This document shows, piece by piece, positions 1-64,000 of a DNA stretch of 64,000 nt. The stretch's first letter is position 1; each line of letters starts with the position of its first letter. A program made the position numbers and the translations under genes. The notes under the pieces are model-generated. The model was not told where the DNA came from, ran no database searches, and saw nothing but the letters and a program-made list of their open reading frames with translations. Origin of the DNA: Streptomyces cathayae (GTDB lineage: Bacteria; Actinomycetota; Actinomycetes; Streptomycetales; Streptomycetaceae); the NCBI RefSeq assembly GCF_029760955.1, contig NZ_CP121682.1, forward strand, positions 7,400,555 to 7,464,554, written 5' to 3'.

Positions 1-1769
1 ACCGTCGCCGTCAGCGAGTCCATGCCGAGATCGCGGAGCGCCGTTTTGGACTCCACTGCCTCCGCCGTGCAACCGAGCACGGCGGCAGCCTCGTTCCGCA
101 CCAGGGCCAGCAGATCCGCCGTCGACTCCTCGGCCGCCCCTGTGCCCAGCGTCCGTGCGGGCCGGTCGGCGAGGTCGTGCCGCCGCACCTTTCCAGAGGC
201 GGTACGGGGGATGCCCTCCACCTCGTACAGTTCGGCGGGCACCTTGAAAGCGGACAGTTCCGCGCGACAGGCGGCGAGGACCGCCCCCCTGTCCAGTACA
301 CCGCTGCCCGGTGCGGGGACCAGATAGCCGACCGGCACCTCGCCGAAGACGGGGTGCGGGCGTCCGGCCACGGCGGCGTCCGCCACCCCGGGCAGCCGCC
401 GCAGCACCGCTTCCACCTCCGAGGGGTGGATGTTCGCCCCGCCTCGGATGATCAGCTCACTCGCCCGGCCGGTGATCACGAGTTCGCCGGAGGCCTCGAT
501 CCTGGCCAGGTCGCCGGTGCGGAACCAACCGTCGCGCAACACCTCGGCGGTGGCCTCCGGCCTGCCGTGGTAGCCGGTCATGACCCCAGGCCCGCTCACC
601 CACAACTCGCCCTCGCCGGTGTCCTGTCCGTTCGCGCCACCGCCGACCCGGACCCGGGTGCCGGGCAGCACCCGGCCGCACGACCCGGCCGCCGATGTGC
701 TGCCCGGTGCCGCCATGGTGACCGGACCCGCCTCGGTGCTGCCGTAGTGCTCCAGGTAGGGGGCCCGGCAGATCGCCTCGAAGGACCTCCGGAACTCGGA
801 CCCCGCCGAAACGCCCCCGCTGATGCAGCCCCGCAGCGCGGGCGCCCTGAGCCCGCCGCCCTCCTCCCCGTCACCCCCCTCGCTCCGGACCGCGTCGAGC
901 AGGGCCGAGTACGTCGTCGGCACCCCGCCGAGGAGAGTGTAGGGGGCGTCCGTACGGCGCAGTTCGCCGAGCACCTCGGCCACCGAGAACCGGGGCGGGA
1001 GCATGGCGCTCGCCCCGGTCGCGGTCACCCCAAGGGCGCAGACCACCTGGCTCATGGCGTGGTGGAGGGGCAACGGCCACAGCACCCGGTCCCGTTCCGA
1101 CAGACCGAGAACACCGACGAGGCCCGCCGCGACCGGCGCGAGGCGGTTGCGCTGGGTGGACAGCACTCCCTTGGGGGTGCCGGAGGACCCGGAGGTGTAG
1201 AGCAGCCACGCCGTCTCGTCCAACCCAAGATCGTCCCGGGCGGTCGTCCCCGGCTCCGTACACGCCAACTCCTCGTACCGCAGAACGCCGCCCGCCGCCC
1301 CGGCCCCGTGCGCCGACGCTCCGGAGTCGCCGGTCAGCGGAGTGTCCCCGTCCTCCTCACCGCCCTCGGCCACCACCACGATCAGCCCGGAGCGGGACAG
1401 CAGTCCCCGCCGATGCGTCAGCCGGGCCTCATCGGTGATGAGCACGCGCGCACCACAGTCCTCCAGCAGACGGGCCAACTCCGCCCCTGAGCTCCCGGGA
1501 TCCAGCGGCACCCCCACCCCGCTCGCCCGGGTGACGGCGAGCAGGCTCTCGACCGCCTCGACACGGTTGCCGAGCAGGATGGCCACCCGTTCGCCCCGCG
1601 CCAGGCCGAGCCCCGCCACATGTCCGGCCAGCCGTCCGGTCCTGCATTCCAGGTCCCGGTAGGTCCGCCGCGTACGGCGGTCCTGGAAGGCGACCTTCTC
1701 CCCGAGGCGCCGGGCATGTTCCCGGAGCGACTCCGGCAGTGGCCTGAGGGTGTCCGTGTCCGTACCCAC
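1..1769 (-). CDS. AMP-dependent acyl/amino-acid ligase fused to a carrier domain (partial, runs off left edge)
   Basis: A single uninterrupted reading frame of 589 codons starts at a GTG preceded by a GGAAGGGG ribosome site and leaves the window still open. It activates a carboxylic or amino acid as the acyl-adenylate and loads it on its own carrier. Visible ANL-family motifs are LLYTSGSSGTPKG (about residues 188-200), YGSTEAGP, the GWFRTGDLA region and the C-terminal lysine motif PRTASGKVRRHDL. A phosphopantetheine carrier motif, LRDLGMDS, follows, with the attachment serine at residue 585. Acyl-ligase plus carrier at the N terminus is typical of polyketide or hybrid loading modules, and also of free-standing ligase-ACP didomains. 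The missing C terminus would decide between them. No substrate is predicted. The nearest upstream sequence is transposon debris, so this gene may be the edge of a biosynthetic cluster lying to the left. Confidence 0.9.
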   Translation of the reverse strand, partial: MGTDTDTLRPLPESLREHARRLGEKVAFQDRRTRRTYRDLECRTGRLAGHVAGLGLARGERVAILLGNRVEAVESLLAVTRASGVGVPLDPGSSGAELARLLEDCGARVLITDEARLTHRRGLLSRSGLIVVVAEGGEEDGDTPLTGDSGASAHGAGAAGGVLRYEELACTEPGTTARDDLGLDETAWLLYTSGSSGTPKGVLSTQRNRLAPVAAGLVGVLGLSERDRVLWPLPLHHAMSQVVCALGVTATGASAMLPPRFSVAEVLGELRRTDAPYTLLGGVPTTYSALLDAVRSEGGDGEEGGGLRAPALRGCISGGVSAGSEFRRSFEAICRAPYLEHYGSTEAGPVTMAAPGSTSAAGSCGRVLPGTRVRVGGGANGQDTGEGELWVSGPGVMTGYHGRPEATAEVLRDGWFRTGDLARIEASGELVITGRASELIIRGGANIHPSEVEAVLRRLPGVADAAVAGRPHPVFGEVPVGYLVPAPGSGVLDRGAVLAACRAELSAFKVPAELYEVEGIPRTASGKVRRHDLADRPARTLGTGAAEESTADLLALVRNEAAAVLGCTAEAVESKTALRDLGMDSLTAT

Positions 1770-1990
1770 TCGTTCCGCCCCTTCCGTGGACTCCTGGGGA
1801 AGATGGTGGCGCGGTTCGCCTGGTTCCCCTGCGGCAGTGGCACAGCGACCCTGCTCATTCCGTGGCGGAGGGCCCGGCCCTTGCTGAATACCTCATCCAT
1901 ACAGGTGGGAGCGGGTTTCGGGGTGCTGGCCGTGGCCGATCGAGTCGCCGCTGTCGCGCGGCGGCGGTGGGCGCGGCAGGATGATCGGTC

Positions 1991-2034
1991 GTGCTGCTGC
2001 GACTGGCGTACCTGGGTATGGCGAACGCGTTCGA
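1991..2034 (+). pseudogene. Fragment of an integrase-type transposase gene (N-terminal scrap)
   Basis: This 44-base block encodes VLLRLAYLGMANAF. It is nearly the same, at DNA level, as the first codons of the transposase that starts at 33032 on the minus strand (VLLRLAYLTVTNAF). Similarity stops abruptly after about 15 codons. It is a leftover of the same insertion-sequence family, sitting in the otherwise empty stretch between the ligase start and the next gene. Nothing else recognisable lies between 1770 and 2116. Confidence 0.6.
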
Positions 2035-2116
2035 GATGGGGTGCGGTCCTCTGAAGGGAAGGGTTGAGCTGGAAGAGCGCTGAACGGGGCTGTGTTCGGG
2101 GCCGTTCGTCTCTACC

Positions 2117-2473
2117 GTGGTAGCGGAGGAGGGATGGCGGATGGGCTCGCTGTTCGAGGAGTTGGAAGCGCGCGAGGCAGCCGCCCGTGTTCGGTATGGT
2201 CCGGGTCGCCAGAGTCGCCCACCGGGGCCGAGGCGTGGGCAACGTCCACCCCGCCGACGCTGCGCTGTCGCTGCCGGCGGGCCGGCACTCGACGGGATTA
2301 CGGCGACTCGCGGTGACCGAAGCCGTCCGCGGCTCGGAGCGGAAGCCGTACTGCGACTGCGTGCCGTCCTTGCCAACGGAGACCTCGACCCCTACTGGCG
2401 CTACCACGCCGCCCGCGAACACGAACGCCTCTCCCTCGCACCCGACCAGCGGAACTACGCACGCACCGCCTGA
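2117..2473 (+). CDS. Hypothetical protein, probably a degenerate transposon-associated small gene
   Basis: The reading frame gives 118 residues. The N-terminal [17 protein letters not shown] and the C-terminal [22 protein letters not shown] look protein-like, resembling small proteins common in Streptomyces mobile regions. The middle third is Arg/Pro-rich and looks like an out-of-frame stretch, so two compensating indels are possible. The last codons and the sequence just after the stop recur at 3246-3302, where they run straight into the MutS-like fragment. I do not know the function. GTG or ATG (2144) could be the start. Confidence 0.35.
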
Positions 2474-2504
2474 TCCCGGCGGTCGTTCGAAACGAACTGC
2501 ACCC
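2448..2504 (+). repeat. Short direct repeat, copy 1 (copy 2 at about 3246-3302)
   Basis: The block around ACCAGCGGAACTACG, the stop codon and the following TGATC-CGG-GTC-TTCGA-A-GAAC-GCACC pattern occurs twice in the same orientation, roughly 800 bp apart. By eye about three quarters of positions match. The two copies bracket the minus-strand hypothetical gene at 2516-3166, so that gene was either inserted into, or captured between, copies of the same transposon-related sequence. Confidence 0.55.
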
Positions 2505-2515
2505 CACCGCCAGCC

Positions 2516-3166
2516 CTACTTGGGGCGACGGCGGCCGAGAGCGTGGGCGAGTTCGCCGACCGGCGCCAGCATGCGTCCGTCATCGCCCGCGCACCACCAC
2601 ACAACCTCGCGCTCCCGCTTCGAGCCGTGGACGCCGAGGTCATGTCGGGGGCACACCGGCCAGACCTGCCAGGTCTGTTCGAGCAGGCTCTCCTGGATCA
2701 TGGTCGTCAGACTGGTCAGTGCCATGGTCGGGTCGTCGCACATGCTCGGCAGGATGTGGCCGCCCCGGTTGAGCCTTTCACCGTCGGCAAGGCGGACACC
2801 GGCTCCCGCGGGGAACCAGTCCTCCAGGACCTCGATCTCCGGTTCGCCCTCGATCCCACGCGTGGGCAGGTCGCGGGCTATGATCCGCAGCGCGTCGCGC
2901 AACGTCTCCAAACGCTCGGGGGCGAGGTCGAAGCCCGGCTCGAAACCCACGTCGTCCAGGATGCGCCAGGCCAGGGCTGTCATCTCCGACCGTGGCACCT
3001 CGGCCGGATTCCGTTCGACGGCCTCCAGGACGGCGTCGGTGCGGTGGAACCAGTCGAGCAGTTCGCAGGCGAGGGCGACGACTTGCTGTGGGTCGAGATT
3101 GTCCTGACGCAGGCCGAGGTAGATCCTTCGCTTCAACTGTTCGGTATCCGCTTCGTACTCAGCCAT
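2516..3166 (-). CDS. Hypothetical acidic protein
   Basis: This is a 216-residue protein starting at MAEYEADTEQ. An in-frame GTG four codons upstream is an alternative, and the frame is open for 27 codons further. The codon use is normal for the replicon and the sequence looks genuinely coding, with helical leucine-rich segments and conserved-looking blocks such as WFHRTDAVLEAVERNPAEVP and RDALRIIARDLPTRG. No membrane segment, signal peptide or catalytic motif is visible. It sits alone on the minus strand between two copies of a short repeat and next to a broken MutS-like gene. I do not recognise the family; function unknown. Confidence 0.6.
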   Translation of the reverse strand: MAEYEADTEQLKRRIYLGLRQDNLDPQQVVALACELLDWFHRTDAVLEAVERNPAEVPRSEMTALAWRILDDVGFEPGFDLAPERLETLRDALRIIARDLPTRGIEGEPEIEVLEDWFPAGAGVRLADGERLNRGGHILPSMCDDPTMALTSLTTMIQESLLEQTWQVWPVCPRHDLGVHGSKREREVVWWCAGDDGRMLAPVGELAHALGRRRPK

Positions 3167-3289
3167 GGCGTTGCTCACCGGCCCAGTGGCCCGACGCGGC
3201 GCGGTTCCCCGCCGCATGGTTTTCGGCATGCCGCCTGATGCACTCACCAGCGGAACTACGACCTCACCACTTGATCGCGGCCGTCACTC

Positions 3290-4050
3290 GAGAGGAACCG
3301 CACCCAACTCGGCTTCTACGTGGGCTGCCTGCACCTCCATCAGCGGCTTGCGGCCGAGCAGGAGCCGCTCTGCTTCCCCTTCCCCACAGCTCTGCCCGCT
3401 GGAGCGCCCGCCCTGAGCTGCCGCGGCCTCTACGACCCCCGCCTGAGTCTGCGCCGCAAGGAGCGGGTGGTCGGCAACGACGTCGACGCCGACGGGGTGC
3501 CACTGCTGGTGATCACCGGGGCCAATGCGGGCGGCAAATCCACGTTCCTGCGCAGCGTCGGAGTGGCGCAGCTGATGATGCAGGCGGACATGTTCGTATC
3601 CGCCTACTCCTTCGCGGCGGACGTCCGTGCGTGGCTGTTCACGCACTTTTGGCGCGAGGAGGACGCGGAGATGGAGAGCGGCAAGCTGGACGAGGAGCTG
3701 TCCCGGATGAGCGGCATCGCGGACCTCGTGATGTCCGGGGCGATGGTGCTGTTCAACGAGTCCTTCGCGGCGACCAACGAGCGAGAGGGGGCCGAGATCG
3801 CCCGGCAGATCACCCGCGCCCTTCTCGATTCCGGCGTCAAGGTCCTGCTTGTCGCCCACCTATTCGACCTCGCCCACAGCCTCCACAAGAAGCCACCGGC
3901 AGAAGGCGCGGTGTTCCTGCGGGCCCAGCGGCAGGCGGACGGGAGCCACACCTCCCGACTGGAGGTGGGCGGGCCGCTGCCCACCGGCTTCGCCTGGATC
4001 TGTATCGCGGCGTCTTCAAAGAGCCCGCTCAGGCTCCGGGGCTTCGGGAT
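3290..4050 (+). pseudogene. Truncated MutS-family ATPase (C-terminal ATPase domain only)
   Basis: The frame reads QLGFYVGCLHLHQRL, GLYDPRLSLRRKERVVGND, the Walker A motif ITGANAGGKSTF, then LVMSGAMVLFNESFAATNE (Walker B region) and VLLVAHLFDLAHSL. This is the C-terminal ATPase domain of the small MutS-like proteins of actinobacteria. Full proteins have several hundred more N-terminal residues. Here the coding sequence begins exactly at the second copy of the short repeat, so the N-terminal part is gone. Near 3996 the frame slips: the expected ending DLYRGVFKEPAQA is in the next frame. No start codon or ribosome site is evident. It is a remnant and unlikely to act in repair. Confidence 0.75.
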
Positions 4051-4216
4051 CGAGCCTTGGCGTCGGGTATCGGCATTCGGCCGTCCTGTGCCGGGTCCTG
4101 GGGTGGTGGTGGGGCTGTGCGGGTTGTCGTTGTCATCGCCCGATCGGATGTCTCCGCGGTGGTGTTCGGTGTCGGCTGGGTCGGCGGTGTCCGGGTGTCG
4201 GTTCTACGGTGGTGGC

Positions 4217-5440
4217 ATGGTGGTGATCAGCGGTTGGCGGCGGGGGGCGGGTGCTCCGCTCGGGACGCTGGATGTGCTGGGGCCGGTGGTGTTGTTCGTG
4301 CTGTCGGTGGCGGCGGCCTCCGTCATCCCGCAGGAGCACCGGGTGGCGGTCCGTCCGGCTGCTGTGGTGCTGGCGGGGGTCTGTTGTTTTGCGTTGTTGT
4401 GGCGTCGTCGTCACCCGTTCGGTGTCCTGGCCGTCGCGCTTGTGTGCGGGGTGGGTTTTCAGGTGCTCGGGGTGCGGGAGAGTCCGTTGGTGACGAGTCC
4501 GGTCATTGTGTCCGTCTACACCGTGGCGGTCCGGACCGACCGGCGGACGACGTGGGTGGTGGCGTCGGCGTCGGCCGCTCTGCTGGTGGGGGCGGGTGTG
4601 GTGTTCGGCTCCCGGTCATGGCTCGGGGACAACGTGGCGATGGTGGCCTGGACGGCGCTGCCTGCCGCGGTGGGGGACGGGGTGCGTTCGCGTCGCGCGT
4701 ATGTGGCGGCGGTGGAGGAACGGGCGGAGTATGCGGAGCGGACGCGTGAGCAGGAGGCGCGGCAGCGGGTGGCGGCCGAGCGGATCCGGATCGCGCGCGA
4801 GTTGCATGATGTGGTCGCGCACCATATCGCCTTGATCAATGCGCAGGCCGGTGTTGCTGTTCACCTGGTGGAGCGGCGGCCGGAGCAGTTGGTGACCGCG
4901 TTGGAGGGCATCCGGGACACCAGTCGGTCCGCGCTGGAGGAACTCCGGGTGACCGTGGGTCTGCTGCGGCAGTCCGATGATCCGCGGGCGCCGCGGGATC
5001 CGATGCCGGGTCTGGCGCAGGTGCCGGAGCTGCTGGCGTCCTTCGGGCGGGTGGGCCTGTCCGTCGGGTATACGCGGCGCGGTGTGGCCGGGCCGCCGGC
5101 GCCGGCGGTGGATCTGGCCGCGTACCGCATCGTGCAGGAGGCCCTGACGAATGTGCGCAAGCACGCCGGGGCCGATCACGCCCGTCTCTGTCTGCACTAC
5201 CGGCCCCAGTGGCTGACGGTCACGGTCGAGGACGACGGGTGTGCCCGGCCGGACAGGCCCCCTTCCGGGACCGGTCACGGGCTGATCGGGATGCGTGAGC
5301 GTGCGGCCAGCGTCGGGGGAAAGCTGGAGGCCGCGGCGCGTCCCGGCGGGGGGTTCACCGTGACCGCCGAACTGCCGCTGCGGCCGGGTGCGGCCGTCGT
5401 GGCACCGGTCGGGCGGGACGCCGGGGAGGGATGGGCATGA
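4217..5440 (+). CDS. Two-component sensor histidine kinase (HisKA_3 / NarL-type)
   Basis: The 407-residue sensor has four to five hydrophobic segments in residues 20-150, so it is membrane-bound with little extracellular domain. A coiled linker precedes the dimerisation/phosphoacceptor box RIRIARELHDVVAHHIALI with His197. The HATPase domain follows, with QEALTNVRKHAG and GTGHGLIGMRERA as the N and G boxes. This is the architecture of kinases paired with NarL/LuxR-type regulators. The ATG at 4217 is chosen because everything upstream in the same frame belongs to the MutS remnant. The stop overlaps the start of the response regulator (ATGA), so the pair is translationally coupled. The signal is unknown. 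Confidence 0.92.
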   Translation: MVVISGWRRGAGAPLGTLDVLGPVVLFVLSVAAASVIPQEHRVAVRPAAVVLAGVCCFALLWRRRHPFGVLAVALVCGVGFQVLGVRESPLVTSPVIVSVYTVAVRTDRRTTWVVASASAALLVGAGVVFGSRSWLGDNVAMVAWTALPAAVGDGVRSRRAYVAAVEERAEYAERTREQEARQRVAAERIRIARELHDVVAHHIALINAQAGVAVHLVERRPEQLVTALEGIRDTSRSALEELRVTVGLLRQSDDPRAPRDPMPGLAQVPELLASFGRVGLSVGYTRRGVAGPPAPAVDLAAYRIVQEALTNVRKHAGADHARLCLHYRPQWLTVTVEDDGCARPDRPPSGTGHGLIGMRERAASVGGKLEAAARPGGGFTVTAELPLRPGAAVVAPVGRDAGEGWA

Positions 5441-6132
5441 CGATCCGGGTACTGCTGGCCGATGACCAGGCCCTGCTGCGGGGCACTTTCAGGATGCTGT
5501 TCGATTCCGCCGACGACATGGAGACGGTGGGTGAGGCGTCCGACGGCCGGGAGGCGGTGGAGCTGGCGAGGGCGCGGCATCCGGATGTGATCCTGATGGA
5601 CATCCGGATGCCGGAGATGGACGGGCTGGCCGCCACGCGGCTGATCGGTGAGGCGGGGGATCTCTCGGCGGTGAAGGTTTTGATCCTGACCACCTTCGAG
5701 GACGACGAGTACGTGGCGGAGGCTCTGCGGGCCGGGGCGAGCGGCTTTCTCGGCAAGGGTGCCCGGCCCGGGGAGCTGCTCGAGGCCGTCCGTACGGTGG
5801 CCGCAGGGGACGCGCTGCTGTCGCCTGCGGCGACCCGGGGGCTGATCAGGCGGTTTCTGGCGCAGCCGGAACCGTGCACGGCGGCCGTGCACGAGCGGCT
5901 GGAGTGCCTGACGCGGCGGGAGCGCGATGTTCTGGGGCTTGTCGCGCTGGGACTGTCGAACGAGGAGATCGCCGAGCGTCTGTTCCTCAGCCCGTTGACG
6001 GCCAAGACCCATGTCAACCGGGCCATGACCAAGCTGGCCGTCCGTGACCGGGCCCAGCTGGTGGTCATCGCCTATCAGTGCGGTGTGGTCAGCCCGGTGA
6101 CGGGGGCGGTTCGTCCTGCGGTGTCCGGGTGA
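5437..6132 (+). CDS. NarL/LuxR-family response regulator
   Basis: The 231-residue partner of the preceding kinase starts at the ATG whose ATGA overlaps the kinase stop; a GGAGGG site lies six bases upstream. An ATG six bases earlier is possible. The receiver domain has acidic pair D9/D10, phosphoacceptor D55 in ILMDIRMPE, T86 and K107. The C-terminal LuxR helix-turn-helix is LTRRERDVLGLVALGLSNEEIAERL followed by SPLTAKTHVNRAMTKL. It should bind DNA as a dimer when phosphorylated by the kinase. The target genes cannot be read from the sequence; the small zinc-finger gene downstream is a candidate. Confidence 0.93.
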   Translation: MTIRVLLADDQALLRGTFRMLFDSADDMETVGEASDGREAVELARARHPDVILMDIRMPEMDGLAATRLIGEAGDLSAVKVLILTTFEDDEYVAEALRAGASGFLGKGARPGELLEAVRTVAAGDALLSPAATRGLIRRFLAQPEPCTAAVHERLECLTRRERDVLGLVALGLSNEEIAERLFLSPLTAKTHVNRAMTKLAVRDRAQLVVIAYQCGVVSPVTGAVRPAVSG

Positions 6133-6148
6133 GTGCCGGCGTGGCCGC

Positions 6149-6193
6149 GGAGCGCGTCGTGGCCCTGGCGGGGAGCGCGTCGTGGCCCTGGCG
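6149..6193 (+). repeat. Two tandem copies of a 22-bp sequence
   Basis: GGAGCGCGTCGTGGCCCTGG plus CG occurs at 6149 and again at 6172, just after the response regulator. It is followed by a GTGGGGCTGTGG-type direct repeat. It lies in the leader of the zinc-finger gene and could be a regulator site or simple slippage. Confidence 0.6.
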
Positions 6194-6387
6194 TGGGTGG
6201 GGCTGTGGTGGGTGGGGCTGTCGGGTACTGCGGTCGTGGTAGCCGGGAATTGCTGCGCGGGGACGATGCGCGGGGGCCGTTGCCGGGCGATGGTGAGGTC
6301 ATGGAACGGAGCCGTGTACCGGTTGTGCCGGCCGGACACCGGCCCCGTGGACGGGGTGATCGCCACCCCTGCACGAAGGGACCTGCC

Positions 6388-6735
6388 ATGTTCACTGCCT
6401 CCCGGGATTGCCGCATCATCGGTGACCTGCTGGAAGGACACGCCCTCAACGTCCTGGACCCCGGGGAGACGAGCGCGGTCCGCGCCCATCTGGCGGCCTG
6501 TGCCGAGTGCCGGGACGAGCATCACTGTCTCGCGGCCGTGGCCGCGCACCTGTCCTGTCTTCGCAGGGCCCTGGCGGACGGCCCGGGCCGGCCGCGGGCG
6601 TCGTCCCCGTCCGGGGCGGCCGGCTGCGGCCGTGGTTCGCGGCATCGTCGCCGCCGGCACGGTGCGGCCCGAGGGGCTCCGGCCGCTTCGCTCACGCTGT
6701 CCCAGTGGGTGAGCCGGCTTGCCTGTGTCAGGTGA
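6388..6735 (+). CDS. Small anti-sigma-factor-like zinc-finger protein
   Basis: The 115-residue protein starts at an ATG with a GAAGGGA site upstream. Residues 5-55 form a zf-HC2 / ZAS-type domain: DCRIIGDLLEGHALNVLD, then HLAACAECRDEH, which supplies the H-x3-C-x2-C zinc or redox-sensing pattern. Such domains bind ECF sigma factors. The C-terminal half is Arg/Gly/Ala-rich with no membrane helix, so it would be a soluble version or a degenerate tail. It follows the two-component pair at 255 bp and has no adjacent sigma gene. The stretch from 6736 to 6956 shows no convincing gene. Confidence 0.6.
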   Translation: MFTASRDCRIIGDLLEGHALNVLDPGETSAVRAHLAACAECRDEHHCLAAVAAHLSCLRRALADGPGRPRASSPSGAAGCGRGSRHRRRRHGAARGAPAASLTLSQWVSRLACVR

Positions 6736-6956
6736 GCGGCCGGGCCGTGGGCGGGTCCGTCCGGGCGGCGTACTTGCGGTGTGCCGCCCGGGCGGGCCGG
6801 GGGAGGGGGTTCACCGCGGACCGCGGCGGACGCTGCCGGCGGTGCCTGGTGGTGTACCCGTCCAGGGGGGATCCTGTGTGTGCCCGGTGCGGGGCCTCCC
6901 GCGCCGGGCGCCGCCGTCTCGTCGGGGCTGCCCGGTGCGGTGGTGGTCGCCCTGTC

Positions 6957-7535
6957 TCACGGGTGGCCGAGGATGCGCTGCGAGCGGCCGGTGACCCGGC
7001 CGGAGCGGCCGGCGGCCCGGCGGCGGGCCGGGTCGCACGTCCACGAGCGCGGGATGTACAGCTCACGGTCCACTGCCGCGTGTCCGCGGCGGCCCGCGTA
7101 GACGAGGTAGACGGCGACCTGGGAGTTCTCGATCCTCCCGGCGGTGCCGGTGTACTGGCGCTGGACACCGACGGTGTGCGTGCCCTTTTTCACATCCCCG
7201 GTCTCATCGACCACCAGCACCGCATTCTTGTCCTGCGGGTGCTCCGGTACGTACTCACGCACGTCGTCGCGCACGGTGTCGGCATCCCGCCTGGCCCGGC
7301 CGAGCAGGTGCTGCATGCCGTCCGGATTCGCTTCCCCGGCCCACTCGGCGATGCTCCAGCAGTTCTTGCGCGGCAGGTCCGACAGCAGCCCCAGCACCAA
7401 GTCCCGCACCCGGCGCCGGGGTTCAACCCGCGCGAACCGGCCCGCTATCCGGCCCATCACGACCTCGAACGCCTCCTGCCAGCGGACAGGGCCTACGCTA
7501 TGACCCGCGGCTACCGCATGATCTTCAGTCTTCAC
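6957..7535 (-). pseudogene. IS701-family transposase, N-terminal part only
   Basis: About 190 residues are readable from a GTG start: RWQEAFEVVMGRIAGRFARVEP, CWSIAEWAGEANPDGMQHLL, then VLVVDETGDVKKGTHTVGV and QYTGTAGRIENSQVAVYLVY. The latter is the first catalytic aspartate region of IS701 transposases. Full-length proteins have about 400 residues. Here the frame degenerates after RELYIPRSWTCDP and stops, so the remaining catalytic residues are missing. It cannot transpose on its own. Confidence 0.8.
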
Positions 7536-7665
7536 ACACCGATGATCACCGGTGGCCGCACCCGTCTTCACCACCCCCTCGGTCACGACGTGCGAAGGCG
7601 GGGCCGCATCCGGTGTCCCGCTCGGGCACGCAGCGTCCGCCCGCCGACTCGTACCAGGAGGACAC

Positions 7666-8070
7666 ATGCAACGCGGCGAAGTCTGGTGGGTCGACTTCGA
7701 CGAGCGACGCCCGGTCGTGCTGCTGTCGGACGACGAGTCATCCGGGTTCCAGGTCATGCAGGTCGTTGCGCCGGCGGGCGTCGACATCAGCGGCCTGGGC
7801 GTTGAAGTGGCGATAGGCGCCCGGGAAGGGCTGCCCTTCGAAGGCGTGCTGCGGTTCGCGTTCCCGCGTCCAGGCTTTACTCCTTGCACCTGGCTGACCA
7901 CTGTCGCCCGGGACGACCTGATCGAGCGGGCGGGCGTGTTGTCCTCCGCGAAGCTCAGCGAGGTTGGAGCCGCCCTCCATACCGCTGGGCAGAGGAGGGA
8001 GTGGACCCCGATGACGGCTGCCGGGCTCCGCGAGATCAAAGATGCCCGCCGTCTCGGAGGACTCGAGTAG
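7666..8070 (+). CDS. PemK/MazF-family toxin-like protein, no antitoxin neighbour
   Basis: The 134-residue protein begins MQRGEVWWVDFDERRPVVLLS, the classical start of PemK/MazF ribonuclease-type toxins (GxVWxVxF...RPxVVLS). A strong AGGAGGA site lies four bases before the ATG. Later blocks VEVAIGAREGLPFEGVLRFAFP and TWLTTVARDDLIERAGVLS match the fold's C-terminal strands. Family members cleave mRNA and are normally encoded just after a small antitoxin. Here the upstream 130 bases are too short for one, and IS701 debris lies immediately before, so the antitoxin may have been lost or the protein may be a benign single-gene form. It ends with a Lys/Arg/Gly-rich tail. Confidence 0.75.
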   Translation: MQRGEVWWVDFDERRPVVLLSDDESSGFQVMQVVAPAGVDISGLGVEVAIGAREGLPFEGVLRFAFPRPGFTPCTWLTTVARDDLIERAGVLSSAKLSEVGAALHTAGQRREWTPMTAAGLREIKDARRLGGLE

Positions 8071-8380
8071 CGGACGCCTCTGCTGCCCGGCTCGATCTCG
8101 TCGACGACCGACGGCGGCCCCCTCTCCACCGCCCTCCAGCAACAAGATCACGATCTACGGCTGGAGTATCAGGTGACAGCATCCCGAGCAGGTCCGAAGC
8201 CGGGCAGCAGTTGCAGCCGCTCCACGACGCGGCGCACCGGCTGGGCAAGCCGGTCGTTCTGGCGGCCGGGGCCTTTCTCGCGTACCTCAGGGGAAGCGTT
8301 CTGGAGGTCCCCCGCCGGGATTCTTCAGTCGCTGGCTTCGGGGCGCCCTGACCGTTTTTCTTGCCGCTTTCCTTGTTGCC
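8071..8380. other. Intergenic stretch without a convincing gene
   Basis: Several frames are open but none has protein-like composition. The last 60 bases in the frame of the next gene (WLRGALTVFLAAFLVAV) read as a hydrophobic helix with no start codon close upstream. The neighbouring gene may therefore begin further left, past an undetected frameshift. Confidence 0.4.
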
Positions 8381-8990
8381 GTGCCTTTGGACGGCCGGGG
8401 CGTGCGGTCACAGCTGGAGTCGCTCGCCGGAGGTCTGGCCGGCCTCGGGGCTACGGGCGAGCTGACCAAGATGGCGGTGAAGAGACTCAGCAAGTACTGC
8501 GAGGACAGGGTCATCTGCAAAGAGCCGCATCCATCTCCGGAGCTCGTCAAAGAGGCTGTGGAGAACCTGCTGCAGGACCTGCCGCAGCTACGCACGCGTT
8601 TGTGCACCGCAAGCAGGGACAGGTACGGAGACTGCGGCCGGCTCGTAGCAGAAGCCGACCTCAGGGTGGACGTAGGCCTGGCCGGCGCCGTCCTGAGCTG
8701 TGTCCTGGCCACCCGGTCAGACCCGCTGGGGGCGTTCGTGTGCCTCCCCATGACGCTTCTGGCTTATCGGGGTCTCACCAAACTCCGCGAGGCCAACGAC
8801 CTGCCGGTACTGGCGGTCGTCACCGGGCTCGTGAAGTCGCCCCGGTTCGAGGAATACGTCGACGCTCTTGGCCCCGACTGGCGTGAATCCGCACCTGGTC
8901 ATCAGCAGTCCCGTCGACGGCGGGTTCGCCGGGGCCGAACGGCCAGACCCGCCGGACGCCAGGAGTGCGCCGGGGCTCGGTGTCCAGTAA
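8381..8990 (+). CDS. Hypothetical, possibly membrane-anchored protein with a suspected frameshift
   Basis: From a GTG the frame encodes a protein-like segment: ELTKMAVKRLSKYCEDRVICK, ELVKEAVENLLQDLPQLRTRL, then a hydrophobic patch VLATRSDPLGAFVCLPMTLL. A transmembrane-like run just upstream (TVFLAAFLVAV) is in the same frame. After about 8870 the sequence stops looking coding in this frame, which stays open into the methyltransferase. The +1 frame continues plausibly as GVNPHLVISSPVDGGFAGAE and ends at TAA 8990. I infer one frameshift near 8875. Family and function are not recognised. Confidence 0.4.
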
Positions 8991-9142
8991 CCGGTCGGTT
9001 CGTGAACAGAGGCCGGCCCGGCGGCTCGGGAGCATCTGTCCTGCGACAGCGAAGATTGATCGGCACGGAGCGCCGATGCCGCGGGGGGACCGTCGGCGAA
9101 CTCGGCAGCTGTCCGGGCCCGGCTCCGCATACGTTCAACCGC

Positions 9143-9868
9143 ATGGCTGACGACTGCTTCGCGCATCCACGACTCGCCGCGATCTACGATCCGCTCGACC
9201 CCGACCGCAGCGACCTCGACGCGTACCTGGAGATGGCGGAGGAGTTCGAGGCGCAACGAGTACTGGACATCGGCTGCGGCACAGGGGTGTTCGCACTTCT
9301 CCTGGCCGACCGCGGGATCGAGGTCGTCGGCGTGGATCCCGCCCGGGCGTCCCTCGACGTCGCCCGGGCCAAGCCGGGCAGTGAGCGTGTGCGCTGGATC
9401 TGCGGTGACGCGACAGACCTCCCACCGCTGCAGGTCGACCTCGCGACGATGACAGCGAACGTCGCCCAGGCCATCGCTGATCCGCCGGCATGGCACAAGA
9501 CGCTGGAGGGAGCCCGCGAAGCACTGCGGCCCGGCGGGCAGCTGGTCTTCGAGACGCGCGATCCGGCCAGACGCGCCTGAAAAGAGTGGACCCGCGAGAA
9601 CTCCTACCGTGTGACCGAGATCCCCGGTGTCGGCTCCGTCGAGAGCTGGGTTCGGCCGCTCGAGGCGAGCCGGCCTCTGGTGACGTTCCGCCGGACCGAC
9701 AGGTTCGCAGTGGACGGACAGGTGCTGACGTCGGATTCGACGCTGCGTTTCCGCGGGCGGGAGGAGGTCGGGCGGGATCTGGTCGCGCGTGGAGACGTGG
9801 TGGAGGAGGTTCGCGATGCGCCCGATCGCCCAGGAAGGGAGTTTGTCTTCCTGGCGCGACGTCCGTGA
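9143..9868 (+). pseudogene. Class I SAM-dependent methyltransferase with an apparent single-base deletion
   Basis: The N-terminal part from the ATG reads MADDCFAHPRLAAIYDPLD, then the SAM-binding motif I VLDIGCGTGVFALLLADRG, the acidic VVGVDPARAS, CGDATDLPP and LRPGGQLVFETRDPARRA. The frame then hits a TGA at 9578-9580. The next frame resumes precisely with KEWTRENSYRVTEIPGVG and runs to FVFLARRP at 9868. Adding one base to GCCTGAAAAG restores a full-length enzyme of about 240 residues. Substrate unknown; relatives are small-molecule methyltransferases. The shift is either a true lesion or a sequence error. Confidence 0.85.
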
Positions 9869-10006
9869 TCTCCGGTGCCCCACTCCACTCAACCTTCGGT
9901 GAGAAACCCCAGTGGCCACCGATCTTCGGCGGCCACGCTCGACCCTCGCTGCGCGAGGTCGGCCCAGGACACCGCTTGAAACGTCACGTCACCCGCCGAT
10001 CGCAGT

Positions 10007-10025
10007 CCGTACGCAGTTCGTACGG
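10007..10025. promoter_or_regulatory. Palindrome upstream of tap
   Basis: CCGTACG-CAGTT-CGTACGG is a perfect 7-bp inverted repeat 57 bases before the tap start. A second, looser pair (GTGAA at 10025-10029 with TTCAC about 10047) follows. It is a plausible operator for a helix-turn-helix protein, perhaps Tap itself. That role is inference. Confidence 0.45.
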
Positions 10026-10081
10026 TGAAAGTACGCGATCCTTACGGTTCACGGGGTAGGGTGCCGGTCAGGAGGTGTTCC

Positions 10082-12325
10082 ATGTCCGAGCTGTTCGACG
10101 CGGTCGACGCACTGGTCGCGTCCCGCTCTCCGCTGCCGCCGGCGAAGGAGCGCAAGCGACTGCGTACCGCGCACGGCCTGACACTGGACGAGGTGGCCGC
10201 CGCGCTGAAGGTGCGCCGTGCCACGGTGAGCGCCTGGGAGTCCGGCAAGACCGAGCCCCGCCCGCCGGAGCGTGAGGCGTACGCGCGGCTGCTCACGCAG
10301 CTCGCGGAGCTCTACCCCGCCCCGGTCGACACGGCCGCGCCCGTCCAAGACACTGCCGTGCCGGCCGCGTTCACCGCGACGCCCGCCCCGGCGGAATCGC
10401 AGACTCTGTCCACAGGCCCGGCATCCGACGCTGCGGACATGACCGCAACCGAGAACACCCAGACCAGCCCCGCCCTCGTCGCCGCTGCTCCGGCGGCCGC
10501 GCCGCGTCCGGCGCGCACCACCGGGCCGCCGTCGACGCCGTGCCGCCCGGGCACGCGGAAGACGGCCCCGGCCGGCACCCCGGCGGGCGGCGCCGACGCG
10601 CGCTTCGAGAACGGGCCGCTCGCGGTCGTCGACGTCGAGGACGGGCAGGTGCTGGCGTACTGCACCGGCGGCCTGGTCCTGAACGTGCCCGCCAGGTCCC
10701 TCCCGTCCCTGGTCGACTGGACGCTCACGGAGGCACGGCTCGGGCAGCCGAAGCTGTCCGGGCCGGGCAAGGACGCCGACCCACTGCTCGTGCTCACCGA
10801 GGCTGCCCTGGAGCGCTACGGCCTGCCGGCCGCCCTCACCGATGAGGAGCGGCTCGCCGGGCGGATCCCCGAGGGCCATAAGGTCATCAAGCAACTGGCC
10901 CGTGCCGACTGGAAGCTCACCAAGCGCGGGTTCGGGCCGTGGGCGCGGATCTACCGCCCCGCGCAGGGCTCGGAGCGGGCCTGCGTCCAGCTGTGCATCC
11001 CGTCCTGGCACGCGCTCGACACCCGCCACTGGGGCGGGGCCGGACAGCTGCCGCCGGCGGACCTCGCCCACGTGCTGGGCGTGTACGCGTCGCAGGTGAT
11101 GACGCCGCGCGGCTCCACCGCCGTCACCGGCCTGGAGCTGATGACCGCGCTGCACCCGCCGACCCGGGCCTCCGAGCCCGACGCCGACGGCAAGCGGCAC
11201 TCCGAGCACCACCCCAACAGCCTGGGCAAGGACCCGGTCGACCCGGCGCCGTGCGAGGCCCCGGACGGGCACCCGCTCCTGGCGGACCTGCCGCGCTTTC
11301 ACGTGCGCGGCCCGGCGGAGAAGCTCTTCGAGGAGGCCTACGACTGGGCACGCCCGATGACCGATGCCGAATGCCTGCGCCGCCACCTGGTCGGCATCGA
11401 CGTGAACATGGCCTTCGCCGCCGGCGCCAACGGCCTGAACGTCGGCCTCGGCGCGCCGACGCACGTCACCCACCCGGTGTTCGATCCGAAGCTGCCCGGC
11501 AGCTGGCTGGTGGACCTGTCCCACGTCGACCTGTCCCGCGTGAAGGTCGGCAAGGACACGTGGACGGAGCTGGACGCCGGCCTGCTGCCCAGCCCGTTCA
11601 CGCCCACGGGCGAGCGCCCCAAGGGCCCGGCCTGGTATGCGACACCCACCGTCGCCTACGCGGCGGAGCTGGGCTACGAGGTGCGCCCGATCGAGGCGTG
11701 GGTGCGGTACGAGAACGGCCGCTACCTGGACGGCTGGTACCAGCGGCTGCGCGACGCCTACCTGGCCACGATGGCCGACCTCGGCGTGCACGCGGACCTC
11801 TCCCCGGCCGACTTCCTGGCGGCCATGGACGGCCACAAGCAGCGCGACCCCCAGCTGGCGATCGTCGTCTCGGCGATCAAGGCCACGGTCAAGGGCGGCC
11901 TGGGCAAGCTCCGCGAGCGCCCGCGCGGCGAGGGCTGGCGGCCCGGCGAGCCGTGGCGCGCGCTGTCCCGCCCCACCTGGCGGCCGGACATCCGCGCGGC
12001 GGTCATCTCCCGCACCCGCATCAACCTGCACCGCAAGATCGTCAAGCACGCGGCGTTCACCGGCCACTACCCGGTCGCGATCCTGTCCGACTGCGTCGTC
12101 TACGCCACCGACGGCACCAGCCCGCTGGACTTCCTGCCCTACCGGGACGGCAAGCCGCTGCCCGGCGGCTTCAAGCTCGGCATCAACCCCGGCCTGGTCA
12201 AGCACGAGGGCACCCAGACCGTCCTGTGGGGCGAGGAGATCCGCGACCGGTTCGACGCGCCGGAGCTCAACCTCGCCCGCTACATCAAGGACGGCACCGT
12301 CACCGACGTCGACAACGGAGAGTAG
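10082..12325 (+). CDS. tap: Telomere-associated protein Tap
   Basis: The 747-residue protein starts at an ATG six bases after GGAGG. Residues 22-60 are an Xre-type helix-turn-helix (KRLRTAHGLTLDEVAAALKV, RRATVSAWESGKTEP), followed by a long Ala/Pro linker and a large conserved C-terminal region (from about residue 180) containing ALERYGLPAALTDEERLAGR and VVISRTRINLHRKIVKHA-like blocks. This is the layout of Streptomyces Tap. Family knowledge: Tap binds the 3' single-stranded overhang at the ends of linear replicons and recruits the terminal protein to patch telomeres. The gene is directly followed by tpg, 12 bases downstream. No frameshift is visible. Its presence says that this replicon, or a recent donor, is linear. 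Confidence 0.93.
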   Translation: MSELFDAVDALVASRSPLPPAKERKRLRTAHGLTLDEVAAALKVRRATVSAWESGKTEPRPPEREAYARLLTQLAELYPAPVDTAAPVQDTAVPAAFTATPAPAESQTLSTGPASDAADMTATENTQTSPALVAAAPAAAPRPARTTGPPSTPCRPGTRKTAPAGTPAGGADARFENGPLAVVDVEDGQVLAYCTGGLVLNVPARSLPSLVDWTLTEARLGQPKLSGPGKDADPLLVLTEAALERYGLPAALTDEERLAGRIPEGHKVIKQLARADWKLTKRGFGPWARIYRPAQGSERACVQLCIPSWHALDTRHWGGAGQLPPADLAHVLGVYASQVMTPRGSTAVTGLELMTALHPPTRASEPDADGKRHSEHHPNSLGKDPVDPAPCEAPDGHPLLADLPRFHVRGPAEKLFEEAYDWARPMTDAECLRRHLVGIDVNMAFAAGANGLNVGLGAPTHVTHPVFDPKLPGSWLVDLSHVDLSRVKVGKDTWTELDAGLLPSPFTPTGERPKGPAWYATPTVAYAAELGYEVRPIEAWVRYENGRYLDGWYQRLRDAYLATMADLGVHADLSPADFLAAMDGHKQRDPQLAIVVSAIKATVKGGLGKLRERPRGEGWRPGEPWRALSRPTWRPDIRAAVISRTRINLHRKIVKHAAFTGHYPVAILSDCVVYATDGTSPLDFLPYRDGKPLPGGFKLGINPGLVKHEGTQTVLWGEEIRDRFDAPELNLARYIKDGTVTDVDNGE

Positions 12326-12337
12326 GAGAGAGCGACG

Positions 12338-12895
12338 ATGAGCCTGTTCGGGGACGGCCTGGACGCCGCGGTGCACAAGGCGTTCACCCGCCCGGCTCCC
12401 AAGAGCGCGCCCGCGCAGATGCGCTACCTGGTCAAGCAGATGGGAGGCACCAAGCCGGTCGCCCAGATGCTGCGCATCTCCCAGCGCACCGTCGAGCGGT
12501 ACGTGAAGGACCAGATCAAAAAGCCCCGTCCGGAGCTCGCCGCGCGCCTGGAGCGCGAGGTGAAGAAGCGGTGGCAGCCGCAGATCCGGGCGAAGGCCCG
12601 GCAGAAGGCGGCGACCACCGGCGGCATCGTCATCGACACCCGCGCCCGCCTCGGCTACACCGCGCCGATCGGGTCGACGGACCAGGACCGCATCCGGCAC
12701 CTGACCATCGCCCTGCCCCCGCGCTACGCCGCCCGCCTCTTCGAGGCCCAGGAGGCCGGGGCCGGCGACGCCCGACTCCAGGAGATCGCCGCCGAAGCCC
12801 TCAAGGAGGTGTACTTCCAGGACGGCGGACGCCGCGCCGGAAGCCTGGAGGAGGTCCGCTTCACGGACATCGAGCACCTGGAGTTCGACCTGTAG
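12338..12895 (+). CDS. tpg: Telomere terminal protein Tpg
   Basis: 185 residues, exactly the usual length for Tpg (184-185). A helix-turn-helix-like stretch is at residues 38-61 (TKPVAQMLRISQRTVERYVK), then a basic region and GGIVIDTRARLGYTAPIGSTDQ. In Streptomyces Tpg the 5' end of the telomere is linked to a threonine, reported as Thr114 (recalled from the literature). In this protein residue 114 is the threonine of GST. The protein primes end-patching together with Tap, DNA polymerase and topoisomerase. It is translated from a GGAGAG site just after the tap stop. The gene appears intact. Confidence 0.95.
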   Translation: MSLFGDGLDAAVHKAFTRPAPKSAPAQMRYLVKQMGGTKPVAQMLRISQRTVERYVKDQIKKPRPELAARLEREVKKRWQPQIRAKARQKAATTGGIVIDTRARLGYTAPIGSTDQDRIRHLTIALPPRYAARLFEAQEAGAGDARLQEIAAEALKEVYFQDGGRRAGSLEEVRFTDIEHLEFDL

Positions 12896-13024
12896 CAACC
12901 GCGCCCCGAACCGTGCGTGAGCCCCGGGGCGACCGAGCACCCGGACGGATCCGAAGACGACGCAGACGACATGGTGTCGCGGCCCGAAAAACGGGTGACC
13001 GTGCCGGACGGCCGGCCGCGCGGC

Positions 13025-13960
13025 TGGGACCGCGCCCTGCCGGCCCGGTCCACCCTCGCCACCATCGACCAGGCCCTCACGGCCGCCCTCCCGGCCCGCT
13101 TCAGCATGCCGCGCCCTGCCGCCCGGTCCGGGCGGACCGTCATCGTGGACGAAATCCACGCCCTGACCCCCTGCACGCAGCAACCGCCGGGCCGCCCGCT
13201 GAACCGGCTGAGGGCTTTGGGCCGCCCCGTCGCCCTGCTGCCCCGTCGCCCTGCCCGCCCGTACCGGCAGCCAGACGGTGCGCCACCACCTCACCGGAGC
13301 CGGCCCCGCCCCCGGACCGTGCTCGCCGACCGCGCCCGGGCGCCCACCGACCCGGGCCGGCCGTTCGCCGCGGCCGCCGACGCCCCTCCTCACCCGGATC
13401 GATCCCCGGGCGGCCGGCGAGCACGCCCGGCGTTTTCGCCGCACCGCCGAGATCCCCCTGCACCCGGTGCGCCACGGGCGCGCACACCGGCCCCGACGGC
13501 GCGCCCGCCCGCGAGAGCCGGCTCGTACGCATCACCACCGAGATCGCGCCCGCCGTCGAGGGCGGCGGCTGTGCGCTGGTGGTGCGCGCGACCGCGCCCG
13601 GGCGCCCACCGACCCGGGCCGGCCGTTCGCCGCGGCCGCCGACGCCCCTCCTCACCCGGATCGATCCCCGGGCGGCCGGCGAGCACGCCCGGCGTTTTCG
13701 CCGCACCGCCGAGATCCCCCTGCACCCGGTGCGCCACGGGCGCGCACACCGGCCCCGACGGCGCGCCCGCCCGCGAGAGCCGGCTCGTACGCATCACCAC
13801 CGAGAGCGCGCCCGCCGTCGAGGGCGGCGGCTGTGCGCTGGTGGTGCGCGCGACCGTGGCCGACGACCGGCGCACCCGCCAGCACCTGAGGAAGGTGCCG
13901 GACCGGCCGGGCGGAGCGGACGGCCGGCCGGTGCTGCACGCCCGCCCGGTCCCTGGCGTG
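13025..13960 (+). pseudogene. Remnant of a type I CRISPR cas3 helicase gene
   Basis: The frame from about 13034 reads LPARSTLATIDQALTAALPA, then RSGRTVIVDEIHALTPCTQQ and LNRLRALGRPVALL. This is the Cas3 helicase segment with the DExH box (DEIH) and the strand just before motif III. After a region containing two copies of a 262-bp repeat, Cas3-like sequence resumes: RITTESAPAVEGGGCALVVRATVADDRR, then GGADGRPVLHARPVP, resembling the domain-2 segment with LVIVNTV and LLHARF. The nuclease domain, motif I and the C terminus are absent and frames change inside the repeat. No other cas gene or CRISPR array is in the window. It is a relic next to tap-tpg. Confidence 0.65.
13327..13856 (+). repeat. 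262-bp tandem direct repeat (two full copies)
   Basis: Copy 1 spans 13327-13588 and copy 2 spans 13589-13850, with six bases of a third. The copies differ by one base that I can see (GAGATC versus GAGAGC). Because 262 is not a multiple of three, the duplication shifts reading frame, which helped kill the cas3 gene it lies in. The near-identity says the duplication is recent. Confidence 0.9.
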
Positions 13961-14235
13961 CGGCCCTCACCCCTCAGAGCCGCGGTTGCCTCAAGCGCAC
14001 CGGCGAACGTCCCGACCGGCGCTGTCACGTAATGGGGTGCGGGGGTCTTTGCCGGCGTGCCGGGGTGTGGCGGGGGCCGGTTTCCGGGCCGGTTCCCAGA
14101 CCTTGGCGGATCACGTGCCGCGGCCGGCGCGGAACGGCCACTGACCGCGCTGCGCGCAGTGCGTGCAACCGGCAGAAACCGGCGCAGAATGGGAATGTGG
14201 TCTTCCGTGGCGGCCGGGCAATCCCTCGGCGGGGG

Positions 14236-14841
14236 GTGGACCGTACATATGAGTGTGCCGAGTTTCCGGTTCCCGTCGGCCGTCTTTCGGACGAGGCTCT
14301 GCTGTCCGGGCTGGCCACCGGTGATCCGGAACTCGCGGTCACCTTCGTACGGAGGTTTCAGCGCGCGGTCTTCGGTGTCGCCGTCGCCGTCACCAAAGAT
14401 CGGCAGCTTGCCGAGGACATCGCCCAGCAGACGTTCGAGCGGGCGTGGCGTCATGCGCAGATCTACGACTCGCGCCGCGGGTCGGTGACGACCTGGCTGA
14501 CGACCATCGCGCACAATCTCGCCGTCGACGCCGTGCGTGCGCGGCGGACGGAGCCGGTGGCACCCGAGGACCTCGACACGCTCCTCGACGCCGTGACCGA
14601 GACTCCCGAGCAGTGGGCCCTGGCCGACGAGGCCTCGTCCCAGCTGCGGGCCGCCGTGGCGCGGCTGCCCCGGGAACAGGGTCGTGCCCTGGTGATGGCG
14701 GGCATCTACGGAATGACGGCCCAGCAGATCGCCGACTGGGAGAAGATCCCGCTGGGCACCGCCAAGACGCGGATCAGGACGGCGATGGGAAAGCTGCGGA
14801 CCACACTCGCCTCTCCGGATCGAGGGGACCATGGCCAGTGA
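14236..14841 (+). CDS. ECF RNA polymerase sigma factor
   Basis: About 201 residues from a GTG start (VDRTYECAEF); the start is uncertain because no strong ribosome site precedes it. Region 2 is VTFVRRFQRAVFGVAVAVTKDRQLAEDIAQQTFERAW with the -10 recognition helix TTWLTTIAHNLAVDAVR. Region 4 is LPREQGRALVMAGIYGMTAQQIADWEKIPLGTAKTRIRTAMGKLR. No extra domains. The stop overlaps the next gene by 11 bases, and that gene encodes its likely anti-sigma factor. The set of promoters it reads is unknown; ECF factors often recognise a site upstream of their own gene. Confidence 0.9.
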   Translation: MDRTYECAEFPVPVGRLSDEALLSGLATGDPELAVTFVRRFQRAVFGVAVAVTKDRQLAEDIAQQTFERAWRHAQIYDSRRGSVTTWLTTIAHNLAVDAVRARRTEPVAPEDLDTLLDAVTETPEQWALADEASSQLRAAVARLPREQGRALVMAGIYGMTAQQIADWEKIPLGTAKTRIRTAMGKLRTTLASPDRGDHGQ

Positions 14842-15604
14842 CGTGACCTGCGAGAAGCTGCGGGAGGTCGGCGCCGAGCTGGCACTGGGCGTGCTGCCCG
14901 GCCGTGAGCGGGCGGTGGCGGTCGCACATCTGGACCGGTGCGCGGCGTGTCGGGAGTGCATCGAGCACATGACCCTGGTGGGCGACGGACTGATCGGGCT
15001 GGTGCCGGGCAGCGAGCCGCCGCTCGGGTTCGAGACCCGGGTGGTGCGCAGACTGCCCCAGGACGCGACGGCGCACGAGGGGGGACCCCGCCCGCGGGCG
15101 CCCGGCCTCACGCACGGGACGGTCCGCAGCCGCGCACGCCGCATCCGGCTGCGGGCCGCCTCCGCCGTGGCCGCGTTCGCCTTCGCGTTCGGGTTCACCG
15201 GCTGGGCGGCCGGCACCGCCATCGAGAGTCTCACGGCCCCGAGCCCCCCTGCCGTAAAGGTCCAGACGCCTTTGAGGGAGGGAGAGCTGACCTCGGCCTC
15301 GGGCCCCGGGCCGTCGGCCGGAGACGTCTACGCTCACCCCGCAGACCCGGGGAAACCCGGTTGGATCTACATGAGCGTCGACCTCGCCGCCGCCGGCACT
15401 CCGTACAGCGGCAAGGTCGTCTGCCTCCTGGAGCGCACGGACGGCACCACGATCCGCGTGGGCACCTTCACCCTGAGCAACGGACGGGGTGACTGGGGCG
15501 CGGCGGCCCCGGTCGACCCCGCGGCACTCGCCGGCGCCCGCCTGACCGCCTTTGACGGCACCGTCCTGGCCACCGGCCGCTTCGAGACCGGCCAAAGCGC
15601 GTGA
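14831..15604 (+). CDS. Membrane anti-sigma factor (zf-HC2 / RskA-like)
   Basis: 257 residues. The N-terminal zinc-finger domain holds HLDRCAACREC (H-x3-C-x2-C) and would clamp the ECF sigma factor in the cytoplasm. One membrane helix follows at about residues 111-130 (AASAVAAFAFAFGFTGWAAG). The extracytoplasmic part, GKPGWIYMSVDLAAAGTPYSG to TAFDGTVLATGRF, matches the RskA-type C-terminal domain. Its start lies inside the sigma gene, so expression is coupled. Release of the sigma factor in this family is by regulated proteolysis or by a redox change in the finger. Confidence 0.9.
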   Translation: MASDVTCEKLREVGAELALGVLPGRERAVAVAHLDRCAACRECIEHMTLVGDGLIGLVPGSEPPLGFETRVVRRLPQDATAHEGGPRPRAPGLTHGTVRSRARRIRLRAASAVAAFAFAFGFTGWAAGTAIESLTAPSPPAVKVQTPLREGELTSASGPGPSAGDVYAHPADPGKPGWIYMSVDLAAAGTPYSGKVVCLLERTDGTTIRVGTFTLSNGRGDWGAAAPVDPAALAGARLTAFDGTVLATGRFETGQSA

Positions 15605-15625
15605 GACCGGCGCCCCGCCCCGTCC

Positions 15626-16543
15626 TCAGGGGCGGGCGGCGCGGCGCCCCGGGCCGGGCAGCGTCGCGTCGAGTGCGGCGGCCAGTTCGGCGACCGAGGG
15701 CCGGGACGACGGATCGGTCCGAAGGCAGCCGTCGATGGCCGCCGCGAGCCCCCCGGGCAGCCGCCGCCGCGAGCCGACCGGCGGGGCGGCCTCCTCCAGC
15801 TGCGGATACCAGCGGTCCTGGCCGCCCGTGACGCTGCCGTCGCAGGGCTCGTCCCCTTCCTCCCCACGGGGAGAAACCCCGCGGCGATCCCCGCGGCCGA
15901 ACGGCACGTCGCCGGCGGCGACCTCGTACAACGTGATGCCGACGCCCCACACGTCCGCGGCTGCCGACAGCGGCCCGCCGCGGGCCTGCTCGGGAGCGAG
16001 GTAGCAGAACGTGCCCGCCCCCGCGGGCGCGGGCCCGGGCGGCCGCGCGGTACTCAGGTCCAGCACCTTGGCGTGACCGCGGTCCACCACCACGTTCGAC
16101 GGCTTGAGGTCCAGGTGCAGCAGACCCTGACCGTGGAGGTAGTGGATCGCGGAACACAGCTGCACCCCGAGCAGCGCCACGTCGGCGGCGGACGGCCGGC
16201 GCCGCAACCGGTGGATGAGGTGGGACAGCGTCTCGCCGGTCAGCGTCTCCAGCACGACGAGCGGCACCGGCGACTCGAACGTCTCGTACGCGCGGACCAG
16301 GTGCGGGTGGGTGAAGGCCCCCAGCCACCGCCCCTCACGCAGCAGCCGCTCGCCCAGCTGCTCCTGCTCCCGGCGGTCGGGGCGCACGGCCTTGACCACA
16401 CAGCGGCAGTCCCGCTCCTGGCTCCAGACGTCGTAGACGTCGAGCCAGCCGGTGCGCGCCAGATGCGCCAGCACCTCGTAGCCCGGGACCGGTCTCGTGC
16501 CGGGCGCCAGAACCGGGGCGGCCCGCACCGCCGGGACACTCAC
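15626..16543 (-). CDS. Serine/threonine protein kinase coupled to the ABC exporter
   Basis: 305 residues. The GTG start overlaps the exporter stop (GTGA), so the two are translated together. Kinase fold: VAIK-like lysine K51 in CVVKAVRPD, an αC glutamate region (RLLREGRWL), catalytic loop HLDLKPSN with D145, a DLS in place of DFG (D162) and APEQ with DVWGVGITLYEV. It lacks the extracytoplasmic PASTA or other sensor domain and any membrane helix, so it is cytoplasmic and compact. The HRD arginine is Leu and the DFG phenylalanine is Leu, both tolerated in actinobacterial kinases. Context: third gene of a cassette with an ABC exporter and a His-rich peptide. The kinase could modify the peptide (Ser/Thr at positions 5, 6, 19, 20, 26) or control export. 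Confidence 0.88.
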   Translation of the reverse strand: MSVPAVRAAPVLAPGTRPVPGYEVLAHLARTGWLDVYDVWSQERDCRCVVKAVRPDRREQEQLGERLLREGRWLGAFTHPHLVRAYETFESPVPLVVLETLTGETLSHLIHRLRRRPSAADVALLGVQLCSAIHYLHGQGLLHLDLKPSNVVVDRGHAKVLDLSTARPPGPAPAGAGTFCYLAPEQARGGPLSAAADVWGVGITLYEVAAGDVPFGRGDRRGVSPRGEEGDEPCDGSVTGGQDRWYPQLEEAAPPVGSRRRLPGGLAAAIDGCLRTDPSSRPSVAELAAALDATLPGPGRRAARP

Positions 16544-18384
16544 GGCAGCACCGTCCCCAGGGCCGGGGACCCGGCCGGGGACCCGGCCGGGGCGTTCAGC
16601 CAGTGCAGCCGGGCGTACGTCCCGCCGCGCTCGAGCAGGTCGTCGTGGGCGCCGCACTCGACGATCCTGCCCCGGTCGAGAACCACGATGCGCGTGGCGT
16701 CCTGGACGGTCAGCAGGTTGTGGGAGATGACGACGGTCGTCCGCCCGGCCATGAGCCGGCGCAGCGGGTCCATGATCCGCCGGCCGGACCGCACATCGAG
16801 GCCGGTGGTCGGTTCGTCCAGGAGGAGCACGGGCGCGTCCCTGATCATCGCGCGGGCGATCGCCAGGCGCTGGCGCTGCCCGCCGGAGAGCGTCCGGCCG
16901 CGCTGGCCGACCATCGTGTCGTAGCCCATGGGCAGCAGCTCGATGAACTCGTGCGCGTCCGCGGCGCGCGCCGCCGCGACGATGTCCGCCTCCGTCGCCT
17001 CCGGCCGGCCGTAGGCGATGTTGTCCCGCACGGTGCCGTGGAAGACGAGCGTCTCCTGCAGGACCACCGCGACGCTCTCCCGCAGGTCGGACAGGCGCAG
17101 GTCCCGCAGGTTTGTCCCGTCCAGGCGGACCGCGCCCCGGTCGGGATCGTAGAAGCGCAGCTGCAGCTTCGCGACCGTCGACTTGCCGGCCCCGCTGGCC
17201 CCGACCAGCGCCAGCGTCTCCCCGGCCGCCACGTGGAACGACACGTCCGACAGCGCCCAGGACGGCGTGCCGGGATAGCGGAAGAAGACGCCGTCGAACT
17301 CCACCTCCCCTCGCGCACGGCCGGTCCGGCGGGCACCGGCGGCCTCGGCGACCTGCGGCCGCTGGTCCAGCAGCTCGATGATCCGTTCGGCCGAGGCGGA
17401 CGCCGCGTAGAAGGTGGTGCCCAGGTGGGACAGACCGCGGACCGGACTGTAGAGGTTGCCGATCAGCGCCAGGAAGACCAGCAGTCCGCCCAGCGTGAGC
17501 TGCCCCTGGGCCAGCTTCCAGGTGCCCAGGCTCATGACCGCCAGGACGCCGGACACCTCGATGACCTCGACGACGGATCCGTAGACGGCGCGGATCCGCG
17601 TCGAGGCCATCGTGGCCCGGAACCTGCCGACGTTCTCACGCTCGAACCGGCGCTCCTCCCACCTCTGCCGGTTGTACGCCTGCACCAGGGCGACGTTGCC
17701 CAGCGACTCCTCGGCGATCGCGCTGATCGAACCGCTGCGGCGCCTGCGCTCCCGGGACGCCTCCTTGATCAGCCGCGCGAAGTGCCGGGCGGCGCGCCAG
17801 AACAGCGGCACGATGACGAGGGCGAGGAGGGTCAGATCCCACTGCAGATAGAACAGCAGACCGAGGAAGACACCCAGGCGGATCACGTAGTAGAGGGCGT
17901 CCGCCACTCCCGAGAGCAGGAACGTCTCGACCGTGTCGACATCGCCCGTCACCCGCGACAGCACGTCCCCGAGCCGCCGGCGTTCGAAGAACCCGAGCGA
18001 CAGGCCCTGGACGTGCCGGAACACATCGGAGCGCAGCGTCAGCAGGAAGCGTTCGCTGACCCACGTGGACGTCACGTCGTCGGCGAACCCCAGAATGCCG
18101 GAGCCGATGACGAGCCCCAGATAGGTCGGTGCGATCCACAGGAGCGGTCCGATGTCGCGGGGAACGAGCACACCGTCCACCACGGTCTTGAAGAGCCAGA
18201 TCTCCGTGGCGTCGAGGGCGGGGCCGATCAGGCTGAACAGGACGACGGGAACGAACCAGCGCCGGCCGCCGCGGGTATAGGGCCAGAACCGCCGGAACAC
18301 CTCGCGCAAAGACACCGGGGGCGCGGCCGCCACCACATCGGAAGCCTCACCCACCGACAGCAGACGCCGCAGGACATGCACCAT
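16540..18384 (-). CDS. ABC exporter, fused membrane and ATPase domains
   Basis: 614 residues. Residues about 40-330 form a six-helix exporter membrane domain with a typical NVALVQAYNRQ coupling segment. The ATPase part has Walker A GASGAGKST (395-403), LSGGQ signature (499-503), Walker B LLLDEP with E524 and H-loop H555, so it should hydrolyse ATP as a homodimer. There is no N-terminal C39 peptidase. The ATG is preceded by GAGGA. It lies 83 bases downstream of the His-rich peptide gene and overlaps the kinase gene. Half-transporters of this kind export peptides, lipids or drugs; the obvious local cargo is the small peptide, by inference. Confidence 0.93.
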   Translation of the reverse strand: MVHVLRRLLSVGEASDVVAAAPPVSLREVFRRFWPYTRGGRRWFVPVVLFSLIGPALDATEIWLFKTVVDGVLVPRDIGPLLWIAPTYLGLVIGSGILGFADDVTSTWVSERFLLTLRSDVFRHVQGLSLGFFERRRLGDVLSRVTGDVDTVETFLLSGVADALYYVIRLGVFLGLLFYLQWDLTLLALVIVPLFWRAARHFARLIKEASRERRRRSGSISAIAEESLGNVALVQAYNRQRWEERRFERENVGRFRATMASTRIRAVYGSVVEVIEVSGVLAVMSLGTWKLAQGQLTLGGLLVFLALIGNLYSPVRGLSHLGTTFYAASASAERIIELLDQRPQVAEAAGARRTGRARGEVEFDGVFFRYPGTPSWALSDVSFHVAAGETLALVGASGAGKSTVAKLQLRFYDPDRGAVRLDGTNLRDLRLSDLRESVAVVLQETLVFHGTVRDNIAYGRPEATEADIVAAARAADAHEFIELLPMGYDTMVGQRGRTLSGGQRQRLAIARAMIRDAPVLLLDEPTTGLDVRSGRRIMDPLRRLMAGRTTVVISHNLLTVQDATRIVVLDRGRIVECGAHDDLLERGGTYARLHWLNAPAGSPAGSPALGTVLP

Positions 18385-18467
18385 GGCATGCGTTCCTCGT
18401 GGAGGGACGGACGGAGCGGACCAGGGCCTTTCAATCTACGGTCCGCTCAGCCTCCGTAGCGTGGTCA

Positions 18468-18644
18468 CTAGTGGCCGTAGCCGTAGCCGTGCCCGCGACG
18501 GTCGCCGTGGTCGTGCCCGTGGCGGTCGCCGTGGTCGTGCCCGTGGTCGTGCCCGTGACCGTGCCCCGAGAAGTCGTCGCGGCGCGACGTGTCGTTGTTG
18601 CGGTCCCGGCGATGGGCAGGCATCAGACTGCTGAAGATAGCCAT
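18468..18644 (-). CDS. 58-residue His/Gly/Asp-rich peptide, candidate exported or modified peptide
   Basis: A clear AGGAGG site lies six bases before the ATG. The peptide has a short leader-like N terminus (MAIFSSLMPAHRRDRNND), a hinge TSRRDDFSG, and a C-terminal core of alternating His and Gly/Asp (from GHGHGHDHGHDH to GHGYGYGH). Twelve of 58 residues are His, eleven of them in the last 31, and no Cys is present. Such a core should bind Ni, Zn or Cu. It is the first gene of a run with an ABC exporter and a kinase on the same strand. Possible roles: a ribosomal peptide (RiPP) precursor, a secreted metal-binding peptide, or a metallochaperone. I do not recognise the family. Size and clean start argue it is real; the opposite strand shows only a repetitive Val/Pro shadow. 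Confidence 0.7.
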   Translation of the reverse strand: MAIFSSLMPAHRRDRNNDTSRRDDFSGHGHGHDHGHDHGDRHGHDHGDRRGHGYGYGH

Positions 18645-19098
18645 TGCGTTCCTCCTGAAAATTACTCCACACGGGATACGTCTCAGGACGGGACTTGGAT
18701 GGCGTTCCGGGGCAATAAGTCGAAAATGCTGGAGGATCGGCCAAAGCCTCGGCACCGCTCGGCCCCGCCGCGCCGCGAGCCCCGCGGCGCACCGCACCCG
18801 GCGGACTTGGGACCCGCAAGGTGGGCAGAGCCCGATGACCGGGCGCACGCCCGAGGCGGTGCCGATCGGTGCCACGGCTCAGCATGGGTGCTGGTCAGCG
18901 GGCCGGGCGGCGACGAATGACTCCGGCGCAGGCGGCGAGTCCGGCGCTGTTCTGGGGCGTGAGAAGGGGAAAGAGGACGGCGGCGCTGCCCGGCCCCCCG
19001 CACGCCGATCAGCCTCCAGAGCCCTTTTGCCGATCGGCGGCGCCCGGAGCGCCCACCGAGGCGTCTGCGCCCCCTGGGGTGGGGTGGTGTCGTGCCGG
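18645..19098. other. Leader of the peptide cassette and gene-free stretch
   Basis: The bases just upstream of the peptide gene (about 18657-18700) are relatively AT-rich (TAATTTT-type on the minus strand) and are the likely promoter of the peptide-exporter-kinase run; I cannot assign exact boxes. From 18700 to the IS end at 19099 no reading frame looks coding. Confidence 0.4.
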
Positions 19099-20409
19099 TG
19101 AACCGCCCCGGCTCGCCATAAGGATCGAGTCATGGCACGACCTTCCCGTCACCCCCTTGAACTCCGCCGGCATGCGGTGCGCATGGTCGCCGAGGCGCGC
19201 GACGACCACGCGCACGAGACGGCCGCCTTGCAGGCGGTCACGGACAAGCTCGGCACCGGCTCCCGCGAGACGCTGCGGAACCGGGTGAAGCAGCACGAGA
19301 TCGACGCAGGACCGCGTCCGGGGACGACGACGGAGGAGTCCGCCCGCTCAAGGCGTTGAAGAAGGAGAACGCCGAACTGAAGCGGGCCAACGAGATCCTC
19401 AAGGCCGCGGCGAGTTCCTTCGCGGCCGAGCCCGACCGGCCCCCACACGCCCGCAGCGTTCCTCGAGGAGCACCGGGACCGCTTCGGCGGCATCGAGCCG
19501 ATCTGCAGGACACTCACCGAACACGACTGCACGATCGCCCCGTCCGCCTCCCGCGCCCACAAGAAACGCCCGGCCGCCCCGCCCGCCCGTTCTGTGCGGG
19601 ACACGGAGCTCAAGAAGCTGATCCGCCAGGTCCACACCGACAACCACCGTGTCCACGGCGCCCGGAAGATCTGGCGGGAGCCGACCCGCCGGGGTCATCA
19701 GGCGGCCCGGCGCACCGCCGAGCGGCTGCTGCGCGAGCCGGGCAGCGCCGGCGCCGTCCGCGGCAAGAGGGTGCTCACCACGATGCCGGACCAGCAGGCC
19801 GAGCGGGCACCGGGCCGGGTGGACCGCGACTTCGCCGCCGGCGCTCCGAATCGCTGCCGGGCCGGGGATCTCACGCACGCGGCCACCTGGCCCGCAGTGG
19901 TCCACCTCGCCTTTGCCCTCGACACCTTCTCCCGCCGGATCGCCGGCCGGCTCGCCGCGACGCCGAAGGAGCCCCGGCTCGTCCTGGACACTCTGAAGAC
20001 CGCGCTGTGGCAGCGCGACCGCGATGAATATCCATATGTGCGCGGCGAGTTGACACACCACAGCGATGCGGACAGCCAATACACCGGTGTCCGGCCGGCC
20101 GGACACCCGGATGCGGCCGGCATCGCGGCCCCGACCGGATCTGCCGGCGACGCGTACGACAACGCCCCGAGGAAGAGCACGATCGGCCCGTGCAAAACCG
20201 AACGGCTCAAGCCGCAGCGGCCCTGGAAGACCCTCTCCCCATCGAGCCGGCCACCGCCGGTGTGGACCGACTGGCACAACCACCGCGGGCTCCACGGGGA
20301 GACAGCCCCCGTCCCACCCGTCGAGGACGAGGCCGATCACTCCAGGGAATCCAAGAAACCCCAGGTCACAACCACAATGTGAGATCTCTGCCGAACCCGG
20401 GGCGGTTCA
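19099..20409 (+). mobile_element. Decayed IS3-family insertion sequence (about 1.31 kb)
   Basis: The ends are inverted repeats: TGAACCGCCCCGGCTCG at the left and, on the other strand, TGAACCGCCCCGGGTTCG at the right. They frame an orfA/orfB transposase pair. No target duplication is seen (CGG at the left, GTG at the right). Confidence 0.85.
19132..20382 (+). pseudogene. IS3-family transposase OrfA/OrfB, frameshifted and catalytically damaged
   Basis: OrfA starts MARPSRHPLELRRHAVRMVA and continues across a frame change into LKKENAELKRANEILKAAAS. OrfB then needs another frame change: RAHKKRPAAPPARSVRDTEL, IRQVHTDNHRVHGARKIW. The catalytic core is eroded: RCRAGDLTHAATW keeps the first Asp, ELTHHSDADSQYTGVR keeps the second, but the block normally reading DNALAESTIG is DNAPRKSTIG, so the catalytic Glu is Lys. 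At least two frameshifts plus this change make it dead. Confidence 0.85.
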
Positions 20410-20879
20410 GTGTGCTACGAGAACCTCACCGACCTGATGCAGACCACGGATCCCGACGAGCCGAGCCGCCGTATCGAGCAGATCCGTGACCACCAACGGC
20501 AGCGGACCGCCCACCACCCCGCCCTCGACCCCGGCCGCACGGCCCCTCCCACAACCACAGCCAGGAGCAGGCCACCGCACACCAGCAGCACCGCCCCCAG
20601 AACCCCGGCCCCACACAGAAACCCCACAAGCCTCCCACCGCGGCACCCGGCCCGCGGAACGGGCGCCCGCCACCCGCACGGCACAAGGTGCAGCCCAGAC
20701 ACGGCGCACGGCGAACAGAGGAACCGGAAGGATGCGGCCCGGTGGATGTCCCGGCGCCACCGGCGGCGGCCCCTCCCCGGGCGTCATCGGCCCTGCCACT
20801 GCCTTCCGCCCCACTTCCTGAACAGTGCTGCCTGCCCGCGAGGACCTGCTCACTCACAGACCACCGGTAGGCTGCAGCG
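20410..20879. other. Proline-rich, low-complexity stretch; gene uncertain
   Basis: A frame from GTG 20486 to 20821 would give a 111-residue Pro/Thr/Arg-rich protein starting MTTNGSGPPTTPPSTPAARP. An overlapping frame from 20410 begins CYENLTDLMQTTDPDEPSRR, which looks more protein-like for its first 25 residues. These may be the N-terminal scrap of a larger gene cut by the IS3 element. No motif supports a function. Confidence 0.3.
20868..20873 (+). promoter_or_regulatory. Putative -10 box of a leaderless transcript
   Basis: TAGGCT ends seven bases before the GTG start of the 2H phosphoesterase, and no ribosome site is present between. This spacing is typical of leaderless mRNAs in Streptomyces. 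No clear -35 box is assigned. Confidence 0.4.
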
Positions 20880-21413
20880 GTGCGCACGGTCGAGCTTCTG
20901 CTGGACGAGGCGGCAGAACTAGCGGTTCGAAAGGCCTGGCGGCGGCTCGCGGACGCGGGGCTGCCCAGTCAGGCGCGCCACCGCTCACCGACCAACAGCC
21001 CGCACCTCACCCTGGCCGCCTGCCCGGAGCTGACCGCCCCGATCCGCTGGGAGCTCGCCGAGGTGGCCGCCGCCCTGCCGCTGCCGGTGCGGTTCACCGG
21101 CGTGGTCCGCTTCGAGAGGCCCACCTCGGTGCTGGCCTGGTCGCTGGATCCCGACTCCGCGCTGGCCGGCGTGCACCGCCGGGTATGGGAGGCGGTGGCC
21201 TCGGACAGCCCGCCCGAGACCCTCAGCCCATTCCACGAACCCGGGCGCTGGAGCCCGCACATCACCCTCGGCCGTACCCGGCGGGCAGGTGCCTTCGCCG
21301 GCCGGCGCATCCCCGAACTGCTGCCGGCGCCGCCGCTGTCGGCCCGGCTCATCACCCTGCGCAGCTATGACACCCACACCGGCGCCCTGGAGGTGATCGA
21401 GCCCCGCCCCTGA
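20880..21413 (+). CDS. 2H phosphoesterase / 2'-5' RNA ligase-like protein
   Basis: 177 residues from GTG. Two H-x-T-φ motifs define the fold: PHLTLA (about residue 40) and PHITLG (about residue 122), spaced as in the LigT/2H superfamily. MRTVELLLDEAAELAVRKAW and GVHRRVWEAVASDSPPETL are typical surroundings. Members hydrolyse or ligate 2',5'- or cyclic phosphates of RNA or nucleotides. The cellular substrate in actinobacteria is not established. The gene stands alone between two insertion sequences and seems intact. The following 21414-21667 holds no gene. Confidence 0.88.
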   Translation: MRTVELLLDEAAELAVRKAWRRLADAGLPSQARHRSPTNSPHLTLAACPELTAPIRWELAEVAAALPLPVRFTGVVRFERPTSVLAWSLDPDSALAGVHRRVWEAVASDSPPETLSPFHEPGRWSPHITLGRTRRAGAFAGRRIPELLPAPPLSARLITLRSYDTHTGALEVIEPRP

Positions 21414-21667
21414 GACGCCCCGACACCAACCGGCCAGCGCCCCCGCCGAAGGGGCAGCCCAGCGGCCGGCGGCACCGTCCGCAACGCCCCTGCAGCCACA
21501 GCGCTCCCTGATCCGGTCGTCCTGCCTCCGCCCCCTGGAGGGCGCGTCCGCCCAGCCGCTGACCCAGCGCAGCCCACCACCGGAGGCAAGAAAGATGCAC
21601 CCGCCTCCCGCAAGCACGGCGTTGATGCTCCTGTTGATCGTCGAGCTTGCCGACGAGATGAGCACCC

Positions 21668-22596
21668 TATGGTGACCGGGTGCGGTACTTGACGGAGTCG
21701 TTCATCCTCGGGGCCCTGCGGCGGGAGCGTTCGGTCGAGCAGTTCCTTGGGCCGTGCGGCCCGACGGAACGCCCGGTGTCGGCGAAGCAGACGTCCAGGC
21801 CGGTAGCCAGGGCCAGCGCGGCATGCCGTCCCATCCCGGTTCCCTGGTCAGCGACTTGCGCACCAACTCCGGCATACCGTCGATCTGGTGGGTGAGCACG
21901 GTCGACAGGCCGTCGGCGTTCTCGCCCTTCGGCAGGGCGAGGATCATCAGGAAGCGGGTGGCGCGGCCGGCCGGGGTCGCGGCCGCGGTAGCGCCGTTCC
22001 TGCCCACGACGAGGTCGCCTTCCCAGCGGCCGGGGACCCGGCGGACGAGAGCTTCGGCGGGACGGTCGTGGATCGAGCGCAGGCCGGCGATCCGGCTCCT
22101 TGGGACGCATCGGGCCTGCGGCGGGGGCCGCGGGCAGTGCGGCGGCTGGGCAGCATCACGCCCAGCCGGGCGAGCTCGCCCTTGGGCGGTGCGTAGATCC
22201 ACGTGCAGACGGCCTCGTGGGAGATCGTTTCCCCGCCGGCCGGGAGCGAGCCTTCCATGACTGCCACACTCGTGTCCTGGGCCTCGAGTTTCAAACGGCC
22301 CGCGATCTGGTTCGGCGTGCGCCCGTACCGCAGGTCGGCCAGGACCCGCTGCCGCAGCAGCACGTTGTCGTCCAGCAGGCGTTGCTGAGGCCGCCGACGC
22401 CGCGTCGCCGCCCGCTTGTCGGCCGTCGATGCCCGGTAGCCGCGCGTCGAGGAGTTGCGTGCGGCTCCCGGCTGACCACCGACGAGCATCGGCCGACCCG
22501 CCGGGCGATCTCCCGCACCCCCTCACCTTGGGCGCGTCCGACCGCGATCTCCTCACGCTCCTCACGCGTCAACGGTCTCCGCACGGCCACGGGCAA
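21668..22596 (-). pseudogene. IS30-family transposase, multiply frameshifted
   Basis: Reading across three frames on the minus strand gives the family landmarks: RRPLTREEREEIAVGRAQGE with the helix-turn-helix VREIARRVGR, then LLRQRVLADLRYGRTPNQIAGRL, ISHEAVCTWIYAPPKGELARLG, then VPGRWEGDLVVGRNG (first Asp) and RFLMILALPKGENADGLSTVL. The last catalytic region is scrambled. At least three shifts are needed, so it is dead. 22597-22859 shows no gene. Confidence 0.8.
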
Positions 22597-22859
22597 CCCT
22601 TCTCACCCGCACTGTCGCTTCGAGGCGATGACACCGCCCGCCCTTGACCGGCCAGCACGGCCCGCACACTCCACGAGCGGGCGGCCCCGGTCGGCAACGC
22701 TCTCTGAAACTCCCCACTCCGTTGGACTCCGGACCGAGTGGGGCGACGAGTATCCCTGGCCGTTTTCAAAGATCCTCATCAACCCGCCCTCACCCCCGCG
22801 GCGAATCGCGCAGCAGAGTCCGGTCGGACCTCAAAGCGCCGAAGTCGGTAAACGCCAAG

Positions 22860-23046
22860 CTAAATACAGGTAGCTTTTACGCCCGCCTTTGCCGTAAGTA
22901 TGCCAATGTCGCGATTGGTGCCGCATGCGAGGATCCCGGCGGGCGTTATGGCCAGAGCGCCCGCCATTGCGGGCAGGAGCAAGCGCGAGGAGACCCGCTT
23001 GTTGAGGTCCCGGATGCGGACCGTGCCGTCTAGTCCGCCAGTGACG
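22860..23046 (-). pseudogene. C-terminal fragment of a WD40-repeat protein
   Basis: On the minus strand the last 60 codons before a TAG read TGGLDGTVRIRDLNKRVSSR, then LLLPAMAGALAITPAGILAC and GTNRDIGILTAKAG. GLDGTVRIRDL is the classic end of a WD40 blade. Codon third positions are less GC-rich than in neighbours, so it came from elsewhere. It is cut at its 5' side by the truncated Lrp gene, which begins at the same point on the opposite strand. Confidence 0.5.
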
Positions 23047-23441
23047 GCGGCAGGCCGGCCGTCCAGCTCGCGAAGCGGGTCGGCCTGACGCCGCCGTCGT
23101 GCCTGCGGCGGGTCAAGCGGCTGGAGGAGGCCGGCGTCATCGCCGGCTACCGGGCCGTCATCGACCCCGAGGCCATGGGCCGCGGCATGGAAGTCCTCGT
23201 CGACGTCGAGATCCATGCCCAGGACCGCACGACGATCGAGGAGTTCGAGGCCGCCGTCGCCGCGTACGACGAAGTCGTCGAGTTGCGCCGTATGTACGGC
23301 AGCCCGCATCACTTCGTCCGCGTCGCCGTCGCCGACGACGCCGCCTACGAGGCCTTCGTCATGGACAAGCTCACCGGCCACCCCGCCGTCCTCCGCCTCG
23401 AGTCCCACCTCACCATGAAAACGATCAAGGCCGAGGGCTGA
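23038..23441 (+). pseudogene. Lrp/AsnC-family regulator lacking its N terminus
   Basis: The frame reads RPAVQLAKRVGLTPPSCLRRVKRLEEAGVIAGYRAVID, then the ligand-binding RAM domain MEVLVDVEIHAQDRTTIEEF to LESHLTMKTIKAEG. The first helix of the DNA-binding domain and any normal start are missing, because the sequence is joined at about 23040 to a WD40 fragment on the other strand. If an internal ATG (23175) were used the product would be a RAM domain only. It faces the dgdA-like gene tail to tail and resembles the intact regulator at 24976, so it may be an old paralogue. Confidence 0.75.
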
Positions 23442-23520
23442 CTCTCAGACCCCGGCCGCTCGGTGCAGTTCGGTGCGGGACCGGCCCGGCAGCCGGACGG
23501 CTGCCGGGATGCGAATGTGG

Positions 23521-24969
<1,449 letters not shown>

Positions 24970-24975
24970 TCACGC

Positions 24976-25431
24976 GTGGACCGCACCGACCGCGCAATAA
25001 TCGAGCAACTGCGCCGCGACTGCCGCCTGACCAACACCGAACTCGCCGACCGGATCGGCCTGACGCCCTCACCCTGCCTGCGCCGCGTCAGACGCCTGGA
25101 AGAGCAGGGAGTGATCCTCGGCTACCACGCCCGCATCGCCCCCAAGGCCCTCAACCGCGGCTTCGAGGTCCAGGTCGACCTCGAACTCACCGACCAGGCC
25201 CGCACCACGGTCGAGCGCTTCGAAGCCGAACTGGTGGCCCTCCCCGAAATCGTCGAGGCACGCCGCATGTTCGGCGCTTCCGACTACCACGCGCTGATCT
25301 CGGTCGCCGACCTGGAAACCTACGAGCAGTTCATGACCCAACGGCTGCTCGCCCTGCCGGGCCTGGCCAAGCTCCAGTCCCGCTTTGCGATGAAAACCCT
25401 CAAAGCCGACGTGCCCCCGCCCGGAAGGTGA
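24976..25431 (+). CDS. Lrp/AsnC-family transcriptional regulator
   Basis: 151 residues from GTG. The N-terminal helix-turn-helix is VDRTDRAIIEQLRRDCRLTN to TPSPCLRRVRRLEEQGVI. The RAM effector-binding domain runs from YHARIAPKALNRGFEVQVDL to LQSRFAMKTLKADVP. Divergent arrangement with the dialkylglycine-decarboxylase-like gene and a shared 108-bp gap suggest that it controls that gene and itself in response to an amino acid. Intact, unlike its relative at 23038. Confidence 0.9.
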   Translation: MDRTDRAIIEQLRRDCRLTNTELADRIGLTPSPCLRRVRRLEEQGVILGYHARIAPKALNRGFEVQVDLELTDQARTTVERFEAELVALPEIVEARRMFGASDYHALISVADLETYEQFMTQRLLALPGLAKLQSRFAMKTLKADVPPPGR

Positions 25432-25545
25432 CGACAGCACCGCACCCCCGTCACTTCGCCTATCTCGTCCCCGAGCCAGGCGACACTCTCGCCCGAAGCT
25501 TCTCGCATCAGACGCAGGTCTCAGTGTCCGATCCGGGCCTCTCGT

Positions 25546-26153
25546 TTGACAGACCCGGCGACGTCGCTGCGTAAGGGTGAGAACACGGCGCTGCTGACAG
25601 CGCGGACGGTGCTGTCGGTGTCCGTACAGGGACTCTCGGCGGATGCGTCCGCGCTGCTGCTCGGCCCCGACGGCAAGGTCCGTGGCGATCACGACCTGGT
25701 CTTCTACAACCATCCAGCCCAGGACGGTGTATCCGTCGAGGGCGCGGCGGTTCACTGCGGAGCTTTCTCGCCTGCCGGCCGACGTGCACCGTGTAGGGGT
25801 GGACGTGAGCGTTGATCCGCCGCAACCAGGTGCTGTCTTTACCCGAGCCCCTCAGCTGACGTTCACCCAGAACGGTGCCCCGTCGGCGTCGTTCACCGCG
25901 CCGGACTTCACCTCGGGGGAGACCGCCGTGCTCCTGGCGGAGTTGTACCGCCGCGGTACGGCTGGAAGGTCCGGGCCGTGGGACAGGGCTATGCCTCTGG
26001 CCTTGCGGGACTGGCAACCGACTACGGCGTCGAGGCCGACCCCGAGCCCTCTGCCGTGCCGCTCCCTGCGCAGACATGCACGACAACGGGACAGGCCGCC
26101 GCGGTCGACCTGACGAAGCTGGAGCGGCAGGCCCCGGGCCCGCTAGTGCTCTG
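25546..26153 (+). pseudogene. TerD-family gene broken by two frameshifts
   Basis: From a TTG the first frame reads TSLRKGENTALLTARTVLSV, then GPDGKVRGDHDLVFYNHPAQ, the calcium-binding TerD strand region. Near 25745 the next frame takes over (RLPADVHRVGVDVSVDPPQP, SGETAVLLAELYRRGTA), and near 25965 the third (WKVRAVGQGYASGLAGLATD, YGVEADPE). Together they span a complete TerD/CABP domain of about 190 residues. TerD proteins are linked to tellurite and stress resistance and occur in many Streptomyces copies. With two shifts it is unlikely to be functional. Confidence 0.75.
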
Positions 26154-26229
26154 ACCGCATAGGTTCGCCGGGTCGGTGGTCCGGGCGGTTGGATGTGCAG
26201 TGACGTCCGATCCGACCGCTGGGGGTGTG

Positions 26230-27382
26230 GTGGCTGAGCCTGTCCGTGTGCGCAGGTTGACCGACCAGGAGGGTCAGAGGCTGCAGCAGATAGTGCGCCG
26301 GGGAAGTACCAGTTCGGTGTGGTACCGGCGCGCGATGATGCTGCTGGCCTCGGCCGGCGGGAACCGGGTGCCGGTGAGCGCGAAGCTGGTGCAGGCCGAC
26401 GAGGACACCGTCCGGGACCTGATCCACCGGTTCAACGAGATCGGCCTGGCCTGTCTGGACCCTCGGTGGGCGGGAGGCCGTCCCCCCAGGCTCCGCCCGG
26501 GGGAGGAGGGCCTCCCGCCCGCTCAGTCCTGACGACGAGGACTTCGCCGTGGCGACGGCCACCACCCGCCCGACCAAGCTCGGCCAGTCCTTTACCCGCT
26601 GGTCCCTCCGCAAACTCGCCGCCTAACTTGCGCCGCGTGCCCGGCCACATGATCCGGATCAGCCGCGAGGCGTTACGGTGCCTGCTCGCGCGCCGCGGCA
26701 TCACCTCCAGCGCACCAAGACGTGGAAGGAGTCACCCGACCCGGACCGCGCCACCAAGCTCGATCGCATGGAGGAGGTCCTGGACCGCTTCCCGGACCGT
26801 GTGTTCGCGTTCGACGAGTTCGGCCCGCTCGGTATCCGCCCCGCCCCTGGTTCGTCGTGGGCACCTGCCGGTCACCCCGAGCGTCACCCCGCGACCTACC
26901 ACCGCACCCACGGAGTGCGCTACTTCCACGGCTGCTACTCGATCGGCGACGACACCCTGTGGGGCGTCAACCGACGCGAGAAGGGCGCCGCGAACACCCT
27001 GGCCGCACTGAAGTCGATCCGCGCGGCCCGCCCGGACGGCGCCCCGATCTACGTCATCCTGGACAACCTCTCCGCCCACAAAGGCCAGACGATCCGGCGC
27101 TGGGCGAAGAAGAACCGGGTCGAGCTGTGCTTCACCCCGACCTACGCGTCCTGGGCCAACCCGATCGAAGCCCACTTCGGACCACTGCGGCAGTTCACCG
27201 TCGCCAACTCCCACCACCCCAACCACACCGTCCAGACCCGTGCCCTGCACGCCTACCTGCGCTGGCGCAACAAGAACGCCCGCCACCCCGACGTCCTCGC
27301 TGCCCAGCGCAAGGAACGCGCCCGCAGCCGAAGCGAGAAAGGCATCCGCTGGGGCGGCAGACCCATCACCGCCGCGGCCTGA
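26230..27382 (+). pseudogene. IS630-family transposase disrupted by a hairpin insertion and frameshifts
   Basis: N-terminal part: AEPVRVRRLTDQEGQRLQQI, RAMMLLASAGGNRVPVSAKL, FNEIGLACLDPRWAGGRP. Then a palindromic block interrupts; the frame slips and a stop (TAACTT near 26625) appears. The catalytic part is intact from 26678: KTWKESPDPDRATKLDRMEE, FAFDEFGPLGIRP (first Asp), YVILDNLSAHKG (second Asp) and YASWANPIEAHF (Glu), to the end GIRWGGRPITAAA. The full protein would be about 370 residues. Without restoration no complete transposase is made, although the C-terminal half has its own ATG. Confidence 0.85.
26468..26520. repeat. 53-bp GC palindrome inserted in the IS630 transposase
   Basis: A perfect 12-bp inverted repeat, GGGCGGGAGGCC with GGCCTCCCGCCC, encloses an inner CCCCC/GGGGG pair. 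Homologous transposases run directly from GGRP into the SPDDEDF region, so most of this block looks like an extra piece dropped into the gene. It would fold into a long hairpin. Confidence 0.7.
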
Positions 27383-27431
27383 ACGAACGAACAGCACAGC
27401 CCATCACAACGTGCCCTGCGAGGAGCACCGC

Positions 27432-27990
27432 ATGCACCACCAAGACGTTCAGGCCGCCGTGGCGCAGATGCTGGAGGTACTGAGGCCTCGCACGGACGAG
27501 GACTGGACAGTGCCGGCCGGCCCGCTGGAGTGGAACTGCCGGCAGACCGCCTCACACATCGGCCACGACCTGCTGGCCTACGCAGGCCAGCTCGCCGCGC
27601 GCCCGGCCGACGCCTACCTCCTCTTCGATTTGCGCGTGCGCCCCACCGCCTCGCCTGCCGAGGCGCTGCAGGTGGCCGCCGCCTGCGGCGGCCTGCCCGG
27701 CAGCGCGCTGGCCACCGCCGACCCGTCCCTGCGGGCCTGGCACCGGGGCCCGTGCGACCCGACGGGATTCGCGGCGATGGGCGTCGCCGAGATCCTGCTG
27801 CACATCCACGACATCACCCGCGGACTGGCTGCCGCCGACACCGCTATGGGCGGCCGTGCTCGACCGGCTGTTCCCCGACGCCCCGCCCGGCGAGCCCGTC
27901 CCAGTGTTGCTGTGGTGCACTGGACGAGGGGACCTGGACGGTCTGCCCCGCCGGACGTCGTGGACGTGGAAGGCGGCACGGCCCGACTGA
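27432..27990 (+). pseudogene. Maleylpyruvate isomerase / DinB-like family protein with one frameshift
   Basis: The start has GAGGAG seven bases before ATG. MHHQDVQAAVAQMLEVLRPR, WNCRQTASHIGHDLLAYAGQ and MGVAEILLHIHDITRGLAAA are typical of actinobacterial mycothiol-dependent isomerase/DinB-like proteins, including the histidines (TASHIGHD, EILLHIHD) that bind metal. At 27843 one extra base (GCTATGG) shifts the frame. The next frame continues as WAAVLDRLFPDAPPGEPVPV and ends with TWKAARPD at 27990. Repairing the shift gives about 186 residues. Confidence 0.75.
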
Positions 27991-28083
27991 GCGCACTCAA
28001 CTCGGTGAACCTGTGCGGTCAGAGCACTGGAGCCGTGGTCGGGTAGCCGCCGCGGTGGACCGCGTACCAAAGGGCTGCGGCAG

Positions 28084-28794
28084 GTGGACGTCGACGAAGC
28101 GCTCAGGCGCGGTGCAGATCTCCCGCAGGCCCTCCCGCAGCGCGCAGGGGTTCGCGGAGCGAGACCTCCTCCGTTGCGCGGGGGCGGGGCTGGTGTGCAC
28201 CAGAAGGTGGAGGCCGGAACGTCACATCCCCCTCCGGACGTTTTCATGCGCATTGCGCAGTTGCTCGGGTTCACGACGCACGATCTGCGGATCGCCCACC
28301 TGAACCTGTACGGGACGAACCCGGTGCTCCTCGTGGAAGATCCGTCGCCGCACTGGCAGGAGGTCCTGAACGGGCAACGCGAGATGGCCTGTGCCGTGAC
28401 CCCCGGGGGGCTCCTGGTGGCATCCGACGAGTCGTTCCCGCAGATGTTCTCCAAGGGAGGGCAGCCGGCGAACCTGTGGCGCTGGGCGCTGTTCTCGGAG
28501 GAAACGCGAACGGTCCTTGTGAACTGGGACAAGCGCTGGGCGCCGGATTTGCTCGCTGAGTTGAGGCTGGCTCGCTACCGGTATCCGGCCGACGACACGG
28601 TGCGGGCTCTGTATGCGGACGCCGTCCGTGACCCGGCTCTGCAGCAGATTGTCGCCGAGCCAAGCCGGGGTCTGAACGGCCAGGCGCACCCTCTGCGCCA
28701 TCCGATGCACGGTGAGGGAACGGCGCGGTTCATGGCTGCCCGTGCTGTCGGGGTGAGCGTCCTGACCATCCTCTTTGAGTCCGCTGCCCAGTAG
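28084..28794 (+). CDS. XRE-family regulator with MmyB-like ligand-binding domain
   Basis: The second half of a helix-turn-helix is visible (VHQKVEAGTSHPPPDVFMRIAQLLGF, about residues 38-63), then an MmyB-type PAS-like domain: LNLYGTNPVLLVEDPSPHWQ, SFPQMFSKGGQPANLWRWAL, VNWDKRWAPDLLAELRLARY. The first 37 residues are Arg/Gly/Pro-rich and do not look like the normal first helices, so either a frameshift lies near 28190 or the start is later. MmyB-type regulators in Streptomyces usually sense fatty or acyl compounds and control adjacent genes. The next gene follows after 29 bases with its own ribosome site. Confidence 0.75.
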   Translation: MDVDEALRRGADLPQALPQRAGVRGARPPPLRGGGAGVHQKVEAGTSHPPPDVFMRIAQLLGFTTHDLRIAHLNLYGTNPVLLVEDPSPHWQEVLNGQREMACAVTPGGLLVASDESFPQMFSKGGQPANLWRWALFSEETRTVLVNWDKRWAPDLLAELRLARYRYPADDTVRALYADAVRDPALQQIVAEPSRGLNGQAHPLRHPMHGEGTARFMAARAVGVSVLTILFESAAQ

Positions 28795-28823
28795 CACCAC
28801 CAACGCCAGGAGGGAGGATCTCG

Positions 28824-29453
28824 ATGCGGCTCTTGGTCCCGGACGATCCGGTGTTCCTCGGTATGTTCATCGGGATCGAGCAGCCTTTGTTGTACGACCT
28901 GTATCACTTCTACCGAAACGATCTGAGTGATGGACAGGACCTGATGATCCGCACTGCGTATTGCAAATGGGGCGAAATTCAGCAGAGTTTTCCGCCTCTG
29001 CTCCAGTGGCAGGACCTGGTCCCGGCGGCCCGAGGGCAGGGGGGCCGGAAAGGCTATGCCCTGCACGACTCGCGAGGCCGACAGCTGACGTGCCTGTACT
29101 CCGTGGACGTCCCGGCGGAGTATCTGCACACCCTGCGGGCCTGTCACACCATGCTCGCTCGAGCGGAACGGGAAACTGGCCGGCTCACCGATGCGCTCGA
29201 CGAGCTGGCGGAGGAGACGAGCATGCGGTGTCTCGTCGGTGACTTCGGACGCGTACTGGATGTGATGGAGCTCAAGACACCGCCCGGCCTCCTCAGGGCC
29301 ATTGGGCGTGGAGCGCCGTCCGGGCCGGTACCGGCCATCACGCTGGATGCGGCGCAAGAAGCCGAGTATCAGGACTTCTGTGGACGCGTCGTGTACGCCT
29401 TGAGCGCCGGTGACAGGTTCACCTACACCTCCCACCGCGCGATGTACTTCTGA
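28824..29453 (+). CDS. Hypothetical protein following the XRE regulator
   Basis: 209 residues, GGAGGATCTCG before the ATG. Blocks such as FIGIEQPLLYDLYHFYRNDL, RTAYCKWGEIQQSFPPLLQW and LHTLRACHTMLARAERETGR are protein-like, aromatic-rich and soluble. No catalytic motif, signal peptide or membrane helix. It ends TYTSHRAMYF. It probably forms an operon with the MmyB-type regulator 29 bases upstream, since a strong terminator hairpin follows. I do not recognise the family. Confidence 0.7.
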   Translation: MRLLVPDDPVFLGMFIGIEQPLLYDLYHFYRNDLSDGQDLMIRTAYCKWGEIQQSFPPLLQWQDLVPAARGQGGRKGYALHDSRGRQLTCLYSVDVPAEYLHTLRACHTMLARAERETGRLTDALDELAEETSMRCLVGDFGRVLDVMELKTPPGLLRAIGRGAPSGPVPAITLDAAQEAEYQDFCGRVVYALSAGDRFTYTSHRAMYF

Positions 29454-29464
29454 AGCAGGTGCCC

Positions 29465-29493
29465 GGAGGGCCCGCACCGGTGGCGGGCCCTCC
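29465..29493. terminator. Perfect 11-bp hairpin terminator
   Basis: GGAGGGCCCGC, a 7-base loop and GCGGGCCCTCC lie 12 bases after the stop of the plus-strand pair and between convergent genes. There is no T-run, as is common in Streptomyces. Confidence 0.75.
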
Positions 29494-29544
29494 CGCCCGC
29501 GCGTCACCCCGAGACGCGCCGAGGCGTGAGACAAGTGCCGACCT

Positions 29545-29590
29545 CCGTACGTGCCTCACGAATATCCGAGAGTTCGTCAGGCACGTACGG
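29545..29590. repeat. Long inverted repeat, 18-bp arms
   Basis: CCGTACGTGCCTCACGAA and TTCGTCAGGCACGTACGG are inverted copies matching at 17 of 18 positions around a 10-base centre. It lies between the terminator and the 3' end of the acyl-CoA oxidase gene. It could be a second terminator, a regulator site or a recombination site; a partial copy (CGTCAGGTACG) occurs near 29655. Confidence 0.75.
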
Positions 29591-29671
29591 CAACCGCCCT
29601 CATGGGACGTTGTCGACGGCGAGGAACCTTGCTTCAACCAGCCGCAACGAGGTCCGTCAGGTACGCAGAAG

Positions 29672-31303
29672 TCATGGCAGGGCCGGCGCGAGGCCGCTTG
29701 AACCGTCCGGGTGCAGTATGGGGTGGCGGTCCAAAAGTCCGTGAGGCACGGAGAACGCCTCAACCATCTCCAGCGCATGAGGTGCGAGGTCGGCGACGAC
29801 ACTCTCGACGACGTCCGGCAGATCCAAGACCTGATCGGTAGTCAGACGCCCTTGCGCCAGGAGGTCGCCGCTGTGGGCGGCCACTTCGCGAAGGGCGAAG
29901 AGGCCGTGCAGGTCCACGAGCAGCGACCGGGCGTGTGCCGATGCGGTTTGGGCGGACGCACTCAGCAGAGCCTCGGCGGCCAGGCGATGGGCATGCGCGT
30001 CGACGAGTTTCAGGGCCGGGGTGACCGTTGTGTTCCATCGTTCCAGGGGTGAGCGAGCCCCCTTGGTGCGCAGCCGCGTACGCGCCCGCTCGTGCCATAT
30101 TCGCTCTACGTCCGCCAGGAGGTCCTGCAAGTGCTGCGGATCGCGCAGCGAGCGATCCTCGGGCAGTGCCTCACTGGCCGGCTTCGGGGTGAGGCCCCCC
30201 AGAAGCATCTCCCCGGCCGCCTTGGTCCAGATGACAAGATTGTCTCCCTCGGCGGTGATCGTGCCCTCGTTGGCGGCTAGCTGGAACGTTATGCCGTTGG
30301 CCAGAGCGAGCCCTTGCGCACCGCACCTCTCGCGGCACTCCGTCATGACGGCCCGGGCCCGCCATGTGATCCACCCCTTGGCGACGGCTATCAGCCGTTC
30401 GCAGTCCTCACGGTCGGCCTCCGTGGACTGGCTCCACTGCCGGACAACGGACCGGTGCAGCAACGTGGCTGCGTAAGTCGAGGCAAGGGCGTCCAGGAGC
30501 GGTGTGTGGTGGCTCCGATGTGACATCAGGGGCACCCGCTGCCCCTTGGTCATTCCTGCTGTCTGCCGGGTGTGGGCGTGCCGCACGGCGATGCCCAAGG
30601 CGTGCCGTGTCACTCCCAGGCTGTATGCGCTCATGCAGAGTTTGCCCATGGTCACGCGACCGATGGAATGGAGGAACCGTTTGCGGCTGTTGCCCAGGGA
30701 GCTGACGAACTGGCCGTCCGGGCGGAGTCGTCCATGCTCCCCCTGCAGCATGGCGGTGAACGGCAGGGGGACGCTGCGGAACGCTGTGGTGCAGTGATCC
30801 ACGGGAGCGCTTCCGGTCTGGGGCAGGTCCCAGACCTCAACACCCGGCAGATGCTGCCCGTTCCTGTCGCTGAGAGGGGTCAGGAACAGGAACACGCCCT
30901 TGTCGTCCCCGTCAACGATCAGCCGGGCCGCGACGAGTGCGTCCTTCGCGCCGCCTACGGAACTGGTGTTGGGCATGAACTTTCGGGCGCCGTCAGACGG
31001 GGTGTCGAGCACGAAGCCGCCTGACGCCCGATCGAACGTGGCGGTGGTTTCCAGCTGGGAAGCGTCATTGCCGTGTGCTTGCTCGGTGCACAGGAAGGTC
31101 CCCAGACGCTCCATCTGGAGGTAGGGCGTCAGGTTCCGGTCCTCATGGTCGTGATCCAGGAGGCTGCCGAGGAACAGATTGAAGTGGATGCTCGCGATCG
31201 TTGCCATGCCGGCATCGGCAACCCCTGCCCATTCGTGCAACGCGGTCAGGGAAGCGGCGTCGGCAACCAGAGCCCGAGCATCGGAAACAGCCTCATTGAC
31301 CAA
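29672..31303 (-). CDS. Acyl-CoA oxidase/dehydrogenase-like flavoprotein, 5' end uncertain
   Basis: From a TTG the product has 543 residues. Acyl-CoA oxidase features: IHFNLFLGSLLDHD, GTFLCTEQAHGNDASQLETT, VDHCTTAFRSVPLPFTAMLQ, GRVTMGKLCMSAYSLGVTRH, QGLALANGITFQLAANEGTITAEGDN. The family oxidises acyl-CoA to enoyl-CoA using FAD. Homologous sequence continues upstream in frame to about 31474 (LQVALFGTQAEQFHGPWREL, FQEGLTHRERTELSYQRLHL) but no ATG, GTG or TTG lies there before a stop at about 31525. The true start may have been removed by the transposon debris that begins at about 31500, or a shift hides it. Function is therefore doubtful. Confidence 0.7.
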   Translation of the reverse strand: MVNEAVSDARALVADAASLTALHEWAGVADAGMATIASIHFNLFLGSLLDHDHEDRNLTPYLQMERLGTFLCTEQAHGNDASQLETTATFDRASGGFVLDTPSDGARKFMPNTSSVGGAKDALVAARLIVDGDDKGVFLFLTPLSDRNGQHLPGVEVWDLPQTGSAPVDHCTTAFRSVPLPFTAMLQGEHGRLRPDGQFVSSLGNSRKRFLHSIGRVTMGKLCMSAYSLGVTRHALGIAVRHAHTRQTAGMTKGQRVPLMSHRSHHTPLLDALASTYAATLLHRSVVRQWSQSTEADREDCERLIAVAKGWITWRARAVMTECRERCGAQGLALANGITFQLAANEGTITAEGDNLVIWTKAAGEMLLGGLTPKPASEALPEDRSLRDPQHLQDLLADVERIWHERARTRLRTKGARSPLERWNTTVTPALKLVDAHAHRLAAEALLSASAQTASAHARSLLVDLHGLFALREVAAHSGDLLAQGRLTTDQVLDLPDVVESVVADLAPHALEMVEAFSVPHGLLDRHPILHPDGSSGLAPALP

Positions 31304-31474
31304 GTGGAGTCGCTGATAGGACAGCTCGGTGCGCTCCCGGTGCGTGAGTCCTTCCTGGAAGGCGAAGGGAGCAGAGCTGAACAGCTCGCGCCACGGCCCG
31401 TGGAACTGCTCAGCCTGCGTGCCGAAGAGGGCAACCTGAAGCGCAGGCAGGGGGCTTGTCTTGCTGGAGAGGGG

Positions 31475-31911
31475 GAATCGATCACTCCGGAAACGTAGCC
31501 CAGATGCACAGGCGCCACAGCATGGTGATCAACACGATTGACACAGGCCGAACGGTGGTAGTTGCCCATTGGAGTCGAAGTGGCCTGCGAGCCGGTCCAG
31601 GAAGCGGCACATCACCTCGGCGGTGAAGCCCTCGGTGGCCGTGACGGTTTGAGTCGGCCCCACTCGGACGGTCTGAAGTGGCCCCACCCAGAGATCGATT
31701 GGGGCGGTGTGACGGTTTCAAGTGGCCCCGGCTGTCGGTGCGAGCTGGCCCCACCGGCGTCGTCTGGTGGCATGATCGCGGCATGACTGCAGTGCTGCCG
31801 CGGACGATCCGAGCCGTGGACACCGACCAGTTCCTCCTGCTGAAGCAGGAAGCGGCGCGGTTGGGCTTCAGTCAGCGGCTCCCGGCCGATTGGCTGCGGG
31901 AGCACTGCGCC
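31475..31911. other. Transposon debris with repeated TGGCCCC motifs
   Basis: Between the oxidase gene and the next IS. It contains an IS630-like scrap, then a run of AGTGGCCCCACC / CAAGTGGCCCCGG / GCTGGCCCCACC copies (31676-31757) that resemble the multiple terminal repeats of IS21-type elements, and a short open frame from ATG 31783 (MTAVLPRTIRAVDTDQFLLL) that is cut off by the IS at 31912. No complete gene. Confidence 0.5.
31556..31645 (-). pseudogene. Scrap of an IS630-type transposase
   Basis: About 30 codons on the minus strand read VTATEGFTAEVMCRFLDRLAGHFD, matching the segment just before the second catalytic aspartate of one IS630 subgroup. Sequence on both sides is unrelated. Confidence 0.45.
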
Positions 31912-33152
31912 TGCCGAAAAGCTCATCCGCGCAGGTCATGCGGCATGTCGGTACTCGTGGAGGATGCCGCCGAGTCGTTGGCGTCGTCGTATGTCGAGGC
32001 GGGTGATCTGCTTCGGATCGCTGATCGGCATCGGCAAGGGGCGTAGCGGGCGGGCGTTGGCGATGCCTTGATGGGGCCGGTGGGAGTTGTAGAAGTTTTC
32101 GAACTCGCGTAGCGCGTGGAGCAGGTGTCGCTGGTTCCAGATCAGGGTGCGGTCCAGCAGCTCGCGCCGACAGGTCTGCACCCACCGCTCCATGATTGAG
32201 TTCATGCGCGGCATCCGTACTCCGCTGAGCACCACCTCGATACCCGCGTCCTTGAGTACCTCGTCGAACAACCGCGGGAACTTCCCGTCCCGGTCCCGGA
32301 TCAGGAACCTGGCCCGGCAGCCGGCGTCTTCGAGGTCCATGACGAGGTTCTTCGCGACGTGCGTCACCCAGGATGCGGTGGGGTGCGCGGTGGCGCCGAG
32401 GACCCGGATCCGGCGGTTCGCGTGCTCGATCGCGGCGAACACGTACAAGCGGGCCCCGGACAAGGTGACGGTCTCGAAGAAGTCGCACGCCAGGAGCGCG
32501 TCGGCCTGGGAACGCAGGAAGCCCGCCCAGGTGCTCGAGGCCCGCTCGGGCGCCGGGTCGATGCCGCCTCCTTCAAGATTTCCCAGACGGTGGAGGCGGC
32601 CACCGTAACGCCCAGAACGAGGAGTTCGCCATGGATGCGGCGGTATCCCCAGTTGGAGTTCTCGCGGGCGAGCCGCAGCACCAGCAGCCGGATGGAGCGC
32701 ACGGTCCGCGGCCTTCCCGGGCGCTTGGGCCGGGAGCGCGCAGCGTGGCGGCGTGCGACCAGATCGCGGTGCCAGCGCAGCACGGTGTCCGGACGCACCA
32801 CCAGCCGTATCCTGCGCAGCACCTGCGAGGGCAGGCGGTGCAGCAACGCCGCCAGGAACGCGCGATCGTTCGGGGAGAACCGAACCTTTTCGCCACCGAG
32901 TTGGCGCTCCAGCACCGTGATCTGATGCCGGAGGGCGAGGATCTCCGTTTCCATGTCCCGGTCGCTCATGGGCAGCAGGCGCAGCACGGCGAACGCGTTC
33001 GTCACGGTCAGGTAAGCCAGTCGTAGCAGCACGAGCAGCCATCATGCCGGGGTGATCGCCAGTCCCGCGAGAGCACCGATTCCAGCGTCCGTGCTCGAGA
33101 ACCCGCGCATCCCGCACACCGGCTCCTACCTCGGCGGATGAGGTTTTCGGCA
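31912..33152 (-). mobile_element. Insertion sequence with integrase-type transposase (about 1.24 kb)
   Basis: Terminal inverted repeats are TGCCGAAAAGCTCATCCGC at the left and, on the other strand, TGCCGAAAACCTCATCCGC at the right (18 of 19 positions). They flank one transposase gene on the minus strand. No target duplication is evident. Confidence 0.85.
31936..33032 (-). pseudogene. Integrase-core transposase with a single frameshift
   Basis: Starts VLLRLAYLTVTNAFAVLRLL, then ILALRHQITVLERQLGGEKV, RENSNWGYRRIHGELLVLGV. Near 32570 the frame slips by one base (AAGGAGGCGGCATC) and continues as GIDPAPERASSTWAGFLRSQ, ALLACDFFETVTLSGARLYV (first Asp), FLIRDRDGKFPRLFDEVL (second Asp) and RMPRMNSIMERWVQTCRREL (Glu), ending LGGILHEYRHAA. 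The whole DDE core is otherwise present, about 365 residues. A scrap of the same gene is at 1991 on the plus strand. Confidence 0.85.
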
Positions 33153-33233
33153 AGGGCAACGTACCGTGTGAGAGCCTCAACGATGGGCGACGTATGAGTG
33201 GCAGTAGCTGGCGACAGATCCTGTCAAAGGTCG

Positions 33234-33383
33234 CTACGCCCATTCCACGCCCAACTTCCGCAGCGCGGCCAGCTGCTCCGCGCTGAGCTTGTCCCGCCTG
33301 GTTTTGGTGTTGGAGATCCATACGCCCAGCTTGACGATCACCGGCTCGGTCTCGCCGTCGACCGCGAGCTCCTCAGCGTGGCC
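33234..33383 (-). pseudogene. C-terminal scrap of a helicase-associated-domain protein
   Basis: The last 49 codons before TAG read GHAEELAVDGETEPVIVKLG, then VWISNTKTRRDKLSAEQLAALRKLGVEWA. LGVWISNTK-RRDKLS-EQLAALR-LGVEWA is the standard ending of a helicase-associated (HA) repeat in Streptomyces helicases. Nothing upstream continues it. The plus strand here shows no gene; 33384-33775 is otherwise empty apart from the leader of the next gene. Confidence 0.6.
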
Positions 33384-33775
33384 GCGTGGTGTCGCGACCA
33401 GCTAGAGATGATGTGATCTTGGTGTTCGGCTGGCCTTTCTGACCTGGAGCACCTCAACTGCGTTCGGACAACATCTGAGAGCTGCTTACCTGCAGGTTCT
33501 CTGATCCGTAGGCCTCTGAACTGGCTCGCCGCAACTTGCCCTGGACTCACATCAAGTGACCTTGGACGCGTATAGAGCAGGGACCTGAGGGAGTGCGGAT
33601 GCCTGCTGCGATCTCCCGTCGATCTTTTCAAGCTCGCCAGGTCCCGGGCGGGCTTGTGAACGCCATGTTCAGCGCTATGGTCTCTCGGCGCCGGGGGTGG
33701 GCACGGCGAAGGGGCGAGGGCGATGATTTGCCCGGTGGCTGCGGTATGGCGGCCTCGAGTGGGAGGTTGCGTTCC

Positions 33776-35245
33776 GTGTCTGACTTGCCTGCCCCGAGTT
33801 CGACGGGTGTTCGTATCGCCGGTGACCGGTACCAGTGGCTGGTCGCGTGGCAGGGCTGCGTCACAGCGGTACGGGACGCGGCGATGCGCGTGCCGAACCC
33901 GGTGGTGGCGGTGGGCGTCGAGATGGATGGTGTGGGGAACGTGGATGACGTTGTCCTGTACCGTACGGAGCCACCGCATACCTATATGCAGGTCAAATAC
34001 GCCGCGGACAGTTCCTCACCTGTCAACGAGGAGTACTTGCTCAAGCCGAGCGACCAGGGCGGTCCGTCGATCCTGCGCAAGGTGGCACAGGCTTGGCAGC
34101 AACTCGCCGGGGACGGCTTGCCGGTTGATCTTGCGTTGTTGAGTAACCGGTCCCCGGACGCCGGGGATCCGCTGATCTCGCTGCGGGATTCCCGCACCCA
34201 GTTGCTCGTGCCGAAGGCGGCGCAGCAGGGACCGCGTTCGAAGAAGGGGCAAGCGCGCAGTCGTTGGGCCGCCGGCATCGGGTTGAGCGAGGACAGGCTG
34301 CTGGATCTTCTGAAGGTGCTGCGCTTCGACCTGGCACGGGACGTGCTGCACCTGCATGAGCACCTGCAGATGCTGATGTTTGCTGCGGGGCTACGGTTCG
34401 ACGAGGGGGCTATGCACGCCGGAGCGGACTGGGTGGCGCGCCAAGTCGCCGATGGGCAGCGCAGGCTGTCTCTGGCGGATGTCAGGGAGGCGATCCAGTC
34501 TCTGCGTCTGGAGGCCGGCTCGTCACGGGCGGTGCTTTCCGTCGCCACGCTGAAACCGGACCCGATGGCGGAGGACGCCGACTACGCGGTGGACTGGGCG
34601 GACCACTTCGAGGGCGCCTCGCCCTACGTGAAGCGGCGTCCGCTTGCCCCGGCGACCTGGGCGCAGTTGCAGGCGGACATCGAAGCGGCACCGTTTCGGA
34701 TGCCGCCGGGCACGACCTCCATCGCCGTCACCGGCAGCCTGCGTCTCGCACCCGCGTTTGTGGTCGGCGCGGCTTTCCGCATGGTGACCGGAGTCGATTT
34801 GGCCGTGGCCCAGCGCGGACAGGTCTGGTCGTCCGCTGCCGAGTACGACGCTGTGCTGGCCCCGGATGTTGATGAGCACGCTCTCGGTCTCGGACCGGAC
34901 CTCGCCGTGGCCATAGGCGTCGCTGTCGACCCCACCGAGGACGTGCTGGACTTTCTGCGGGAGCAGCAGATACCCGTCTCCCGTCTGCTGGTGCTGCGCC
35001 CACCCGGCGGCGCGAAGGACAACGCGATCCCGGATGCGGCCACGGCCAGCGCACTGGCCGTCGGAATCCGGGGCCTGCTGCGTCGTGCCTGCCGCACACA
35101 TCCAGCGATCCACCTGTTCCAGGCCGGCCCGATGGGCCTGGCTCTGCTGCTGGGCAATCGGTGGAACCGCTTGCGACCCACCACTGTGTATGAGGACGTC
35201 AACGGACAGCAGGTGTATGAGAAGGCGTTCGTCGTCGACGCGTAA
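33776..35245 (+). CDS. cap4: Cap4-like CBASS effector: nuclease plus SAVED domain
   Basis: 489 residues from a GTG nine bases after GGGAGG (an open frame extends to 33593 but is not protein-like). The N-terminal part GDRYQWLVAWQGCVTAVRDA, VGVEMDGVGNVDDVVLYRT and YMQVKYA is the PD-(D/E)xK nuclease pattern of Cap4 (DUF4297-type), with E49, D57/D58, Q72 and K74 as likely catalytic residues. The C-terminal part from about residue 270 (FRMPPGTTSIAVTGSLRLAP, VGAAFRMVTGVDLAVAQRG, HLFQAGPMGLALLLGNRWNR) is a SAVED domain, which binds cyclic oligonucleotides. In CBASS, ligand binding drives oligomerisation and non-specific double-stranded DNA cleavage, killing the infected cell. Its CD-NTase partner is encoded 1.4 kb downstream. 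Confidence 0.85.
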   Translation: MSDLPAPSSTGVRIAGDRYQWLVAWQGCVTAVRDAAMRVPNPVVAVGVEMDGVGNVDDVVLYRTEPPHTYMQVKYAADSSSPVNEEYLLKPSDQGGPSILRKVAQAWQQLAGDGLPVDLALLSNRSPDAGDPLISLRDSRTQLLVPKAAQQGPRSKKGQARSRWAAGIGLSEDRLLDLLKVLRFDLARDVLHLHEHLQMLMFAAGLRFDEGAMHAGADWVARQVADGQRRLSLADVREAIQSLRLEAGSSRAVLSVATLKPDPMAEDADYAVDWADHFEGASPYVKRRPLAPATWAQLQADIEAAPFRMPPGTTSIAVTGSLRLAPAFVVGAAFRMVTGVDLAVAQRGQVWSSAAEYDAVLAPDVDEHALGLGPDLAVAIGVAVDPTEDVLDFLREQQIPVSRLLVLRPPGGAKDNAIPDAATASALAVGIRGLLRRACRTHPAIHLFQAGPMGLALLLGNRWNRLRPTTVYEDVNGQQVYEKAFVVDA

Positions 35246-35256
35246 ACCCTGCCCGC

Positions 35257-36189
35257 TCACGCCTCGGTGTCCAACACCCGCAGCCGGGCCTCGGCGTCGG
35301 CGACGACCAGCCCCGATTCCTCGGTCAACTGTCCATCCGCGTCCGTGATCGGGCAACTCATGACCATGACGGCGAGGCCGGCGAGATCCACCATCGTGGC
35401 TACCTCGGCGCGCTGACGGGAGTCGTACCGGGTGAAGTCGTCGCACGCTTCGGTCAGCGCGGTGAATGACGGCAGCCGTCTTACCAGGATGAACCGAAGG
35501 TCCCGCAGGACGCGACGTATGTCCTTGCTGCGCGCGTACAGTGCGGACGCCGCATCCTCCGCCGCGCTCATCTCCGTCTCGGCCCGCTCCAGGTCCTGCG
35601 CCATCTCCCGCTGGCCGCGTCTGGCTGCGCGGCCCTGCCACTCCACGATGGCAGCCAGCGAGAGAACGGCTGGAGCCGCGACGATCACGGACAGCACCGT
35701 TGTCCCGGCCGCCACCCCGCCACCGCCTGCGGCAAGAGACCCGCCTCCCAGCCATGCGAGCGTGGCACTGGTGGCGGCCGCCCCGGACAACCCCGATATC
35801 GCCGTGCCGGTCGAGGCGGAGGCGAAGGCGCCCACCGCGAGGTAGGTGCCTGCCCAGGCGCCGTAACCTGCGAGCGCGCCGCCGGCCAGCGCGCCGACAG
35901 CGGCCGTCACAGCGCGTTCGCGCAATCGCCGGAGCACAATGTCCACGTCGCCGCCGACGGTTGGCATCTCGATCGCGGCCAGATCGACCAGATCGGCGTG
36001 CTTGAGCCGCCGAAAAACGTCATAGAAGGGGACGAGGGCCTCGTCGTAGAGCGTCTGCCGTGCCTTGTGCTGGGCGGCGTTCTCCGCGGCTGCCCGCTGG
36101 TTGAGCTCCTCGTGGCACTCAAGTAGACGCTCGTACCTCCGTCGGTTCGCCTTCGCGAGCCTGACGGCGTCGACTATGGCGACGGCCAT
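35257..36189 (-). CDS. Hypothetical protein with glycine-rich membrane hairpin and coiled coils
   Basis: 310 residues. The N-terminal third is charged and helical (RRRYERLLECHEELNQRAAA). Residues about 95-180 are a long Gly/Ala/Ser-rich hydrophobic stretch (AAVGALAGGALAGYGAWAG, LAWLGGGSLAAGGGGVAAG, VLSVIVAAPAVLSLAAIV) able to make two to four membrane helices of glycine-zipper type. A coiled coil follows (QREMAQDLERAETEMSAAED) and a C-terminal soluble domain. The gene is on the minus strand inside the CBASS locus, 11 bases from the cap4 end. I do not recognise it. It could be an accessory defence protein acting at the membrane, or an unrelated gene. Confidence 0.7.
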   Translation of the reverse strand: MAVAIVDAVRLAKANRRRYERLLECHEELNQRAAAENAAQHKARQTLYDEALVPFYDVFRRLKHADLVDLAAIEMPTVGGDVDIVLRRLRERAVTAAVGALAGGALAGYGAWAGTYLAVGAFASASTGTAISGLSGAAATSATLAWLGGGSLAAGGGGVAAGTTVLSVIVAAPAVLSLAAIVEWQGRAARRGQREMAQDLERAETEMSAAEDAASALYARSKDIRRVLRDLRFILVRRLPSFTALTEACDDFTRYDSRQRAEVATMVDLAGLAVMVMSCPITDADGQLTEESGLVVADAEARLRVLDTEA

Positions 36190-36651
36190 GCTGCCCCCTC
36201 AACACTCAGCTCGATGATCTTAGCGCCGCATCAGGCAACCTTCGCCCCGTTGCGACGTGCCGTGGCTGAACGCATGCCGTGCGGGAGGTTGATGACGACG
36301 AGGCCGCCTCAACTGCCCGAAACATCCCATGTCCCCCCAGCTCGTCGGCCGGGGTGCGCTCTTACGGGAGCGCACCCTCGTGCGATCCCGCTTCGCGGGG
36401 CGAGCGTTCCATGCCTGACGGGGCAGCCTCCTGATTGCTCGATGCGTTGCCCCTCGGCAGCCGGATCGGCGGCACGGTACGGGACACCCCACGCCATGAA
36501 GATCAACGCGACCTGGTCCCAGGGGCGTTGTCAGCGGGTGCCCGTACCGTGGGAACGAGCAGCCATCGAACGTCCGTTTTCGGCCGCGCCTCGCAGGAGC
36601 CGCGGCCGGGGCGTGCCCGGGCTGAACGGCGAGCCCGAGGAGGCACACCGC
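36190..36651. other. Intergenic region upstream of the CD-NTase gene
   Basis: The frame of the CD-NTase stays open upstream for 146 codons but the implied protein is Arg/Pro-rich without motifs. No other gene is seen. It must hold the promoters of the CBASS operon and of the divergent membrane-protein gene; I could not assign boxes. Confidence 0.4.
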
Positions 36652-37626
36652 ATGGGGATCGACGAGGCATTCGACGCGCTGCAGAAGTCCGTCGACGAGG
36701 ACATCAAGAAAACGCGGCTGGCCCGCGGGCGCCGGGACCTGTTCAAGGAGGCGCTGCTGAAAGAGCCCGACGTCCTCGAGACGTTCGGATCGGGCTCCTT
36801 GAGCCGCAGCACGCAGCTCAAGCCCATCCACGACGTTGACATCGTCGTCGTCTACGACCCGGACGAACACCCCGAGTGGGGGAGCAGCGGGCCGAGCGCG
36901 GAGGAGGCCCTCGAGCACATCCGCTCCCAGGTCAACCGGCTGCTGAGCCAGAGCAAAGGCACTCACGCCACCGTGGTTCGGCACACCCTGCTGCGCAACC
37001 ACGCCGTCAAGTGCTTCCTCGACGACCCCGACGACCCGGAGGCCTTCACCGTCGACGTCATGGCCGCGCTGCGCCAGCCTGACAACTCGCTGCTCATCCC
37101 CGAGCAGCTCAGCGCCCGATGGGTGCCAGCCAACCCCGAATACCTGATCAACATGGTGGCCGAACACCAGCGGGACTGGTCGTACTTCCGGCCGCTGGTC
37201 AGGCTGCTCAAGCAGTGGCGACTCGACGTGCAGGTCGAAGGGCGCATCAAGTCCCTCGTCATGGAGGTCCTTGCCCTGCAGTGCCTGCCCGCGTCCGGCA
37301 ACCGTTGCCAGGGGTTGAAGACGTTCTTCACCGCCGCCGCGACCCGGGTCAACGAAGGCGTGTGGGACCCGGCCGGTCTGTGCGGCGAGATCCAGCCCGA
37401 CCTGGATCGCGAAGGTCTGTCGGCTGCGTTCGCCGAAGCCGCGGACCTGGCAGACCAGGCCTGCACGGCGGCGGCCGAAGGCGACACAGACGAGGCGCTG
37501 CGGTTGTGGCAGGAGATCTTCGGTGAGGACTTCCCGGCTCCCGCCGCTGCCCCCAAGAGCACCGCGTTGATAGGCGCGCCCGCGCTCATCAGCCCCCGCC
37601 CCATCAAGGACGCACCCCAGGGATGA
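36652..37626 (+). CDS. CD-NTase (cGAS/DncV-like nucleotidyltransferase) of CBASS
   Basis: 324 residues; the ATG is eight bases after GAGGAGG. Catalytic core: ETFGSGSLSRST with G48-S49, then HDVDIVVVYDP with D61 and D63, and the third acidic residue D135 in FTVDVMAAL. This is the active-site set that makes cyclic di- or oligonucleotides. The region from YLINMVAEHQRDWSYFRPLV to LWQEIFGEDFPAPAA is the helical C-terminal (OAS-like sensor) lobe. The chain ends in a flexible tail finishing KDAPQG. A C-terminal small residue is where Cap2 conjugates CD-NTase in type II CBASS. First gene of an overlapping run with the E2-, E1- and JAMM-like genes. The exact nucleotide product cannot be read; SAVED effectors generally sense cyclic trinucleotides. 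Confidence 0.9.
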   Translation: MGIDEAFDALQKSVDEDIKKTRLARGRRDLFKEALLKEPDVLETFGSGSLSRSTQLKPIHDVDIVVVYDPDEHPEWGSSGPSAEEALEHIRSQVNRLLSQSKGTHATVVRHTLLRNHAVKCFLDDPDDPEAFTVDVMAALRQPDNSLLIPEQLSARWVPANPEYLINMVAEHQRDWSYFRPLVRLLKQWRLDVQVEGRIKSLVMEVLALQCLPASGNRCQGLKTFFTAAATRVNEGVWDPAGLCGEIQPDLDREGLSAAFAEAADLADQACTAAAEGDTDEALRLWQEIFGEDFPAPAAAPKSTALIGAPALISPRPIKDAPQG

Positions 37627-38180
37627 CGACCGCACCTGTCTGTGGCGCCCGCACTCCCATCGCCTGGTGGGAGTGCGAACCACGCCGACTGCGACGAGAC
37701 CGGGAGGAGATCCCTGCCCACTTCCCGGACCTCGTCTTCAGTGACGAGGGAGCGGGAAGCTGGGAGGGCACGCTGCCGCGCTGGCCGTTCGGTCGGCCCG
37801 AGCCCACCCACCTCACCGACTGGATAGGCGAGAGCGGCCTCCGACTGCGCCTGGCATACAGCCAGGCTTACCCCATGGTGGCCCCGCGCATCATCCCGCT
37901 GGACCCGCTGCCCGCCCCGTTCGAGTGGACCCAGCACATCTGGCACGTCAACGGAGACGCCAGCCTGTGCCTCCTGCAGGACGACGTATGGACGGGCCGT
38001 GAGACCGTTGTCGACCTGCTACTGAAGGCCGCCGGCTGGCGGATCGAGTACGCGCTGATGAAATACCAGGCGATCGAGGAGATGACCGGCAGCGGCATCG
38101 TCACCGACCACCGGCTCGACCACTTCCTGGCCCAGCCCCCGCCACCCGGGGACGGCGGGCAGGACGGTCCCGCGTGCTGA
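37623..38180 (+). CDS. Prokaryotic E2-like ubiquitin-conjugating-fold protein
   Basis: 185 residues; the ATG overlaps the CD-NTase stop (ATGA). The block WTQHIWHVNGDASLCLLQDD is the prokaryotic E2 signature: a histidine followed by N-x-D-x-S-L-C-L with catalytic C116, then W and helices LLLKAAGWRIEYALMKYQA. In characterised type II CBASS (Cap2) this E2 fold is fused to the E1 domain. Here it is a separate gene. It would carry the CD-NTase as a thioester and pass it to a target, priming the synthase. Confidence 0.8.
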   Translation: MTTAPVCGARTPIAWWECEPRRLRRDREEIPAHFPDLVFSDEGAGSWEGTLPRWPFGRPEPTHLTDWIGESGLRLRLAYSQAYPMVAPRIIPLDPLPAPFEWTQHIWHVNGDASLCLLQDDVWTGRETVVDLLLKAAGWRIEYALMKYQAIEEMTGSGIVTDHRLDHFLAQPPPPGDGGQDGPAC

Positions 38181-39453
38181 TCCTCATTCCACAGGACGCC
38201 GCGACCGTACTCCGCGCCTCGGGCGCATGGGGCCGGCTGTCGTTGCGTATCAGCCAGCCGGACGACCTCGCTGTGGTAGGCGGAATCTCCGAGGGCGGCG
38301 GCTCCATCATCTCGGTCGACCCGCCGCCGCCCGCCCCCCGCCTGCTCGCCAGCTGCGACTCCCGCCCTACCGGCTACTGGTACCGGGCCAAGAACGAACT
38401 GCACGCGCTCTGGCACCTCCTGCGAGTACGGCGTGACACGGCCATGAAACTTGACGTGTTCAAGGACGCCGTCCCCAACGGTTTCAAGACGCCGGGCGAC
38501 GGCGGCTATGTCGCCCTCACCCACGCCCCCGGCGTGAAGGACGCTTATCCCGAAAGCCGTCTGCCCGACCTCGTCGCCTGGCACGTCACCCGCGCGGGCT
38601 TCCAGCCCCTCGAGATGTCGGCCGAGCCCGAAACCACCGGGATTCGGCAACTCGACCATCACTGGCCCGTACAGGAACTGCAGAATGCCCACATCATGCT
38701 GGTCGGGGCGGGGAGTATCGGCTCGGCCACCGCGCATGCGCTGGCCGGCTACGGCATCGGGCACCTCACCCTCGTCGATCCTGACCGCCTCCAATGGCAC
38801 AACCTCGTCCGGCACACCAGTTCCCGCAGGCACATCGGCCGCACCAAAGTCACCGCACTGGCTGAGGAACTCACCCAGCTGCGCCCCGACACCGCCGTCA
38901 CCCCCTCGCCCTGGACGTCATCGAGCACGCCGACCAGATCCGCGCCCTCCTCATGGACACCCACCTCGTCGTGTGTACGGCTGACGGGGTGGCCGCACGC
39001 CGCGTCACCGGCCACCTGGCCCGCCGCGCGGACCGCACCGCCATCCTTGCCTGCGTTCTGCAGTACGGAGCCCTCGGCGAAATCATCCGGCTGCACCCAT
39101 GGCGCCGGCACGGCTGCCTGACCTGCCGCCGCCACAGCCTCACCGAAGCCGGCAGCCTCGACCCCGAACCCGCCCTGGACGCCGGATACGGCACCGGAAC
39201 CCGACACCGACCGATGACCGCCGTCGGCCCGGACCTCCACCTCGTCGCCCACCTCGCGGCGAAGACCGCCGCCGCCACCCTCCTCGAACACGCCGGACAC
39301 CCCGATCAGCGCCTCCCCGGAGAACACGCCCTGATCGGACTGCGCCGCCAACCTGGCTGGGCCGCGCCCTTCGACCTCGGCCGCACCGCCGAACTTCGCT
39401 GGCTTCCCGCCACCCCGCCGCGGCCCGGCTGCCCCACCTGCGAAGCGCCATGA
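38174..39453 (+). pseudogene. E1-like (ThiF-fold) activating enzyme with an apparent frameshift
   Basis: The GTG start overlaps the E2 stop by seven bases. Residues 1-165 are a family-specific N-terminal domain. The adenylation domain follows: IMLVGAGSIGSATAHALAGY (nucleotide loop, G178-S184) and LVDPDRLQWHNLVRH (D202, N210, R213). Near 38898 the frame slips in CACCCCCTC. The next frame continues as HPLALDVIEHADQIRALLMD, THLVVCTADGVAARRV, HPWRRHGCLTCRRHSLTEAG (candidate catalytic cysteines) and ends at 39453. With the shift repaired the protein has about 426 residues. It would adenylate the CD-NTase C terminus. Real lesion or sequence error cannot be told apart here. Confidence 0.8.
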
Positions 39454-39895
39454 CCCCGCAGCCCGTGACCGTCGTACACCTCACTGCTCCGGCCGCCCTC
39501 GCGATCACCACCGAACTGCACACGGTCGACCACACCACCGAGACCGGGGGAATCCTGCTCGGACACCACACCAGATACACCGTCACGATCTGCCACGCCG
39601 GGGCCCCCGGACCTGCCGCCGTCCGCACCCCTACGTACTTCCTGCGCGACCTCGGGCACGCTCAGATACTCGCCGACGAGGCATTCACGGCCGACCGCAG
39701 CGTCTGGGTCGGTGAATGGCATACCCATCCCGCGGGCCTCCCGGCCCCAGTGCACGCGACACGGCCACCTACCGTCAGCTCGCGGAAGATCCTGAGCTCG
39801 GCTTCCACAGTGTCGTCGCGCTGATCTTCGCCTGCCGGGAGGGCGCTGGACGGGAACCGCCTGGACCTGCCACAGCCGGCGCGTCACCCCTGTAG
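39450..39895 (+). pseudogene. JAMM/Mov34 isopeptidase (Cap3-like) with an apparent frameshift
   Basis: The ATG overlaps the E1 stop (ATGA). The first frame gives E31 in TTETGGILLGHH and the zinc-binding WVGEWHTHPAGLPAP with H91 and H93. One base is missing after CCGGCCCC; the next frame continues SARDTATYRQLAEDPELGFH to ALIFACREGAG and ends at 39895. The repaired motif is H-x-H-x10-D, a complete JAMM centre. Cap3-type proteases cut CD-NTase conjugates and damp the system. Repaired length is about 148 residues. Fourth gene of the run. Confidence 0.8.
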
Positions 39896-40140
39896 AGCTC
39901 ACCATCAGCCCCGTGGGCAGACCGATATGAGCCGCTGCCACAGGTTCTTTGTGTCCCTGGCCTCTGTGCCCGGCGGCGCCGACAGCCATCGCACAGCCAA
40001 CCCAACCCACTACCGCCGCTCGTGGTGCTCCACCCTGCCAGCACGCACCCGAAGCCGGATTGGGAACTCACCGCGAGCAACCCCCGTCCCTCGCCTGGCC
40101 GCTCAAATATCGGTTGCCCGGGCGTTGCCGGAAGCAGACC
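39896..40140. other. Gap between the CBASS operon and the Tn7-like module
   Basis: Convergent 3' ends of the CBASS run and the transposition genes meet here. No gene and no obvious transposon end repeat could be identified by eye. Confidence 0.4.
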
Positions 40141-41223
40141 CTATGCCCAGTCGTCCTCCAGGTCGCCGCGGCCGACGACCATGTCGTCGAGACCTTCCTG
40201 GGTGATCGCTTCGGTGCCGTCCTCGATGGACTGCTGAGCGGTCTGGCACAGGAGCTGATCCAGGGTGTCCATGTAGCCGCCGGTCCGCGCGTGGAGCTCC
40301 GTGTCGAAGTCGAGGAGCTTTCCTGCACCAGGGACATGGTTGTACAGACGGAGGTTCTTGTCGTAGTCCATCAGGACGGTGCGCCAGGCGTCCTGCTGTC
40401 CCTCGTGGAAGGGGATGCGGCGGATCCGCATCACGGGCAGCGTGGTGCGGAACTGCTCGGACTGGTCGGGGCGTTCGCCGTGACGGCGATGGCGGAGAGC
40501 TTCCTCGACGATGTCGACGGCACCGTTTCCGCAGTAGATGACGGAGGCGCGCAGACGGGCCTGCAGGCTGTCGAAGTAGGCGAAGGCCTTCGTCAGGTCG
40601 TTGCTGTGGATGCGGTCGATCCCGTCGATGCAGATCAGGGAGGTGCCGCTCTCCCGCATCGTGTGGATGACCGGTTCGGTCATGTCGGTGCTGCGGTAGG
40701 TCCGCTTGTCGAGGTTGAGGGTGTGGTCCATGCCGAAGAAGTCGGCGAAGGGCAGGGACCAGTCCAGGTTGCATTCGTGGCGCGGCGGGACGTTGATGTA
40801 GACGACGGGGGTCCATTCCCTGTCCGGCCGGCGTTCGTTCTCCAGCAGTCCCTGATAGGCGCGGGCGATCTGCGCCAGCAGGGTGGACTTGCCGGCACAC
40901 CCGTCGATGACCATGCTCATGCGCTTTCCGACTCGCCTGAACCGGTTGGTGCGCAGAGTACGACGGGCGTCCAGCAGACCCCGGGTCACGTCGGGGGTGC
41001 TCACGCAGGGCAGGTTTCCGTGGTACATCATCCGCACGTCGGTGTCGGGGAGTTTCGTGCCCGAGGGGGCACAGTCGGCCAGGTCCGGGGGCTTGGGTTC
41101 GTGGTGCACGAAGTCCATCAGACCCTCGCGCGTCGAGAGCAGGTCGGGATCCAGCAGTCGGTACAAGGGGGCCGGGGCCACATCTAGGGTGACTGGGCTC
41201 TGCGAGGTGTGCGTGGTGGGCAT
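40141..41223 (-). CDS. tnsC: TnsC/TniB-type AAA ATPase of a Tn7-like element
   Basis: 360 residues. Walker A is IDGCAGKSTLLAQIA (about residues 107-120), Walker B is SLICIDGIDRIHSNDL, and the sensor region is ASVIYCGNG. Pattern and size fit the TnsC/TniB ATPases that link target selector and transposase. The ATG overlaps the TnsB stop by one base (TGATG), so it is translationally coupled and last in the run tniQ-tnsA-tnsB-tnsC. It ends GRGDLEDDWA. Intact. Confidence 0.85.
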   Translation of the reverse strand: MPTTHTSQSPVTLDVAPAPLYRLLDPDLLSTREGLMDFVHHEPKPPDLADCAPSGTKLPDTDVRMMYHGNLPCVSTPDVTRGLLDARRTLRTNRFRRVGKRMSMVIDGCAGKSTLLAQIARAYQGLLENERRPDREWTPVVYINVPPRHECNLDWSLPFADFFGMDHTLNLDKRTYRSTDMTEPVIHTMRESGTSLICIDGIDRIHSNDLTKAFAYFDSLQARLRASVIYCGNGAVDIVEEALRHRRHGERPDQSEQFRTTLPVMRIRRIPFHEGQQDAWRTVLMDYDKNLRLYNHVPGAGKLLDFDTELHARTGGYMDTLDQLLCQTAQQSIEDGTEAITQEGLDDMVVGRGDLEDDWA

Positions 41224-43612
41224 CAGGTCTCCTGCGGGATGGGGGAGGCCGACGACGGGTCTTCTCCGGCGCGGGAGGGCGGCTCGGCGGCGAGATTGCG
41301 GAAGATGTCTCCGGCCGCTCCGTCCAGACGGGGCGTCTTCGCGGGGCCGGGGCGGCGACGGCGCGGAGGTCCGTCTGCGGCAGGGGGCAGTGCGTCGTCG
41401 GGATCGACCGGGTCGGGCTCGACGGGTGCCGCACGGTCCGCTGGCCGGGGAAGAGGTCCCTGGCGGGGACGTTCAGCGACGGCGCGGCGGGCACGCGTGC
41501 GGGGTCGGCCGGGGCGATGCCCGCGTAGGGGTTGAAGGGCGTCTCGGCGATGTCCACCGGCTGAGGGACGAACGCGGCCACCGGCACGGCGTCACGGACG
41601 GCCGGAGTGTCTTTGGGCGAGGGACCCTTGCGTGCGCGGTCCAGCAGTTCGTCCACGGCGCGGGTGATCTCCTCCTCGCCACCTTCCCGGCCGCAACGGT
41701 CCGCGACGATGTCGGCGGCCCGTTCCCACAGGTACTGGGTCCAGGCATCGTTGATCAAATGCTGGTACTTGAAGTCGAACGGCACCCACGGGCTGCGGGC
41801 CGGGTCCTTCTCGGCCGTGTGGTCGTACAGCCATACCCGGCCCGGTGTGTAGGGGTTGTAGTAGACCGACCAATGGCGGCCCTGTCCCTTGATGCCGGTG
41901 TGGCGGTTCTTGAACTCGCTGATGCGGTGGCTGATATACGTGCGGTTGTCGATCCGGATGCCCTCGCGGGTGACGATCCGCTTCACGTTGAGCAGCAGTT
42001 TGCGGTTCTCGTCGGGGGTGGCGGGCCGGGGCACGGCGCCTTCCGTGGCGACGGCGGCGGCGTACATCTGGTTCGGTGTGAGGACGAGGCCGGGCAGGAA
42101 GGGGGAGCGCAGCCCTTCGTGTGGATGCTGCTGCCAGTGGGTGGCCACCCACTCGTGCCACATCTCCTGCACTCGGTTGATCGGCCACAACCGCTCCTGC
42201 CCGACCCTCTTCCCGCGCGTGGCCAGGCTGTCGCCGGTGTAGCCGGCGACGAACTGGGAGAATCCGTTCTTGATCGAGTGGTTGGTGCGCTCGATGATCG
42301 CTTTGTCTTCGGCGGTGCGTTCCCGGGCGGGCTCCACGCCGATGTTCAGCATGCTGCACGCGTCCTTGAAATGCTGGGCCTTGAAGATCCTGGCGTTGTC
42401 GACGACCACCGTCTTGGGGCGCACCACCGGCCGGGCGGCCGCACCTGCCATGCGGGGATCGCCGGCGGCCATCTGCTCGTAGGGCAGGTCGGAGTTCTCG
42501 GCCAGGGCCTGAGGCGACCAGCCGGGACGTGCCGGCAGGGGGGCCAGCGCCTGTGCGAGCAGCAGGGCCGCGTCCAGGGACCTGGTGCCGCGCCCCCCGC
42601 GGCGTCGGCTTCCGGGCCCCTTCTTGCGGCCGGGCCGTTTGGGCACGACGATCCCGGCCGGGATGGTGCGGCTGAGGGTGTCGATGGCGTAGGTCAGCTC
42701 CAGCGAGACCGGCCGGCCGTCGTCCCCGCGGGCCACCACGTCCAGTCCGGTGGAGTCGATCTGGACGCGTTCCCCCAGCAGCGACACCATGACCGGCTGG
42801 TAGGGCGGCTCGGGCCCCTGCTTGTCCCTGCCTGCGGGCGCTGCGGAGGCGTGGGAGATCCCCAGGCGTTTGAGCAGGTCGTAGAAGGTGGACCGGGCGG
42901 GCATCAACTCCTTGTACTCGTTCGGGTATGCGTGGCGCAGCGCGGTACGTACCTGGGTGCGCAGGCGTGAGAGCGTGCCCACCGACAAGCCGTCCTGGGC
43001 CTTGTCCTGCTGGCGGATCACCTCCACCACCCGCTCGTCGACGCGACCGTAGGGGGCGGTGGTGCGCAGCCACCGCTCATCGACCAGGCCGAGCAGCCCC
43101 TGCTTCTCGTAGGCCAGGCATTTACGCTGCACCGTGGCGACCGAACCGCGCAGGCCGACAGCTTTCAGCTCGGTGGCCTTCAGGGCATAGCGCTCGGTCC
43201 GGGTGGTCGTTGCCGGGTCATAGCCCGGGCGGGGGACGAACGCACCCTGCGAGCCGACCGGGCGACCGGTCAGTACTTCGCGGACGTGTTCCTCCCAGTC
43301 CCGCATCTGCTTCAGATGATGTTCGGCAAGCCGGTTCAGCACCGCCCAGTCCGGCTCCGCCTCAGGCTCCTGCGGCGTCCCGTCACCCTCTAGCACCGCG
43401 AAGTCCGCGGCACAGACAAGGACCGAGACCACGACCAGCGCGTCCTGCCCGCCCTCCTCCAGGGCGACCAGGTGCACCAGGGTGCCCTGCACAGCACCGA
43501 TCAGATACCGCCCGGCCTTCCACCGCACGGTCATCCCCGGCCGCAGACCGTCCGCCCCTCCGGCAGGCGCAGAACGCAGGGGATCCGCCACCGGCGCGGC
43601 CGGGACACTCAC
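41223..43612 (-). pseudogene. tnsB: TnsB-type DDE transposase with an apparent frameshift near the C terminus
   Basis: The GTG start overlaps the TnsA stop (GTGA). About 720 residues are readable in the first frame: an N-terminal Mu/TnsB-like helix-turn-helix part (VGLRGSVATVQRKCLAYEKQ, STFYDLLKRLGISHASAA), catalytic core with VQIDSTGLDVVA (Asp), TVVVDNARIFKAQHF (Asp) and ERTAEDKAIIERTNHS (Glu), then a C-terminal β-barrel region (RHWSVYYNPYTPGRVWLYDH). At about 41443 (CTTCCCCGG) the frame slips; the next frame gives ADRAAPVEPDPVDPDDALPP to SSASPIPQET and stops on the TnsC start. Only the acidic TnsC-contacting tail is affected, so even the shifted protein might retain strand-transfer activity. 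Confidence 0.85.
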
Positions 43613-44316
43613 CGCGCCTCCTGGACGGCCCACACCATGCTGTCCGGAGTCAAAGGCCGCTCCCAGTCGCAGGTCAGCGCCCCCGTCCACAGAAGATGCC
43701 AGCAACGGGCCCTGCCCTGGCCCGGGGGCAGACCCGCGGCATCGGCCCCCTCACCTGCGGACCGCGGCCGCGCGAACACCTCCAGCAAGGCACCCTTCGC
43801 CGCCTCATCGGGATACTCGTCGTGGCGGAACTGGGAGACGATGTACACGTTGCGGCGCAGCTGACCTGCCGGCGCGTACGCAGCCCGCACCTCCCAGCCC
43901 GCGTCGTCGGCCGCGGCCCGCGCCACTGCCCACTCCTGCTCATCCGGCTCCCGCCAGGCGGGGGAGTAGAAGTAGAACACACGCTGCCCGCCCACCGTAC
44001 GGGCCAAAAAAGCCGGTTCCACCACGACCTTGCCCTCACCCACCCCGTACTCCAACTGCAGTGACGCAGCGCCCAGATAGGCAATGTCCGGGTCGCGGTC
44101 GAGGAACATCGCCGCGAACGCGTGCTCCTTCGACCGGCACAGGATGTCCTTCTTCGTGGTTGACGACCACCATCGCGACACCTTGGACTTGCGGCCCTTG
44201 TAAGGACGTTGCTCGTTCAACACCGGCCATTCCTCCACCGGTGTCCCCCGCAGCACGGCAGCCGACACCAGCCGCTCACGACCCAGGTCGTCGCGGTGAC
44301 GGACCCGCACCTCCAT
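43609..44316 (-). CDS. tnsA: TnsA-type endonuclease of a Tn7-like element
   Basis: 235 residues; GGAGGG precedes the ATG. The N-terminal nuclease core has STTKKDILCRSKEHAFAAMFLDRDP and AASLQLEYGVGEGKVVVEPAF, the E...D/E...K arrangement of TnsA, then VFYFYSPAW. TnsA cuts the 5' ends of the element while TnsB cuts the 3' ends, giving cut-and-paste movement. The stop overlaps the tnsB start. Reasonably confident from sequence pattern plus operon context. Confidence 0.75.
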   Translation of the reverse strand: MEVRVRHRDDLGRERLVSAAVLRGTPVEEWPVLNEQRPYKGRKSKVSRWWSSTTKKDILCRSKEHAFAAMFLDRDPDIAYLGAASLQLEYGVGEGKVVVEPAFLARTVGGQRVFYFYSPAWREPDEQEWAVARAAADDAGWEVRAAYAPAGQLRRNVYIVSQFRHDEYPDEAAKGALLEVFARPRSAGEGADAAGLPPGQGRARCWHLLWTGALTCDWERPLTPDSMVWAVQEAR

Positions 44317-44616
44317 CGGCTGCCCTCCACCCGTACCGTGCCCAGGGCGCCCCGGACACAGGACGCAGCATCCCCGTCCGCCGCGCCACCCGGTAGGAGG
44401 AGCCGTCTGGCTCACCCGAACGAGTGGGTCCGGATTGCGATCTCGCCAGAACGCCTGCTACCGCCCTCGTAGCCGGCCGACAGGCGGCGCCGGCTGATCC
44501 CCGGCCGCCGCAGAATGACACACAACGCACCGCCGCCGAGCGGGGTCAGAGGAACAGCCGGTCCATCGAGTCGGGCAGCCGCACCCAGGGAAGGCACGTC
44601 GAATCCTCCAGCGACG
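44317..44616. other. 300-bp gap between tniQ and tnsA
   Basis: No coding frame is convincing. It separates the tniQ 3' end from tnsA on the same strand and may hold the promoter of the tnsABC run. Confidence 0.4.
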
Positions 44617-45429
44617 TCAGGGGGAGGGGAGCGCGTGCCTGGTGGCCTTGCTCATCTCGTCCCTGATCCACTTACTCAGTGGCTGACCGCTGCGCACCAC
44701 CGTGAGGTAGTCGTGCGCAAGAGGACGGTGCTGACCGTGCCAGATGGCCAACGGCCCGGCCAACCTGTAGCCGTACCGCCGGCTGACCCGCGGTAGCCAC
44801 TCCCGGTGCTCGGCTTTGCTCAGCGCACCGCTCAGGCGCCGTACTTCCAGCCAGGCCAGATCCCAAGTCAGCAGGGCCAGCCAGCCGAACTGGGCCAGCG
44901 GCCGCACCCGCTGCTCACCTAACTCCACAGCCAACTGGTTCCACTGCCTCACTTTCTCGGGCCTGTACGGACAGCCGGAGTGCGCCAGGATGGAATACGC
45001 GTCCGCCTGCACCCACCGTGCGGCGACGGGGCCCAGGCGTTTCACGACCCGGTTCAGACGCTGCTGAGCCTGCACGACCTCACGCAGAGGACGGAGATCG
45101 ATATAGGGACGCCGGATGCTGCGCGAGTTGTCCGTCCACCGCTGATGACGCAGACACACATGCCACGGGTCGGGCAGGATCAACCACGCCGGAGAGCGGG
45201 TCCCACGCTGCGCCGCACACAGGGAGCAAGCCTGGACGACGTAGCCGGCCCGCGCGTCCCACGGCCATTCCCAGTCCTCCACCGCACCGGCGGGCATAAG
45301 AAACTCATCGCTCAGACTCACCAGGCGCTTTTGCATCTCTGCCACGGTCCGCCCGGCCAGATGGGACTGCTGCACGGACAGGTGACACCTGACCTGGCTT
45401 GCTGAGAGGCGGCCTGGAAGGATGTTGCA

Positions 45430-45723
45430 GTGCCCAAGCCGTATCCGAAGGAGTTCCGCGAGGACGTCGTGCGGGTCGCGCGCAACCGCGAGCCCGGCGT
45501 CACGCTGGAACAGATCGCCGCCGACTTCGGCGTCCACCCGATCACGCTGTCGAAGTGGCTGCGCCGCGCCGACGCCGAGGAGGGCGCCGGGCCCGCACCA
45601 GTGTCGGGTGAGTCGGCCGAGCTGCGCGAGGCCCGCAAGCGCATCCGGCTCCTGGAGCAGGAGAACGAGGTGCTGCGCAGGGCTGCGGCGTATTTGTCGC
45701 AGGCAAACCTGCCGTCAAAATGA
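45430..45723 (+). CDS. IS3-family transposase OrfA
   Basis: 97 residues from GTG (PKPYPKEFREDVVRVARNRE). Helix-turn-helix VTLEQIAADFGVHPITLSKW and a leucine-zipper-like tail RIRLLEQENEVLRRAAAYLS. The stop overlaps the orfB start (ATGATG), the arrangement used for programmed frameshifting in this family. Confidence 0.85.
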   Translation: MPKPYPKEFREDVVRVARNREPGVTLEQIAADFGVHPITLSKWLRRADAEEGAGPAPVSGESAELREARKRIRLLEQENEVLRRAAAYLSQANLPSK

Positions 45724-46608
45724 TGTACCCGCTCGTCCGCGAGCTGGCCGCCGCCGATGCCCCTTGCCGGGTGCCGGTGGCGGTGACGTGCCGGGTACTC
45801 AATCTGACCCGCCAGCCCTACTACCGGTGGCTGGCCTGCCCGGTCACCGATGCCGAGCTGGCCGAGGCATACCGGGCCAACGCCCTGTTGAACGCGCACC
45901 GCGACGACCCGGAGTTCGGCCACCGCTTCCTCCTCGACGAGGCCCGCGCAGCCGGTGAGCCGATGGCCGAGCGGACCGCCTGGCGGATCTGCCGCGACAA
46001 CCAGTGGTGGAGCGCGTTCGGCAAGCGCAGAGGCCGCGGGAAGACCGTCAAGGCCGCCCTGCGGTCCACGACGACGGGTGCGGCGCGTCTTCACCGCCGA
46101 CGGGCCGAACCGGCTGTGGCTGACGGACATCACCGAACACGCCACCGGCGAGGGCAAGCTGTACCTGTGCGCGGTCAAGGACGTCTACTCGGGCCGCATC
46201 GTGGGCTATTCCATCGATGCCCGGATGAAGTCCAGCCTCGCCGTGAGAGCCCTTGAATCCGCCGTCGCCCGTCGCGACCAGGTCGCAGGATGCATTGTGC
46301 ATTCCGACCGCGGGTCGCAGTTTCGCTCACGGAAGTTCGTCGCAGTTCTCGCACGTCACAGCATGATCGGATCGATGGGGAGAGTCGGTGCCGCCGGCGA
46401 CAACGCGGCCATGGAGAGCTTCTTCGCGCTGCTGCAGAACAACGTCCTCGACCGCCGTACCTGGGCCACCCGCCAGGAGTTGCGGATCGCGATCGTGACC
46501 TGGATCGAGCGCACCTACCACCGACGCCGGCGCCAGAAACGCCTGGCCCGATTGACCCCCGTCGAGTACGAGACCATCATGACCCCAGCCGCAGCCCTGG
46601 CTGCATAA
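45720..46608 (+). pseudogene. IS3-family transposase OrfB with one frameshift
   Basis: MMYPLVRELAAADAPCRVPV, RFLLDEARAAGEPMAERTAW and NQWWSAFGKRRGRGKTVKAA are in the first frame. A shift near 46060-46075 leads into RRVFTADGPNRLWLTDITEH (first Asp), GCIVHSDRGSQFRSRKFVAV (second Asp) and AGDNAAMESFFALLQNNVLD (Glu), ending LTPVEYETIMTPAAALAA. All catalytic residues are present, so inactivation depends on whether the shift is real. Confidence 0.8.
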
Positions 46609-48883
46609 ACCCCGCTGTCACCCGATCATGCAGCAGTCCCGATTGGCCAGCCGCTCGCGGGCATACCGGCTGACATACATCTCGGTGTACTGCGCGTCCA
46701 CCGGCATCGGGCCGCTGCCCATACTGGCCAGTACCGCCTCCACCGGGCGTAGATTGCGGGCGGCCAGCCGGGTCACATACGAACCCGTCGACTCTCCTTG
46801 CAAAAACCGCAAACCCAGGTGCATCCGGCGCCGTCCCAACAACGGGTCCCGCCCCGTCATGGCACCCTCCCCACGCAGCGTCCGGCCGGCCAACTCCCTC
46901 ATCTAACTCCGACCGAACCCCGCCGGCCGCCACCGACCAACCATCTGAACAAAACCGGCACCCGCCCGACCCCGGCGCTGATCACATATCGCGCCCACCA
47001 GGTCAACCATGGCCATCTCCGGTCGGAACCGCCCGAGCGCCGGAGCACCTGCCACACTGCCCCGAGGAAGAAGCACGCGGCCCCTGGGCCCGCAGGCACC
47101 GAGTTCGGCCGAGAGGGAATCGGAGCGCCGCATGTCTGGCCGTGCTCAACTGCGCCCCCACCAGGAAGAGGCCATCGAAGCGGGAGCGCATGCCCTCCTG
47201 CACCGACGACTGCCCGCCGCAACCATCGTCGCCGCCTGCGGCACCGGTAAAACCCTCATCGGCAAGCGCATCGCCGAACACTTCGCACCCCGCGGCCCCG
47301 TCCTCGTGGTCGTCCCCACCCTCGACCTGCTGACACAGACCGCAGCCCGCTGGCTCGCAGACGACGGCTTCGACCAGCTCATCGGCGTGTGCTCACTGCC
47401 CGGCGTGTACGACCGCAGGCTTCGCGGCCATCTCGCGCTCATCTCCAGCCCCCAGGCACTGGCGAGCCGCGTCGCCTGCGGCGGCCGCACCGCCGTCTTC
47501 GCCACCTACGACTCCCTGCCCACACTGGTCCGGGCCCACCAATCCCACCACCTGCCCAAGTGGGCCTTTGCCCTGGCCGACGAAGCCCACCGCACCAGCG
47601 GCAACTGGGACAAACAATGGGGACTCATCCACGACGACCGCGCCGTCCCTGCCGCGCACCGGCTCTACATGACCGCAACCCCCCGCAACTGGCGCATCCC
47701 CGCCCGGCCACGGCAGGCACACCCCCGCCTCGTGCGACTCGCCTCCATGGACGACCCCACCGTCTATCACCTCAGCCTGGCCGACGCCATCGAGCGCGGC
47801 ATCCTCGCTGAATACCAGCTCGTCATCCCCGAAGTCCGAGACCGCGGACTCCTCGACGTCCTCCACACGGACCGGCCCACCCCGCACCTGGACGGCCTGC
47901 GTCTGGCAACGATGCAGGCGATGCTGCTGACCGCCATGGCCGAACACGACGTCCGCACCATCCTCACCTTTCACGGCCGTATTGCCGCCGCCCGCGGCTT
48001 CGCCGACTCCCTGCCCGAAACCGCCCACGCCCTCGCCGACCACACCGGCATCCGCAACCCCTGGGCACGCGCCCTGTACACCGGCCAGCCGCCCTGGCAA
48101 CGCCACGCCTACCTCCGCGAGTTCACCCACTTCTCCCCCTCACCCCCGGCAGCGCCGCCGACCGTCATGACGGCGCCGTCCTGTCCAGCGTGCGGGTGCT
48201 GTGCGAAGGCGTCGACGCCCCCGACACCGACGGCATCTTCATCGCCGACCCCTGCCGCAGCCCCGTCAAGATCGCACAGACCATCGGACGAGCCCTGCGC
48301 AAACCCCCCGGCCAGGCCAAACGCGCCTCGATTTTCCTCCCCGTCTACCTCGCCCCCAGGCAGAAGCTGCACGAGGCGATGGAGTCCTCCGCCTTCTCCG
48401 ACTTCTGGGCCTTCTTCAACGGCCTGGCCGTCTACGACAGCAAGCTCCACGAGCGCTTCAGCAGCCACAAGAAGCGGCGGCTGCAACCCGTCCCAGCCCG
48501 CCCCCACCGTGCCGCAGAAGTCAACCGCACCCTGAAACTGCTCACCCACAAACCCCGCAACAACGCCTTCTGGGACAACGGCTGGCACGCCGCCCGGGCC
48601 TTCCACAGCCAGCACGGACACCTGAACGTGCCCAGCGAACACGTCACCAGAAACGGCCTGGCCCTCGGACAATGGATCGGACAGCAACGCTCCCTGTACG
48701 CCGCAGGCGCACTGCCCATCGAACGCATCGCCGCCCTGACCAGCCTGGGCATCTCATGGCCCCACCCGCCCGAGAGCTTCGAACACCACCTCAACCGCGC
48801 AGCAGCCAGCGCCACCCGCCACGGCACCCTCGCGCTCGGCAAACACGCCCACTGAGGTTCCCCCGTTGCTCGGGAGGGGCTGA

Positions 48884-49807
48884 TCAGCTGGTCAGAGCGG
48901 GTTGGCGGGGTTTCAGGTTCACTCGTTCGGACGCTGCCTGCTCGGCGTAGTGCTTCTCTTCGAACTCGACGGGGCTGAGGTAGCCGAGGCGTTTCTGGAT
49001 GCGCCGACTGTTGTAGAACCCGTCGATGTACTCGAAGAGCGCGAGGTTCGCCTCGGCCCGGGTGGCGAAGGTGCGGCCGCGGAGGCCCTCGGTCTTGATG
49101 AGCATCCAGAGGTTCTCCGCCAGGGCGTTGTCGTACGAGTCCCCGACGGAGCCCATGGATGCCTCAATTCCTGCCCGCACCAAGCGTGTTGTGAGCTTCA
49201 CGGACGTGTACTGACAGCCGTGGTCCGCATGGTGAATCAGCTGGCCGGGCTCGACCTCCCGGGACGCGAGGGCGTACTCGAGGGTGGCCAGCACGAGGTC
49301 GGCGTCCGCGTGGGCGGAGGTCTCCCAGGCCACCACCCGACGGGAGAACGCGTCCCTGATCGCCGACAGCCACAAGGGTCCCTCAAGGGTCGAGATCATG
49401 GTGAGGTCGGTGACCCACAGCCGGTTCGGCCTGTCGGCGGTGAAGTCGCGCCTGACCAAATCCGGGGCGAGGTCGGCGTCCCGGTCGCGGCGGGTGAAGC
49501 CCTTGCCCGTCCGGCGAGGACTGATCCCGGCGAGGCCGGCTTCGCGCATGAGCCGTTCGACTCGTTTGCGGCCGACGTAGACGCCTTCGCGCTTCAGGAC
49601 GGCGTGCACGCGGGGCGAGCCGTAGATTCCGCCGGAGTCGGTGTGGATCTGCTGGATCTGCCTGGTCAGCTCGGTGTCCCGGCGGTGCCGTTCGCACGGC
49701 TCCTTCTTCGCCCGGCGCCAGCGGTAGTAGGTGGAGGAAGGGATGTGCAGTTCCCGGAGGGTGGGCTCGACCTCCAGGTTCTCGTGCTCGTCGAGGAGCG
49801 CGGTCAC
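48884..49807 (-). CDS. IS3-family transposase OrfB (catalytic)
   Basis: 307 residues. Opening LLDEHENLEVEPTLRELHIP, SSTYYRWRRAKKEPCERHRR, HTDSGGIYGSPRVHAVLKRE. DDE core: RPNRLWVTDLTMISTLEG (Asp), GQLIHHADHGCQYTSVKLT (Asp) and GDSYDNALAENLWMLIKTEG (Glu), then YNSRRIQKRLGYLSPVEFEE. All catalytic residues are present. The start overlaps the orfA stop (GTGA); a TTTTTTC run near the end of orfA may serve the usual frameshift that makes an OrfAB fusion. Confidence 0.93.
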   Translation of the reverse strand: MTALLDEHENLEVEPTLRELHIPSSTYYRWRRAKKEPCERHRRDTELTRQIQQIHTDSGGIYGSPRVHAVLKREGVYVGRKRVERLMREAGLAGISPRRTGKGFTRRDRDADLAPDLVRRDFTADRPNRLWVTDLTMISTLEGPLWLSAIRDAFSRRVVAWETSAHADADLVLATLEYALASREVEPGQLIHHADHGCQYTSVKLTTRLVRAGIEASMGSVGDSYDNALAENLWMLIKTEGLRGRTFATRAEANLALFEYIDGFYNSRRIQKRLGYLSPVEFEEKHYAEQAASERVNLKPRQPALTS

Positions 49808-50112
49808 CTGGGCCGGGTCGGGTCGAGCTGTGCCGCGAAAAAAGCCGAGGCCGTCCGCAGGATCTCGTTGGACCGCTTGAGCTGGGTGTTCTCCTTGCGC
49901 AGCGCGGCCAGCTCGGCGCGTTCGTCGCTGGTGAGCAGGTCGTCGCGTTCGCCGGCGTCGGCCTCGGCCTGGCGGATCCAGCCGCGCAGGGCCTCATGAT
50001 GGACACCGAGTTCCTCGGCCATGCGGCGGATCACGGGCTTCGGCTCCGCAGTGCGGTACATCCGCACCGCGCGCTCACGCAACTCCAGTGGGTATTTCCT
50101 CGGGGCAGGCAT
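49804..50112 (-). CDS. IS3-family transposase OrfA
   Basis: 102 residues, MPAPRKYPLELRERAVRMYR with a helix-turn-helix RRMAEELGVHHEALRGWIRQ and zipper ELAALRKENTQLKRSNEILR. It binds the IS ends. Intact and paired with the downstream orfB. Confidence 0.92.
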   Translation of the reverse strand: MPAPRKYPLELRERAVRMYRTAEPKPVIRRMAEELGVHHEALRGWIRQAEADAGERDDLLTSDERAELAALRKENTQLKRSNEILRTASAFFAAQLDPTRPR

Positions 50113-50774
50113 CAGCAGGGCTCCTCTCTGTGAGTCCTACCTGACCTGCTGTCACCATTCTCCGCATCTCGGGGGAACCTCACACAGCGGCGACCGCCGA
50201 ATCGCCGCCTGGCTGGAGACCATGCGACGCCGCGCCGACACCGGCCAGCTCGCCCCCGCCCGCATCGCCTCCCTCCAAGCAGTCGACCCCTTCTGGAACC
50301 CACCCTGGAGCCTGCGCTGGCAGTACACCTACGTCCAGATCCGACGCCGCCTGACCAGCAGCGACTGGCGATGCGCTTACCACCGCCCCGCCGACCGCGA
50401 CTCATCCTGGGACACCTGGCTGGATCGCCAGATCAACGACCACCACCTCCTCGACTCCCAGCAGAACACCTGCTGGATGCCCTCACCCGCGCATGCCCCG
50501 ACGCCCACCCCCACAGCATGCTTCTCACCCGGCCCGCCAACGTACGCGCCCGCGCCTTCAACCGCGGACTGCGAGCCGCCCGCCAGTACCACGCCCGCCA
50601 CGGCCACCTGCAGGTGCCGGCCGACCACGCCGAAGACCTCGACGGCACACCTGTCCGCCTCGGCGCCTGGCTGCTACGCCGCCACCGCGACCGTGCACAG
50701 CTGACCCCCGAGCAGCAGACCGCGCTCGAAGTCCTCGGATTCCACACACTGCCCGTCTTCCTGGCCCCCGCCCC

Positions 50775-51401
50775 CTACGACGCCGCGGCATGACCCCCTA
50801 CGTGCCCGGCAGCAGGCCGGTCAGCCACCAGGCTCAGGCCCGCAGCACCGCCGACCACGGCCACGGCATCGGCAACCGAATACAACACCCGGCCACCGCG
50901 CCTACGCCGCTGAACCCGCTCCTGCCCCACGAGCGCCTCCAGTGCCCGCCGCATGGCCGGCTCCTTGAGCCTCCGGCCCGGATGGGCCCGGCGCAGTACA
51001 GCGGTCACCTCGCTGGAGGACAGTGGCCTGGCCTGACACCGCAGTTCCTCAACGATCAGCTCCCGCAGCTTCGGCTCCTTGGCCGCGGCCAGGCCAGCAG
51101 ACGGCCTCACTGCCGACCCTCGCGGCCCGGACGCCGCGTCGCCCAGCGCACTGGCACCGGCAAAGGCGGCCGGGCCATGAGCAACGACGGTGCCACTGTC
51201 TGCCACCGCCAGCGTCGTCAGCTCCTGCTGCATACGCGTCAGCCACGCGTGTTCTCTGTCCAGGGCCCGCAGCCGGCGGTGTAGCGTAGCGAACTCCTCT
51301 TCGATCCGCTGGCGTTCCACCGCAACGCCTTCCAGGTCAGCCGCCAGCATGGCTGTGTACCGGGCACGCAACGACGAGGACACCACGACGGGTTCTGGCA
51401 T
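50775..51401 (-). CDS. Coiled-coil plus winged-helix DNA-binding protein
   Basis: 208 residues; GGAGGG precedes the chosen ATG. Residues 10-65 are a coiled coil (DLEGVAVERQRIEEEFATLH, RRLRALDREHAWLTRMQQEL), an Ala/Pro linker follows, and residues 115-180 resemble a winged helix (PKLRELIVEELRCQARPLSS, SEVTAVLRRAHPGRRLKEPA, MRRALEALVGQERVQRRRRG). The same layout occurs in the protein at 56162-56773, so they are probably paralogous arm-specific regulators. Its 3' end overlaps the end of the helicase gene on the other strand by 19 bases. Confidence 0.7.
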   Translation of the reverse strand: MPEPVVVSSSLRARYTAMLAADLEGVAVERQRIEEEFATLHRRLRALDREHAWLTRMQQELTTLAVADSGTVVAHGPAAFAGASALGDAASGPRGSAVRPSAGLAAAKEPKLRELIVEELRCQARPLSSSEVTAVLRRAHPGRRLKEPAMRRALEALVGQERVQRRRRGGRVLYSVADAVAVVGGAAGLSLVADRPAAGHVGGHAAAS

Positions 51402-51862
51402 GAATCCGCCCTCCACCACATCAGACGAGGCCGTCCCCGACGTTATCGACGCATCTTGCACTGCCCCCTGAAAGCCCGCAACGAACCGGTATCCGTCCAC
51501 AACAGCTCGCTCCTGAAACAAATCCGTCCTCGACACGACCACCATCAGACGCAGATGACGCGTTGAGGACCGCACGAGTCTCGTTCATGCTGCCGACCTA
51601 CTGGGGTAGGGCCGCGTAGCTGCCCTACGCGGCGGCAGCTACCGCCACATGCAGATTGCTACTTCTGCGGTACAGCACAGTGACCGATACCGACGCAACG
51701 GCCGGACACCTTCGCACAGTTCCCGGCACTTGTCCGCGTGGCGGTATGTCCGCTCCACAGAGCAAGCCGCGACTGCCGCAGAGACCCCGCGTTTCCCCAT
51801 GTGGTCGGTGCGGTCTCTCAGCGCCGTTGTGCAGCAGTGTTCCGGTGGGGGCGTGGCAGGGT
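51402..51862. other. Gene-free region with overlapping hairpins
   Basis: No coding frame. At 51612-51642 two inverted repeats overlap: CCGCGTAG with CTACGCGG, and GTAGCTGCC with GGCAGCTAC. They cannot form together, as in an attenuator or bidirectional terminator. The region is the 3' flank of the 649-residue gene and the 5' flank of the coiled-coil gene. Confidence 0.5.
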
Positions 51863-53812
51863 TTATCGGCTGCCCGGCGGCTTCGGCCACGGGACTCCCG
51901 CGGCGGCTGCGTCCAGCAGGTCGCCCAGACGCAGCCAGGCGGTGGGCCCGGATTGGGTGGCGGGGCAGGCCGCGAAGCGGCCCCAGGCGTCCTGGTCGGT
52001 GCCCAGGGCCTCGCGTACGGTGGCGACCACCGCAGGGTGCGCGGTTCCGTGGCGGTCGCTCCGGGCGCGCAGCGCCGACCAGGCTGGCAGGGCACGCACG
52101 AGTGCAGGGCCGGCCTCCGGTCCAGCCAGGACCAGGCGGGTCCAGGCCTCACGCCAGGAGGGTCCGCCTCCGAGGTTCGTGCGCAGACGCTCGGTGAGAG
52201 GAAGCAACACCGTGTCGGGGGAGCTGTGGCGGCGCAGCACTTCCTCGAAGTCGTCGTGGGACCGGTATCCGCTGGCGGCGCAGGAGAGAAGGGCCTTCTC
52301 CACGAGAGAGTCGTCGCCGGCATGCCGGTCCAGGTAGTCACTCAGCGCCTGCGTCTGGATGCGGGCCAGGTCGCGCACGGCCATTTCGTCCGGGGCTCCG
52401 AGCGCGGTCCAGCGGCGGTCCGCGCCGGCTGCGGGGGCAGGATCGGCGAGGACACGCTCGATTGTGCCGAGGATCTCCTGGAGCTCGCCTCGCTCGTCAT
52501 GACGTGGCTGGAGACCTGAGCGGCGATATCTCAGCCGCTCGCGCGCGTCGCGGACGATGGGAAGGACCCCGGCCTTGATGTCCTCGGTGATGGTCGGAAG
52601 GCGCAGCACCATGTCGCGGACCCAGGCCACCTCGCGCGCGGTTATCCCCCAAGAGCGCTTCTTAGGCTCCCAGTACGGCAGGGCGCGGGCGGCGGTCTTG
52701 GCGAACTGCGCGGCGAGGTCGGTGAGCATAGCGGTGGACGCCTGCCAATGGACAGGCCGGTATCCGTCTTTGGCCTGCGTGGGGTTGAGGAGGTGGCGCC
52801 AGGTCCCTGAGGCCGCGCGCTGTACCCAGGTGACGGGGGCGCAGCACCCCATGTCGAGCAGCGTGGTGCTCTTACAGCGCAGGGCATGGTGGAAGGGCAC
52901 CTGCTCCTCGTCCGTAAGGGCGGACAGGTCCGTGGCGAAGTGGTCCAGGACCTGCTGCTCGTCCGATCCGGCGCGGAGCATGCGGCAGCCCCGGGCCAGC
53001 AGCACCTCGAAGGAGAAACGCTCAAGGTCGGCCTTGGCGAGCTCGGCCAGCAGCGCTGGTTCGACGGCCCATGGCAGACTGCCGAGCAGCTCGTCGCAGA
53101 TCACCCGCTCAGCGTCGGTGCCGACAGCCCACGCTATGAGCTCCCGGTGACGCTGCGGGTGCCGGTCGAGCACCTGACGCCACATGCTCTGCCACGCTTC
53201 GTAAGCCTGTTTGTACTGCTTCCACTCGTCGCCGGTGTCGGATCCCTCGCCCACTTCTTCGGGGTCAGGCACGGTGGGCAGCGTGTCCCGAGCGGCTTCG
53301 AACACCAGAGTGTGCAACGGGCCTTGCCGGAGTACGGTCTGGGGCGGAGTCGGCTTTTGGAGCAGCTGCGCAGTCATGGGCAGCGGTGCGCCGCTGCGGG
53401 TACGCAGCTCCGCAGCGACCGCGGCGGCGAGGCATTCACCAGCACGCGGCGTCCCGAGCAAGCCCAACTGATCGATGGTGCATCGCCTGAGCGTTTGCTC
53501 CCGCAGGGAGGTCGGGCACGACGGGTGCTCGAGGGCGGCCGCGACCAGTCCCGGCCGCGGACCGAAGCCAGACGGATCCGCTTCGGCCTCTGGACCTGCC
53601 GCCACGGCTGCCTCCAGAAGCCATGAAGGTGCCTCTTGCGCATACGGGCCCGACAGCAGAGCTTCCATGAGGACTGACTGGTCGTACCGAGGCTGCGCCG
53701 TCCCGACCTGCTGTGTCGCCAGTTGCACCACAGGGTCGTCCGGGCCGCAGGCGGCCATTGCAGTAAGGAGAAATTCCAAGGGGAGCACAATGCTGGAATC
53801 TTGGCCGGTCAC
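51863..53812 (-). CDS. Large hypothetical protein, helical repeat character
   Basis: 649 residues in one clean frame. Leu/Ala-rich helices recur throughout (LPLEFLLTAMAACGPDDPVV, CPTSLREQTLRRCTIDQLGL, VICDELLGSLPWAVEPALLA, LARIQTQALSDYLDRHAGDD), giving a HEAT-like or armadillo-like impression. WKQYKQAYEAWQSMWRQVLD is a tryptophan-rich segment. No enzyme motif, membrane helix or signal peptide. The repeated PTLREQ-like openings suggest a scaffold. It is upstream of the coiled-coil DNA-binding protein on the same strand. I do not know the function. Confidence 0.75.
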   Translation of the reverse strand: MTGQDSSIVLPLEFLLTAMAACGPDDPVVQLATQQVGTAQPRYDQSVLMEALLSGPYAQEAPSWLLEAAVAAGPEAEADPSGFGPRPGLVAAALEHPSCPTSLREQTLRRCTIDQLGLLGTPRAGECLAAAVAAELRTRSGAPLPMTAQLLQKPTPPQTVLRQGPLHTLVFEAARDTLPTVPDPEEVGEGSDTGDEWKQYKQAYEAWQSMWRQVLDRHPQRHRELIAWAVGTDAERVICDELLGSLPWAVEPALLAELAKADLERFSFEVLLARGCRMLRAGSDEQQVLDHFATDLSALTDEEQVPFHHALRCKSTTLLDMGCCAPVTWVQRAASGTWRHLLNPTQAKDGYRPVHWQASTAMLTDLAAQFAKTAARALPYWEPKKRSWGITAREVAWVRDMVLRLPTITEDIKAGVLPIVRDARERLRYRRSGLQPRHDERGELQEILGTIERVLADPAPAAGADRRWTALGAPDEMAVRDLARIQTQALSDYLDRHAGDDSLVEKALLSCAASGYRSHDDFEEVLRRHSSPDTVLLPLTERLRTNLGGGPSWREAWTRLVLAGPEAGPALVRALPAWSALRARSDRHGTAHPAVVATVREALGTDQDAWGRFAACPATQSGPTAWLRLGDLLDAAAAGVPWPKPPGSR

Positions 53813-54047
53813 GGGTTCTTCTCCGTCGCATCTTGTAGGGCTGCTCGGTCGGCATGCTGCCGTACGTCACCGACATTGGCTGCGCTGGCACCGGCGCAGC
53901 CGCGCTGCGCGGTCCGCTGCCTTGCTTTCAGGCCCTGATGTAGGAGGCGTCCGCCTGACCTCATTCCGCTGAAGCGTCCGGTTGCCGACTGGCCCCGGCC
54001 CCATGAGCTGCTGACTTTGATACGCGTGCGGCGTGAGATCCCGGAGA

Positions 54048-55073
54048 CTATCGCCCGGGCCGGGTCCTGCACTGGAACGCGGCGCGGCCTTCTCCGACGG
54101 AGTCGGTCGAGCACAGGGACCACAGGCTACGCAGACTGTCTACCAGCAGCTGGGCGGGACGCGATCCCGGAGGGTGCGCCCGGCGCGCGGTGGTCCATTC
54201 CACGAGCATGCGGCCCGCCATGCGGGCCATCCCGGCAGAGTTCACATCGAAGTGGCGGTAGCGCCCCTCCGACGCCATGTGCCACATAGCGTCCAGAGAC
54301 TCTCGCACCTGCTCCCGCAGGGACTGCAACTCCTCGTCGGCCAAGGCCAGGAAGGTATCAAGCCGCTCCATGCCGGACGTTTCGCTGCGCTCTGCGAGCT
54401 GTTCGCTGTGACAGTGCGCTGCGAGCAGCCACGCTGCCCGGGACCGCTCGGGCGGTCCGGCGAACGCCATGGCTGCGCGCAGGTCCGCCATGAACACGCT
54501 GTCGTGCGTCGGCAAGGCCGGCGCGTTCAGCCAGATGAGCACGCCGCAGACGCGTTCGTCGAGCTCGGCGCGCGATGCTGTCGCCAGGTCGCGGCGGCGT
54601 CGGAGATTGTCTCTCATCTGCTGGACGGCCGCTTGGTTCTCCATGTCCAGAAAGGCTGCGGCTTCTGCCCAGTTGTACCAGGGTTCCTCCTGGCCGCGGT
54701 GCTCCGCCGGGATGCGCTCCAATGCCTCATTGTCTCGTTTCCGGGCCATGCTGTACTGAGGGAAATAGGCCTTAAGCAGGGCTGCGCGCACGGGATCGAA
54801 GGGCACCGGCACCTCGTTGAAGAACGCCAGAAGTGCCAGGTCGTCGTTGGTTCTGCACAGCGGAGCACATACCAGGAGCCCTGCAACGAGGGCGGCTGTC
54901 TCCGGTGGGTAGACCTTGGTGTTGCCGATCTCCAACTGCGTGTCCGGTCCAGGCCGGGGGATCAGCCCGGCCGTGCGCCACCGTTCCAGTTGGTAGGGGC
55001 TCAGCTTCAGGCCGGATGCGGCTGTGATTCGGATCAAGTGGCGGTCTGCCGCACTGGGTTGAGTTCTCACCAT
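54048..55073 (-). CDS. MerR-like DNA-binding hypothetical protein
   Basis: 341 residues. The chosen ATG gives MVRTQPSAADRHLIRITAAS, then GLKLSPYQLERWRTAGLIPR, a MerR-like helix-turn-helix (the WRTAGLI turn), and NTKVYPPETAALVAGLLVCA. The rest is helical with YNWAEAAAFLDMENQAAVQQ and a long C-terminal ALADEELQSLREQVRESLDA. A frame extension upstream to 55412 exists but is not protein-like. No effector motif recognised. It lies upstream of the 649-residue gene and shares a 305-bp gap with a divergent small gene. Confidence 0.7.
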   Translation of the reverse strand: MVRTQPSAADRHLIRITAASGLKLSPYQLERWRTAGLIPRPGPDTQLEIGNTKVYPPETAALVAGLLVCAPLCRTNDDLALLAFFNEVPVPFDPVRAALLKAYFPQYSMARKRDNEALERIPAEHRGQEEPWYNWAEAAAFLDMENQAAVQQMRDNLRRRRDLATASRAELDERVCGVLIWLNAPALPTHDSVFMADLRAAMAFAGPPERSRAAWLLAAHCHSEQLAERSETSGMERLDTFLALADEELQSLREQVRESLDAMWHMASEGRYRHFDVNSAGMARMAGRMLVEWTTARRAHPPGSRPAQLLVDSLRSLWSLCSTDSVGEGRAAFQCRTRPGR

Positions 55074-55378
55074 AGGCTCAACGTACGGAAGGGCGTTCCG
55101 AAGTCCTCGTAAGTGAGCGCGGGGCGCTGGACGTTCGCGGCTTCGAGCCGGGTCGGGGAATGTCGTGTTGCCGCAGCGGGCGGGGATGGCATGCCCTGTG
55201 ACAGGCGGGGCGGCGTGGCCGCCTGCTCGATCCGGCGCAGACAGCACGCTGGGCCCGATGTACCTGCCCGGCCCCAAAAGAAACGAAAAGAAATCAAACA
55301 AAGTCAAGCCATCATGCATTGTGATGAATCGGCGGTAATGGGTGGCGACCTCGCGGCTGACCTCCCCATCCTTGGACG
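55074..55378. promoter_or_regulatory. Divergent control region with an AT-rich pocket
   Basis: Between the MerR-like gene and the divergent gene. At 55265-55335 the sequence is unusually A-rich for this replicon (AAAAGAAACGAAAAGAAATC) and includes the small inverted repeat CATCA-N7-TGATG. It could hold divergent promoters or a protein-binding site. Confidence 0.4.
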
Positions 55379-55894
55379 GTGACCACATATCCGGGTACGC
55401 CCCGTGAAGCACTCCAGCTGCCCGCCATCAACCTCAGCGTGACCCATGTCGGCCTGGATACCTCACGCCTCGGGAACGTCCGACAGCAAGGCCGCCAGAC
55501 GGAGATCACACTCAACAGAACCCGAGCCGTCCTGATCGCCCTGAACGCCGTCGGCGGCGCCGAACAGGTCCGGCAGCTGAACGAATTTTTTGCCTGGCCC
55601 CTATGGCGAGGAGCGGCCATCCCGTCGGTCAGCCCCGAGTGGACGGCAGTTTTCAGCACCGCAGCCAGAGCCCTGGAGGGCATCCACGGTGCCGCTCCTC
55701 AAGAAGGCAAACCGATGATCATCCGCCCTGCGGTCTGCGACCGTCTCACCGACGCGATGTGGGAGATGCTGCAGACGCAAAACTGCGTCGTGCTGTGTAC
55801 GGGCGTGGCCGGCGACCCCACTGCACCGCAGCTCGGAGCCGCCGCCAGCGATGGAAGCCTCCACGCCGCCCTTGCACGAGTGATCCTGCACTGA
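55379..55894 (+). CDS. Hypothetical protein
   Basis: 171 residues from GTG (TTYPGTPREALQLPAINLSV). Protein-like blocks: GLDTSRLGNVRQQGRQTEIT, NRTRAVLIALNAVGGAEQVR, WTAVFSTAARALEGIHGAAP, LTDAMWEMLQTQNCVVLCTG. No motif of known function. Divergent from the MerR-like gene, which could regulate it. Confidence 0.5.
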   Translation: MTTYPGTPREALQLPAINLSVTHVGLDTSRLGNVRQQGRQTEITLNRTRAVLIALNAVGGAEQVRQLNEFFAWPLWRGAAIPSVSPEWTAVFSTAARALEGIHGAAPQEGKPMIIRPAVCDRLTDAMWEMLQTQNCVVLCTGVAGDPTAPQLGAAASDGSLHAALARVILH

Positions 55895-56161
55895 CCTGAG
55901 ATTTGCCCGACGATAATCTCAGATCTCCTCGGCCCACTTCGCCATCAGGACGCCGCGGATGACCTGTCTCGGGATGCGCGGCACCCTGCCAGCGTCTCAT
56001 CCGGCATCGATAGCCAGCTCCCATCACCCGGAGAGTAATACATGGGCTGAACTGCCTTTTGTGCCGCGCAGGCTGTTGAGTTGATGGTGCGGCGCGCAAG
56101 GCGAGTCCGGGGCTCGGGTGGCGGCAGACGGAGGCGGGTGACGAAAGAATGCCCCCGTGTT

Positions 56162-56773
56162 TCAGCGGTCGGCGTCTGCGGGGCGCTTCTCGGCCTGGGC
56201 GGCGGTCGTGGGCTCCGGTGCGGCGGGGGCGGTGTAGAAGACCGAGGTGCCCTGCTTGGTGCGCTGGGCCTGGCTCTTGGCCACGAGTCCTTCGAGCGTG
56301 ACGCGGACGACCTTGGTCTTGATGCCGCGCTCGGGATGGGCCTGGCCGAGCGCGGCGGAGATCTCGGCGGCGGAGCGCGGTTCGCTCTGCTCGGCGAGGT
56401 GGTGGCGGATGAGGTCGACCAGGGTGGGCCGGGCCGTCTTCGCCGTGCCGGACGCCTTGGCCGCGGCCTTTTTGGCGGCGGGCTTCCTCGCCGTCCGCTT
56501 GCCGGGCTCGGCGGCGGCTGCCTTCCGGGGAGAGGGCAGGGCGGCACTGTCGGGCCCGGCTGCGGGCTTGGCCGGCGCCGTGGTGAGGCCGAGTGCCTGC
56601 TGCACGCTCACCAGCACGGTGTGGTCCTGCCGCAGGGCGGTCAACCGCTCCTGAAGGGCGGTGATTTCCGCCCCGATGCGCTCCTGCTCCTGGACGTTGC
56701 GTTCGAGGTCGCCGGTCACCTGGGCACGGTATTGCGACGCCAGTTCGGTGGTGGGGGCCTGGGTTTTTGGCAT
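56162..56773 (-). CDS. Coiled-coil, Lys/Ala-rich, winged-helix protein (histone H1-like linker)
   Basis: 203 residues. N-terminal coiled coil LASQYRAQVTGDLERNVQEQ to ALQERLTALRQDHTVL, then a basic Lys/Ala/Pro-rich stretch (RTARKPAAKKAAAKASGTAK) like the tails of H1-type nucleoid proteins, then a winged-helix segment RPTLVDLIRHHLAEQSEPRS, EISAALGQAHPERGIKTKVV. Same design as the protein at 50775. It probably binds DNA non-specifically or as a regulator. Confidence 0.7.
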   Translation of the reverse strand: MPKTQAPTTELASQYRAQVTGDLERNVQEQERIGAEITALQERLTALRQDHTVLVSVQQALGLTTAPAKPAAGPDSAALPSPRKAAAAEPGKRTARKPAAKKAAAKASGTAKTARPTLVDLIRHHLAEQSEPRSAAEISAALGQAHPERGIKTKVVRVTLEGLVAKSQAQRTKQGTSVFYTAPAAPEPTTAAQAEKRPADADR

Positions 56774-56993
56774 GACGGGGCCTTTCGTCGGCTCGCCGGC
56801 CACGCCGCCGGGAGGTGTCGGTGTGTGCGCGTGGTCGGGGAGCGGGCTGTCCGCGCACTGGACTGTGTGCGGGACCGCGGGGGCTGCGGCCTGCGCCAGC
56901 GTAGACCCGGCAACGGCGGGGGAACCGGACGTTGCTGTCGAGAGCTGTCTGCCCCTGGCTCTTCGAGAGGGGGCGGTTGCCTGCCGGCCGGTG

Positions 56994-58019
56994 TCAGTGT
57001 CCTGGCCGGGGCAGTGTTGGTAACTGCCAGGAGATCTCGTCGGTTTCCCGGTCGTGCTGCCAGCCGGCCAGGGTCTGCGATGCCACCAGCCGGTCGAGGA
57101 GTTCTGTGGTCTGCTGCGGGGAGTGCCCGCACAGTCGGGCGAGGATGTCCATCTCGACGCGGTGTTCGGCGTGGGCGGAGGCGTGTGCGGCCAGCACCAG
57201 GGCGGTCAGCCGCAGTGCGGGTGGCGCGGCCGGCAGGGCCAGGGGTGCGGGGTGCAGTGCCCAGTGGGCGGCGCGGCGGCGGGCGCGGCGAGTGGGTGCC
57301 TGGTCCAGGGCCGCGGCATCGAGCAGCCGCAGCTGTACGGGTGCCGATTTGAAGTCCGGCGGTTCCAGCCAGCCGACGTGGGCCAGTTCCTGCCACAGTT
57401 CGCGGTGTCCGCGCAGGCGCATGCCGCGCAGCAGGCCTACCGGAAGCCGGACCCGTGCGCGGGTGTCGGTGCGCAGGGCGCATTGCAGGGCCAGGAGCCG
57501 GGCGGCGGGGGAGGTGAACCGGGGCAGCGCGGCGGCGAGGTAGGTGAGCGTCTCCCGCACGCGCACCTGTTCCTTGAGCCCTGGACGAAACCCGGGGTGT
57601 GCGGGGGCTGGTCGGCCGGGGGAGGGGTGCGGCCGGGAGGAGCCGATCAGCGTGTCGGGCACGGCGGCGGTATGGCTGGTGGCCGCCGCGCAGGCCGCGC
57701 AGGTGTCGGCCAGTCGCCAGGTGCGGCCGCTGCGGTCGCGGGTGAGGGCGAGCAGTACCGGCCCGGCACACCCGCGGTGCCGCGGATGCCACCAGCAGCC
57801 CTGCGTTCGGCACTGGCAGCTGCGCAGGTACGTCGGCAATGCGTCGGTGCGGGCATGGCGGGCCAGATGCGTCAGGGCGGCGGATCGTGCGGAGGCGGCC
57901 TCCAGGGGAGCGGCAGGAGGAGCGCAGGAGAGGCAGGCGAGCGTCAGGCCGCCCGCTCGCGGACGCAGCTCCACTGTCCAGATACGCCGCACCGCGGTAT
58001 GCGCGCCGGCAAGCCTCAT
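56994..58019 (-). CDS. Hypothetical Cys-rich protein with C-terminal winged-helix-like end
   Basis: 341 residues; GGGAGGA before the ATG. The N-terminal half holds several cysteine pairs that could bind zinc: LACLSCAPP, SCQCRTQGCWWHPRHRGCAG and DTCAACAAATSH. The C-terminal half is helical and ends in a winged-helix-like unit, HRVEMDILARLCGHSPQQTT, ELLDRLVASQTLAGW. Probably DNA-binding. Divergent from an XRE gene across a palindrome-rich gap. Not a family I can name. Confidence 0.65.
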   Translation of the reverse strand: MRLAGAHTAVRRIWTVELRPRAGGLTLACLSCAPPAAPLEAASARSAALTHLARHARTDALPTYLRSCQCRTQGCWWHPRHRGCAGPVLLALTRDRSGRTWRLADTCAACAAATSHTAAVPDTLIGSSRPHPSPGRPAPAHPGFRPGLKEQVRVRETLTYLAAALPRFTSPAARLLALQCALRTDTRARVRLPVGLLRGMRLRGHRELWQELAHVGWLEPPDFKSAPVQLRLLDAAALDQAPTRRARRRAAHWALHPAPLALPAAPPALRLTALVLAAHASAHAEHRVEMDILARLCGHSPQQTTELLDRLVASQTLAGWQHDRETDEISWQLPTLPRPGH

Positions 58020-58098
58020 CGGCTGGTCGTCCTCCCAACTGTCCGTACTGCGATGGCCGGTGCCCCGGCGCCAGGAGGCCGGAGACGGACGCACGGTA

Positions 58099-58185
58099 GT
58101 GCGGATCCTTGTACCGCACGTCACCCGCTCCCAGTAAATAGTGCAGAAATCTGCACTGACAGGGCGGATATCCGAACCTTCGGAT
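58099..58185. promoter_or_regulatory. Three palindromes in a divergent promoter region
   Basis: GTGCGG-N9-CCGCAC (58099-58119), AGTGCAG-AAAT-CTGCACT (58140-58157, perfect 7-bp arms) and ATCCGAA-CC-TTCGGAT (58170-58185, perfect 7-bp arms) sit in the 172-bp gap before the XRE gene. The last ends six bases before its GTG. They are good operator candidates for the XRE protein and possibly another regulator. Confidence 0.6.
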
Positions 58186-58191
58186 GGTGGG

Positions 58192-58454
58192 GTGACGATC
58201 TTGCCGCCCGACCCCGACACCACCGCACTGCGCCTCCAGCTGGCGCGCCTACGGGTCGAACGCGGCTGGAGCTTCGACGAACTCGCCAGCCGCAGCGGCC
58301 TGGCCCGGCGCACCCTCATCGACCTCGAACACGGCCGCGCCGCGGCAACGTCGCCACCTGGCACGCCCTCGCCCACGCCTTCGACGTGCCGATCGACCAC
58401 CTGCTGGGCGCCCTGTGCTCCGACCACACCCCGCCCGGCACCCACACCCCCTGA
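58192..58454 (+). pseudogene. Small XRE-family regulator with an apparent frameshift
   Basis: The helix-turn-helix is clear: LRLQLARLRVERGWSFDELA, SRSGLARRTLIDLEHGR. Just after it the frame slips near 58340 (GGCCGCGCCGCGGC); the next frame continues GNVATWHALAHAFDVPIDHL, LGALCSDH, the expected end of the domain. Repaired size is about 87 residues. 58455-58625 holds no gene. Confidence 0.7.
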
Positions 58455-58625
58455 CACCGCCCCCTCCGCATAAAGAGGGAGCGCAAGGAATCACCCGAAT
58501 CGACGAGCAGACACCGAACGCCCGATCGCATACCGGCTGATCCGTTCGGGCGCGCTGGGCCGGCCGGGGGACATCCCCGCCGCAGCACCCCCCATGACCG
58601 CGTGCCGCCTGGCACTTTGCCCGCC

Positions 58626-59492
58626 ATGCGCCCCCACTCCACCCCCGGCCACCACTGGGACGGCAGCCCCCGCCCCCGCCAGCCCCGCCGCTCCCTGCAG
58701 GTCGCCGCGCACAGCCCCAGCCGCCTGCTGCGCGCCGGACAGACCGGCCGCTGCCGCAGCTGCGGCAACCGCATCGACTGGCACCAGCGCACCGACCACC
58801 GGCCCATCGCCCTGCACCCGGCGGAAGTCGCCACCGCCGACGTGCCCGAAGCCTGCCGCTGGCACCTCAGCGGCGGCATCGCCCACCCCCATGACGACGG
58901 CAGCGGCTGGTGCCGCATCCCGCACGCCGCCCTCTGCCCCCGGCCCACCACACACCCCCGCGCCACCGATCCCCGCCTCATGGCGCTGCGCCGCCAACTC
59001 GCCGTGCGCTCCCGCCGCCTGATCGACACCGGCACCTTCACCCCTGCGTCCCCCACGCCCGCCACCACGCTCCCGAACACCGACCGTGACCGGCCGGTCC
59101 GACCCGTCGTGCGAATTCTCCTGACGCATTACCTCGGCGAAGGCCCCGTCGCAGACATCCGCTGCATCGCCCAGACCCGCCAGCGCCACCGCTGCACCCA
59201 GCCGATCCTCGACCCGGCCCACCCGGCCGGGCGCTGGACGCTGCTGCCCATCCAGCCCCACCGCGGCCAACTCGCCCTCCCCGGCGGAAGCATGGCCGTC
59301 TACGATCTCAACCACCTGCCCTACGCCGAGCAACTGCGCTGGCGCGCCCAACGCTGCACCACCCACACCGCCGCCCCCGCCGCTGCCGACCTGGCCCTGG
59401 CCGACTGGCAGCCCCTCGACCCGCTCCTGCACGCCGCCCACCTCCACACCCGGCTGCCGCACCCCGCGCCGCCCCAGCCCCACCGGCGGTGA
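58626..59492 (+). CDS. DUF6083-type Streptomyces protein with zinc-binding pattern
   Basis: 288 residues. RSLQVAAHSPSRLLRAGQTG, then RCRSCGNRIDWHQRTDHRPI (C-x2-C) and EACRWHLSGGIAHPHDDGSG, WCRIPHAALC supply Cys/His positions of a zinc-ribbon-like fold. This is the common arm/plasmid protein classed (from memory) as DUF6083. Followed after three bases by a small gene and then the UvrD-type helicase on the same strand, an arrangement suggesting one operon. Function unknown. Confidence 0.7.
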   Translation: MRPHSTPGHHWDGSPRPRQPRRSLQVAAHSPSRLLRAGQTGRCRSCGNRIDWHQRTDHRPIALHPAEVATADVPEACRWHLSGGIAHPHDDGSGWCRIPHAALCPRPTTHPRATDPRLMALRRQLAVRSRRLIDTGTFTPASPTPATTLPNTDRDRPVRPVVRILLTHYLGEGPVADIRCIAQTRQRHRCTQPILDPAHPAGRWTLLPIQPHRGQLALPGGSMAVYDLNHLPYAEQLRWRAQRCTTHTAAPAAADLALADWQPLDPLLHAAHLHTRLPHPAPPQPHRR

Positions 59493-59495
59493 AAA

Positions 59496-59972
59496 ATGCC
59501 GCACCACGCCCTGGAGATCACCCTCACCCGCCCCCTGAACCCGGCCGAACTCGACGCGGCCTGCCGCAGGATGCCGCTCGCCGCCAACTGCGACACCACC
59601 CGCCTGATGGCACTCGTACCCGCCAAGACCCCCGACCGGGCCGCCCACCGGCTGCGCCGACGCCTCACAGACCGGCTCCCCCTCGACGTGATCACCACCC
59701 ACTACCCGGACGCGAGCGGACAGGTGCTGCTCAACCTCGCCCTCCCGCCCGCCGCACACACAGCCCTTCAGACGACGGCCCTCCAGACCGGACAAAAGCC
59801 CGAGCGCCTCCTGGAACGAGCCGTCCACCGGGCCCTCGCCGAGCACACCGATCACGAAGTGAAACGCCTCGAGCACGACGTACGCCGGCTTCTCGCCCAC
59901 ACCGCCCCCGCCCACCTCCTGGCCGCGATGGGGCACGCACTCACCCGAACCCCCCAAGGACCCACGCCATGA
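59496..59972 (+). CDS. Hypothetical small protein preceding the UvrD-type helicase
   Basis: 158 residues: MPHHALEITLTRPLNPAELD, RMPLAANCDTTRLMALVPAK, RAVHRALAEHTDHEVKRLEH. The sequence ends in a coiled, charged region and its stop overlaps the helicase start (ATGA), so it is translationally coupled to it. Possibly a helicase partner. Family not recognised. Confidence 0.7.
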   Translation: MPHHALEITLTRPLNPAELDAACRRMPLAANCDTTRLMALVPAKTPDRAAHRLRRRLTDRLPLDVITTHYPDASGQVLLNLALPPAAHTALQTTALQTGQKPERLLERAVHRALAEHTDHEVKRLEHDVRRLLAHTAPAHLLAAMGHALTRTPQGPTP

Positions 59973-61486
59973 ACCCGACCGACGAGCAGACCGCCGCAGC
60001 CGACGCCTTCACCACCGGCGACCACCTGACGGTCCAGGCCGGCGCGGGCACCGGCAAGACCACCACCCTGGCCCTGCTCGCCCGCACCACCACACGCCGC
60101 GGCCGCTACCTCGCCTACAACCGCGCCATCGCCCAGGACGCCGCGGCCCGCTTCCCCAAGAACGTCCTGTGCAAGACCGCCCACGCCCTGGCCTACGCCG
60201 CCGTCGGCCACCGCTACACCCGCCGCCTGAACGCACCCCGCCGCCCGGCCTGGCAGACCGGACAAGCCCTCGGCCTCACCAAAGCCCTCCGCATCGGCGA
60301 CCGCGACGTCACCCAGAAGGCCCTCTCCAACGCCACCCTGCGCACCGTGATGCGCTTCTGCCACACCGCCGACACCACGATCACCCGCCACCACGTCCCC
60401 CGCCTGCGCAACCTGGAAGACAGCGACCTCCACACCCAGCTCGCCGCCCACATCGTGCCCTTCGCCCACAAGGCCTGGGCCGACCTGCAGCACCCCGACG
60501 ACGGCGCGGTGCGCTTCGACCACGACCACTACCTGAAGATCTGGGCCCTCACCCACCCGAAACTCGAAGCGGACTTCCTGCTGCTGGACGAGGCCCAGGA
60601 CACCAACCCCGTCGTCGAACAGATCTTCCTTCACCAGCGCGGCCACGCCCAACTGGTCATGGTCGGCGACTCCGCCCAGGCCATCTACCACTGGCGCGGC
60701 GCCAAGGACGTCATGACCGGCTTCGACGGCACCCAGCTCGCCCTCTCGCAGTCCTTCCGCTTCGGCCCCGACCTCGCCGCGGAAGCCAACCGCTGGCTCC
60801 ACCTGGCCGACGCCCCCATCCGCCTCACCGGCACCCCCACCGTGCCCACCGAACTCGGCCCCATCACCCGCCCGGACGCTGTGCTGTGCCGCACCAACGC
60901 CGGCGCCATGGCCCAGGTCATGACCCTCATGGCCGCCGGATACTCCGTCGCCCTGGCCGGGGGAGGAGACAGCCTGCGCACCCTCGCCCTCGCCGCCCGC
61001 GACCTCAAGGAAGGCCGCCGCACACACCACCCCGAACTGACCCTCTTCCCCTCCTGGGGCGACCTGCAGGACTATGCCGCCCACGACCCGGCCGGACGCG
61101 ACCTACAGCCCCTGGTCCACCTCGTCGACACCCACGGCACCGAGGCCATCCTCACCGCCGTCGACCACCTTGTCCCCGAACCGCACGCCCAGGTCACCGT
61201 CTCCACCGCCCACAAGGCCAAGGGGCGCGAATGGCCCTGTGTGCTGATCGCCGACGATTTCGAGCGCACCCAGGACAACCACTTCGGCGATCGCACGGGC
61301 GTTCCGGCGCCGCCCGGCCCCATCGACGGTGCCGAAGCCCGCCTGGCCTACGTGGCCGTCACCCGCACTCGCCGGCGCCTGGATCTGGGAGGCCTGTCCT
61401 GGATCCACGGCCACCCCGATCTGCCAGAACCGCCCTCACAAAACGAGACTCCTGCCCGGGAACATCTGCCGGACTCGCACGGTTGA
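59969..61486 (+). CDS. UvrD/Rep-type superfamily 1 helicase
   Basis: 505 residues. TDEQTAAADAFTTGDHLTVQ (Q motif region), Walker A GAGTGKTT (25-32), motif II LLLDEAQDTN with D207-E208, motif III VMVGDSAQAIYHWRGA, motif IV SQSFRFGPDL, and C-terminal STAHKAKGREW and LAYVAVTRTRRRLDLGG (motifs V-VI). Shorter than UvrD or PcrA (about 700), so accessory subdomains are reduced. Such helicases are frequent on linear plasmids and arms, presumably acting in end or recombination processes. Intact. Confidence 0.9.
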   Translation: MNPTDEQTAAADAFTTGDHLTVQAGAGTGKTTTLALLARTTTRRGRYLAYNRAIAQDAAARFPKNVLCKTAHALAYAAVGHRYTRRLNAPRRPAWQTGQALGLTKALRIGDRDVTQKALSNATLRTVMRFCHTADTTITRHHVPRLRNLEDSDLHTQLAAHIVPFAHKAWADLQHPDDGAVRFDHDHYLKIWALTHPKLEADFLLLDEAQDTNPVVEQIFLHQRGHAQLVMVGDSAQAIYHWRGAKDVMTGFDGTQLALSQSFRFGPDLAAEANRWLHLADAPIRLTGTPTVPTELGPITRPDAVLCRTNAGAMAQVMTLMAAGYSVALAGGGDSLRTLALAARDLKEGRRTHHPELTLFPSWGDLQDYAAHDPAGRDLQPLVHLVDTHGTEAILTAVDHLVPEPHAQVTVSTAHKAKGREWPCVLIADDFERTQDNHFGDRTGVPAPPGPIDGAEARLAYVAVTRTRRRLDLGGLSWIHGHPDLPEPPSQNETPAREHLPDSHG

Positions 61487-61611
61487 AAGGAACGTGGTGG
61501 AGGGGACAGTGTCCCGGGCCTCATCTATCGCCTGCAGGGACGATCGTTCGGCTGAAGCCCTGCAGAGCCTTTCGCCGCGTAGGCGACCGCCCTTCACGCC
61601 ACACATACTGA

Positions 61612-61998
61612 TCAGTCCCGCTCCGGCTGAGTGCCGGGCGGGGCTGACTGCTGAGACGACCTGGCTCGTCGCGGCTTAGGTTCTGTCTCTTCGGTCAGCG
61701 TCGTGTCCGGCCGGTTGAGGATGCCCGCGAGGTGGAGTGCGGCCTGATAGGCGATCGCGAGCTTGTCGGTTCGTGTAGCCAGGCCGCGCCACTGCTTGAG
61801 GCGGTTGATGCACCGCTCGACGGTGTTCCGCTGCCTGTATGCCTCGCTGCCGAAGCCGGGCGGACGACCACCGAGTCGGCCTCGCCGCAGGCGGTGGCCG
61901 ACTCGGTCGGACGGCTGCGAGATGACCGCACGGATGCCCCGGCGTCGCAGCTGGCTGCGGATGGCACGTGAGGAATACGCGCGGCCGGGCGTTGTCAT
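61612..61998 (-). pseudogene. IS5-family transposase, C-terminal fragment
   Basis: Reads RAIRSQLRRRGIRAVISQPS, GGRPPGFGSEAYRQRNTVER, CINRLKQWRGLATRTDKLAI. YRQRNTVERCINRLKQWRG contains the catalytic Glu region of IS5-type enzymes. The N-terminal two thirds are missing, cut at the adjoining IS6 element. Confidence 0.8.
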
Positions 61999-62783
61999 GT
62001 TGTTGGGTGCGTGACTGTCTGATGGCGCGTCGGGGCGTGGTGGGCTTGCGCTTCGGGCCTGGGGTCAGGCCGCGGCGGCCGGCCGGCAGCGCCGGTGATC
62101 TGGTCCCAGATCGCGAAGCGGATAGTCATCTCGGCTCGGTAGCCGGAGGCTGTCATCAGGTGGCGGTGGGGCCTGAAGTGGGGCGAGATACCGCCGAACG
62201 CGGACAGGAACCGCTGCGCCCCGCCGACGGAGCGGAAGCCTTTCATCGCGCGCTCGCGCTGCCTCGTCGGCTGATGACTGTTTTCGGCCCGGTTGTTCAG
62301 GCCCTGGTGACAGCGGTGCTCGACGGAGGGCATCGCCTCGCGGTGGGCGGCGCCGGAGGAGCGGAGTTTGTCGGTGACGATCACTCGTGGCACCGACTGG
62401 GTGGCCTTCATCAGCTTCCTGAAGAACCGCTTGGCCGCGGCCTTGTCACGGCGGTTCTGCACGAGGATGTCCAGCACGATCCCGTCGGCGTCCACCGCCC
62501 GCCACAGGTACTTCCGCTCTCCGTTGATCTTGATGAAGACCTCGTCCAGGTGCCATTTGTCCCCCGGGCGGGGGCGTCGGCGGCGCAGTGCGTTGGCGTA
62601 GGACTGCCCGAACTTCAGGCACCACCGCCGGATGGTCTCGTGGGAGACGAGCACGCCGTGCTCCAGCATCAACTCCTCGACCTCGCGGAAGCTGAGCGGG
62701 AAGCGGTGGTACAGCCACACGCAGTGCGCGATGATCTCCACCGGGTACCGGTGACCCTTGTACGACGGCGGCGCGGACGACAC
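61995..62783 (-). CDS. IS6-family transposase
   Basis: 262 residues from GTG with GGAGGGG upstream. YKGHRYPVEIIAHCVWLYHR, FREVEELMLEHGVLVSHETI, then GDKWHLDEVFIKINGERKYL (first Asp), VDADGIVLDILVQNRRDKAA, VIVTDKLRSSGAAHREAMP (second Asp) and NNRAENSHQPTRQRERAM (Glu). All DDE residues are present, so it may be active. On the minus strand the right-hand end reads GGCTCTGCCGG near 62866, typical of IS6 termini. Element left end not located. Confidence 0.88.
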   Translation of the reverse strand: MSSAPPSYKGHRYPVEIIAHCVWLYHRFPLSFREVEELMLEHGVLVSHETIRRWCLKFGQSYANALRRRRPRPGDKWHLDEVFIKINGERKYLWRAVDADGIVLDILVQNRRDKAAAKRFFRKLMKATQSVPRVIVTDKLRSSGAAHREAMPSVEHRCHQGLNNRAENSHQPTRQRERAMKGFRSVGGAQRFLSAFGGISPHFRPHRHLMTASGYRAEMTIRFAIWDQITGAAGRPPRPDPRPEAQAHHAPTRHQTVTHPTT

Positions 62784-62832
62784 GAGCGAACCCCTCCCTG
62801 GCACGACCAGCTCCAAGATCGTCTCAGGCCGG

Positions 62833-63154
62833 TCAGCCAACGTGACAATGCCCTTCCGGCAGAGCCGGGCGTTCCGGAGAGAACGGTTGCATCCACTTCT
62901 TCTTCGCCGGATGCTGGTGCCAGGCCAGCAGGGTGAGCGGGGAGACGATCCGGTGCCCGCGCAGGGCTCGGGGCAGCAGTCGGGCGAGCGCGGCGAGCAG
63001 CGCCCGGTCCGGCCAGCCGGGCTTGGGCGCGGAGACCTGACGGCGCAGCACCGCGACCTCGTGCCGCAGGATGAGACTTGGCGTTCTTCGCCGAGTAGGG
63101 TCGACACAGCAGAGCGAGCCACGCGAAGATCCGCGTGGCGAGCAGATAGATCAT
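62833..63154 (-). pseudogene. Integrase-type transposase, N-terminal fragment
   Basis: Begins MIYLLATRIFAWLALLCRPY, then after a frame change VLRRQVSAPKPGWPDRALLA, ALARLLPRALRGHRIVSPLT, LLAWHQHPAKKKW. This is the first 100 residues of another member of the integrase-core family seen at 31936. The IS6 element has removed the rest. Confidence 0.7.
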
Positions 63155-63232
63155 GGTGCGGACGACTCCTCGGGCTCCCGGTCCCGCCGCGCCGGACCTC
63201 TTGAACCGGTGGTTGAGCTTGCGGCAAAAGAG

Positions 63233-63250
63233 ATACCATCTAGTCGGTAT
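63233..63250. promoter_or_regulatory. TetR-type operator upstream of the MaoC gene
   Basis: ATACCATCTAGTCGGTAT is an imperfect palindrome centred on CTAG, like operators of many actinobacterial TetR regulators. It lies 49 bases before the MaoC-like gene, and a TetR gene follows that one, so it is probably its site. Confidence 0.6.
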
Positions 63251-63298
63251 GAAGAAGAGGAAGGCCCTTCCCGTGCACGTCGTGACCCGGTCTGGTTC

Positions 63299-63817
63299 AT
63301 GACGACCCAGTCGGAACGGAGCAGAGAAGATGAGACCTCCCCGCCGCACCACCATCGCCGCCCGAAGCAGCTCCTCGACCTCGTCGGCAAGGATCTCGGG
63401 GCCAGTGAAGTCCAGGTCGTCACCCAGGCAGAGGTGAACCAGTTCGCCGACATCACCAAGGACCACCAGTGGATCCACGTCGACGTGGAGCGGGCCAAGG
63501 CCGGACCCTTCGGCACCACCGTCGTCCACGGGTTCTTCACCCTTGCCCTCGTCCCGAGGCTCCTCCAGGACATCCTCGAGGTCAAGGAGTTCTCCATGGG
63601 CGTCAACTACGGACTCGACCGGGTCCGGTTCATCCGCCCGCTCCCGCCCGGCACCGAAATCCAGGGCACTGCGACGCTGGTGTCCGCCGAACCGATCCCC
63701 GCAACCGACGACAACCCTGCCGAAGGCGTACAGGCCAAGGCCTCGGTGGTCATAGAGTTCGCGTCCGAGTCCCAGCCATGCTGCATCGCGGAAATGCTGT
63801 TCCGCTACTACGACTAG
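63299..63817 (+). CDS. MaoC-like (R)-specific enoyl-CoA hydratase
   Basis: 172 residues. The hydratase motif VNQFADITKDHQWIHVDVER has D55 and H60 in the family spacing, followed by GPFGTTVVHGFFTLALVPRL. It adds water across the double bond of short enoyl-CoA (or acts on a related thioester). Similar to NodN/MaoC proteins of fatty-acid and polyketide pathways. The ATG lacks a strong ribosome site; a later start is possible since the first 20 residues are charged. Likely in an operon with the TetR gene 62 bases on. Confidence 0.88.
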   Translation: MTTQSERSREDETSPPHHHRRPKQLLDLVGKDLGASEVQVVTQAEVNQFADITKDHQWIHVDVERAKAGPFGTTVVHGFFTLALVPRLLQDILEVKEFSMGVNYGLDRVRFIRPLPPGTEIQGTATLVSAEPIPATDDNPAEGVQAKASVVIEFASESQPCCIAEMLFRYYD

Positions 63818-63879
63818 GCACCCTCGAGGAACACGATGACAGAACCCGCAGAAACCACGGCCAAGTCGAGGAGGCGTCG

Positions 63880-64000
63880 TTGGCCCCAGGCTACGACCCG
63901 CAGGGTACCCGCCGTGCACTCGTCGACAGCTCACTTCACCTGTTCGAACAGGAAGGATTCGACCGAACCACGCTCCAGCAGATCGTCGACGGCGCCAACC
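63880..64000 (+). CDS. TetR-family regulator (partial, runs off right edge)
   Basis: From a TTG five bases after GGAGG the frame reads LAPGYDPQGTRRALVDSSLH, LFEQEGFDRTTLQQIVDGAN, the first helices of a TetR DNA-binding domain. An ATG at 63838 is in a different frame. The protein continues beyond the window. It probably represses the MaoC-like gene through the ATACC-GGTAT site upstream. Confidence 0.8.
   Translation, partial: MAPGYDPQGTRRALVDSSLHLFEQEGFDRTTLQQIVDGAN

Follow-up and report, generated by a model that had tools for sequence, protein, structure and literature searches.

What is the role of a short histidine-rich peptide that is encoded ahead of an ABC exporter and a protein kinase on one strand of the Streptomyces cathayae genome? 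The window, that is the whole stretch of 64 000 nucleotides that was analysed, contains the following features at this locus.

14197..14841 (+), ECF sigma factor; the frame is open throughout and the start codon is uncertain
14831..15604 (+), anti-sigma factor with a zf-HC2-like N-terminus (match below cut-off), convergent with the kinase gene
15626..16543 (-), Hanks-type Ser/Thr kinase of 305 residues (Pfam Pkinase)
16540..18384 (-), ABC exporter, an MsbA/ABCB-type half-transporter of 614 residues (Pfam ABC_membrane and ABC_tran)
18407..18457 (-), stem-loop between the peptide stop and the exporter start, with arms GAGCGGACC and GGTCCGCTC
18468..18644 (-), low-complexity peptide gene; 58 residues with 12 His and no Cys, a MAIFSSLMPA leader, T19-S20 and S26, and a His/Gly/Asp tail; relatives have a conserved N-terminus and a hypervariable tail
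18651..18656 (-), Shine-Dalgarno sequence AGGAGG, 6 nt before the peptide ATG, located by eye
18676..18703 (-), promoter-like motif GCCATCC-N16-CGTAT ahead of the peptide gene, proposed to be recognized by the neighboring ECF sigma factor

The peptide, exporter and kinase genes share the (-) strand, and the GTG start of the kinase gene overlaps the TGA stop of the exporter gene as GTGA. The original prediction had described this arrangement together with the composition of the peptide and a strong ribosome site, and all of these were confirmed in the sequence; no peptidase domain is present among the Pfam matches of the exporter. An SD-like word precedes the peptide in 82 of 82 loci, for any of eight permissive words and with no chance baseline computed. 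Absent from that prediction were the sigma/anti-sigma pair (14197-15604, +), which converges on the cassette, the promoter motif that the peptide and sigma genes have in common, and the presence of the peptide three times in its own genome. We consider it likely, on the comparative evidence given below, that the cassette serves to produce a short, intrinsically disordered peptide, to phosphorylate it and to export it.

An orthologous exporter is encoded at 86 non-duplicate loci, 85 of them in Streptomycetaceae and one outside; at 83 of the 86, a peptide gene with a similar type of N-terminus lies directly upstream of the exporter gene. No peptide was counted in S. brasiliensis L070 (duplicate L106), where the peptide start and frame and the kinase are broken and only the kinase state was scored; none was assignable in L206, whose contig starts at the exporter, and none was recognized in L208 (exporter 55% identical). 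Eight duplicate loci and L144 (exporter deleted; the peptide continues out of frame into the kinase sequence) were left out, the contig of L129 ends before the kinase position, and 21 distant loci (L079-L099) lie outside the examined set. A sequence search with the window peptide returned ten proteins, nine of them homologues at E ≤ 0.01; a profile search from the peptide alignment returned only three proteins and a plasmid search with the peptide gave zero matches. As judged from these sequences, the peptide gene is more than a chance frame, because nine homologues were found and a peptide could be assigned at 83 of the 86 loci. This outcome favors the original prediction, which had named exporter-kinase pairs without a peptide homologue as evidence against itself. 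Exporter-linked peptide loci occur in 43 of 392 genomes of a genus sample and in 45 of 394 of a family sample.

The first ∼10 residues are conserved across the family (MAIFSxLxPA), with a pN/pS of 0.46 for the first 12 codons (21 chosen pairs of relatives, with one locus in two pairs). The tails beyond residue 10 are hypervariable and of low complexity (His/Gly/Asp, poly-Arg or Gly/Tyr) with few aliphatic residues, so that the 82 peptides display the conserved leader and variable core of RiPP precursors. Conservation of the peptide-exporter-kinase unit, with a constant N-terminus and a changing tail, had also been anticipated. No leader peptidase was identified, and no protease was recognized by eye among the conserved neighbor clusters.

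A His/Gly core that binds metal was part of the original prediction, and this part is not supported. At least ten His are present in 36 of the 82 orthologous peptides, as in the window peptide, which would suit an exported metal chaperone or metallophore; however, the number of His per peptide ranges from 0 to 20, with five or fewer in 20 of 82 and none or one in eight of 82. His is replaced by Gly/Tyr or Arg beside orthologous exporters, the tails of paralogues may be rich in Pro/Lys, and no metal importer or receptor was recognized by eye among the conserved neighbor clusters. Since eight peptides have at most one His, a family-wide metal role is unsupported; it was rejected as a family trait on these counts, metal-binding residues not being conserved, and we regard the metallophore reading as highly improbable. 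Binding of metal by His may be a local variant rather than the function of the family.

The stem-loop is not significant in the window alone (z = -1.05). Across 83 loci the mean z is -2.45, with 49 loci below -2, compared with a mean of -0.39 and seven of 83 below -2 for a control stretch within the exporter; a hairpin between the small frame and the gene that would be regulated, as an attenuator requires, is thus found across the 83 loci. According to the available text of PMC4191407, a leader frame and a hairpin lie upstream of an ABC exporter gene in bmrCD of Bacillus subtilis, and the cassette similarly presents a small frame and a hairpin before such a gene. The small frame could accordingly be a ribosome-mediated attenuator, in which runs of His, Arg, Pro or Gly stall the ribosome and the hairpin after the stop codon controls read-through into the exporter. 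This precedent differs in that the N-terminus of the cassette peptide is conserved as protein (pN/pS as above) and the peptide co-evolves with the kinase. Attenuation gives no reason for Ser/Thr content to track the kinase, eight paralogous loci contain two tandem peptide frames each, and control could also be exerted through the promoter-sigma link; we therefore hold it to be very unlikely that the frame serves as an attenuator. An exported peptide remains our preferred product of this gene.

That promoter link is defined by the core ATCC-N16-CGTA. Of the 83 loci, 58 have it 50-95 nt ahead of the peptide, and 42 of the 55 loci with a sigma gene have it close to the start of that gene; 13 of 113 matches lie elsewhere. 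At the peptide it is present in 51 of 55 loci with the sigma factor versus seven of 28 without. In the whole genome the GCMATCC form is found at all three copies of the cassette and at a single further site. The sigma gene of the window has no exact copy of the motif, and a GGAAC-type ECF promoter was not found near the peptide in 12 loci. The sigma and anti-sigma genes appear in the neighbor clusters of 39 and 43 of 51 loci, respectively, and no other conserved neighbor was recognized by eye. SigK is the second-best NCBIfam match of the window sigma factor (106.0 bits) and the best or second-best match of the sigma factors of two relatives (103.9 and 108.6 bits), and the CCATCC element presumably resembles the SigK consensus. 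All three scores lie under the membership cut-off of 226 and the putative target here is a peptide-export operon, which distinguishes the pair from SigK-RskA.

Paralogous exporters (45-51% identity) were sampled at 51 loci from about 102 matches listed, and kinase-less peptide genes were found in 49 of these 51 (4-8 kb searched per locus). The tails of these peptides are rich in Pro/Lys or Arg, and adjacent [ST][ST] residues are present in 0 of 57. From these sequences we read the whole as an unrecognized superfamily of exporter-coupled low-complexity peptides, in which phosphorylation would be an add-on of one branch. Gating of export by the kinase, which the original prediction had allowed, is not favored because the exporter-peptide pair exists without a kinase in 24 of 82 orthologous loci and in these 49 paralogous ones.

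The window kinase retains the catalytic residues Lys51, Glu70, His143, Asp145, Lys147, Asn150 and Asp162, and by sequence it has the catalytic and metal-binding residues of an active Hanks-type kinase. The Gly-rich loop is replaced by a near-invariant RTGWLDxYD. The catalytic Lys, Glu, HxDxKxxN and metal-binding Asp are invariant in 56 aligned rows, which include the window copy twice and were chosen by a motif in which His, Lys, Pro and Asn are already required; the same residues are invariant in 47 sequences chosen without that motif, and three loci missed by it keep the kinase H, D, K and N. A predicted structure of the kinase was of low confidence (pLDDT 49.5) and too poor for use. The closest solved structures are of PknB type (88 bits), with which the cassette kinase shares the catalytic residues; it differs from PknB-type Hanks kinases in consisting of a kinase domain only, in its altered loop and in its dedicated operon.

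Kinase presence and the Ser/Thr content of the peptide vary together. At least two Ser/Thr past residue 10 are found in 58 of 58 kinase-positive peptides versus five of 24 kinase-negative ones (15 of the 24 have none), and adjacent [ST][ST] in 54 of 58 versus three of 24; Ser/Thr content within the first ten residues shows no difference between the groups. In the tree of the exporter, with 83 rows scored, the kinase state changes 14 times. Supported branches yield 11 independent pairs (82 rows), of which six to seven agree and none oppose (p 0.016-0.031); both the threshold of two Ser/Thr and the boundary at residue 10 were set after the data had been seen. A median split of the Ser/Thr fraction gave means of 5.2 agreeing and 1.0 opposing pairs, which is not significant. 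In a threshold scan of eight residue classes at all usable counts, at least two Ser/Thr gave the strongest pairs (6.5 to 0), followed by at least 12 Asp/Glu in the opposite direction (0 to 5). The likelihood ratio for correlated evolution is 45.3 (p 3e-9), and 39.3 for [ST][ST]; one rate reached its upper bound and single rates are therefore not to be read.

The kinase-negative state was examined in 22 whole genomes, of which 20 are without such a kinase at E ≤ 1e-45; the match in G557 sits in a separate kinase-positive cassette, that in G380 has an in-frame stop, and all three kinase-positive controls were matched. Kinase-negative peptides with at least two Ser/Thr lie beside a kinase remnant in L068, L172 and L180 (20 residues in L180) and without one in L140 and L202. 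In six kinase-less Kitasatospora-like loci no shared partner gene was seen in the gene order. Outside the family, locus L272 combines a relative of the kinase (47% identity) with a peptide full of Ser/Thr. Because kinase presence and peptide Ser/Thr co-vary under phylogenetic control, the Ser/Thr-bearing N-terminal half of the peptide is probably modified by the kinase, as the original prediction had proposed. Peptides are mostly without phosphorylatable residues where the kinase is absent. This suggests that a family of exported peptides, some of them phosphorylated, has received little notice.

Kinase-negative peptides are also longer and, without phylogenetic control, higher in Asp/Glu (0.211 versus 0.137), Gly and aromatics and lower in Lys/Arg and Met. 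For Asp/Glu in the independent pairs the median split is null, and the best threshold (5 to 0) is post hoc and not significant. Such drift in further residue classes could mean that the Ser/Thr changes are incidental and that the kinase targets the exporter or the sigma/anti-sigma pair instead of the peptide, since its gene overlaps that of the exporter and abuts that of the anti-sigma factor; in other systems, such regulators are targets of bacterial kinases. We judge this to be quite unlikely, as the exporter persists where the kinase is missing, as does the sigma pair in most such genus loci, and Ser/Thr presence is the strongest of the eight classes under phylogenetic pairing.

Charge allows a further reading, in which the peptide is a toxin or antimicrobial, cationic and rich in Arg, His, Pro or Gly, that is paired with its exporter, and the kinase detoxifies it in the cytoplasm by charge neutralization before export. 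The mean charge per residue is more positive in kinase-positive peptides than in kinase-negative orthologues (+0.116 versus -0.042), Asp/Glu leans upwards where the kinase is missing, and a dedicated exporter, tandem peptide duplications and hypervariable tails would fit. However, cationic charge is highest in the kinase-less peptides of the paralogues (+0.29 per residue), above both orthologous groups, and therefore does not require a kinase; charge neutralization is not favored as a general explanation for the kinase. With tails poor in aliphatic residues and the sigma pair as the sole conserved neighbor, a toxin system appears unlikely, and modification of an exported peptide remains our preferred role for the kinase.

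A literature search in open PMC papers gave nothing recognized as this system. The ram operon, a class III/IV-type example, combines a precursor with an ABC exporter. In class III/IV lanthipeptide synthetases a kinase domain phosphorylates Ser/Thr of a short precursor, according to the available text of PMC10604976. The cassette resembles LanKC/LanL systems in pairing a putative peptide kinase with a short precursor and an exporter, but its kinase scores 85.9 bits against the LanL model, far under the cut-off of 650, and has no lyase or cyclase domain; neither enzyme was seen among the conserved neighbor clusters. Class III/IV lanthipeptides need Cys in the core, whereas Cys is present in only eight of 82 peptides and the other 74, including that of the window, therefore cannot form thioether rings. 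Separate kinase-like modifiers are described for lasso peptides and class V lanthipeptides in the accessible parts of PMC9266682, PMC10368454 and PMC9486802; the cassette kinase is likewise a separate putative modifier of a ribosomal peptide, but is PknB-like and has no conserved cyclase or protease beside it.

In the mechanism that we propose, an envelope signal would free the ECF sigma factor from its anti-sigma partner. Judging by motif conservation, the freed sigma factor would transcribe the peptide operon from the GCCATCC-N16-CGTAT promoter and, through the same motif in most relatives, the two genes that encode it and its partner. The stem-loop past the peptide gene probably allows an excess of peptide over exporter. 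In this branch the kinase, a small cytosolic enzyme, would phosphorylate the Thr/Ser cluster at residues ∼18-21 and other Ser/Thr of the tail before export, a step that is supported by the co-evolution. The dedicated exporter, given its near-universal pairing with the peptide, would recognize the conserved N-terminus and move the peptide out. The general character of the tail, rather than its exact sequence, would carry the function, presumably as a low-complexity polyelectrolyte at or outside the cell surface.

Caseins, statherin and adhesive-cement proteins are secreted phosphoproteins. A broader reading, tentative and held with less than even confidence, would combine an export tag, pre-export tail phosphorylation and a surface phospho-polyelectrolyte in one actinobacterial superfamily. 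Its members would share a short conserved N-terminal tag and a disordered tail that is free to evolve (His/Gly/Asp, Arg, Gly/Tyr or Pro/Lys), and each would be served by an MsbA-like exporter of its own; the kinase branch would be, by analogy, the bacterial counterpart of secreted phosphoproteins, and the phospho-polyelectrolytes would build a surface matrix, condensate or cation-binding coat. In kinase-less lineages Asp/Glu may instead supply the negative charge. If true, an exported ribosomal peptide would undergo dedicated phosphorylation, apparently without dehydration or cyclization, and a modular export tag would tolerate almost any low-complexity cargo, which would be of interest to natural-product discovery, surface biology and peptide secretion. 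The peptide family is barely found by database searches, although it lies beside readily found exporters. The co-evolution of kinase and Ser/Thr yields a sharp and cheap prediction of which residues and which enzyme are involved, with natural kinase-less controls. Outside the family, locus L272 combines a relative of the kinase (47% identity) with a peptide full of Ser/Thr.

The cassette in the window comprises a small peptide gene followed by genes for an ABC exporter and a Ser/Thr kinase, with a sigma/anti-sigma gene pair converging on them.

18468–18644, minus strand: peptide frame (58 residues), no family above its cut-off in Pfam/NCBIfam
16540–18384, minus strand: ABC exporter, ABC_membrane and ABC_tran domains in an MsbA-like layout (Pfam, NCBIfam)
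15626–16543, minus strand: kinase, Pkinase domain (Pfam, NCBIfam)
14831–15604, plus strand: anti-sigma factor, converging on the kinase
14197–14841, plus strand: ECF sigma factor, converging on the kinase

The original prediction that the peptide, exporter and kinase lie on one strand, the last two overlapping by GTGA, was confirmed. The closest solved structures are ABCB/MsbA exporters for the exporter and PknB for the kinase; SigK was the second-best match of the sigma factor, with a score below the cut-off.

The peptide as a query matched nine other proteins of 54–70 residues (E ≤ 0.01); six of them carry a source name, in each case that of a Streptomyces hypothetical protein. Exporter orthologues (at least 65% identity) are separated by a clear gap from a second, paralogous group at ∼45–53%, and were found in 43 of 392 genomes of a genus sample and 45 of 394 of an overlapping family sample. 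Loci were fetched with flanks from both samples, together with one 55% match outside the family and named loci; 95 were read, and removal of one without an exporter (L144) and eight duplicates left 86. In 83 of these, a peptide gene bearing the conserved start could be assigned by pattern, with the start picked by eye for 15 entries, one of them a duplicate. In the set of 82 peptides, the leader has M1 in 82, I/V/L/F/M at position 3, F or L at position 4 in 80, L7 in 72, P9 in 71 and A10 in 64. The tails are highly diverse and include His/Gly/Asp repeats, poly-Arg, Gly/Tyr and Arg/Asp. A C-terminal Tyr or Trp, present in 43 of the 82 (33 Tyr and 10 Trp), is perhaps a second recognition feature. 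The excluded L144 (G326:C1:7783000-7798000) is a decayed cassette in which the exporter is deleted, the peptide reads out of frame into kinase sequence and the HxD aspartate of the kinase is replaced by glutamate.

Of 82 scorable loci, 24 lack the kinase or retain just a remnant of it. The anti-sigma gene ends within 34 bases of the exporter stop at six loci, with one overlapping. All 58 kinase-positive peptides have two or more Ser/Thr past residue 10 (range 2–14), versus five of the 24 kinase-negative ones; 15 of the 24 have none. Adjacent [ST][ST] pairs occur in 54 of 58 versus three of 24, and the first begins at residues 18–21 in 43 of the 54. Within the first ten residues Ser/Thr content does not differ (1.05 kinase-positive versus 1.38 kinase-negative, p = 0.12). 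Kinase-positive and kinase-negative peptides differ in Asp/Glu, Gly, aromatics, Lys/Arg and Met as well when compared without phylogenetic control. Mapping kinase state onto the exporter tree (83 scored rows) gives 14 changes, and among 11 independent pairs on supported branches six to seven agree in kinase and Ser/Thr and none opposes, with the same result for [ST][ST]. A median split of the Ser/Thr fraction was not significant (5.2 versus 1.0 pairs); thus, the signal is the presence versus near-absence of Ser/Thr rather than its amount. In fairness to other residues, eight residue classes were scanned over all usable count thresholds: the strongest pairing was Ser/Thr ≥ 2 (6.5 to 0), followed by Asp/Glu ≥ 12 in the reverse direction (0 to 5, under the six pairs required for significance), and the remaining classes were weaker. 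A four-state likelihood model, one rate of which ran to the upper bound, favours dependent evolution (LR 45.3, 4 d.f., for at least two Ser/Thr; 39.3 for [ST][ST]).

Whole-genome searches of 22 genomes, covering 23 of the 24 kinase-negative loci, found no such kinase at E ≤ 1e-45 in 20, and all three kinase-positive controls matched. Kinase remnants were matched in L068, L128, L172 and the unscored L106 (a duplicate of the Streptomyces brasiliensis locus L070 with a broken peptide), and weakly, over 20 residues, in L180. In L068, L172 and L180 Ser/Thr persist next to the remnant, and the kinase loss looks recent; the L128 peptide has no Ser/Thr beyond residue 10. L140 and L202 are kinase-negative exceptions with at least two Ser/Thr and no matched remnant. 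All 56 aligned kinase rows keep the catalytic residues without change (the motif used to pick the rows itself fixes some of these), as do 47 sequences chosen without that motif. The Gly-rich loop is swapped for a near-invariant RTGWLDxYD. Cys-Arg-Cys at residues 46–48, directly before the catalytic Lys, is invariant in all 56 rows.

From the second exporter group, 51 loci (11 + 40) of ∼102 matches were fetched, and no kinase was found within the 4–8 kb examined per locus. A peptide frame is present in 49 of the 51. Most begin in a related way (MSFHKIAPVKK, MSFKKLAPLPPKPK, MSFRKVFPRRRR and others), and three were chosen by eye for low complexity. With one peptide taken per locus, 44 of 49 have at most one Ser/Thr past residue 10; an adjacent [ST][ST] is absent from all 57 frames. 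These peptides are the most cationic group. Eight loci carry two tandem frames; in L241, L242, L243, L251, L252, L253 and L257 tandem pairs of differing low-complexity peptides precede one paralogous exporter. No such frame was found at four more distant exporters of the window genome. A class-wide sample of 394 genomes returned seven loci outside the family, six of these being preceded by a candidate frame of low complexity (Pro/Lys, Arg/Trp/Cys, His/Arg and others). In L267 and L268, from another actinobacterial family, Arg/Trp/Cys-rich short frames precede exporter relatives. L272, another of these six, combines a kinase sharing 47% identity with a member of this kinase family and a peptide built of Arg/Gly and Ser/Thr repeats; this single locus, its peptide picked by low complexity, is no more than suggestive.

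The data establish the gene and its conservation, partners, promoter motif and co-evolution; its translation, export, phosphorylation and extracellular role are inferred. The peptide is likely to be an exported low-complexity product that is phosphorylated by its partner kinase. A role as a surface or extracellular polyelectrolyte would suit the free variation in tail composition better than that of a specific toxin or the originally predicted metal binder. The cassette resembles a pared-down class III/IV lanthipeptide system with its kinase, precursor and exporter, but has no lyase, no cyclase and almost no Cys. Eight varied peptides matched no NCBIfam/Pfam model at E ≤ 0.1, and we recognised no description of the cassette in the open-access literature searched, which is not proof of absence.

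Alignment of upstream sequences revealed GCCATCC, 16 bases and CGTAT before the peptide gene. Across 83 loci (2.25 million bases, counting both strands), 113 copies of the core ATCC-N16-CGTA were found: 58 at the peptide (50–95 nt upstream), 42 near a sigma start (no more than 220 nt away, or as far as 560 nt downstream where the sigma gene is co-directional with the operon) and 13 elsewhere. Loci with a sigma gene have the motif at the peptide in 51 of 55 cases, those without in seven of 28. The exact motif is absent from the start of the window's own sigma gene. Genome-wide, the GCMATCC form occurs at each of the three cassettes and at a single further position. Folding after the peptide stop is more stable than shuffles (mean z −2.45 over 83 loci; −0.39 for an exporter-internal stretch); that of the window copy is unremarkable (z −1.05).

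Gene-content clustering of 51 loci gave exporter 51, anti-sigma 43 and sigma 39, followed by kinase 19 (an undercount caused by the frame picker) and peptide frames 18. Several clusters of 16–18 loci belong to a single fixed chromosomal place, next to genes that look like argR and argD. Convergence of the sigma pair with the operon is the usual arrangement; in L137, L139 and L140 the pair runs in the same direction as the operon.

The assembly consists of a 7.46 Mb contig (C1, with the window at its right end) and a 150 kb contig (C2), and three identical peptide copies lie in the window, near the C1 left end and on C2. A region of at least 19 kb that includes the cassette (window 8152–27150) is duplicated in inverted orientation near the C1 left end with 99.9% identity, and 17 kb of this region is also on C2 with 99.8% identity. 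These repeats are probably terminal inverted repeats common to the chromosome contig and a linear plasmid. Over 4.9 kb, the three cassette copies differ solely by 1–2-base indels at short GC-rich runs (three in L100 and ten in L101, the two other copies, relative to the window; window places 14663, 18265 and 18321). The indels disrupt frames in the non-window copies and seem to reflect residual errors of the sequencing, not biology.
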